From an uncultured Pelagibacteraceae bacterium (GTDB lineage Bacteria; Pseudomonadota; Alphaproteobacteria; Pelagibacterales; Pelagibacteraceae): DNA of 33,618 bases. The notes beneath the pieces were generated by a model, which made no database searches, was not told where the DNA came from, and saw only the letters and a program-made list of their open reading frames with translations. A program made the translations under genes and the position numbers. Below, one piece after another: positions 1 to 33,618 of the stretch. Within the stretch, counting starts at the first letter, position 1. Each line of letters begins with the position of its first letter. The stretch lies in NCBI GenBank assembly GCA_902573385.1, contig CACGJS010000006.1, positions 1-33,618 of the forward strand. The letters run 5' to 3'.

Positions 1-95
1 GAGGAAAGTCAGTAGCAAAAATTTCAAATATAAGAGATAATTATTTACTAGATTTACTTTTAATGAGAAAAAAATACGAAAAAAAATTAAGGTAA
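1..95 (+). CDS. C-terminal end of an unidentified protein (partial)
   Basis: The third forward frame is open from the window edge and ends at a TAA three bases before the next ATG. About 30 residues are visible, ending in a lysine/arginine-rich tail (MRKKYEKKLR). No motif is recognisable, so no function is proposed. The 3-base gap to the GFA-family gene suggests co-transcription. The rest of the gene lies outside the window. Confidence 0.5.
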   Translation, partial: GKSVAKISNIRDNYLLDLLLMRKKYEKKLR

Positions 96-98
96 AAA

Positions 99-494
99 AT
101 GATCAAACATAAAGGTGGATGTATTTGTGGCGAAGTTAAATTTACTGTTAATCTAGATGAAAAACCTAGAGTTTTTAATTGTCATTGTATTCATTGTAGA
201 AAAAAAGTTGGTGGAATGATTACTATAATTGATTTGAGGGAAGGCGCCATTGACATTGATAAAAGCAAATTAGGAATTTATGAACATACAGGTGGTAGTG
301 GAAAAATAATTAAAAAGCATTACTGTAAAAAATGCACAGCACCAGTCTTAACTTATGTTGCTAAATGGGATAAATTCTATTTATATGCTGGAATGTTAGA
401 TGACATCAGCATACTCAAAACTGCTAATAATATATGGTATGAAGACTCACACTTTCCATTCATGGAAATTAATGAAAGTAAAATCAAAGTATAG
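99..494 (+). CDS. GFA/CENP-V (Mss4-like fold) zinc-binding protein
   Basis: A 131-residue protein of the glutathione-dependent formaldehyde-activating (GFA) family. Zinc-binding cysteines are visible in the expected order: GGCICGEV (C8, C10), CHCIHC (C28, C30, C33) and HYCKKC (C76, C79). These are the two zinc sites of the Mss4-like fold. Length is normal for the family. The founding member was described as speeding the condensation of formaldehyde with glutathione, but most members have no proven reaction, so a role in one-carbon detoxification is only a guess. The gene begins 3 bases after an upstream reading frame, so it is probably the second gene of a transcript that starts outside the window. 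Confidence 0.85.
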   Translation: MIKHKGGCICGEVKFTVNLDEKPRVFNCHCIHCRKKVGGMITIIDLREGAIDIDKSKLGIYEHTGGSGKIIKKHYCKKCTAPVLTYVAKWDKFYLYAGMLDDISILKTANNIWYEDSHFPFMEINESKIKV

Positions 495-537
495 ATTGTT
501 TTAAAATTAATGTGGCAACTTGTTACACTTAGCAAAG

Positions 538-567
538 TTGATTAATTTTTTTTACCGATTATATAAT
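538..567 (+). promoter_or_regulatory. Candidate sigma70-type promoter for the pseudoazurin gene
   Basis: TTGATT (538-543) and a perfect TATAAT (562-567) are separated by 18 bases. They lie about 65 bases before the preferred ATG of the cupredoxin gene. The assignment rests on sequence match only. A+T-rich DNA produces TATAAT by chance, but the paired -35 at proper spacing raises its value. Confidence 0.4.
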
Positions 568-633
568 TTAAAATAATCTCTTATTACAGATTATTAATTT
601 ATTAACCAATATGTGCAGAAAGTTAAATTAAGC

Positions 634-1083
634 ATGACAAATATAATAAGAAAAATAGCTATTTTATTTACAACTTTTTTTTCAATAACTTTTTTAACCT
701 CTAATTCTTTTGCTGCTGATGCAACTGTAGAAATGTTAAATAAACAAGGAAAAGAAAGTATGGTTTTTTCAAAAAAAATTGTGAGAATAAATGTTGGAGA
801 AAAAGTTTTTTGGAAAGCAACTACTAAAGGCCACAACGTAGAGTTTATAAAAGGTGGAGTTCCTGAAGGAGTAGAAAAATTTAAATCTAAGTTTAATAAA
901 GATGTAGAATTTAAATTTGATATTCCTGGAATTTATGCTTATTGGTGTACACCACATAAGAGCATGGGTATGATTGGTTTTGTAGTTGTAGGTGAAAATA
1001 AATCAAACTTAGATGCAATAAAATCAATTAGATTTTCAGGTAAATCTAAAAAGATTGCTCCAGATTTAATTAATTCATTGTAA
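634..1083 (+). CDS. Pseudoazurin-like periplasmic blue copper protein
   Basis: A type-1 copper protein (cupredoxin), expected to shuttle single electrons in the periplasm. From the ATG at 634 the protein is 149 residues. It starts with a signal peptide (basic start, hydrophobic stretch, cleavage near SFAA-DA). The copper ligands follow the pseudoazurin pattern: His in KGHNVEF, then Cys, His and Met in WCTPHKSMGM, with C-x2-H-x4-M spacing. The ORF track uses a GTG at 613, which adds seven residues before the signal peptide and is less likely. Classical partners (nitrite or nitrous oxide reductase) are absent from the window, so the partner is unknown; a cytochrome oxidase or another periplasmic enzyme is possible. 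It is convergent with the SDR gene. Confidence 0.85.
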   Translation: MTNIIRKIAILFTTFFSITFLTSNSFAADATVEMLNKQGKESMVFSKKIVRINVGEKVFWKATTKGHNVEFIKGGVPEGVEKFKSKFNKDVEFKFDIPGIYAYWCTPHKSMGMIGFVVVGENKSNLDAIKSIRFSGKSKKIAPDLINSL

Positions 1084-1115
1084 GATAATTTTTCTGAATG
1101 GCCGCTCTTAGAAAT

Positions 1116-1904
1116 TTAATCATTTCGTTCTGTGTGGCCATCAACAGATATTACTTGTCCAGATACTTTACTCGAATCATCTGAAATTAGAAAAGAGCAC
1201 ATCTTTCCAATATCTTCTTCCAAGATCCATTTCTTCATTGAACTCATTGAAACAAAATCTTTTTCAATAATTTTTTTTGAGATTTTAGTAAATTTTGCTT
1301 TATCACTTATAACTCTTTTCATCCTATCTCCCATAATTGTACCAGGGCAGACTGCGTTAACTCGTATATTAAATTTTCCAAGTTCCATTGCTAAAGTTTT
1401 TGTAACTCCAATGATTGCCCATTTACTTGCTGCATATGGAGAGCGCAATGGGAAACCAAATATTCCTGCTGTTGATGAGATATTAACTATTGAACCATTT
1501 TTAGATTTTTTAAGTAGAGGAATAACTTTTTTTGTAAAATAAAAGTGACTATTAACATCTACATGTAAAGTATTTTCCCACTCTTTCGATTTTAACTTTT
1601 CAAGTGATCCTGTAGGACCAGCTATTCCAACATTATTAATTAAAGCATCAATTTTTTTTGTTTTCTTTTTAATTTTCTCAAAAAAATTAGAGACCTGATA
1701 TTCATTAGAAGCATCGCAAAGATAAGCGAATAATCTTTTATTTTTTAATGGGTGCTTTTTAAATTTAGTAAGAGATTTACTATTTATATCACAAAGATAA
1801 ACATAGGCTCCTCTAGCAAGACACACTTTTGCTGTTGCCAAACCAATTCCTGATGCTCCTGCTGAAATTATTATTTTTTTATTCTTTAAAGATTGGTTAG
1901 CCAT
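1116..1904 (-). CDS. SDR-family NAD(P)-dependent dehydrogenase
   Basis: A classical short-chain dehydrogenase/reductase of 262 residues. It has the Rossmann glycine motif AGASGIG (about 15-21), an Asp near 39 that favours NAD, NNVG at 90-93 (usually NNAG), and catalytic Ser 143/144, Tyr157 and Lys161 (YAASK). The PG turn (NAVCPGTI) follows. The substrate cannot be read from sequence; annotations such as 3-oxoacyl-ACP reductase are generic for this family. It starts 3 bases after the proV stop codon on the same strand, so it is the last gene of the betaine transporter operon. This suggests it acts on the imported solute or a product of it, such as a hydroxy-substituted betaine or carnitine-like alcohol; that link is inference. 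Confidence 0.85.
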   Translation of the reverse strand: MANQSLKNKKIIISAGASGIGLATAKVCLARGAYVYLCDINSKSLTKFKKHPLKNKRLFAYLCDASNEYQVSNFFEKIKKKTKKIDALINNVGIAGPTGSLEKLKSKEWENTLHVDVNSHFYFTKKVIPLLKKSKNGSIVNISSTAGIFGFPLRSPYAASKWAIIGVTKTLAMELGKFNIRVNAVCPGTIMGDRMKRVISDKAKFTKISKKIIEKDFVSMSSMKKWILEEDIGKMCSFLISDDSSKVSGQVISVDGHTERND

Positions 1905-1907
1905 TAA

Positions 1908-2933
1908 CTATGACTTTGTTAAAGATGATTGAAGCTCTTTATTAGTTATATATCCTTTAATATTTCCACTCTTATCAACTACTTCACAGTTAGCATTTGT
2001 ACATACTATTTGAGGTAAAAATTCTTCAATAAATTGATCTTCATAAACTTTAATTAAATTTGATTTATCAATACCATTTACTTCATTTGCTTTTTTCATA
2101 ATGATTTTTGCTTTTATAACTTTTGCTCTATTAACATCTTTAACAAAAGCTTTTACATAATCATCAGCTGGTTTCATGATAATATCAACTGGAGTTCCAA
2201 CCTGTACTAATTTTCCAGCATTTAATATTCCAATATGATCTCCAAGTCTTAAAGACTCATCTAAATCATGAGTAATAAATACGATTGTTTTTTTTAATTC
2301 TGATTGAAGATCAATTAATTGTTTTTGCATATCACTTCTAATTAAAGGATCTAAAGCACTAAATGCTTCATCCATTAACATGATGTCAGAATTTGTAGCT
2401 AAGGCTCTTGCTAAACCCACACGCTGTTGCATTCCACCAGATAGTTGATTTGGAAATTGATTTTCAAAACCATTAAGACCAACAGCTTCAATCTTTTCCA
2501 TAGCAATTTTATCTCTTTCACTTTCTGATTTACCTTGCATCTCCAAACCATAACCTACATTCTGCATAACTGTTTTATGAGGAAACAAACCAAATCTTTG
2601 AAAAACCATACTCATTTTATGTCTCCTAAAATTTATTAATTGTTCCGGATTAAAGCTCATCACGTTATCACCATCTATAAGGATATCTCCTTCAGTTGGG
2701 TCAATTAGTCTATTTAAATGTCTAATTAGAGTAGATTTTCCAGAACCAGACAAACCCATACAAACAAATGTTTCACCCTCTTCAATTTTTAAAGAAACAT
2801 TATCTAAACCGACAGTGTGACCTGTTTGTTCTAGAACTTCATCTTTAGTTGCTCCATCTCTGACCATTTGCATTACAGAACCTGGCTTATTACCAAAAAT
2901 TTTATAAATGTTATTTATTTCTATTTTAGACAT
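1908..2933 (-). CDS. proV: Glycine betaine/proline-type ABC transporter ATPase (ProV)
   Basis: Cytoplasmic ATPase of an osmolyte importer, 341 residues. Walker A is GLSGSGKS (about 60-67), the Q-loop is in FQRFGLFPH, the ABC signature is LSGGMQQR (164-171), Walker B is IMLMDEA (184-190) and the H-loop His is near 222. The roughly 40-residue N-terminal stretch before the Walker region (VRDGATKDEV) is typical of ProV/OpuAA. After about residue 260 there is room for only one short CBS-like segment, whereas ProV/OpuAA proteins of around 400 residues carry two CBS modules; the ionic-strength sensor may therefore be reduced. The stop codon of proW and the start of proV share one base (TAATG), which indicates translational coupling. 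Confidence 0.93.
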   Translation of the reverse strand: MSKIEINNIYKIFGNKPGSVMQMVRDGATKDEVLEQTGHTVGLDNVSLKIEEGETFVCMGLSGSGKSTLIRHLNRLIDPTEGDILIDGDNVMSFNPEQLINFRRHKMSMVFQRFGLFPHKTVMQNVGYGLEMQGKSESERDKIAMEKIEAVGLNGFENQFPNQLSGGMQQRVGLARALATNSDIMLMDEAFSALDPLIRSDMQKQLIDLQSELKKTIVFITHDLDESLRLGDHIGILNAGKLVQVGTPVDIIMKPADDYVKAFVKDVNRAKVIKAKIIMKKANEVNGIDKSNLIKVYEDQFIEEFLPQIVCTNANCEVVDKSGNIKGYITNKELQSSLTKS

Positions 2934-3958
2934 TATTTTTTTTCTTTTTTTGCAGGGGCGCTTCTTTCTTGAAGTGTTTCTCCATAAGATTGAGTTATTC
3001 TATCTAATACAATTGCCAATAATACAATTGCAATTCCTGCTTCAGCAGCTCTACCTACATTTAATTGTTGAAGACCTAAAAGAACTTCATCTCCAAGACC
3101 TCTTGTTCCAATCATTGATGCTATTACCACCATTGATAAAGCCATCATTGTACATTGGTTGATTCCTTGCATGATATTAGGAAGTGCTAAAGGAATTTGA
3201 ACTCCCCATAATTTTTGTTTTTTACTTGCTCCAAAAGCATCAGCAGCTTCAATAACTTCAGTGTCAACTAACCTGATACCTAGATCAGTCAATCTAACTA
3301 AGGGTGGTACAGCATAAATAAAAGTGGCAATAATGGCCGGCACTGCTCCTAAACCAAAAAGCATTATACCAGGAATCAGATATACAAATGCAGGGATAGT
3401 TTGCATTAAATCTAGTATCGGAAGAATTTTATTTCTTATTCTTTCTGCCCTGGACATCAAAATTCCAATTGGAAGACCAAAAATCAGACATAAAAAAATA
3501 CTAATTACCATTATAGCAGTTGTTTCAATTGCTTTTTGCCAAAATATTGGATGTAAAAAACCAATAAAGAAAGTACAAACCCCAACAAAAACAGTTGTGC
3601 CTATTTTTCTTCCACTAGCAAAATAAGCTATTACAACAACACCTAAAACTACAGCGGGCCAAGGAGCCTGAATTAAAAAATTTTTTAACGAAATTAATAA
3701 AAAAAGTAAAAAATTATTTATAGCTTCAAAAATATAACCATAGTTTTCATTAAGATTTTTAAAACCAATATTAATCCACTTCATCAAAGGAAGGTCTAAC
3801 CATTTTGGCCATTTTTGAAGCCAAGAGAAGTCATTAAGTAGTTCACCAACGTTATCAGGTTTTCTTTTAGATGAGCTATAACTAATTATCAATAACCAGA
3901 TAAAAGTTATTAAAAGACCAATGTTAAAAAATAGTTTTTTATCTTTTTTTATATTCAT
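2933..3958 (-). CDS. proW: Glycine betaine/proline-type ABC transporter permease (ProW)
   Basis: Inner-membrane permease of the importer, 341 residues. The N-terminal part has a first hydrophobic helix (IGLLITFIWLLII) and a long hydrophilic stretch. The transmembrane bundle follows from about residue 85. The ATPase-contact EAA loop is visible as AADAFGASKKQKLWGVQIPLALP. Length and layout fit ProW/OpuAB. It is the second gene of proX-proW-proV-SDR on the minus strand. The gap to proX is 72 bases and holds a strong hairpin, so proW probably depends on read-through from proX. It overlaps proV by one base. Confidence 0.93.
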   Translation of the reverse strand: MNIKKDKKLFFNIGLLITFIWLLIISYSSSKRKPDNVGELLNDFSWLQKWPKWLDLPLMKWINIGFKNLNENYGYIFEAINNFLLFLLISLKNFLIQAPWPAVVLGVVVIAYFASGRKIGTTVFVGVCTFFIGFLHPIFWQKAIETTAIMVISIFLCLIFGLPIGILMSRAERIRNKILPILDLMQTIPAFVYLIPGIMLFGLGAVPAIIATFIYAVPPLVRLTDLGIRLVDTEVIEAADAFGASKKQKLWGVQIPLALPNIMQGINQCTMMALSMVVIASMIGTRGLGDEVLLGLQQLNVGRAAEAGIAIVLLAIVLDRITQSYGETLQERSAPAKKEKK

Positions 3959-3982
3959 CTAATTATAATTGAAATTTTTAAA

Positions 3983-4006
3983 GAAAGAGCCCCGAAGGGC
4001 TCTTTC
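3983..4006 (-). terminator. Intercistronic hairpin with cUUCGg loop between proX and proW
   Basis: Read on the minus strand this is GAAAGAGCCC-TTCG-GGGCTCTTTC: ten uninterrupted base pairs closed by a C-UUCG-G tetraloop, one of the most stable RNA loops known. It lies 25 bases past the proX stop. The downstream tract is TTTAAAAATTTC, with only three uridines directly after the stem, so termination is probably partial. Alternatively it acts as a 3' stabiliser of the proX message. Either role would give more binding protein than permease. Confidence 0.8.
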
Positions 4007-4030
4007 GAAATATTTGTTTAATTTATTGGA

Positions 4031-5050
4031 TTATAAAGCAGCGCTAACTTTTTTAGCGACATCTGCAGGCACCCAACTTTTCCACATGCTTTCAGTTTTT
4101 AAAAACTCTTTAGCAGTTAATTCCATATCACCATCTGACTCATCTTCGTAGAAGGCTAACATTTTATTAACTGTAGCAGTAGGAACTGTATATTTTTCTA
4201 AAAATGCTGTTTCTTTTGGATGAGCTTTTGCCCAATCAGTTAAAACAGATTTTGTTAGAGCCATATCTCTATATTCACACGCACAGCTTTTTTTGTATGC
4301 ATCTGGTCCATTTGCTTTAATATCTTCAACAACAACAGACATTTTATTCCAACAGTCTGAATCAAACTTAGGTTCAGTAAGTCTAACAAGATCAACTTTT
4401 CCCATTAAGCCTGTAGGTGCCCAGTAGTATGTAAAAATAGGTTTTTTCTTAGCGAAAGCGCCGGCTATTGCAGCATCTAAAGCTCCACCCGAACCTGGAT
4501 CAAAATTTGTATAGAATTTGTCTAAACCATACTCTTTTTGTTTTACTAAGTTCACAGTGTAACAAGTCCAACCTGAAATACAGCTAGTCATTCTACCTTT
4601 TGAAGGATCTTCAGGATCTTTAAATAGTGCAGCTATTTTTGGATCTTTCATATCTTCAACAGATTTTAAATTGTACTTATCAGCAGTAGTTTTATCCACG
4701 TAGAAAGCTTGTTGAGAGTCTGGTGTGTTCACACCAATATTTTTGATAGTACCAGCTTTTTCATGTGGCTCGTAGTTAGCAATAATATTGTCGTACCAAA
4801 CTTCAGTAATTACATCTAATTGACCATCATAATGTGCAGCCATAATTGGTGTAGTACTTCCTTTTGTTACTTCAACTTGGCAACCATATCCTTTTTCAAG
4901 AATAAAAGTTGATATAGCAGTGTGAATATTAGCACTACTCCAGTCGAAATCTCCCAATCTTGCTTTACAAGCTGCATTTGCACTAGTTCCTACTAATGAC
5001 AATGTAGATATAAAGAAAGCCGAAAGTATTAATCTTTTTAAAAACTTCAT
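4031..5050 (-). CDS. proX: Glycine betaine-type ABC transporter substrate-binding protein (ProX/OpuAC family)
   Basis: Periplasmic binding protein of 339 residues. The signal peptide is clear: basic start, hydrophobic core, cleavage after SANA before ACKARLG. Aromatic residues that could build the cation-pi box for a quaternary ammonium are present in FDWSSANIH, VWYDN and YYWAPTG. Length and the C-terminal KEFLKTE...MWKSWV region fit the family. It is the first gene of the operon and has a good Shine-Dalgarno sequence. The substrate is probably glycine betaine, but SAR11 betaine transporters are known to be multifunctional, so related methylated compounds are also possible. Confidence 0.92.
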   Translation of the reverse strand: MKFLKRLILSAFFISTLSLVGTSANAACKARLGDFDWSSANIHTAISTFILEKGYGCQVEVTKGSTTPIMAAHYDGQLDVITEVWYDNIIANYEPHEKAGTIKNIGVNTPDSQQAFYVDKTTADKYNLKSVEDMKDPKIAALFKDPEDPSKGRMTSCISGWTCYTVNLVKQKEYGLDKFYTNFDPGSGGALDAAIAGAFAKKKPIFTYYWAPTGLMGKVDLVRLTEPKFDSDCWNKMSVVVEDIKANGPDAYKKSCACEYRDMALTKSVLTDWAKAHPKETAFLEKYTVPTATVNKMLAFYEDESDGDMELTAKEFLKTESMWKSWVPADVAKKVSAAL

Positions 5051-5055
5051 ATGAT

Positions 5056-5062
5056 CTCCCTT
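5056..5062 (-). promoter_or_regulatory. Strong ribosome binding site of proX
   Basis: On the minus strand AAGGGAG stands five bases before the ATG at 5050. It is stronger than most translation starts in this window and supports high expression of the binding protein. Confidence 0.7.
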
Positions 5063-5179
5063 AAGTTAAGTTTTAATCCCGATAGTTAATAATGTATGAG
5101 TTAAAAATACAAGTTACTTTTTCATTAATACAACTATAAAGTGCATTGAAAAGACAATAAAACTAAATAAATATTAGAA

Positions 5180-6304
5180 ATGTTAACTATTAAAAAAGTA
5201 GAAAAAGATAAATTAAATCTTAATATTGAATGGAGCGATGGAGAAAAAAGTAATTTTAATTATTTTTGGTTAAGAGATAATTGTCCTACAGCCCACGATA
5301 AGGACTCCAATCATAGAATGTACAATATTCTTGAAGCATCAAAAGATTTAACAGCTAAAGAATCCATAATAAATGAAGAAGGTAAATTGGTAGTGAAATG
5401 GAGTGAAGGGAATCATACAAGTTATTATGATCCAAAATGGCTTAGAGAAAATTGTTATACATTAAAAAATAAACAAAAATTTATTTCACCTTATGAGCTT
5501 TGGGATAGTTCTCTACAAAGTAATTTAAAATCAATTGAAATTGAACATGATGAGATTGTTAATTCAGAAGAGGGATTAATTAATTGGTTAGAATTATTGC
5601 ATCATAAAGGAATAGCAATAGTAAAAAATGCTCCAATCGAAAAAAATTCAGGTTTTAAAGTTTTAAATAGAATTAGTCATACAAGAGAGACTTTTTTTAA
5701 AACTCCATTCGAAGTAATTAATATTCCAAAACCAAATAATTCCGCATATACAGCTCATGCTTTGAGAAATCACATGGATTTACCTTGGTTTGAAAATCCA
5801 CCAGGATATCAATTTTTACATTGTTTGGTAAATTCTGCAAAAGGAGGAAACTCTTCAGCAGTAGATGCCTTTGCAGTTGCAAATTATTTAAGAAAAAATG
5901 AAAAAGATGTTTTTGATACTTTGGTTGATACTCCATTAAAGTTTAGAGACAAAGATTATACTCAAGAAGCTATTAGAAGCTTTTATGGACCTGCGATTTC
6001 ATTAACAAAGGATGGTGATTTTAATGACATTAGATATAGTATTGCAACATTAGACGCACTGGATTGTCATCCTGATAAGATGGATGCTATTTATAAAGCT
6101 CACCATCGATTTGGTAATCTTTTACACGACGAAAAATATCAAATTGAATTTAGATTAGAACCAGGTGATATATTTTCATTTAATAATAGAAGACTTTTAC
6201 ATGGTAGGACGGAATTTGATCCGAATTCAGGCCATAGACATTTACAGGGTTATTATATTGATAGAGATGAAATTATTGGAAGACTAAATTATTTGAAAAA
6301 ATAA
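5180..6304 (+). CDS. Gamma-butyrobetaine hydroxylase-like 2-oxoglutarate/Fe(II) dioxygenase
   Basis: A 374-residue protein with the two-part layout of gamma-butyrobetaine dioxygenase: an N-terminal GBBH-type domain (about 1-100, with FNYFWLRDNCP) and a C-terminal TauD-type jelly roll. The iron ligands are H198-M-D200 and H341 (LLHGRTEF), and the 2-oxoglutarate arginine is probably R353 (HRHLQGYY). In the N-terminal domain the usual cysteine cluster is reduced: C35 is followed by H39 and H45, so zinc binding is uncertain. Known family reactions are hydroxylation of gamma-butyrobetaine to carnitine and of trimethyllysine. It is divergent from proX, a betaine importer, which supports a methylated-ammonium substrate. 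It could equally be a trimethyllysine-type or unassigned paralogue. Confidence 0.85.
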   Translation: MLTIKKVEKDKLNLNIEWSDGEKSNFNYFWLRDNCPTAHDKDSNHRMYNILEASKDLTAKESIINEEGKLVVKWSEGNHTSYYDPKWLRENCYTLKNKQKFISPYELWDSSLQSNLKSIEIEHDEIVNSEEGLINWLELLHHKGIAIVKNAPIEKNSGFKVLNRISHTRETFFKTPFEVINIPKPNNSAYTAHALRNHMDLPWFENPPGYQFLHCLVNSAKGGNSSAVDAFAVANYLRKNEKDVFDTLVDTPLKFRDKDYTQEAIRSFYGPAISLTKDGDFNDIRYSIATLDALDCHPDKMDAIYKAHHRFGNLLHDEKYQIEFRLEPGDIFSFNNRRLLHGRTEFDPNSGHRHLQGYYIDRDEIIGRLNYLKK

Positions 6305-6306
6305 TT

Positions 6307-6948
6307 TTATAGATTCTCAAATATTAAATTATTGTTTTTATTATATTTATTAAATTCAGATTTTGATTTTATTGTGTAATAATACTTTTTAATTTTTAAA
6401 TTTTGAATACTTCTACTTTTTAAATAAGATTTATCTAATATTAAATAATTGATATTTTTATTATTTAATTTTTGAGTTATTTTTTTAATACTAGTTGGTG
6501 GCGAAAAAGACAATCCTATTTTTGTATTTTTTTTAATCTTTTGTAAATTGTAAATATTTTCATGCTTAAAGGAAATAAAGACACTTTTTGTAAACTTTGC
6601 TGTTTCCTTTAAAAGTTTTTTTAGAAGAGATTTTGAAAATTTTGGTTTAATTTCAATGAATAGTGGATACTTGTTTTTTGAGGAATTTAATAAGTCTTTT
6701 AGTAATGGAATTGGCTTATTAAATTTAGAGCTAATTTCATTAATCTTTGAATAATTAAGATTTTTTATACTTAGATTTTTTTTAAAAATTCTTTTTAAAG
6801 TAAAATCATGGAAACAAACAAATTCACTATCTTTAGTTGCATGGATGTCTGTTTCAATCCCATACCCTTTTTTAAAAGATTCTTTAAAAGATTTTAAAAG
6901 ATTTTCTTTAAATCTTTTATTTACAATTCCTCTATGGATTAAATGCAT
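6307..6948 (-). CDS. Glycerophosphodiester phosphodiesterase family protein
   Basis: A 213-residue GDPD-family protein (UgpQ-like), expected to cleave glycerophosphodiesters to glycerol-3-phosphate and an alcohol. The active-site pattern is seen at the N terminus: IHRG (H5, R6), E15-N16 matching the PEN position, E32-x-D34 and H47-D48. Further down, LFIEIKPK matches the conserved metal-binding Glu/Lys strand. There is no signal peptide, so it acts in the cytoplasm. It is somewhat shorter than the usual 240-250 residues. It is unusually lysine- and asparagine-rich, as expected for A+T-rich coding DNA. It is the last gene of a tight five-gene minus-strand run, one base after the VOC gene. Confidence 0.87.
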   Translation of the reverse strand: MHLIHRGIVNKRFKENLLKSFKESFKKGYGIETDIHATKDSEFVCFHDFTLKRIFKKNLSIKNLNYSKINEISSKFNKPIPLLKDLLNSSKNKYPLFIEIKPKFSKSLLKKLLKETAKFTKSVFISFKHENIYNLQKIKKNTKIGLSFSPPTSIKKITQKLNNKNINYLILDKSYLKSRSIQNLKIKKYYYTIKSKSEFNKYNKNNNLIFENL

Positions 6949-6949
6949 A

Positions 6950-7327
6950 TTAATTATTTAGTTTAGTAAATGTACAAATTTTATTTCCATCAAGGTCTCT
7001 AATATAACAATAATAATCACTTGATCTTACTCCTGGAGATCCTTCATCTTTTCCACCAATTTTAATTCCAAGATTATAAAACTTATCAACAATTTCTTTT
7101 GACTCTACTATAAATGAAATCTGTGTACCGTTTCCATAAGTTGCCATTAATTTGTTAGCTGGCTTTGTTATATAAAATTCTATATCTTTAGATTTTTGTT
7201 TTGACGAATATCCTGCATATTTTTCATTGGTTACAGTTCTTTTTAAATCTATCACTTCAAGTAAAATATCATAAAATTTAATAGCTTTATCCAGATCATT
7301 AGTTCCGACCATTACAAATCCAATCAT
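6950..7327 (-). CDS. VOC (glyoxalase/bleomycin-resistance fold) protein
   Basis: A single-domain vicinal oxygen chelate protein of 125 residues with two beta-alpha-beta-beta-beta modules. The first begins MIGFVMVGTNDLDKAIKFYD; the second ends DYYCYIRDLDGNKICTF, a common VOC C-terminal strand. The metal-ligand pattern is not that of glyoxalase I (no matching His in the first strand), so it is not called GloA. The function could be a lyase, a dioxygenase or a binding protein and cannot be decided. It sits 3 bases after the aldehyde dehydrogenase and 1 base before the GDPD gene. Confidence 0.8.
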   Translation of the reverse strand: MIGFVMVGTNDLDKAIKFYDILLEVIDLKRTVTNEKYAGYSSKQKSKDIEFYITKPANKLMATYGNGTQISFIVESKEIVDKFYNLGIKIGGKDEGSPGVRSSDYYCYIRDLDGNKICTFTKLNN

Positions 7328-7330
7328 AGA

Positions 7331-8761
7331 TTATTTCCAACCTGTGACTGTCTTTACTTCAAGGTATTCTTCAAGACCCCACACTCCACCTTCACGTCCA
7401 TTTCCTGATTGTCTAAAACCACCAAAAGGTGTTCCTGGATCTGCGGCATTACCGTTAATATAAACACATCCTGATTTAAGTTTTTTTGCAACTCTATGAG
7501 CTTTTTCTTTATCTTCAGTTTGTAAATAATTTCCTAAACCATATTCAGTATTATTAGTAATTTTTATTGCTTCTTCTTCTGTCTCAAAAGGAATAATTGA
7601 TAGAACAGGACCAAAAATTTCTTTTTTTGCTATTTCCATATTGTTTGTAACATTTGTAAAAATAGTTGGTTTAATAAAATAACCTTTATTAAGATTTTTT
7701 GGTAGATCTGGTCCACCTGCTGCTAGAGTAGCGCCTTCTTCTATGCCATTTTTAATTAGATTAATAATTTTATCATATTGTGTTTTTGAAACCACAGGTC
7801 CAATATGATCTCCTTTTTTTGAAGCTATATCTACTTTTATCAGATTTGCTTCCTCAACTGCTTCTTTAATAGCTCTTTGATAAATAGATTTTTCAACCAA
7901 CATTCTTGTTGGTGCATCACATGACTGTCCAGAATTACTCATAACATTTCTAATTCCATCTCTAATAGCATTAGGATATGAGTCTGCAAAAACAATATTT
8001 CCACCTTTGCCTCCTAATTCCAAACAAACCCTTTTAATTGTTTCAGCTGCATTTTTAGAGATTAATTTTCCAGCTCTTGTTGATCCAGTAAAAGAAACCA
8101 TATCAATATCAGGATGACCGGATATATGTGTCCCAACTCCAGCTCCATCACCATTAATTAAATTAAAAACACCTTTTGGAAAACCAACTTCATCAATCAT
8201 TTCAGCAAATAACATTCCCGAAATAGGAGCAATTTCTGAGGGTTTTAAAATCATTGTACATCCTGTTGCTAATGAAGGAATAACTTTTAAAGCGATTTGA
8301 TTAATAGGCCAGTTCCAAGGTGTAATTAATCCACAAACTCCAATTGGTTCATAATAAATATGGTTATTTGATTTTTTATCAAAATGTTCATCAAATTTAA
8401 AATCTTTAAGTCTTAAAATGAAATCTTCTAAATGTGATTGACCTGATGCAGTTTGTGCATCACTTGCCCAATCCATAGGCGCACCCATTTCTAATGAAAT
8501 AGCCTCAGCCATTTCTCTAAATCTTTTTTTATAAATAGAAAGTAATTTTTCTAGATAGCGTAATCGATCTTCTTTGGTAGTTTCTTTCCATGTTTCAAAG
8601 GCATCTTTAGCAGATTTTACTGCAGTATTCGTATCTTCTTTAGAACCTAAAGAAATAACTGCACATGGATCTTCATTAGATGGGTTGATGACTTTAAAAT
8701 CATTTGGTTTGTTTGGTTTAACCCATTGACCATTAATATAAAATTTTCTCTTATCTAACAT
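7331..8761 (-). CDS. NAD(P)-dependent aldehyde dehydrogenase (copy A)
   Basis: A full-length class I/II-type aldehyde dehydrogenase of about 476 residues that oxidises an aldehyde to its acid in the cytoplasm. Visible residues, numbered from the ORF-track start, are N152 of ITPWNWP, the general base E249 in LELGGKG and the nucleophile C282 in NSGQSCDAPTR. The ORF-track start at 8764 is a TTG; the ATG right after it at 8761 is preferred. It closely resembles the aldehyde dehydrogenase at 30462 along its whole length, including the N terminus KFYINGQWV and the C terminus GLEEYLEVK. It lies between a hydroxyacid dehydrogenase and a VOC protein in one operon, so the substrate may be a semialdehyde made by the upstream enzyme. 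The substrate is not known. Confidence 0.92.
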   Translation of the reverse strand: MLDKRKFYINGQWVKPNKPNDFKVINPSNEDPCAVISLGSKEDTNTAVKSAKDAFETWKETTKEDRLRYLEKLLSIYKKRFREMAEAISLEMGAPMDWASDAQTASGQSHLEDFILRLKDFKFDEHFDKKSNNHIYYEPIGVCGLITPWNWPINQIALKVIPSLATGCTMILKPSEIAPISGMLFAEMIDEVGFPKGVFNLINGDGAGVGTHISGHPDIDMVSFTGSTRAGKLISKNAAETIKRVCLELGGKGGNIVFADSYPNAIRDGIRNVMSNSGQSCDAPTRMLVEKSIYQRAIKEAVEEANLIKVDIASKKGDHIGPVVSKTQYDKIINLIKNGIEEGATLAAGGPDLPKNLNKGYFIKPTIFTNVTNNMEIAKKEIFGPVLSIIPFETEEEAIKITNNTEYGLGNYLQTEDKEKAHRVAKKLKSGCVYINGNAADPGTPFGGFRQSGNGREGGVWGLEEYLEVKTVTGWK

Positions 8762-8782
8762 CAAAGTATTTTATCATAATAA

Positions 8783-9724
8783 TTATATTTCATACCCTTT
8801 TTCTTCTGGTTCGTTATCAACCAATTCTTCTGGAAATCCATTTGCTCTAAAATCTATTTTATTTACATCTTCCATCCTTTTAACAATCATAGAAGACCAA
8901 GCTCTCGAACCGTATTTTTTTTGACCATCTTTAAATATTTTAAAAATTAAAGGCGAAATTTCTAAAGTTGTATTTAATTTTTTTGCTAAATTATCAAATA
9001 GACCTATATCTTTAAGAACAAGATCCATAGTAAAGTTAATATTATATGAACCATTTAAAATTACTTGACTTTCAGTTTCATGAACAAACGAATTTCCAGA
9101 AGAAACAGCTATACCTTTGTAGGTTTTTGTTAAATCTAAATTAAATTTTTTAGCAACTGTCCAAGCTTCACCAAGAGCAGCCAAATGAACAGAAGCTAAA
9201 TAATTAGTAATTACTTTTAATGTTGAAGCAGTTCCTAATTCACCGGTATGTAATATTTTTCTCCCCATAACTGTTAAAGCAGGTAATATTTTTTTAAAAG
9301 TATTTATTTCTCCGCCAACAAAAATTGCAATATTTCCCGTTGCCGCTCTATGACAACCACCACTTACTGGACCATCTAAAGGAATAGCCCCTTTGGCAAT
9401 TATCTTTTTACCTATTCTTTTGACTTCAGCCTCATCTGTTGTACTCATTTCTAGCCAAATCTTATTTTTTGAAAGTCCTTTTAGTATTCCATTTTCTCCT
9501 TCCATAACCTCAGCACAAATTTGAGGTGAAGGTAGACAGGTAATTATTAAATCAACTTGTTCAGCTAATTCTTTTGCAGAATTTGCAACTTTAGCTCCTA
9601 AATCTTTAAAAGATTTTGTTAAATTTTTGTCTAAATCTCTAACTGTTAAATCAAACTTATTTCGTAACAAACTCCCAGCAAGTTTTCCACCAACATTACC
9701 TAAACCAACAAAACCTATTTTCAT
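8783..9724 (-). CDS. 3-hydroxyisobutyrate dehydrogenase family NAD(P)-dependent beta-hydroxyacid dehydrogenase
   Basis: A 313-residue member of the beta-hydroxyacid dehydrogenase family. The Rossmann motif is GFVGLGNVG (residues 4-12), the substrate-binding motif DGPVSGG is at 117-123, and the catalytic lysine is K170 in LKVITNYLAS with N174 after it. The family includes 3-hydroxyisobutyrate dehydrogenase, tartronate semialdehyde reductase and sulfolactaldehyde-type enzymes, and these cannot be separated by eye. Its product or substrate is a semialdehyde, which fits the aldehyde dehydrogenase 18 bases downstream. Its start overlaps the stop of the EamA transporter gene by four bases (ATGA), so the two are translationally coupled. 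Confidence 0.88.
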   Translation of the reverse strand: MKIGFVGLGNVGGKLAGSLLRNKFDLTVRDLDKNLTKSFKDLGAKVANSAKELAEQVDLIITCLPSPQICAEVMEGENGILKGLSKNKIWLEMSTTDEAEVKRIGKKIIAKGAIPLDGPVSGGCHRAATGNIAIFVGGEINTFKKILPALTVMGRKILHTGELGTASTLKVITNYLASVHLAALGEAWTVAKKFNLDLTKTYKGIAVSSGNSFVHETESQVILNGSYNINFTMDLVLKDIGLFDNLAKKLNTTLEISPLIFKIFKDGQKKYGSRAWSSMIVKRMEDVNKIDFRANGFPEELVDNEPEEKGYEI

Positions 9725-10593
9725 TTTTTAACCTCTTCTTTTTTATTTTTTGTAAATACTATCAAAATTACTCCAATTATTATTATTGTACCTCCTATGA
9801 ATAATTCTTGTGTTGGTTTTTCTCCTAAAAGAAATATTGCTGCCAATAAACCTGTTGGTGGAATACCCATCGTAACTATAGGAAGAACTTTATAAAGTGG
9901 ATTGTTTTTTAAAACATAATAGAAGCAACCGTAGGTAATTGGTTGCATTATAAATCCAATGTAAATTGCAATTATCCAATGATCAAATTTTGCATTCATT
10001 AAGTAACCAATTGTATTTCCATCAATTATTGCTGATAAAAATATTAAAATTGGTCCAGAACATAAAGCTAGCCAAGCAACTAATGCAACAGGATTTATTT
10101 GTTTACTAAGTGGTTTAACAATAACTTGACCGAGAGCCCATGTTGCAGATCCTAAAATAGTAAGAGCGATACCAAAAAATTTTCCATCCAGATTAGGTGA
10201 TCCAACTAAAACATAAACACCAATAAAAGCTAAACTAATTCCAAATAAAGCTCTTACAGTTGGTTTTTCTTTAAGCATAAAATAAGCAAAGACTACTCCA
10301 AATGGAACTTCTGTTTGAACCAATAAGACAGCAGCTGATGCATCAATTAAATTTAAACCAGAATAGGTAATACTGTATTGCAAAGTATTTGCAATAAATG
10401 AAGCAATAAATATTTTTTTTAAATACCCTATTGGTATAGGAAACCACCAAATTAAAATTGATGCTGCAAAACAAAATCTTATACCCATTAAAAGAATAGG
10501 TGGAAAAGAGTCAAAAGCTGGTTTTGCAACAACAAAACCAAACCCCAAAAATATAGGAACTAAGAATGCAATCAGAGTGTCTTTTAAATTCAT
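9721..10593 (-). CDS. EamA/DMT-superfamily transporter
   Basis: A 290-residue inner-membrane protein with about ten hydrophobic helices in two repeated halves, as expected for EamA (drug/metabolite transporter) proteins. The first half includes PIFLGFGFVVAKPAF and the second ALTILGSATWALGQVI, the internal duplication of the family. The C terminus is short and basic (KNKKEEVKK). Such proteins usually export or exchange amino acids and other metabolites, but the substrate is unknown. It is the first gene of a five-gene minus-strand operon with dehydrogenases and stands divergent from the EutA-like gene, with 59 bases between them. Confidence 0.88.
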   Translation of the reverse strand: MNLKDTLIAFLVPIFLGFGFVVAKPAFDSFPPILLMGIRFCFAASILIWWFPIPIGYLKKIFIASFIANTLQYSITYSGLNLIDASAAVLLVQTEVPFGVVFAYFMLKEKPTVRALFGISLAFIGVYVLVGSPNLDGKFFGIALTILGSATWALGQVIVKPLSKQINPVALVAWLALCSGPILIFLSAIIDGNTIGYLMNAKFDHWIIAIYIGFIMQPITYGCFYYVLKNNPLYKVLPIVTMGIPPTGLLAAIFLLGEKPTQELFIGGTIIIIGVILIVFTKNKKEEVKK

Positions 10594-10652
10594 ATAGTTA
10601 TTTTTAATATTAATGATTATTAAATAATTATGATATATTCACTTTTTAAAAT

Positions 10653-11399
10653 ATGAATTCAACAAAAATAGAACCTAAGTATATAATCAAATCAAATCCT
10701 AGAGTTGGACTTATTGCTCTTGCAAGTGATTTTATGATTGAGAAGGACTTTATAAATGTGATCAAGGACCGTAATATTGATTTCTTTGTAAATCGAATAG
10801 AATGCTACAATCCTTTAACCAAAGAAAATCTGATTAAAATGTCAAATAAAGTAACTGATGTTGCAAAAGATATTTTGCCAGATCAAGATTTAGATTGCGT
10901 TGTTTATGGATGTACATCTGGAACTATTGCAGCTGGTCATAATTCAATTGAACAAAAAGTAAAAGCTGCAAAACCAATGGCTGACGTTACAACACCAAGT
11001 ACAGCTGCAATTAAAGCTTTAAAAAAACTAAATATTAAAAAAATTTATATATTTACACCTTATAGTAAAAAATTAAATGATGAGGTTTTAGATTATTTTA
11101 AAAGCGAAGGTTTTGAAATTACATCAAATTCTTATTTTGATATCGAAGCTGATTACGATATTGGAAAAGTTGATCAAAATCATCTGTATGATGTTTTATC
11201 TAAAATTGATTTAAAAGGAGCTGAAGCTTTATTTGTATCTTGTACAGCTTTACCAGTATTGCCAATAATTGATAAATTGGAAAAAAAACTAAATACTATT
11301 GTTTTATCAAGTAATCAGGCGTTGATTTGGGATACCCTTGTCAAAATAAATAAAAATAATTCTATAGAAGGTTTTGGAAAGTTATTTAATTCAAATTAA
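10653..11399 (+). CDS. eutA: EutA-like (ectoine utilization) Asp/Glu racemase-fold protein
   Basis: A 248-residue protein of the Asp/Glu racemase, maleate isomerase and arylmalonate decarboxylase fold. The two cysteines of this two-lobed active site are present: C87 in VVYGCTSGTIAAG and C197 in LFVSCTALPVLP. The stretches RVGLIALASDF, VNRIECYNPLTKENL and LSSNQALIWD match, from memory, ectoine-utilisation EutA proteins more than plain maleate isomerases. The next gene, 2 bases downstream, is an ectoine-hydrolase-like protein, which supports this reading because eutA and doeA/eutD lie together in marine ectoine degraders. The exact reaction of EutA is not well settled. The alternative is maleate isomerase. 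Confidence 0.75.
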   Translation: MNSTKIEPKYIIKSNPRVGLIALASDFMIEKDFINVIKDRNIDFFVNRIECYNPLTKENLIKMSNKVTDVAKDILPDQDLDCVVYGCTSGTIAAGHNSIEQKVKAAKPMADVTTPSTAAIKALKKLNIKKIYIFTPYSKKLNDEVLDYFKSEGFEITSNSYFDIEADYDIGKVDQNHLYDVLSKIDLKGAEALFVSCTALPVLPIIDKLEKKLNTIVLSSNQALIWDTLVKINKNNSIEGFGKLFNSN

Positions 11400-11401
11400 T
11401 T

Positions 11402-12568
11402 ATGTTATTTACTAAAGAAGAATATAAAAAAAGATTAAAAAAAGTACAAAGTTCAATGCAAAAAAAAGGGATTGAGCTACTTATCTCTCAAGATACTTCT
11501 AACATGAATTATTTAACAGGATATGATGCTTGGTCATTTTATTATGCGCAGTGTGTTATAGTACATGTTAATGCTGATGAGCCAATTTGTTTTGTAAGAG
11601 CTCAAGATGCAGGAGGCGCTTATATAAAAACTTATTTAAAGAATGAAAATATTATTGTTTATGAAGAAAAGTACATTCATACGTGGCCGTTACATCCCTA
11701 TGATCGTTTAGTCGAATTAATTAAAGAAAAAAAATGGGATAAATTAAGTATTGGTCTTGAGATGGATAGTCATTATTTTACTGCATTTTGTTATGAAAAA
11801 ATTAAACAAGGTTTGCCTAATGCTAAACTTAAAGACAGTGAGCGTTTAGTAAATTGGGTAAGAGTAATTAAATCAGAAGCAGAGATAAATTTAATGAAAT
11901 CGGCAGCTCTAATTTCTGAAAAGGGAATGAAAAAAGCATTTGAGTCTATCAACCCTGGAGTTAGACAATGTGATGCTGTAGCAGATATTCAAAAAACATT
12001 ATTTAGTGGAACATCAGAGTATGGAGGAGATTATGCAAGCATAGCAACATTGTTGCCAACTGGTAAAGGAACATCCGCATCTCATTTAACTCATACACAA
12101 GATAAATTTGTTACAGGTGAGGCTACTATAATTGAACTTGCAGGTGTTCATAAAAGATATCATGTTCCTATGGCAAGAACAGTTTTATTAGGTAAGGCAG
12201 AACAAAAAAAAACAGATGCTATGAAAGCAACGATAGAAGCCTTAGAAGCTGGAATATCTGCAACAAAACCTGGAAACACAGCTGATGATGTAGCACAAAA
12301 GTTTTGGAAAGTTTTGGATAAATATAAAATTAAAAAAGAATCTAGAACTGGATACTCAATAGGAATTGGTTATCCTCCAGATTGGGGAGAACACACTCTT
12401 AATATATCAAAAGGAGACAAAACTATTCTTTATCCAAATGTTACATTTCATATGATTGCAGTTATGCAATTTGGTGATTGGGGGGTAGAAGCCTCAGAAT
12501 CAGTAAGAGTTACTGAAAATGGAAGTGAACTATTTTGTAACATGTCAAAAGATATATATGTCAAATAA
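11402..12568 (+). CDS. doeA: Ectoine hydrolase-like M24-fold protein (DoeA/EutD)
   Basis: A 388-residue protein with a creatinase-type N-terminal domain (about 1-155) and a pita-bread M24 domain (about 160-388). Several stretches match, from memory, ectoine hydrolases: SNMNYLTGYDAWSFY, GLEMDSHYF, RTGYSIGIGYPPDWGE and VTENGSELFCNM. Ectoine hydrolase opens the ectoine ring to N-acetyl-diaminobutyrate and is reported to work without metal, unlike aminopeptidase P. The usual M24 Asp metal ligands are also not in place here (IIELAGVHKRYH). A Xaa-Pro peptidase is the less likely alternative. The deacetylase DoeB/EutE and eutB/eutC are not in the window, so the pathway is incomplete here. The stop overlaps the next gene by 11 bases. 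Confidence 0.8.
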   Translation: MLFTKEEYKKRLKKVQSSMQKKGIELLISQDTSNMNYLTGYDAWSFYYAQCVIVHVNADEPICFVRAQDAGGAYIKTYLKNENIIVYEEKYIHTWPLHPYDRLVELIKEKKWDKLSIGLEMDSHYFTAFCYEKIKQGLPNAKLKDSERLVNWVRVIKSEAEINLMKSAALISEKGMKKAFESINPGVRQCDAVADIQKTLFSGTSEYGGDYASIATLLPTGKGTSASHLTHTQDKFVTGEATIIELAGVHKRYHVPMARTVLLGKAEQKKTDAMKATIEALEAGISATKPGNTADDVAQKFWKVLDKYKIKKESRTGYSIGIGYPPDWGEHTLNISKGDKTILYPNVTFHMIAVMQFGDWGVEASESVRVTENGSELFCNMSKDIYVK

Positions 12569-13088
12569 TTTAGAAATAGTTGATAATTTTCTAGAAACAA
12601 AAGATTTTCTAGAAATAAAAAATTTTATTATGTCTCCTAGATGTCAGTGGAGATATGTAAGTTTTATAGCTCATAAAGATGGTAGAGATAAAGATAAAGA
12701 TGGTTATTTTGTACATAGTTTTAAGGATTGTCATCCAGAAACTTTTATAGATAGATTTCCAGAGAGTCCAAATTATCGATTAATGTCAAAATTAATGAAT
12801 AAAATAAAAGAAAAAGTAAAATATCAAAATATTTTGAGAATTAGATCTTCTCTATATCCGAGAAGAGAAACTCAAAAACCAGATCCTTTTCACGTAGATT
12901 ATGATTTTTCTCATAAAGTTTGTATATTTTATTTAAACACAAATAATGGATATACGATGTTTGAAAATGGAGAAAAAGTTCATTCAGTTGAAAATCAATT
13001 AGTCATTTTTGATGGAAATAAGAAACATTGTAGTGTTGTTCAAACAGACAAATCTGCAAGGTATATAATAAATATAAACATTCTATAA
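12558..13088 (+). CDS. Small 2-oxoglutarate/Fe(II)-dependent oxygenase (prolyl-4-hydroxylase-like)
   Basis: About 176 residues from the ATG at 12558. The ORF-track start at 12519 lies further inside the upstream gene and would add 13 residues with no homology look, so it is rejected. The iron-binding facial triad is visible as HVD in DPFHVDYDFSH and the distal His in GNKKHCSV, followed by an Arg (SARYIININ) in the 2-oxoglutarate-binding position. Small single-domain oxygenases of this kind occur in marine bacteria and their phages, and their substrates are mostly unknown. It overlaps the ectoine-hydrolase-like gene by 11 bases and precedes the ABC transporter by 43 bases, so it may hydroxylate or demethylate the compound handled by this cluster. 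Confidence 0.7.
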   Translation: MSNNLEIVDNFLETKDFLEIKNFIMSPRCQWRYVSFIAHKDGRDKDKDGYFVHSFKDCHPETFIDRFPESPNYRLMSKLMNKIKEKVKYQNILRIRSSLYPRRETQKPDPFHVDYDFSHKVCIFYLNTNNGYTMFENGEKVHSVENQLVIFDGNKKHCSVVQTDKSARYIININIL

Positions 13089-13131
13089 TAAAATCCTTGA
13101 AAAAAATGATAACAAATGTTTTAAATTCCAG

Positions 13132-14220
13132 ATGTCAAAAAACAAACAATTTGTAAGATTTGATAATGTAGATAAAAGCTACGATGGAAAAATCTTAGTA
13201 GTTAAAGGATTAGACTTAGATATTGAAGAAGGTGAGTTTGTAACAATGTTAGGACCTTCAGGTTCTGGTAAGACAACTTGCTTGATGATGTTAGCAGGCT
13301 TTGAAACACCTACTCATGGAGAAATTTACTTAGATAATAAAGTTATCTCAAATATTCCTCCGCACAAAAGAGGAATTGGTATGGTTTTTCAAAATTATGC
13401 ATTATTTCCACACATGACAGTATATGAAAATTTAGCTTTTCCATTGAGAGTTAGAAAAATTCCAAAAGACGAAGCAGATAAGAAAGTTGATAAAGCCTTA
13501 TCAATGGTTTCTCTACAAGGTTTTGAAGCAAGAATGCCAATGCAATTATCTGGAGGCCAACAGCAAAGGGTTGCAGTAGCAAGATCACTTGTGTTTGATC
13601 CAAAACTTGTATTGATGGATGAACCTTTAGGTGCCCTAGACAAAAATTTAAGAGAGAGTATGCAATACGAAATTAAACATATACATGAAAGCATTGGTGT
13701 AACAGTTGTCTATGTAACACATGATCAAACGGAAGCTTTGACAATGTCAAACAGAATTGCTGTATTTAATGATGGAAAAGTTCAACAACTTTCAAGTCCA
13801 GACGAACTATATGAAAGACCAGTTAATTCGTTTGTGGCAGAGTTTATTGGAGAAAACAATACATTTGTTGGAACAGTAACTGATGTTTCGGGAAATACAT
13901 GTAAAGTTAAATTAAATAGTGGAGCTGAAATTTTAGCGAATCCTATTTCTGTAAAAGCTAAGGGTGATAAAACCACTGTATCTTTAAGACCAGAAAGAGC
14001 TTTAATTAATCCAAAAGATAAAATGGATAATAACTACAAGGGGAAAATTAAAGAAGTGATCTATCATGGTGATCACACTAGATTAAGAATGGACATGTTA
14101 GGTAATGAACAATTTATTTTAAAAATCCCAAATAGTTCATCAAATCTAGAGATTAAAACTGGAAATGATATTAATGTAGGCTGGAACGCTAATGATAGTA
14201 GAGCTTTAGACCCTAAATAA
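13132..14220 (+). CDS. potA: Spermidine/putrescine-type ABC transporter ATPase (PotA)
   Basis: Cytoplasmic ATPase of 362 residues. Walker A is GPSGSGKT (41-48), the Q-loop is in VFQNYALFPH, the signature is LSGGQQQR (139-146) and Walker B is LVLMDEP (159-165). A C-terminal regulatory TOBE domain spans about 280-355, which puts it in the PotA/FbpC/UgpC group. Its neighbours are a PotD-like binding protein and two permeases. The Pot label reflects the family; actual substrates of such systems include polyamines, GABA-like compounds and other small cations. Confidence 0.93.
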   Translation: MSKNKQFVRFDNVDKSYDGKILVVKGLDLDIEEGEFVTMLGPSGSGKTTCLMMLAGFETPTHGEIYLDNKVISNIPPHKRGIGMVFQNYALFPHMTVYENLAFPLRVRKIPKDEADKKVDKALSMVSLQGFEARMPMQLSGGQQQRVAVARSLVFDPKLVLMDEPLGALDKNLRESMQYEIKHIHESIGVTVVYVTHDQTEALTMSNRIAVFNDGKVQQLSSPDELYERPVNSFVAEFIGENNTFVGTVTDVSGNTCKVKLNSGAEILANPISVKAKGDKTTVSLRPERALINPKDKMDNNYKGKIKEVIYHGDHTRLRMDMLGNEQFILKIPNSSSNLEIKTGNDINVGWNANDSRALDPK

Positions 14221-14337
14221 AAGATAAGATATCAACCTTATATTTATTATATTTTATAAAGACAAATAGCGCCGAATCAGCTGTTGACTCATCATTGTGA
14301 TATTGTTTTACTTTCTTTTTTAAAAAATAACGTTAAC

Positions 14338-14342
14338 GGAGG
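14338..14342 (+). promoter_or_regulatory. Strong ribosome binding site of the PotD-like gene
   Basis: GGAGG stands four bases before the ATG at 14347, within a 126-base gap after potA. An extended -10-like sequence (TGATATTGT, 14298-14306) occurs upstream without a clear -35 at normal spacing. Separate high-level expression of the binding protein is therefore possible but not proven. Confidence 0.6.
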
Positions 14343-14346
14343 ATAA

Positions 14347-15468
14347 ATGAAAAAATTAAGTAAATTATTACTTGCTCTATCTTTTGTACTTTCTATTACA
14401 ACTTCAGCATTTGCAGTTACTGTAGTGTCATGGGGTGGTGCTTACACAGAAAGTCAAAAATTAGGGTATGGTGATCCTACTGCAAAGAAATTAGGTATAC
14501 CTGTTGATTGGGTAGACTACACAGGTGGATTATCTGAAATTAAAGCTCAAAAAGAAGCTGGAAAAATTACTTGGGACATCATTGATGTGTACGCAAAAGA
14601 CACTATCATTGGCTGTGACGAAGGTATTTTTGTTGAATTCGATTTCGATAAAGACTTTGCACCAGCTCCAGATGGAACACCAGCAAGTGAAGATTTTTTT
14701 ACTAGCATGCCTTCAAAGTGTGCAGTTGGAAACATTCTTTACTCTTGGAACTTTGCTTATAACAAAGACAATTTAAAAAAAGCTCCTAAAACAGCTAGAG
14801 ACTTTTTTAATACTAAAAAGTTTCCTGGTAAGAGAGCACTTTATAAAGGAGCAATGTCTAACATAGAACTTGCTACTGTTGGTGCATTAAAAGTTAAACC
14901 AGGTAAAGGTAATGGTAAAGTTTGGGACGCTCTTGAAAAAGATGGTGGAGTAGACAAAGCTATTGCTGCTATTAAAAAACTTTGCCAAGATCCAAAAGGT
15001 GGATGCGTATTCTGGAATGCTGGAGCTCAGCCACCAGAACTATTAGCTAATGGTGAAGTTGTAATGGCTACTGGTTGGAATGGTAGATTCTTTAACGCGC
15101 AAATGGAAGGAACTCCAATTGTACAAGTATGGGATGGTCAAATTTTAGACTATGAATACTTTGCAATGGTTAAAGGTGGACCTAACGATGCAAACGGTAA
15201 AGCTTTGAAAGTTCTTAGAGAAATGACAAGTTCTGAAGGTTTAGCAGGAAGCGCTAAGTATATTGCTTACGCTCCTTGGAGAAAATCTTCAATAGCTGTT
15301 ATGGAAGCTGGAGAGCCTTGGTTTAAAGATGGTAAGACTAACATGGTACCACATATGCCAACAGCTCCTGCTAACACTAAAAACTATATGCTTATGAATC
15401 CTAATTTTTGGGCCGACAACCAAGATGAGATCGGTGAAAAATGGGAAGCTATGAAAGCTGGTCTATAA
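14347..15468 (+). CDS. potD: Spermidine/putrescine-type periplasmic substrate-binding protein (PotD-like)
   Basis: A 373-residue extracellular solute-binding protein. The signal peptide runs to SAFA, then VTVVSWGGAYTES, the usual first strand of PotD/PotF and related proteins. The C-terminal lobe contains TGWNGRFFNAQ and the hinge region is normal. Tryptophans and acidic residues (WDIIDVY, CDEGIFVEFDFD) could form a binding site for an amine, but the ligand cannot be fixed from sequence. A strong Shine-Dalgarno and a terminator hairpin directly after the gene point to expression above the permeases. Confidence 0.9.
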   Translation: MKKLSKLLLALSFVLSITTSAFAVTVVSWGGAYTESQKLGYGDPTAKKLGIPVDWVDYTGGLSEIKAQKEAGKITWDIIDVYAKDTIIGCDEGIFVEFDFDKDFAPAPDGTPASEDFFTSMPSKCAVGNILYSWNFAYNKDNLKKAPKTARDFFNTKKFPGKRALYKGAMSNIELATVGALKVKPGKGNGKVWDALEKDGGVDKAIAAIKKLCQDPKGGCVFWNAGAQPPELLANGEVVMATGWNGRFFNAQMEGTPIVQVWDGQILDYEYFAMVKGGPNDANGKALKVLREMTSSEGLAGSAKYIAYAPWRKSSIAVMEAGEPWFKDGKTNMVPHMPTAPANTKNYMLMNPNFWADNQDEIGEKWEAMKAGL

Positions 15469-15499
15469 TTAGTTTATAGATTAGACTTTTATTTTATTT

Positions 15500-15530
15500 A
15501 AAGGGCGGTTAATATATAGCCGCCCTTTTT
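15500..15530 (+). terminator. Rho-independent terminator hairpin between the PotD-like gene and potB
   Basis: AAAGGGCGG (15500-15508) pairs with CCGCCCTTT (15520-15528) across an 11-base A/T loop and runs into a T-tract ending at 15531. It is the clearest intrinsic terminator in the window. The start codon of potB is only four bases beyond, so permease expression must depend on read-through. Confidence 0.85.
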
Positions 15531-15534
15531 TATT

Positions 15535-16782
15535 ATGAGCAATGAACAAATATTATCATCGGACGGAGTACCTTTAGAGGTTAGTTTAAAAAAAGCTGAA
15601 AGAAGAAATAAGATAAGAGCAGTGCTTCTTGTTGCTCCATTATTTCTATTTGTTTTAATTATTTACGTTTTTCCAATAGGTGACATGTTATTTAGAAGTG
15701 TTGATGATCGAATGATTACTAAAATGCTTCCTAAAACTTTTAAAGCGATGGAACAATGGGATGGTAAGGAATTACCTGAAGAGCCAGTTTATGGTGCGCT
15801 TTATGAGGACTTGTCATATTTAAAAAAAACTAAAACTTATGGAAAAATTATAGCTAGATTAAATTATGAAAAATCTGGATTTAGTAGTTTAATTAAAAAA
15901 ACAGTTAGAAAAATAAGTAAATTTGAAGAAGGAAATTACAAAGAACAATTTATTAAAGTACACAAGAGGTGGGGACAATTAGATTACTTAATTGCTTTAA
16001 AAAATACAGCACCTAAATGGTCTTATGCTAAATACTTAAAAGGACTTGATTTAAAATTTGATCAAGATCGAAATATAATCCAAGTACCAGAAGATAGAAG
16101 AATTCATAAAATTTTGTGGATAAGAACACTTAATGTAGCTTTTTGGGTTACAGTTTTTTGTTTTTGCTTAGCTTACCCGATATCTCACTTATTAGCTACA
16201 TTACCAATGAAGTATAGTAATTTGTTAATGATATGTGTGCTACTTCCTTTTTGGACATCTTTGTTAGTTAGAACTTCTAGTTGGATGGTTTTACTTCAAC
16301 AACAGGGACCGATAAACGATTTAATTGTTTGGATTGGGTTTGCTGCTGACGACAATAGACCTGAATTAATGTATAATGTAATTGGGACATTTGTAGCTAT
16401 GACGCAAATTTTATTACCTTTTATGGTATTGCCTCTTTATAGTGTTATGAAAACAATATCTCCAAGTTTAATGAGAGCTGGAAAATCTTTAGGTGGAACA
16501 CCATTTACTACATTTTTAAAGATTTATTTTCCATTAACAATTCCTGGCATTGGTGCTGGATGCCTATTGGTATTCATTTTATCAATTGGTTACTACATTA
16601 CGCCTGCATTAGTGGGTGGTGCTAGTGGATCTTTAATAAGTAACATAATTGCATATCATATGAAAAGTTCATTAGATTGGGCATTTGCTTCAGCATTAGG
16701 TACAATGTTATTGGTTGGTGTTTTAACAATTTACTGGATTTATAACAAATTAGTTGGGATAGATAATATTAAGTTAGGATAA
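15535..16782 (+). CDS. potB: Spermidine/putrescine-type ABC permease with a large inserted loop (PotB)
   Basis: Inner-membrane permease of 415 residues, much longer than the about 280 of E. coli PotB. TM1 is at about 28-49 and TM2 at about 200-222. Between them lie roughly 150 hydrophilic, mostly charged residues facing the periplasm (for example VHKRWGQLDYL). The rest is a standard permease core with EAA loop AGKSLGGTPFTTFLKIYFPL. From memory, similarly long PotB-like permeases exist in other alphaproteobacteria, so the insertion is probably a subfamily trait. The ATG at 15535 is the only normal start before TM1 and has no Shine-Dalgarno, since a terminator hairpin occupies the site. PotC follows after 3 bases. 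Confidence 0.9.
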   Translation: MSNEQILSSDGVPLEVSLKKAERRNKIRAVLLVAPLFLFVLIIYVFPIGDMLFRSVDDRMITKMLPKTFKAMEQWDGKELPEEPVYGALYEDLSYLKKTKTYGKIIARLNYEKSGFSSLIKKTVRKISKFEEGNYKEQFIKVHKRWGQLDYLIALKNTAPKWSYAKYLKGLDLKFDQDRNIIQVPEDRRIHKILWIRTLNVAFWVTVFCFCLAYPISHLLATLPMKYSNLLMICVLLPFWTSLLVRTSSWMVLLQQQGPINDLIVWIGFAADDNRPELMYNVIGTFVAMTQILLPFMVLPLYSVMKTISPSLMRAGKSLGGTPFTTFLKIYFPLTIPGIGAGCLLVFILSIGYYITPALVGGASGSLISNIIAYHMKSSLDWAFASALGTMLLVGVLTIYWIYNKLVGIDNIKLG

Positions 16783-16785
16783 ATT

Positions 16786-17640
16786 ATGTCATTACCAAAT
16801 TATACACCTTTAAACTATAAAATATGGCATTATACATACTTAACAATCTGTGGATTAGTATTCTTTTTTTTAATTGCTCCATTATTTGTGATACTGCCAT
16901 TATCATTTAACGCAGAACAATATATTCACTTTTCAGCAAAAATGTTAGCATTAGATCCCGAAGGTTTTTCTTTAAGATGGTATAAAGACATGATTTGGGG
17001 AACTAAAAATCCATGGGGTCTAGCTACAAAAAATAGTTTAATAATTGCTTTTTTTGCAACAATAGGATCAACAGTTCTTGGGACTGTTGCAGCACTTGGT
17101 TTAAGCAGTAGACATATGCCATATAAAGCTGCATTTATGGCTTTATTGATTTCACCAATGATTGTGCCATTAATTATTTCTGGAACTGCAATATTTTTCT
17201 TTATGGCAAAAGTAGGTTTAGCAGCAACGCATACTGGTATTGTTTTAGCTCATATTATTTTAGGAACTCCATTTGTTGTTATAACGGTTACAGCTACATT
17301 AAGTGGTTTTGATCATAGTGTGACTAGAGCCGCAGCAAGTTTAGGAAGTAATCCAGTAAATACTTTTATGAAAGTAACATTACCTCTGATTACTCCTGGA
17401 GTCATTTCTGGAGCATTATTTGCATTTGTGACTTCATTTGATGAAGTTATAGTAGTTTTATTTTTGGCAGGACTAGAAAATACAACTATACCTATTCAAA
17501 TGTGGGTAGGATTAAGAGAACAATTAAGTCCTACAATTCTAGCCGTAGCGACTTGTTTGATTATTATGTCAACTTTAATTCTAGTTAGTGCAGAACTTTT
17601 AAGACGAAGATCTGAAAGAATAAGAGGAATTAATAGATAA
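16786..17640 (+). CDS. potC: Spermidine/putrescine-type ABC permease (PotC)
   Basis: Second inner-membrane permease, 284 residues, with about six hydrophobic segments and the EAA loop AAASLGSNPVNTFMKVTLPL. The C terminus RRRSERIRG is basic and cytoplasmic. Length is normal for PotC. It follows potB by 3 bases and closes the operon; the next gene is convergent, 5 bases away. With PotA, PotD and PotB it forms a complete importer. Confidence 0.92.
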   Translation: MSLPNYTPLNYKIWHYTYLTICGLVFFFLIAPLFVILPLSFNAEQYIHFSAKMLALDPEGFSLRWYKDMIWGTKNPWGLATKNSLIIAFFATIGSTVLGTVAALGLSSRHMPYKAAFMALLISPMIVPLIISGTAIFFFMAKVGLAATHTGIVLAHIILGTPFVVITVTATLSGFDHSVTRAAASLGSNPVNTFMKVTLPLITPGVISGALFAFVTSFDEVIVVLFLAGLENTTIPIQMWVGLREQLSPTILAVATCLIIMSTLILVSAELLRRRSERIRGINR

Positions 17641-17645
17641 TTAAT

Positions 17646-18764
17646 TTAACTACTCAATACTGTAGCAATACCCATTCCTAAACCTATACATTGGGTTGCT
17701 AGTGCATATTTTTTATTTTCTCGATTTAATAATTCAGCTGCTTTTCCAATAATTCTAGCACCTGTTGCTCCAAGTGGATGACCTAAAGCTAACGCACCTC
17801 CATCTAAATTTACTTTTTTTTCATCAATACCTAAATCTTTAATACAAGCTAGAGATTGAGAGGCGAATGCTTCATTTAGTTCTACAATATCTATATCTTT
17901 AATTGTTAAATTAGCCCTCTTTAATGCTTTTTTAGAAGCTTCAATAGGTCCTAAACCCATTAGCTCTGGTGCACAACCTTCAACAGAAGTAGAAACTATT
18001 TTAGCCAAAATATTTAATTTATTATCTTTTGCAAACTGTTCTTCACAAATTAAAGTAGCTGCAGCACCATCTGTTAATGGAGATGATGTTGCAGCAGTAA
18101 TTGTTCCATTTTGATCAAAAGCTAACTTTAATCCATCTAAAATTTCTTGATTAGTTTTTGGTCTTATATTCCCATCTTTAGTACAATTACCTATAGCAAC
18201 AATTTCATTATCAAAATTACCTTCTGATTGAGCTTTAAATGCTTTTTGATGGCTAGATATTGCAAATTCCTGCTGTTCTTTTCTTGTTAAGTTATATTTT
18301 TTTGCAACATTTTCAGCTGTTATACCCATTGAAAAATAAACATTTGGATTTTTTGTTTCAGAATAAGGATATGGCATAGGATCGAATCCTGTTGTTACAC
18401 GACTCATACTTTCTACACCTCCACAAATAAATACTTTGCCTGACCCCATTGCAATTTTTCCAGCAGCAATATGTATCGCTTCCATAGATGATCCACACCA
18501 TCTATCCACAGTCATACCTGAGGTTTTAATATCCATTTTGGTCAAAAAGGTTACCAACTTCCCAATATTAAAACATTGTTCTCCTACTTGAAAAGCGCAG
18601 CCAATAATAATATCTTCAATAAAAGTTCGATCAACCTTAGATTTAGAGACAAGGTTATTTATTACTTCTGCTAATAAATTAACAGGCTTAACGTTTATTA
18701 ACTCTCCTTTCTTTGCCATAGTGAATGGAGATCTAGAATAACCTGCTATAACTGCTTTATACAT
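17646..18764 (-). CDS. fadA: Thiolase (acetyl-CoA acyltransferase)
   Basis: A 372-residue thiolase that splits a 3-oxoacyl-CoA with CoA, or runs the reverse condensation. The nucleophile is C90 in DRWCGSSMEAI. The downstream motifs are ELNEAFASQS, GGALALGHPLGATGARI (catalytic His) and the second Cys in TQCIGLGMG. It is near the lower end of the usual 380-400 residues. It is divergent from a FadN-type multifunctional enzyme, so the two probably complete one beta-oxidation-type route for fatty acyl or dicarboxylic/branched acyl-CoA. The chain-length preference is not readable. FadA is used by family and context; acetoacetyl-CoA thiolase remains possible. Confidence 0.88.
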   Translation of the reverse strand: MYKAVIAGYSRSPFTMAKKGELINVKPVNLLAEVINNLVSKSKVDRTFIEDIIIGCAFQVGEQCFNIGKLVTFLTKMDIKTSGMTVDRWCGSSMEAIHIAAGKIAMGSGKVFICGGVESMSRVTTGFDPMPYPYSETKNPNVYFSMGITAENVAKKYNLTRKEQQEFAISSHQKAFKAQSEGNFDNEIVAIGNCTKDGNIRPKTNQEILDGLKLAFDQNGTITAATSSPLTDGAAATLICEEQFAKDNKLNILAKIVSTSVEGCAPELMGLGPIEASKKALKRANLTIKDIDIVELNEAFASQSLACIKDLGIDEKKVNLDGGALALGHPLGATGARIIGKAAELLNRENKKYALATQCIGLGMGIATVLSS

Positions 18765-18831
18765 TTTATTTAATCCTTAAAATGATACCCTATACATATT
18801 TCTTATTTTAGAAACGATAAAGAGTATATAA

Positions 18832-18862
18832 TTGCATTTCTATTTAGTTTAATTATTATAAT
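18832..18862 (+). promoter_or_regulatory. Candidate sigma70-type promoter for the FadN-type gene
   Basis: TTGCAT (18832-18837) and a perfect TATAAT (18857-18862) are 19 bases apart, 31 bases before the ATG at 18894. They lie in the 129-base gap between the divergent thiolase and FadN-type genes. The spacing is slightly long; the match may be by chance in A+T-rich DNA. Confidence 0.4.
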
Positions 18863-18893
18863 TTTAATATAAAAAAATCATCATTTAAATCTT

Positions 18894-21116
18894 ATGACAA
18901 TTAAAAAAGTAGTAGTAATTGGTTCAGGAACAATGGGGAGTGGTATAGCAGCTCATTTATGTAATGCCAATATTCCAGTCACCTTACTTGATTTGAAAAC
19001 AGAAATTAGCAAACAGGCCAGAGAAAAAATCTATAAATCAAGACCACCTCTTTTATTGGATAAATCAAAAATAAATAATATTAAAGTTGGTAATATTTTA
19101 GATGACTTTAATACAGTAAAAGATGCCGATTGGGTGGTAGAAGCGGTCGTTGAAAGAATAGATATTAAGCACGATATTTACAATAAAATATTTAAAGAAA
19201 GAAAAAAAGGAGCAATTGTTTCCTCAAACACATCTTCAATACCAATCAAAATATTATCTGAAAAACTAACTTCTGAAGAAAAAAAAGATTTTTGTATTAC
19301 TCATTTTTTTAATCCTGTTAGATATATGGGCCTTCTAGAGATAGTTAAAAATGAAAATAATGATTTAGATAAAATTAATTCTTTAAAAAAATTTTGTGAA
19401 ATCGAATTAGGAAAAGGTGCAATTGTCTGCAATGATACTCCAGGATTTTTGGGAAATAGAATAGGTGTGTTTGCAATGCAAATTGCTATGACTGAAGCTT
19501 TTAAAATGAAACTTACTATTGAAGAAGCAGATTCAATTTTTGGAAGACCAATGGGAATTCCAAAAACAGGAGTGTTTGGTCTTTATGATTTGATTGGAAT
19601 AGACTTGATGGCTGATGTTTTAAAAAGTTTTATAAAAGAGCTACCAAAAAATGATCCTTTTCAGGAAGTTGCAAAAGAAACTTCTTTAGTAAAAAAATTA
19701 ATTGAAACTGGATATACAGGTCGAAAAGGTAAAGGAGGTTTTTATAGAATAAATAAAACTGGCTCCACAAAAGTTATGGAAGCAATTAACCTTGAGACTG
19801 GAAAATATTCAGCTAGTAAAAAAATTAATATTCTATCAGATAAAGTTGATCTTAAATCTTTAATCTCCAGAGATGATAAATTTGGTGAGTATGCTTGGTC
19901 GGTAATTTCTAAGATTATCAAATATGCTTCTTCTTTAGTACCCGCTATTACAAAAAATTTTAATGACATAGATGAAGCAATGCGATTAGGCTTTAACTGG
20001 ACAAAAGGACCTTTTGAAATGTTAGAAGAGATAGGCGTTGAAAATTTTTTTAATAAGATTGATGATTTTAAAGGAAATACTTTTTTAGAAAATTTATCTA
20101 AAACTAAAAATCAAGACTTCTATGGTTCAAGACAAAAATATACAGAAATTGAGACATTAGGAAAAGTTAAAAAGAAAGCATTGAGCGTTGATGGTAATAG
20201 TTCAGCACAGATATATAGATTTAATGATTACAATATTGTTGAATTTACAACTAAAGCTAATACTCTTGATTATGACTCAATGGATGCTTTAAAAAAAGCT
20301 ACTGATAAACCATTAATAATAATTAATGAAAGTATGCAATTTTCTGCTGGTGTAAATTTAACTTATACTATGGATTTTGCAGATAAGGGAGATATTAAAT
20401 CTATTGAAAAATTTATAAGATATTTTCAAGAAACATGTAAACACCTTAAATATTCAGATCATCCAGTTGTCTCAGCGCCTTCAGGCCTGACACTGGGGGG
20501 TGGTTTTGAGGTAATGGTTCAAAGTAATTTTGTAGCTTCACATACAAATATTGTAGTTGGCTTGGTGGAAACTATTGTTGGTTTAATTCCAGCAGGTGGC
20601 GGATGTAAAGAAATGTTAGCAAGATGGCTTGATACAGACGAAGCCAAAAAAGACCCTCATTATGCACCTCTTAAAGTGTTTGATATAATTGGCTATGGAA
20701 GAACTGCAACTTCTCCAATTGAAGCAGAGCCAATGAAATATTTAAAACCAGAAGATAAAAAAATAATGAATAGAAATAGTTTATTAGAAGTTTCTAGAAA
20801 AATTCTAGATAATAATAAAGCTTTTAAAGCTCCATCAGAGGCAAAATTTAATCTTCCAGGAAAAACAGTTGTTGAAGATATGAATAAAATCTTAGAAAAA
20901 CTATATAATGACAAGATTATTCTTGATCATGGTTTAGTAGTTGCTCAAGAGTTGGCATACGTTCTAAGCGGTGGAAATACTACAATTGACAAGACTTTGT
21001 CAGAAGATGATTTATTTAAATTAGAATTAGATGCTTTTATGAGATTAGTTGAAACTAAAAAAACTCAAGAAAGAATCAAATACACTTTATTAACCGGGAA
21101 ACCTTTAGTAAACTAA
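18894..21116 (+). CDS. fadN: FadN-type 3-hydroxyacyl-CoA dehydrogenase / enoyl-CoA hydratase fusion
   Basis: A 740-residue bifunctional beta-oxidation enzyme. The N terminus carries the NAD-binding 3-hydroxyacyl-CoA dehydrogenase domain (VVVIGSGTMGSGIAAHL, residues 7-23; catalytic His in CITHFFNP). The helical dehydrogenase C-terminal domains follow (CNDTPGFLGNRIG, about 180-300). A crotonase-fold enoyl-CoA hydratase domain forms the C-terminal part (about 440-700), with both catalytic Glu positions apparently kept in LTLGGGFEV and GLVETIVGL. This domain order is the reverse of E. coli FadB/FadJ and matches FadN of Bacillus and similar proteins in alphaproteobacteria. The stop overlaps the convergent MetX-like gene by four bases. 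Confidence 0.9.
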   Translation: MTIKKVVVIGSGTMGSGIAAHLCNANIPVTLLDLKTEISKQAREKIYKSRPPLLLDKSKINNIKVGNILDDFNTVKDADWVVEAVVERIDIKHDIYNKIFKERKKGAIVSSNTSSIPIKILSEKLTSEEKKDFCITHFFNPVRYMGLLEIVKNENNDLDKINSLKKFCEIELGKGAIVCNDTPGFLGNRIGVFAMQIAMTEAFKMKLTIEEADSIFGRPMGIPKTGVFGLYDLIGIDLMADVLKSFIKELPKNDPFQEVAKETSLVKKLIETGYTGRKGKGGFYRINKTGSTKVMEAINLETGKYSASKKINILSDKVDLKSLISRDDKFGEYAWSVISKIIKYASSLVPAITKNFNDIDEAMRLGFNWTKGPFEMLEEIGVENFFNKIDDFKGNTFLENLSKTKNQDFYGSRQKYTEIETLGKVKKKALSVDGNSSAQIYRFNDYNIVEFTTKANTLDYDSMDALKKATDKPLIIINESMQFSAGVNLTYTMDFADKGDIKSIEKFIRYFQETCKHLKYSDHPVVSAPSGLTLGGGFEVMVQSNFVASHTNIVVGLVETIVGLIPAGGGCKEMLARWLDTDEAKKDPHYAPLKVFDIIGYGRTATSPIEAEPMKYLKPEDKKIMNRNSLLEVSRKILDNNKAFKAPSEAKFNLPGKTVVEDMNKILEKLYNDKIILDHGLVVAQELAYVLSGGNTTIDKTLSEDDLFKLELDAFMRLVETKKTQERIKYTLLTGKPLVN

Positions 21117-22123
21117 TTTAATAGTTCTCTAATATTTTTGTCTAGTTTTTTTTCAAAATTTTTATCATTACCAGGGTTTGCTGCACAATGTCCATATGAT
21201 GAGTTAACAGGTCGCAAAGATACTCTTTTAATAAATTTTTTTTCATACATGTTATCTTCAGTTCTAAAATATAAATCTTGATTACATGGCATTAGAATTG
21301 TATTTGCTTTAATTGACTTTAGAGATTTAATATAGTTGCTTTTATATAGAGGGTTATTACTTATATCATTTAATTGCCAAGTTTTTATTTTACATAAAAG
21401 GTTATTAGCATCCCAATTTTTTGCATGATCATTAGCCCAGTCATCTAATAAACTTTTTACATTTTTATACCCAATTTTTTTATAAAGTTTTTCTCTATAA
21501 AAGTTTTGAGAAAAAGCCCATCCAGCATAAACACGACCAAAAGCTTTTAAACCTTCTTGAGGTTGCTTTTTATATTTACCTTTTTTCCAATTTTTATCTG
21601 CAGTCAAAGCAGCTTTTACACCCTCTAAAAATACATGATTATGTATTGAGGTTTTTGAAGAAGCACAAAAAGGTAAAATAGCTTTAACCATATCAGGATA
21701 TTGTGCTGCCCATTGATATGATTGACATCCAGCCATAGACCAGCCTGTTACTAAAGCAATTTTTTTTATTTTAAGTTTTTCAGTTATTAGTTTGTGTTGG
21801 CAATAAATATTATCCCATAGTGTTACTTCTGGGAATTTATAACCATGTTGCGATATAACAGTATTGCTTGGAGAAGAAGACAGACCATTACCAAACATAT
21901 TGATTGAAATGATAAAATATTTATTTGGATTTAAAGCTCTATTTTTTCCAATAAAACCCTCATTACGAATATGATTTCCAGTATAAAAAGTCGGAAGTAT
22001 AATTACATTTGAGGCATATTTATTTAATTTACCATAAGTTTGATAAATCAATTTAGCTGATTTTAGAGTTTTGCCTGATAAAAGTTTAACATTTCCTAAG
22101 TTAAACTCTTTATATTTTTTCAT
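21113..22123 (-). CDS. MetX-like alpha/beta hydrolase (homoserine O-acetyltransferase family)
   Basis: A 336-residue alpha/beta-hydrolase-fold protein of the homoserine acetyltransferase family. The probable triad is S129 (TGWSMAGCQSYQ), D283 (MPCNQDLYF) and H312 (SSYGHCAANPG). The family stretch FPEVTLWDNI is present. The nucleophile elbow GWSMAG differs from the GGSMGG of true MetX, and the gene is not near other methionine genes, so a direct role in methionine synthesis is doubtful. It may acylate or hydrolyse an intermediate of the cluster. It is the last gene of a five-gene minus operon; its start codon shares one base with the stop of the GS-like gene (TAATG), which indicates coupling. 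Confidence 0.75.
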   Translation of the reverse strand: MKKYKEFNLGNVKLLSGKTLKSAKLIYQTYGKLNKYASNVIILPTFYTGNHIRNEGFIGKNRALNPNKYFIISINMFGNGLSSSPSNTVISQHGYKFPEVTLWDNIYCQHKLITEKLKIKKIALVTGWSMAGCQSYQWAAQYPDMVKAILPFCASSKTSIHNHVFLEGVKAALTADKNWKKGKYKKQPQEGLKAFGRVYAGWAFSQNFYREKLYKKIGYKNVKSLLDDWANDHAKNWDANNLLCKIKTWQLNDISNNPLYKSNYIKSLKSIKANTILMPCNQDLYFRTEDNMYEKKFIKRVSLRPVNSSYGHCAANPGNDKNFEKKLDKNIRELLN

Positions 22124-23544
22124 TAATAAAGTCTAAGATATTCTTTTACTTCCCAATCGGTAACTGCTTGGTGATACCTTTCCCATTCGTCATTTTTATA
22201 ATTAAGCAAAGATTTCTTCATAACAGGACCTAAAACTTCATCAGATAATTTATCATTTTTAAGAGCTTCAATAGCCATTAGTAAGTTTCTTGGAAGCCTT
22301 TTAATTCCAAGCTTTTTAAAGTCATTCTCTGACATATTATATAGGTCTTGATCAGTTGGTTTTCCTGGATGTATTTTTTTTTCTATTCCTTTAACAGCAG
22401 CTGAAATTGTCATTGAAAGAGCTAAATATACATTCATAGTCATGTCTGCGGCTCTATTTTCAATACAATATCTATTTTGCGGTAATCGAAATTGTGCAGA
22501 TCTATTATTATGACCATAGGTAATATTTGTCGGGGCCCATGTAACTGTCCCACCTTCAAAACCACCAACTCTTGGAACTAACCCATTGTATGAGTTTACT
22601 GTTGAACAAGTAATTGAAGTTAAAGCTTCAGCATGTTTCATTAATCCGCCAACTGCATATAAAGATTCTTTAGACCATTTATTTCCAGCATCAAAAATAT
22701 TTTTTCCATTTCTATCAACCATCGAGAAATTAATATGAGCTCCAGACCTCCAATCTCCTATAGTTGGTTTTGGCATAAAAGTAATAAACATATTATGTTT
22801 CTTAGCTATCTCTTTTAAGAGAATTCTAAGAAAAACTAATCTATCAGCCATTTCTAAAAGATTTGTATAATGAAAATCTAATTCAAATTGAGAATAAGCT
22901 CCTTCCGCAACAACATCATGTAACTGCCATCCTAAACCATTTAATATATCTATTAATTCTTTAAAAAAATGCATTGAGTCTAATGAGTGCTCGACATCAT
23001 AACCAAAAGCTTGACGTCTAGGTCTAATTCCTTTTATAGGATCATTATCTATCGCTTTTATCGGTTGACCATTTTCATCATACTTCATAGCAATAAATTC
23101 TGGTTCGATGCCAGCCATACCCTTATAACCACTATTTTGTGCTTTTTGCATAGCACGTTTTAATGCTTGTCTTGGGCATACATTGTAAGGTTTATCTTCC
23201 CAAAAAAGATCTGCAAAAATTATTGCTGTTGTATCATCCCATGGACAAATATAAACTGAATCTAAGTCTGGCAACATTACTTGGTCCGAGTCGGCTGGAG
23301 TAAGCTCAGGTACATAAGAAATTGAATGTACTGCAAATTGAGGGCCTTTTCCTAAACACAAGGGTTCAAAATCACTCATAGGCACAGGTTTAGTTTTTGG
23401 AATACCATGGAGATCAATCCAGCTTGATAAAACATATTTTACACCAGCATTTTTTAGTCTTTTATGAACAGCAGGGATTTTTTTTCTATTACGTTCAACA
23501 GCATCTTTAAAGTTTTCATAATAGATTTTTTGATTTTTCCTCAT
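22123..23544 (-). CDS. Glutamine synthetase-family gamma-glutamyl amide ligase (GMAS/GlnT-like)
   Basis: A 473-residue ATP-dependent ligase of the glutamine synthetase fold. The N-terminal beta-grasp part has VKYVLSSWIDLHGIPKTK. The catalytic part has GIEPEF, NGLGWQLHDVVAEGAYSQFELDF, FMPKPTIGDWRSGAHIN, HNNRSAQFRLP and NRAADMTMNVYLAL. The overall wording resembles gamma-glutamylmethylamide synthetase and related amine-glutamylating enzymes more than housekeeping GlnA; the adenylylation-type C terminus of GlnA is absent. Such enzymes join glutamate to an amine (methylamine, ethanolamine, polyamine or aniline in known cases). The amine here is unknown. Co-operonic Rieske, glyoxalase and EutQ-like genes suggest catabolism of an amine rather than ammonia assimilation. 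It has a good Shine-Dalgarno (AAGGAGA). Confidence 0.82.
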   Translation of the reverse strand: MRKNQKIYYENFKDAVERNRKKIPAVHKRLKNAGVKYVLSSWIDLHGIPKTKPVPMSDFEPLCLGKGPQFAVHSISYVPELTPADSDQVMLPDLDSVYICPWDDTTAIIFADLFWEDKPYNVCPRQALKRAMQKAQNSGYKGMAGIEPEFIAMKYDENGQPIKAIDNDPIKGIRPRRQAFGYDVEHSLDSMHFFKELIDILNGLGWQLHDVVAEGAYSQFELDFHYTNLLEMADRLVFLRILLKEIAKKHNMFITFMPKPTIGDWRSGAHINFSMVDRNGKNIFDAGNKWSKESLYAVGGLMKHAEALTSITCSTVNSYNGLVPRVGGFEGGTVTWAPTNITYGHNNRSAQFRLPQNRYCIENRAADMTMNVYLALSMTISAAVKGIEKKIHPGKPTDQDLYNMSENDFKKLGIKRLPRNLLMAIEALKNDKLSDEVLGPVMKKSLLNYKNDEWERYHQAVTDWEVKEYLRLY

Positions 23545-23548
23545 ATTT

Positions 23549-23555
23549 TCTCCTT
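23549..23555 (-). promoter_or_regulatory. Ribosome binding site of the GS-like gene
   Basis: On the minus strand AAGGAGA lies four bases before the ATG at 23544, in the 16-base gap after the cupin gene. It supports this start codon. Confidence 0.6.
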
Positions 23556-23560
23556 ATTTT

Positions 23561-23956
23561 TTATTGTGGCATATCCTCTGGATCTATTCCAGGAACAAAA
23601 GTTATTCCTGCTTTTTGCTTCCAGTCATGAGGATAAGCCGCATAAAATATTACACATTTTTCATCACATTCGTAGGCAATATGATTATCTTTTGGAATGT
23701 ATAGCACATCTCCGGGATTACAAATATAAGACTCTTCATTGCAAGTGAGACGGAAAGTTCCTTCCATACAATAGATGATTTCATCACATGTTAAATCCCA
23801 AGGTACAGAAACTTTATTTAAAAAATTTAATCCTCCACACATAGTGTCACTTACTTTGCTAGTAACAAAAGGTTTAATATAGCTTTTACCTGGTTCTAAT
23901 GTGTGTAATCTATTCTCAATATCTTTAAATTTATATAATTGTGGTTTTTTTGACAT
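23561..23956 (-). CDS. EutQ-like cupin protein
   Basis: A 131-residue single cupin. The stretch CDEIIYCMEGTFRL corresponds to the first cupin motif, and PGDVLYIPKDNHIAYEC to the second with H92. The motif-1 histidines normally used for metal binding are missing. The wording (DEI-Y-EGT, IPK-NHI, YPHDW) resembles, from memory, EutQ of ethanolamine utilisation and its relatives. EutQ has been linked to acetate kinase activity, but small homologues outside eut operons have no proven role. It sits 18 bases after gloA and 16 bases before the GS-like gene in one operon. This Eut means ethanolamine, unlike the ectoine EutA at 10653. Confidence 0.75.
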   Translation of the reverse strand: MSKKPQLYKFKDIENRLHTLEPGKSYIKPFVTSKVSDTMCGGLNFLNKVSVPWDLTCDEIIYCMEGTFRLTCNEESYICNPGDVLYIPKDNHIAYECDEKCVIFYAAYPHDWKQKAGITFVPGIDPEDMPQ

Positions 23957-23974
23957 TTTTAATACCTTTCTGTT

Positions 23975-24394
23975 TTATACTTTTATTGGTTCATTTAACT
24001 CTACTTTATATCCATCTGGATCTTCACAAAATGCGATTACTCTAGTTCCATGTTTCATAGGACCAGGTTTACGTGTAATATTTATTCCAAGTTTAGCCAA
24101 GTCTTCACAAGCTTTATAGACATCAGGTGTTTCAATACATATATGTCCCCATCCATTACCTTTATCGTAATCATTTTTTTGATCCCAGTTATGTGTAAGT
24201 TCTAGGCAAGGAGATTCAGTTTCAAGACCATAACCAATAAAAGCATTAGTAAATTTACCGTCAGGGTAATCTGTTTTTCTTAGAATTTTCATTCCTAAAG
24301 TTTTGCAGTAAAAATTAAAGGATGCATCTAAATCTTTAACTCTTATCATAGTATGTGCAAGTCTGTATCCATCAAGATTAATTTTTTTAGACAT
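23975..24394 (-). CDS. gloA: Glyoxalase I (lactoylglutathione lyase)
   Basis: A 139-residue glyoxalase I that turns the hemithioacetal of a 2-oxoaldehyde and glutathione into S-2-hydroxyacylglutathione. All four metal ligands are at the expected places: H14 (AHTMIRVKDLD), E65 (LELTHNWD), H84 (GWGHICIE) and E132 (DGYKVELNE). The motif order is that of bacterial GloA. It overlaps the upstream Rieske oxygenase gene by eight bases, so its production is coupled to that enzyme. This suggests that a 2-oxoaldehyde such as methylglyoxal is a product or by-product of the pathway; that is inference. Confidence 0.9.
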   Translation of the reverse strand: MSKKINLDGYRLAHTMIRVKDLDASFNFYCKTLGMKILRKTDYPDGKFTNAFIGYGLETESPCLELTHNWDQKNDYDKGNGWGHICIETPDVYKACEDLAKLGINITRKPGPMKHGTRVIAFCEDPDGYKVELNEPIKV

Positions 24395-25523
24395 TTTTTT
24401 TCCTTTTTATTATTTTTTTTGATTTCATTGTTGCGTTTATTATAAGTTTTTGAAAAGTTTGTACTCCTTTTTCCCAAACTGGAGACAAAAGCCCTCCTTC
24501 TTCTGATGCAGGTGATGATCTACCTTCTTGTAATCTTTCACACATTTCATGATCTTCTTTATGAACATTCCACCAAATATTTTTAACCATTTTAACCTCT
24601 TCTTCACCCATTTCTTTACCATCAGTAGTATATATTATTCTTTTTTGTGAAGTTACACCTGGACTTATTGGTATATTTAAATAAACCCCAACCTGGTTAG
24701 GAAAATAAGTTCCTATTATAAAATTTGGAAAAAGAGATAAGTAACGAGAAGTTACAGATAAAGCAGAACTATTTTTAGTATCTTCTTCTTTAACATCGAC
24801 TCCACTTCCATAGCATATACCATCTACAACAGTATAATGATCTTTTAAAGGTTGGTTTGTTGTTGTTTTATGGACGAACTGAACATGATAGGGCTCTATA
24901 AAATTTTCAATAAGAAATTTCCAATTAGTATTTATTTTTCCAAAATCTAATGTTGTTGCATATTTTAATTTTGTTAAATCAATATCATTAAATTTTTTAA
25001 TAAGTGGTTTTGCGTAATCTTTAAATTTTTTTGCCTTTCCATTATAATTAATAAAAATCCAATCATGCCAAATATAAATTCTAATTGGCTTTAAACCATG
25101 ATCTAAAAAATTAAAACCTTTAGGTTGATGTTGATTTGTTCCACCTATATGAGGTGCGGCTTTTAAATTTCCGTCTAGATCATAACTCCAGGAATGATAA
25201 GGGCAGCGAATAATTTTTCCTACATTTTTTTTTTCATCAACTAATTTTAAACATCTGTGACTGCAAACATTATGAAAGGCTTTAATTTCGTTATTATTAT
25301 TTTTAACAAGTAATATTGGTTTATTTGCAATAAATAAAGGAGATACATCACCAATTTTTTTAAGTTCATGGACAAAACCTACAAATAACCAACCTTCAGA
25401 TAATACAGTATTACATTCCTTTTTCCAAAAATCTTCATCTGTATAAGATTTAGCTGGCAATCCAAATATAGTATTTAGATTTTTGGGTTTTTTAATCTTA
25501 AATAAATTTTTCTTTTTTGACAT
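24387..25523 (-). CDS. Rieske non-heme iron oxygenase, catalytic subunit (betaine/choline/carnitine-type)
   Basis: A 378-residue oxygenase alpha subunit. The Rieske 2Fe-2S ligands are C87-x-H89 and C107-x2-H110 (CPYHSW). The mononuclear iron motif is ENFIEPYHVQFVH with H213 and H218. The bridging position, Asp in ring-hydroxylating dioxygenases, is Glu (E210) here, as in choline monooxygenase and carnitine oxygenase CntA. This points to C-N bond chemistry on a quaternary ammonium compound rather than ring hydroxylation. No reductase or ferredoxin partner is in the window, so electrons must come from a protein encoded elsewhere. It is the first gene of the five-gene minus operon. The substrate is unknown. 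Confidence 0.85.
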   Translation of the reverse strand: MSKKKNLFKIKKPKNLNTIFGLPAKSYTDEDFWKKECNTVLSEGWLFVGFVHELKKIGDVSPLFIANKPILLVKNNNNEIKAFHNVCSHRCLKLVDEKKNVGKIIRCPYHSWSYDLDGNLKAAPHIGGTNQHQPKGFNFLDHGLKPIRIYIWHDWIFINYNGKAKKFKDYAKPLIKKFNDIDLTKLKYATTLDFGKINTNWKFLIENFIEPYHVQFVHKTTTNQPLKDHYTVVDGICYGSGVDVKEEDTKNSSALSVTSRYLSLFPNFIIGTYFPNQVGVYLNIPISPGVTSQKRIIYTTDGKEMGEEEVKMVKNIWWNVHKEDHEMCERLQEGRSSPASEEGGLLSPVWEKGVQTFQKLIINATMKSKKIIKRKKNV

Positions 25524-25616
25524 ATTCTACATAGCTTAAAAACAAATTATTTATATTGAAAACCCTATTTTAGAATATTAAGATTTACAATAGAATAGTT
25601 TTAAAGAGCAAATGAT

Positions 25617-26978
25617 ATGAGCAACCATAATTTTACTAATCAAAATTTTAGAGGTTACAATCAAGCAATTGTACCAGAAATAGACGAGGGTTTAGCTCGA
25701 ACAGATTCACAAACACCTTGTGGAGAATTTTTGAGACGTTATTGGCATCCTGTAGCGTTAACTTCGGAGGTCAAGGAAACACCAAAAGAAATTCGTATTT
25801 TAGGTGAGGATTTAGTAATTTTCAAAACTACCAAAGGAAACATAGGTTTGGTTCATAAAGCTTGTCCTCACAGAAGAGCATCTATGGTATATGGAAAAAC
25901 TGAAGATAGAGGAATTAGATGTTGTTATCATGGTTGGTTATTTTCTCCTAATGGAGAAATTCTAGAAACACCGGGTGAAGACCCAAGTTCAAAGCAAGCT
26001 GCAAAATTAAGAGAAACATTTAAACTTGGAGCTTATCCTGTGATTGAATTCAATGGTTTAGTTTTTTCATATTTAGGACCAATGAATAAAATACCAGAAT
26101 TTCCACATTATGATGCATTTGATATACCTGGAAATATATCAAGCCCATATCGTATAGATTATAATTGTAATTGGATTCAGGTACTTGATGCAATTATGGA
26201 CCCTGTTCACACATCATTTCTACACGGACAAAGTTCTGGAATACAATTTTCAAAAGGTTTTGCTGAAATTGGAGAAATAGATTTTTATGAAAGAGGCACA
26301 CAATACTTAGGGTGCAATACTAGAAGAATAAATGACAATGTTTGGGTTCGCGTAAATGAATTAATTTTACCTAATTTTACTCAAGCTGGAGCAGCATTTG
26401 CAGCGGATGGAACTAAAAGTAGGTATTTTGGAAGAAGCTCTTTTACAAGGTGGGTAGTACCAGTTGATGATAATCATTGCACTGCTTTAGCTTGGGCAAA
26501 TTTTGGTAAAAGAGGTGATCCATTAGAATATAATAATCAAGAAGGGTTTGAAAGAATTGAAGCTGGTGAAATTGCAAATAGAACTTTTGAAGAAAAACAA
26601 AAAAGTCCTGGAGATGCAGAAGCAGTGGAGGGAATGGGTTCAATTAGTAGTCATAAAGGAGAACATTTAATGCCTACCGATCAAGGTATTATGATTTATA
26701 GAAGAAGAATTAGAAAATTAATTAAAAGTTTAGAAGAAGGAAAAGAACCCCCTCAACCACAAAAAATAAAAGGCGAAGTTGTAAGAACTAATGGACAAGA
26801 TACAGTTTTAAAAGTTCCAAAAAGAAATACAAATGATAAAGAATTTATTAAAATGATTTGCTCTTCAGTAATGAAGATGCAGTTTGATTTAGAAGAAATG
26901 TCACTTAAAGATCGTGACAATCATATTATAAAAAATTTATCAGAAATGGAAAAGAGTGGAAATTTTGACAGAGAATAA
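25617..26978 (+). CDS. Rieske non-heme iron oxygenase, phthalate-dioxygenase-type alpha subunit
   Basis: A 453-residue oxygenase with the layout of the phthalate 4,5-dioxygenase group. The N-terminal CGEFLRRYWHPVA is typical of that group. The Rieske ligands are C83-x-H85 and C102-x2-H105 (CCYHGW). The mononuclear site is LDAIMDPVHTSFLH with H198, H203 and the bridging D195. The C-terminal part is helical and charged. Family members act on aromatic acids, vanillate-type ethers or other ring compounds, and the substrate here is open. It is divergent from the other Rieske gene (93-base gap), so two oxygenases of different classes start back to back. Its 3' end overlaps the 2-hydroxyacid dehydrogenase gene by 23 bases. 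No reductase is nearby. Confidence 0.87.
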   Translation: MSNHNFTNQNFRGYNQAIVPEIDEGLARTDSQTPCGEFLRRYWHPVALTSEVKETPKEIRILGEDLVIFKTTKGNIGLVHKACPHRRASMVYGKTEDRGIRCCYHGWLFSPNGEILETPGEDPSSKQAAKLRETFKLGAYPVIEFNGLVFSYLGPMNKIPEFPHYDAFDIPGNISSPYRIDYNCNWIQVLDAIMDPVHTSFLHGQSSGIQFSKGFAEIGEIDFYERGTQYLGCNTRRINDNVWVRVNELILPNFTQAGAAFAADGTKSRYFGRSSFTRWVVPVDDNHCTALAWANFGKRGDPLEYNNQEGFERIEAGEIANRTFEEKQKSPGDAEAVEGMGSISSHKGEHLMPTDQGIMIYRRRIRKLIKSLEEGKEPPQPQKIKGEVVRTNGQDTVLKVPKRNTNDKEFIKMICSSVMKMQFDLEEMSLKDRDNHIIKNLSEMEKSGNFDRE

Positions 26979-27993
26979 AAAAATTAAAATTCATATTAAA
27001 AATAATCATGGACGCGCAGGTACTTTCCCTTGTGATTTAGAAGGAGAAAAAAATTTTACTATAACTCAAAATCATCTTGAAAAAGTCTTAGAAAATGAAC
27101 CAGAGATAAAAAAAAAAGTAGAGTTTTTTATTGATTGGGACGAAGATAACTTTAATTCATCTATGACTAATTCAGAAATTTTACTTACTTATGATTTTCC
27201 AACAACAAATCTTAAAAAAATAGCACCACATTTAAAATGGATACATTGTACAGCAGCAGGAGTTGAACACTTATCACCTTTTAACTGGGCATTTGATGGA
27301 TTAATTATAACCAATAGTAGTGGAGTTCACTCTAAAAAAGCTGGAGAATATGGATTGATGAGTGTTTTGATGCTTCAAAACCATATGCCAAAAATTATTA
27401 CAAATCAAAAAAATAAAAAATTTGTGTCTTTGTTTAGCAACCCAATAAAGGATAGAAATATTGTCCTTGTTGGGACAGGTTCTTTAGGATCTTCAATGGC
27501 TAAACTATTAAAGCCACTTGGTGCTAATGTCATAGGTGTAAATAAAAAAGGAAATTCTGTAGAAGGTTGTTCTAAAATTATAACAATTGAAAAATTAGAT
27601 ACTGTTCTTCCTGAAGCAGATATTTTGTATTTGGCACTACCTGAAACTCCAGAAACTAAAAATTTAATTGATAGAAAAAGATTAGATTTATTAAAATCAT
27701 CTTGTGGAATTGTAAACATTGGTCGTCAATCAGTATTGGATTATGAAGTATTATGTGAAAAGCTTAATAAAGGTGAAATAGCAGGTGCAATACTTGATGT
27801 GTTTACTCAAGAACCTATTGAAAATAATTCCAAATTTTGGCATACACCTAATCTCGTAATTACACCGCACGTATCATCGGACGACAATGGTAACTATGTA
27901 AAAATGACACTTGATTTATTTGTAAAAAATTTAAAACTTTTTATAGAAAAAAAAGAGTTAATCAATCAAATTGATAAAGATTTGGGCTATTAG
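26956..27993 (+). CDS. D-2-hydroxyacid dehydrogenase (glyoxylate/hydroxypyruvate reductase-like)
   Basis: A 345-residue dehydrogenase with the NAD(P)-binding motif VGTGSLGSSMA (173-178 for the glycines) and the catalytic Arg257 (NIGRQS), Glu286 (TQEPI) and His305 (TPHVSS). After the second Rossmann strand the sequence is GVNKKGNS, with basic and no acidic residues, which favours NADPH. The start is a GTG at 26956, or a TTG at 26965; no ATG is available before about residue 70, which would remove the first domain. The 23-base overlap with the Rieske gene indicates translational coupling. It probably reduces a 2-oxoacid made by the pathway, though oxidation is possible. Confidence 0.87.
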   Translation: MEILTENKKIKIHIKNNHGRAGTFPCDLEGEKNFTITQNHLEKVLENEPEIKKKVEFFIDWDEDNFNSSMTNSEILLTYDFPTTNLKKIAPHLKWIHCTAAGVEHLSPFNWAFDGLIITNSSGVHSKKAGEYGLMSVLMLQNHMPKIITNQKNKKFVSLFSNPIKDRNIVLVGTGSLGSSMAKLLKPLGANVIGVNKKGNSVEGCSKIITIEKLDTVLPEADILYLALPETPETKNLIDRKRLDLLKSSCGIVNIGRQSVLDYEVLCEKLNKGEIAGAILDVFTQEPIENNSKFWHTPNLVITPHVSSDDNGNYVKMTLDLFVKNLKLFIEKKELINQIDKDLGY

Positions 27994-28026
27994 AGATTAA
28001 ATTAAGTTAATTAAAATTTAAGTAAG

Positions 28027-28683
28027 CTAGTTTTCTTTTGAATTTAACATTCTAAAAGTATTAATAAAATCAGGTCTTAAAATATATTCTGAATGTCTTT
28101 GATGCTTAATTTTCTTTAAAACATCTAAACCAAATAAAACTTTACCAACAGGAGTATATTCTCCCTCAAATAATGGTTCGTCTTGTAATAAAATAAAAAA
28201 CTGACTATCTTCAGTATCATTTTTAAAAGTTCTAGCTAAACCAACACTTCCTTTAGTATAATTAAATTCATTATCTATTTCTGATTTAATAGTGCCTAAT
28301 CCAGATTTACCATTACCAATTTTTCCATAATCTAGGGAATTTTTTTTTCCAAACTCTAAGTCTCCAGCTTGAACTAATTTATCTTTAATTACTCTATGAA
28401 ATGCTACATTATTATAAGCATTAGATTTGATTAAAGTTTTAAATCTTTTAACTCCATTTGGTGAGATTTCTGGATAAAGTTCTATAATTACATTCCCACA
28501 AGGAACATTTAAAATTGCAATATTGTCTGGGTTTTTAAAATTAATATTATTGGGATCATAATTTTTAACAAATAAACATCTATTCTTAATCACAAAATAT
28601 GTACAAAAAGTAGTAATTCCTAATAAAACTAAAAAAAATAAAATAATTTTTTCTGATGTGGATGCTTTAATTTTTTTAATCAT
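28027..28683 (-). CDS. Membrane-anchored cyclophilin-type peptidyl-prolyl isomerase
   Basis: A 218-residue protein with one N-terminal transmembrane helix (about 12-31, KIILFFLVLLGITTF) and a cyclophilin domain from about residue 50. Visible family motifs are IELYPEISP, NNVAFHRVI (with the catalytic Arg), LVQAGD and SQFFILLQD. The start of the domain is shortened compared with eukaryotic cyclophilins, as usual for bacteria. The anchor places the isomerase on the periplasmic side, where it would help fold exported proteins. It follows the HEXXH protein gene with no gap (its ATG directly follows the upstream TAA), so the two are one operon. Confidence 0.88.
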   Translation of the reverse strand: MIKKIKASTSEKIILFFLVLLGITTFCTYFVIKNRCLFVKNYDPNNINFKNPDNIAILNVPCGNVIIELYPEISPNGVKRFKTLIKSNAYNNVAFHRVIKDKLVQAGDLEFGKKNSLDYGKIGNGKSGLGTIKSEIDNEFNYTKGSVGLARTFKNDTEDSQFFILLQDEPLFEGEYTPVGKVLFGLDVLKKIKHQRHSEYILRPDFINTFRMLNSKEN

Positions 28684-29421
28684 TTAGAAAATAAAAGAAT
28701 TATCAATTTTTTTTATCTTATTTTGGATATATAAAATTTTATTGTCTAAAATAGGGTCTAGTTTACGAATTAGATCAATTTCTTTTTTTTTTAATAAAAT
28801 TATATGCGAGTAAACTTCTGCCATATCCTCTGAAGCTGTAGATTTTGAATACCCTGTAAAAAAACCTTCTGTTTCATTGTATGTTTCTAAACCTAAGTTT
28901 TCTGTACATGTAGAGCATTCAGCATATTTAAATTCAGAATTGTTAAATTTAAGCCATTCACTTTCATTAAAAAGCTCTTTATATTGATCATTAATAATAT
29001 GAAATACTTCATGATGAATTACTCTTTCAAAATAAGTTTTATTAAATTGTATATCTAGTATTAGTGTTTTCATTATATTGTCGGGGATTCCTGCAGTATT
29101 AATTCCTGAAATTGATAAATTTTCACATAAAACTACATATTTTAAATTAATTTTTCTTAAGAAACTATATGAATATTTATTAAGATTTTTATAAATAATT
29201 TTATATTTATTTTCTAAATCCTCTTTGCTTGGATTTAAGCAAATAATATTTTTCTGAACACCCAATCTAAAAGAACTTGCCGCATAAAAATACTTAAGTT
29301 TATTTTTAGTATTAATTTCATAAATTTCTAAGTTAGGTATCTTAATTAAATTATAGATACTATTTGCTTTCAGAGGTGTAATAAAAAAAATTAATAGAAA
29401 TATAGCTTTAAATAAGTTCAT
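28684..29421 (-). CDS. Secreted putative zinc metallopeptidase of unknown family
   Basis: A 245-residue protein with a signal peptide (NLFKAIFLLIFFITPLKANS). A zinc-protease motif HEVFH (H137, E138, H141) is preceded by hydrophobic and basic residues (FERVIH). About 60 residues later, after GFFTGYSKST, comes EDMAE (E198-E202), which could give the third zinc ligand and makes a gluzincin-like layout. A Cys pair (CSTC, near 169-172) lies between. I do not recognise a named family. Target and role are unknown; cell-wall or secreted protein processing is possible. It is the first gene of a two-gene operon with the cyclophilin and is divergent from agmatinase. Confidence 0.7.
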   Translation of the reverse strand: MNLFKAIFLLIFFITPLKANSIYNLIKIPNLEIYEINTKNKLKYFYAASSFRLGVQKNIICLNPSKEDLENKYKIIYKNLNKYSYSFLRKINLKYVVLCENLSISGINTAGIPDNIMKTLILDIQFNKTYFERVIHHEVFHIINDQYKELFNESEWLKFNNSEFKYAECSTCTENLGLETYNETEGFFTGYSKSTASEDMAEVYSHIILLKKKEIDLIRKLDPILDNKILYIQNKIKKIDNSFIF

Positions 29422-29478
29422 AATAAGTAATATAGAAGATATTCCAATTCGTAAGAATGTGGTACATTTTATTTATAA

Positions 29479-30447
29479 ATGAAAAAAAAAGAAAGAAATA
29501 AAAATCCAATTGAACCAGTAATGGGAACTAAAGTTCCTAGATATGCAGGTCCAAGTACATTTGCAAGACTACCCGAATTAAGAGACGTTAAGGATTGCGA
29601 TGTAGCTATTGTTGGTATTCCTTTTGACGCTGGAACAAGTTATAGACCTGGTGCTAGATTTGGTCCTCACAGTATTAGACAAGCTTCTAGACAATTAAGA
29701 ACTAATTACCATCCTAATTATGATGTTGAGCCATTCAAGGTTCAACAGGTTGCAGATGCAGGAGATATAACTTGCAACCCATTCAATATTAATGAGGCAA
29801 TTAAGCAGGTAGAAGTAGGAGCTTTAGAACTATTAAATAAAGTTGGTGGAATAATAAGTCTGGGAGGAGATCACACAATAGCTTTTCCATTACTAAGGGC
29901 AATAAACAAAATTAATAATGGTCCTGTAGCACTAGTTCATTTTGATGCTCATTTAGACACTTGGGACACATATTTTGGATCACCCTATACTCATGGAACT
30001 CCTTTTAGAAGAGCTAGAGAAGAAAATTTATTTTTAGATGACGCCTCTATGCATGTTGGAATTAGAGGGCCACTTTATAGTCGTGATGATCTTAAAAATG
30101 ATGCTGATTTTGGATTTAAAATAATTCATTGTGATGAATTTCAAACACAAGGAACAGAAAAAATAGCTGAAAGAATTAGAAAAAGAGTAGGTAATAATCC
30201 TTTATATTTATCAATTGATATAGATGTTTTGGATCCTGCTTTTGCACCAGGAACGGGGACACCCGAAATAGCAGGTATGACAACTAGAGAAATGGTAAAT
30301 GTTTTAAGAGGTTTATCTGGTTTAAACCTTATATCTGCTGATGTAGTTGAAGTTGCACCGGCTTATGATCATGCTGAATTAACTTCTTTAGCCGCTGCGA
30401 CAATAGTTTATGAATTAACCAATTTATTTGCAAAAGTAAAAAGATAA
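29479..30447 (+). CDS. speB: Agmatinase family ureohydrolase (SpeB)
   Basis: A 322-residue binuclear manganese ureohydrolase. The metal ligands are H132 (GGDHT), D156, H158 and D160 (HFDAHLD), and D247 and D249 (SIDIDVLDPAFAPGTGTPE). The N-terminal IPFDAGTSYRPGARFGP is typical of agmatinase. It hydrolyses agmatine to putrescine and urea; guanidinobutyrase and related enzymes share this pattern and are possible. No urease or ornithine cyclodeaminase gene is present to indicate the fate of the products. An aldehyde dehydrogenase follows after 14 bases in the same direction, which fits further oxidation of an amine-derived aldehyde. Confidence 0.88.
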   Translation: MKKKERNKNPIEPVMGTKVPRYAGPSTFARLPELRDVKDCDVAIVGIPFDAGTSYRPGARFGPHSIRQASRQLRTNYHPNYDVEPFKVQQVADAGDITCNPFNINEAIKQVEVGALELLNKVGGIISLGGDHTIAFPLLRAINKINNGPVALVHFDAHLDTWDTYFGSPYTHGTPFRRAREENLFLDDASMHVGIRGPLYSRDDLKNDADFGFKIIHCDEFQTQGTEKIAERIRKRVGNNPLYLSIDIDVLDPAFAPGTGTPEIAGMTTREMVNVLRGLSGLNLISADVVEVAPAYDHAELTSLAAATIVYELTNLFAKVKR

Positions 30448-30461
30448 GATAATTTCACACC

Positions 30462-31898
30462 ATGATAGACAATAAAAAATTTTATATAAATGGCCAATGG
30501 GTTTCTCCAAAAAAACCAAATGATTTAAAAGTAATAGATCCTTCAACAGAAAAAGAGTGTGCTATTATTTCTATAGGAGGAGTTGAAGATATAAATGATG
30601 CTGTTAGTGCAGCTACTAAAGCTTTTGAAACATGGGCATTCTCTACTAAAGAAGAAAGATTAAAATATTTAGAAGCTCTTTATGAGATATATAAAAAAAG
30701 ATGGGCCGACATGGCTAAAGCTATATCTTTAGAAATGGGTGCACCAATTGATTTTTCAACTCAATTACAAGCAGGAACTGGCGCTAGTCACATCAAATCT
30801 TATATAAAAGTTTTAAAAGAATATACTTTTGAAAAAATATTAGGAGAGCACGCCCCTAATAATAATATTTTGCATGAACCAAAAGGAGTTTGTGCGCTAA
30901 TTACACCATGGAATTGGCCAATGAATCAGACTTGTTTAAAAGTAATTCCTGCTATTGCTGCTGGTTGTACAATGATTCTTAAACCTTCTGAAATAGCGCC
31001 ATTATCATCAATGATTTTAGCTGAAATGATTAATGATATTAAGTTACCAAAAGGAGTATTTAACTTAGTTAATGGAGATGGAGCAGTAACAGGCAATGCA
31101 TTAACAAGTCATCCAGATGTAAATATGATTTCATTTACAGGATCAACTAGAGCAGGTGCTTTAATATCTCAAAATGCAGCTAATGACTTTAAGAGAGTAA
31201 GTTTAGAACTAGGTGGTAAAGGAGCAAACATTATATTTAAAGATGCTGATGCTGAGGCTGTTGAAAGAGGAGCTTTAAGATGCTTTAGAAACACAGGACA
31301 ATCTTGCAACGCACCAACAAGAATGCTAGTCGAAAAATCAATTTACAATGAAACTGTTGAAAGAGTTAAAAAATTTGCTAATTCAATGAAAGTAGATGTA
31401 GCAACTAAAAAAGGTGATCATATTGGTCCAGTAGTGTCAAAAACTCAATTTGATAAAATTCAAAGTTTAATTCAAATTGGTATTGATGAAGGAGCAAAAT
31501 TAGTTGCGGGCGGAACTGGTAAACCAGATGGTTTAGATAAAGGTTATTTTGTTAAACCAACAGCTTTTGCAGATGTTAATAATCAAATGCAAATTGCAAG
31601 AACTGAAATATTTGGGCCAGTTTTATCAATCATACCTTTTGAAACTGAAGAAGAAGCCATAGCTATTGCTAACGATACTCCCTATGGATTATTAAACTTT
31701 ATTCAAACACAAGATCAAGTAAAAGCAAATAGAGTCGCTAGAAAATTACGTTCAGGGATGGTTGATATAAATGGTGCAGGTTTAGCACCTGATGCTCCAT
31801 TTGGTGGGTACAAACATTCAGGTATAGGACGTGAAGCTGGTAAATTAGGCTTGGAAGAATATTTAGAAGTCAAAGCAGTAAGCGGTTGGAATAATTAA
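30462..31898 (+). CDS. NAD(P)-dependent aldehyde dehydrogenase (copy B)
   Basis: A 478-residue aldehyde dehydrogenase closely related to copy A at 7331. The catalytic residues are N151 (PWNWP), E249 (LELGGKG) and C282 (NTGQSCNAPTR). It follows agmatinase by 14 bases, so a 4-aminobutanal or 4-guanidinobutanal type substrate is plausible, but the sequence does not prove it. The two copies differ in a stretch near residues 100-137 and in the C-terminal loop before GGF/GGY, which may reflect different substrates. Its 3' end overlaps the convergent M20 gene by four bases. Confidence 0.92.
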   Translation: MIDNKKFYINGQWVSPKKPNDLKVIDPSTEKECAIISIGGVEDINDAVSAATKAFETWAFSTKEERLKYLEALYEIYKKRWADMAKAISLEMGAPIDFSTQLQAGTGASHIKSYIKVLKEYTFEKILGEHAPNNNILHEPKGVCALITPWNWPMNQTCLKVIPAIAAGCTMILKPSEIAPLSSMILAEMINDIKLPKGVFNLVNGDGAVTGNALTSHPDVNMISFTGSTRAGALISQNAANDFKRVSLELGGKGANIIFKDADAEAVERGALRCFRNTGQSCNAPTRMLVEKSIYNETVERVKKFANSMKVDVATKKGDHIGPVVSKTQFDKIQSLIQIGIDEGAKLVAGGTGKPDGLDKGYFVKPTAFADVNNQMQIARTEIFGPVLSIIPFETEEEAIAIANDTPYGLLNFIQTQDQVKANRVARKLRSGMVDINGAGLAPDAPFGGYKHSGIGREAGKLGLEEYLEVKAVSGWNN

Positions 31899-33085
31899 TT
31901 CAGAATTGAGTTATCTTTTATTCCTTCAAGTAAGTTTAAACACTTTTTAAGTTCATCAAGCACAATATATTCATCTATTTTATGAGCTTGTTCGATTGAG
32001 CCAGGTCCACAGACAACAGTGCTAATTCCAATTTCTTGAAATAATCCTGCTTCAGTTCCAAAAGAAACTACCTGTCTTGAATTATCTCCTGTTAAACTAG
32101 AAATTAATTCACAAGCATCTGATGTTTCATCTCGATCAAACCCGATTATTTCACCAATAATTTTTTTTTCAATTGAAGAATGTGGATAAATTTTTTTCAT
32201 TTCAGGTAAGAGGATTTCATCTGCATATTTATCTAACTCTGAGTTTAAAAATATAGCATCTTCTTTAATTACTGGTCTTGTTTCCCAATTAACATGGCAT
32301 TTGTCAGCGATTACATTATGAGCTATACCACCAAAAATTCCACCTACTGAAAGAGTTGAGTGTGGTGGATCAAAAATAGAATTTTTTGGAGTTCTTTTTT
32401 TTAGTTTCTCTCTTAATTCAATTAATTTACTTACATATCGTGAAGCATATTCTACAGCACTAACTCCTCTATGAGGTGCTGAGCTATGACCAGCTAAACC
32501 TTTAAAATGAGTTGTATACTCATAACATCCTTTGTGAGCGTCTATAATTTTCATATTAGTAGGCTCACCAATAATACAAATCCCATCTTTAATTCCTCTG
32601 TTCTTTAATTCTTCAATTAGAATGGGAGCGCCTTGACAAGCTGTTTCTTCATCAAACGTAAATGAAAAATGTATATCTCTATCTAAATTAGCTTTAGAAT
32701 AAATTGGTGCATAAGCTAAAGTACAAGCAATAAAGCCTTTCATGTCACAAGCACCTCTTCCAAAAAGTTTGTCATTTTTTATAGTTGCTTCAAATGGATC
32801 TGTGGACCAGCCTTTTGAAACAGGAACAACATCAGTATGACCAGATAAAATTATTGGTTTTTTACTGCTAGGTTTTTTTGCTTTTAGGGTTGCAAAAAGA
32901 TTAACTCTTTTTTTTTCATCATCAAAAGTTTTAAACGATGTTGCACCTATTTTTTTTAAAATCTCATCACAATAATTAATTAATAAACTATTATCTTCTC
33001 CAGAAATTGTTTTGAATCCAATTAAATCAGTTAAAATTTTTATCGATTTATCAAATAATTGATCTGAAATATTTTCTGTACTCAT
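31895..33085 (-). CDS. argE: ArgE-type M20 metallo-deacylase
   Basis: A 396-residue M20 peptidase-family enzyme similar to acetylornithine deacetylase. The metal and catalytic residues are H83 and D85 (SGHTDVVPV), D114 (GRGACDMKGF) and the base E146 with E147 (DEETACQ). The lid or dimerisation domain (about 180-290) includes GLAGHSSAPHRG. The C-terminal FGTEAGLF and GSIEQAHKIDEYI match ArgE/DapE. The most likely reaction is N-acetylornithine to ornithine, but M20 enzymes vary and another N-acyl amine could be the substrate. It is a single gene convergent with the aldehyde dehydrogenase. Confidence 0.82.
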   Translation of the reverse strand: MSTENISDQLFDKSIKILTDLIGFKTISGEDNSLLINYCDEILKKIGATSFKTFDDEKKRVNLFATLKAKKPSSKKPIILSGHTDVVPVSKGWSTDPFEATIKNDKLFGRGACDMKGFIACTLAYAPIYSKANLDRDIHFSFTFDEETACQGAPILIEELKNRGIKDGICIIGEPTNMKIIDAHKGCYEYTTHFKGLAGHSSAPHRGVSAVEYASRYVSKLIELREKLKKRTPKNSIFDPPHSTLSVGGIFGGIAHNVIADKCHVNWETRPVIKEDAIFLNSELDKYADEILLPEMKKIYPHSSIEKKIIGEIIGFDRDETSDACELISSLTGDNSRQVVSFGTEAGLFQEIGISTVVCGPGSIEQAHKIDEYIVLDELKKCLNLLEGIKDNSILN

Positions 33086-33112
33086 AAATAAGATCTATTA
33101 TATATTAATTAT

Positions 33113-33454
33113 ATGAAAGAACAAATAACCTATGATATTTTTGATAAAGTAGACATTAGAGTTGGTACTGTGATATCTGTTAAAAAAAATGAAAAAGCAA
33201 GAAAACCATCTTTAGTTATAGAAGTAGATTTTGGAAAAGAAATTGGCATTAAACAATCTTCTGCTCAAATTACCCATTATTACAATGAACACAATTTAAA
33301 AGGTAAACAAGTTATTGGAGTTTGTAATTTTGAAGAAAAGAATATAGCTGGAGTTGTTTCTCAAGTTCTTATTTTAGGATCAATTGATAAGGAAGGAAAA
33401 GTTATATTGGTTCATCCATCACAAGAATCTGAGAATGGTCTCCCAATAGCTTAG
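33113..33454 (+). CDS. csaA: CsaA-type tRNA-binding-domain protein
   Basis: A 113-residue OB-fold protein of the EMAP/tRNA-binding type. It opens with FDKVDIRVGTVISV and has IGIKQSSAQITHYY and KQVIGVCNFEEKNIAG, the typical CsaA stretches. CsaA has export-chaperone activity in Bacillus and may bind tRNA. Length is as expected. It is divergent from the M20 gene, 27 bases apart, and 7 bases ahead of the LysE-type gene. Confidence 0.9.
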   Translation: MKEQITYDIFDKVDIRVGTVISVKKNEKARKPSLVIEVDFGKEIGIKQSSAQITHYYNEHNLKGKQVIGVCNFEEKNIAGVVSQVLILGSIDKEGKVILVHPSQESENGLPIA

Positions 33455-33461
33455 TTTTTTT

Positions 33462-33618
33462 ATGCATCCTGAATTATTTTTGTTAATTGGAATTTCATGT
33501 TCTTTAGGTTACACGCCCGGACCAAATAATGCTGTAGCATCTTTTTCAGGTTTTAATTTTGGTATAAAAAAAACAATACCATTAATACTAGGTGTTTGGT
33601 TAGGATATTCAATATTAG
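33462..33618 (+). CDS. LysE/RhtB-type amino acid exporter (partial, N-terminal part)
   Basis: Translation from ATG at 33462 stays open to the window end (52 codons) and is missing from the ORF track because its stop is outside. It reads MHPELFLLIGISCSLGYTPGPNN, with the TPGPNN motif in the first helix of LysE/RhtB exporters. A second hydrophobic segment starts at the edge. The substrate cannot be said. The gap to csaA is 7 bases, so they are probably co-transcribed. Confidence 0.8.
   Translation, partial: MHPELFLLIGISCSLGYTPGPNNAVASFSGFNFGIKKTIPLILGVWLGYSIL

Follow-up and report, generated by a model that had tools for sequence, protein, structure and literature searches.

Our analysis of a divergent seven-gene block in a SAR11 genome points to a module for the catabolism of a marine N-methylated betaine. 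Such betaines are charged nitrogen compounds that plankton produce, and the leading candidate among them is homarine (N-methylpicolinate). We give an even chance to this reading as the best explanation of the module as a whole. What is new here is the altered acid site of the GS-like protein encoded in the block, together with an optional pair of genes for a second Rieske oxygenase and a dehydrogenase. If the reading is true, it would place the breakdown of N-methyl betaines in the ocean's most abundant bacteria, link the use of a plankton nitrogen compound to methylamine assimilation and make the module a marker of those SAR11 and Roseobacter strains that are able to use this common compound. 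It would also provide a GS-fold enzyme for which the acid that is converted to an amide or acyl-phosphate may not be glutamate.

Gene layout and conservation of the module

The window (the whole stretch of DNA that was analysed, 33,618 nucleotides) is contig 6 of a SAR11 MAG of 847,581 bases that is 61% complete and whose close relatives carry the name Pelagibacteraceae. All seven open reading frames listed in an earlier, sequence-only reading of this DNA were recovered at the same positions. As that reading had described, five minus-strand genes overlap or lie less than 20 bases apart, with measured gaps of -8 to 18 bases (-1 between metX and GS, 16 between GS and cupin, 18 between cupin and gloA, and -8 between gloA and the first Rieske gene, ROa). 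These genes face a Rieske-dehydrogenase pair, the members of which overlap (gap of -23 bases), across the 93 bases that separate ROa from the divergent second Rieske gene, ROb. Judging from this geometry, the intergenic region (25524-25616, not assigned to a strand) presumably holds both promoters; a promoter scan of these 93 bases gave about as many sites as were found in shuffled sequences. No reductase gene was found for ROa or ROb inside the seven-gene block. A PADLOC scan returned zero matches. The genes of the block look functional and under selection, as their products retain the metal-binding and catalytic residues, which show little or no variation among the 45-108 homologues compared for each family. 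The earlier family calls hold as well, with two refinements, namely assignment of the 'MetX-like' hydrolase to the PRK07581 subfamily and of the second Rieske oxygenase as LigXa-like. A dense amine/osmolyte island surrounds the module (window positions 1908-5050, 5180-6304, 13132-17640 and 29479-31898), containing genes for an OpuABC-type betaine transporter, a gamma-butyrobetaine hydroxylase-like protein, a PotABCD-type transporter, an agmatinase-like protein and an aldehyde dehydrogenase, of which those before 21113 were named by eye from the window.

A scan of genome contigs revealed the GS-like protein in 80 loci. Ordered gene maps showed the exact order hadh-ROb-<>ROa-gloA-cupin-GS-metX in 34 loci and the five genes ROa-gloA-cupin-GS-metX alone in 32, although some of the latter cover too little sequence to tell whether the ROb-dehydrogenase pair is there. 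With such numbers of loci carrying the exact seven or the five genes, the arrangement is not a matter of chance. The search for conserved neighbourhoods that had been proposed with the sequence-only reading thus speaks for genes that work together as a unit and are conserved jointly in marine bacteria. In L017, metX appears to be split into two ORFs, and in L032 ROa does; frameshifts or assembly errors may be the cause.

The module is carried by 11 of the 147 sampled SAR11 genomes (~7%), many of which are incomplete, and by 18 of 54 Ruegeria genomes (a third). It is also found in other alpha- and gammaproteobacteria, usually with an Lrp/AsnC regulator; a gene for such a regulator lies near the module in 39 loci, outside SAR11. 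In four Ruegeria loci (L160, L161, L162 and L166), ROa, gloA, cupin, GS, metX and the regulator are all on one strand, with a BCCT gene interposed in this order in L160. Within SAR11, the module occupies at least two distinct neighbourhoods, either hbd/thl/pot, as in the window, or sdr-opu-bbox. As its occurrence is patchy and its neighbours change, the module has probably been passed horizontally among marine bacteria. One could also consider general detoxification, or unrelated genes that are held together by genome streamlining, given that GloA and cupins occur in many contexts. However, the module remains assembled in Alpha- as well as Gammaproteobacteria, with its genes ~50-90% identical, large genomes included, and we find this explanation hardly credible.

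The Rieske oxygenases and accompanying enzymes

ROa (24387-25523, minus strand; PF00355 and PF00848) is the candidate first oxidation enzyme of the module. It is related to CntA, GbcA and Stc2 and, by both profile and fold, is closest to such quaternary-ammonium (group V-like) Rieske oxygenases rather than to ring hydroxylases. A single-sequence search returned ring hydroxylases and CntA mixed, while the family profile had CntA as its best PDB match (151 bits, over the full length). In a fold search with the predicted structure (pLDDT of 70, low over 210-260), CntA occupied ranks 1-9 and 11-14, 3n0q rank 10 and Stc2 ranks 15-18. The bridging glutamate E210 and the Fe ligands are invariant in 70 of 70 sequences, whereas F208 is Phe in 67 and Tyr in 3; the corresponding residues of CntA are the bridging E205 and the pi-cation residue Y203 (PMC7948474). 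ROa thus resembles CntA and the group V enzymes GbcA and Stc2 in its best profile and fold matches, in the bridging Glu and in the aromatic residue at the Y203 position. It differs from these enzymes in three respects. The Cys pair found in some group V Rieske enzymes (PMC10952381) is absent from the ROa family as a Cys-X-X-Cys motif, with P211 and V214 being invariant there. The best NCBIfam model, GbcA, scored 137 bits, below its cut-off of 670. Finally, a gene for a CntB/GbcB-type reductase (PF00175) gave no match in the near-complete SAR11 module genomes G035 and G074, while control genomes were matched.

ROb (25617-26978, plus strand; PF00355 and PF19301) has Rieske ligands, Fe ligands and a bridging Asp that are invariant in 48 of 48 sequences. 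The adjoining gene (26956-27993, plus strand), which has a GTG start and a 23-base overlap with ROb, encodes a member of the D-2-hydroxyacid dehydrogenase family (PF02826, 1.1e-43), with catalytic R257, E286 and H305 being found in 45 of 45 sequences. Of 32 sampled loci, 10 carry the dehydrogenase gene, and these are also the 10 that carry ROb; ROb was not seen in the 32 five-gene loci. In many SAR11 loci, the slot beside ROa lacks the pair, and in L023 and L039 this slot is occupied by other genes. L039 is the five-gene locus of the SAR11 isolate HTCC9565. Conversely, the pair is found with GS in L092, L095, L135 and L043, where no ROa was seen. Given the 34 loci with seven genes versus the 32 with five, the ROb-dehydrogenase pair should be considered a separable accessory.

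Three further proteins of the block are likewise conserved at their active sites. GloA (23975-24394, minus strand) is a glyoxalase I (TIGR00068, 152 bits, cut-off of 120) in which all four metal ligands, H14, E65, H84 and E132, are invariant in 90 of 90 sequences. The EutQ-like single-domain cupin (23561-23956, minus strand; PF06249, 58.9 bits, cut-off of 21) presents E59 and H92 in 89 of 89. The product of metX (21113-22123, minus strand) is an alpha/beta hydrolase that, like the PRK07581/MetX-like hydrolases (PDB 5e4y and 5d6o), exceeds the subfamily cut-off (NF005757, 427 bits against 332) and has a Ser-Asp-His triad (S129, D283 and H312, kept in 92-93 of 93). Homoserine O-acetyltransferase MetX itself was ruled out, as TIGR01392 scored 154 against 500 bits and the MetX equivalog models fell below their thresholds.

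The GS-like ligase and its altered acid site

Based on its sequence, the GS-like protein (22123-23544, minus strand; Gln-synt_C, 9e-87), a GS-fold ligase, is neither GlnA nor a typical gamma-glutamyl ligase. Its acid site carries the substitutions D50A, N264W, G265R and R321G (Salmonella numbering) in 108 of 108 homologues; among the references, R321 is kept in 22 of 22 and position 265 is Gly in 20 and Ala in 2. In GlnA, Asp50 binds and deprotonates ammonium. An ammonia-assimilating GlnA was ruled out by the loss of this residue in all homologues, by the shortfall against the GlnA model TIGR00653 (302 against 429 bits) and by a separate clade. In the maximum-likelihood tree, where long branches limit the deep order, the module proteins form one clade outside GlnA, GMAS, PuuA and DcaQ. 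A tree of the kind that the sequence-only reading had called for therefore sets the protein apart not only from GlnA but also from GMAS, PuuA and the anilide synthetase DcaQ. In MtGS, Gly246 and Arg303 are listed among the Mg/glutamate-binding residues (PMC10799026). Mapped via alignment, these positions are Arg and Gly in 108 of 108 GS-like proteins, and an ATP-contacting Arg of MtGS (Arg336 by the same mapping) is Cys, while the metal ligands are retained, as are the remaining arginines that bind phosphate. With these residues replaced, the GS-like protein no longer seems able to hold glutamate. Nonetheless, we only infer a loss of glutamate use, as an Arg inserted near the altered site (R325, in 97 of 108 homologues) could compensate. 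The predicted structure, for which the input rows comprised genome loci and the window, with plasmid locus L097 being left out, has a modest pLDDT of 66 and is weak at the altered loops; we thus build no pocket claim on it.

These residues bear directly on the earlier proposal that an amine is loaded with glutamate. In such a route, similar in style to aniline or alkylamine degradation, the GS-like protein would couple L-glutamate to an amine, the Rieske enzymes would oxidize the product and the hydrolase would remove the glutamyl group. Loss of Asp50 agrees with other amine ligases, including the GoaS organic-amine enzymes, which nonetheless keep their glutamate-binding residues (PMC11335346). 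The best PDB match by sequence is, moreover, a glutamate--methylamine ligase, and the module protein shares with GMAS (TIGR03105) the GS fold, the D50 to A change and a W-A-P flap motif. It differs from GMAS in R321G, G265R and N264W, in an identity of ~32%, in scoring below the TIGR03105 cut-off (357 against 469.6) and in forming a separate clade. Of the features of a gamma-glutamyl amine ligase, the loss of Asp50 is thus present, while the glutamate-site residues Arg321, which GMAS, PuuA, DcaQ and GlnA all retain, and Gly265 are both replaced in 108 of 108 homologues. As the module also lacks a PuuD-type hydrolase, we consider gamma-glutamylation improbable. Of the earlier pathway reading, one unit with Rieske chemistry, probably acting on a nitrogen compound, stands, while the glutamate loading of an amine finds no support. 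Its 2-oxoaldehyde and 2-oxoacid steps may still apply. The likeness to aniline degradation that had been noted also fails. Aniline and dichloroaniline systems (AtdA1/TdnQ/DcaQ, NpaA1) do combine a GS-like protein with a Rieske oxygenase, yet DcaQ keeps the glutamate-site Arg, and the alpha/beta dioxygenase, reductase and type 1 amidotransferase of pDCA-1 are all absent from the block. An aniline-type pathway was rejected on this comparison. We tentatively propose instead, with less than even confidence, a new GS-fold ligase family that would act on a non-glutamate acid in an N-methyl betaine pathway, in which ROb, together with the dehydrogenase, would offer a second way of oxidizing the substrate.

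Neighbouring genes, substrate and proposed pathway

Several neighbours of the module are transporter genes. In Ruegeria L160 and L167, GS and metX are separated by a BCCT transporter gene (PF02028, 496 and 492 bits), NMT1-type ABC transporter/SBP genes are found in eight loci, with one being embedded in the operon in Leisingera, and an amino-acid type SBP gene lies between ROa and gloA in L136. Nine loci, representing three or more lineages, have GMAS and mgsABC, which serve methylamine assimilation, close to the module, with GMAS being defined as TIGR03105 over its cut-off (Ruegeria L160, L162 and L166; L079/L081/L089; L137/L138; and L086). In the three Ruegeria loci, these genes are upstream of the module on the same strand, with GMAS directly upstream of ROa in L166. 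The nine loci should be considered against ~40 non-SAR11 loci with long flanks, most of which lack GMAS-mgs. By a rough estimate, which takes ~20 kb of a 4.5 Mb genome and assumes that the linkage arose independently in at least three lineages, the probability of a chance association is below 1 in 1000. In the flanks of SAR11 module loci, mgs genes were not seen, and the module shows little association with mgsC within SAR11 (present in 2 of 2 complete genomes with the module versus 21 of 51). In L137 (10787-11524) and L138 (10629-11360), a class I amidotransferase-like gene, identified by eye, adjoins GS-metX, with no ROa nearby.

The BCCT and NMT1 transporters, together with the GMAS-mgs linkage, point to a charged N-methyl substrate and to methylamine as a product, and we consider an N-methyl betaine with methylamine release the probable substrate. 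For homarine itself, we stop slightly short of an even chance. Homarine fits, as it is removed quickly by R. pomeroyi (PMC12817926) and as Mgd takes part in its catabolism (PMC13390433). Among 397 family members searched, none matched a megaplasmid gene of R. pomeroyi DSS-3. The ROa signature, the BCCT gene and the methylamine linkage do not single out homarine, and another single-methyl or quaternary substrate, such as trigonelline, proline betaine or a methylated osmolyte, would leave the logic of the module unchanged. However, linkage to GMAS-mgs is more in line with a substrate that yields one methylamine, and the known trigonelline and stachydrine routes are not reported to rely on these genes, making such a substrate unlikely. 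Methylated guanidino or arginine compounds were also considered, in which case arginase-family, ADI/DDAH-like and 5-guanidino-2-oxopentanoate decarboxylase neighbours would mark the true pathway. Arginase-family genes are near the module in six sampled loci, a guanidino-type island adjoins GS-metX in plasmid CP081100 and an agmatinase-like gene lies at window positions 29479-30447. Yet, most module loci lack such neighbours and the SAR11 module is found in more than one neighbourhood, so that we judge guanidino compounds quite improbable. The plasmid region (L098, 1209-21416) carries ADI/DDAH-like, two arginase-family, GntB-like desaturase and 5-guanidino-2-oxopentanoate decarboxylase genes.

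Ferrer-Gonzalez et al. reportedly described in 2026 a homarine operon, homABCDER, of five genes and a regulator in SAR11, SAR116 and Rhodobacterales. Our module may be this operon, as such a content fits ROa-gloA-cupin-GS-metX-AsnC; the SAR11 window differs in that its block has no AsnC gene and adds ROb and the dehydrogenase. Should the module prove identical to the 2026 operon (Nat Microbiol 11:1531, doi 10.1038/s41564-026-02313-7), the remaining news would be the altered acid site and the accessory pair in SAR11.

For the N-methyl betaine pathway, we infer the individual reaction steps as follows, with the roles of the cupin, the hydrolase and the GS-like protein being guesses. ROa would oxygenate the carbon beside the charged nitrogen, after which opening of the ring or of a C-N bond would give a hydroxy- or oxo-aldehyde. 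GloA, with glutathione, would isomerize a 2-oxoaldehyde-type product and the hydrolase would then release the acid, the two enzymes together yielding a hydroxy acid that the dehydrogenase, where present, would oxidize. The GS-like enzyme may use ATP to convert an acid other than glutamate into an amide or acyl-phosphate. Methylamine or N-methylglutamate would carry off the nitrogen together with the methyl group and feed GMAS/Mgs/Mgd, and ROb and the dehydrogenase would extend the route in some strains. As regards Mgs, some of the SAR11 genomes encode an MgsC-type paralogue, ~50% identical to the query, in most cases in addition to the usual copy of 85-87% identity (G000:C35:1269-2522; also G035, G074, G026, G043, G078, G127, G131 and G137).
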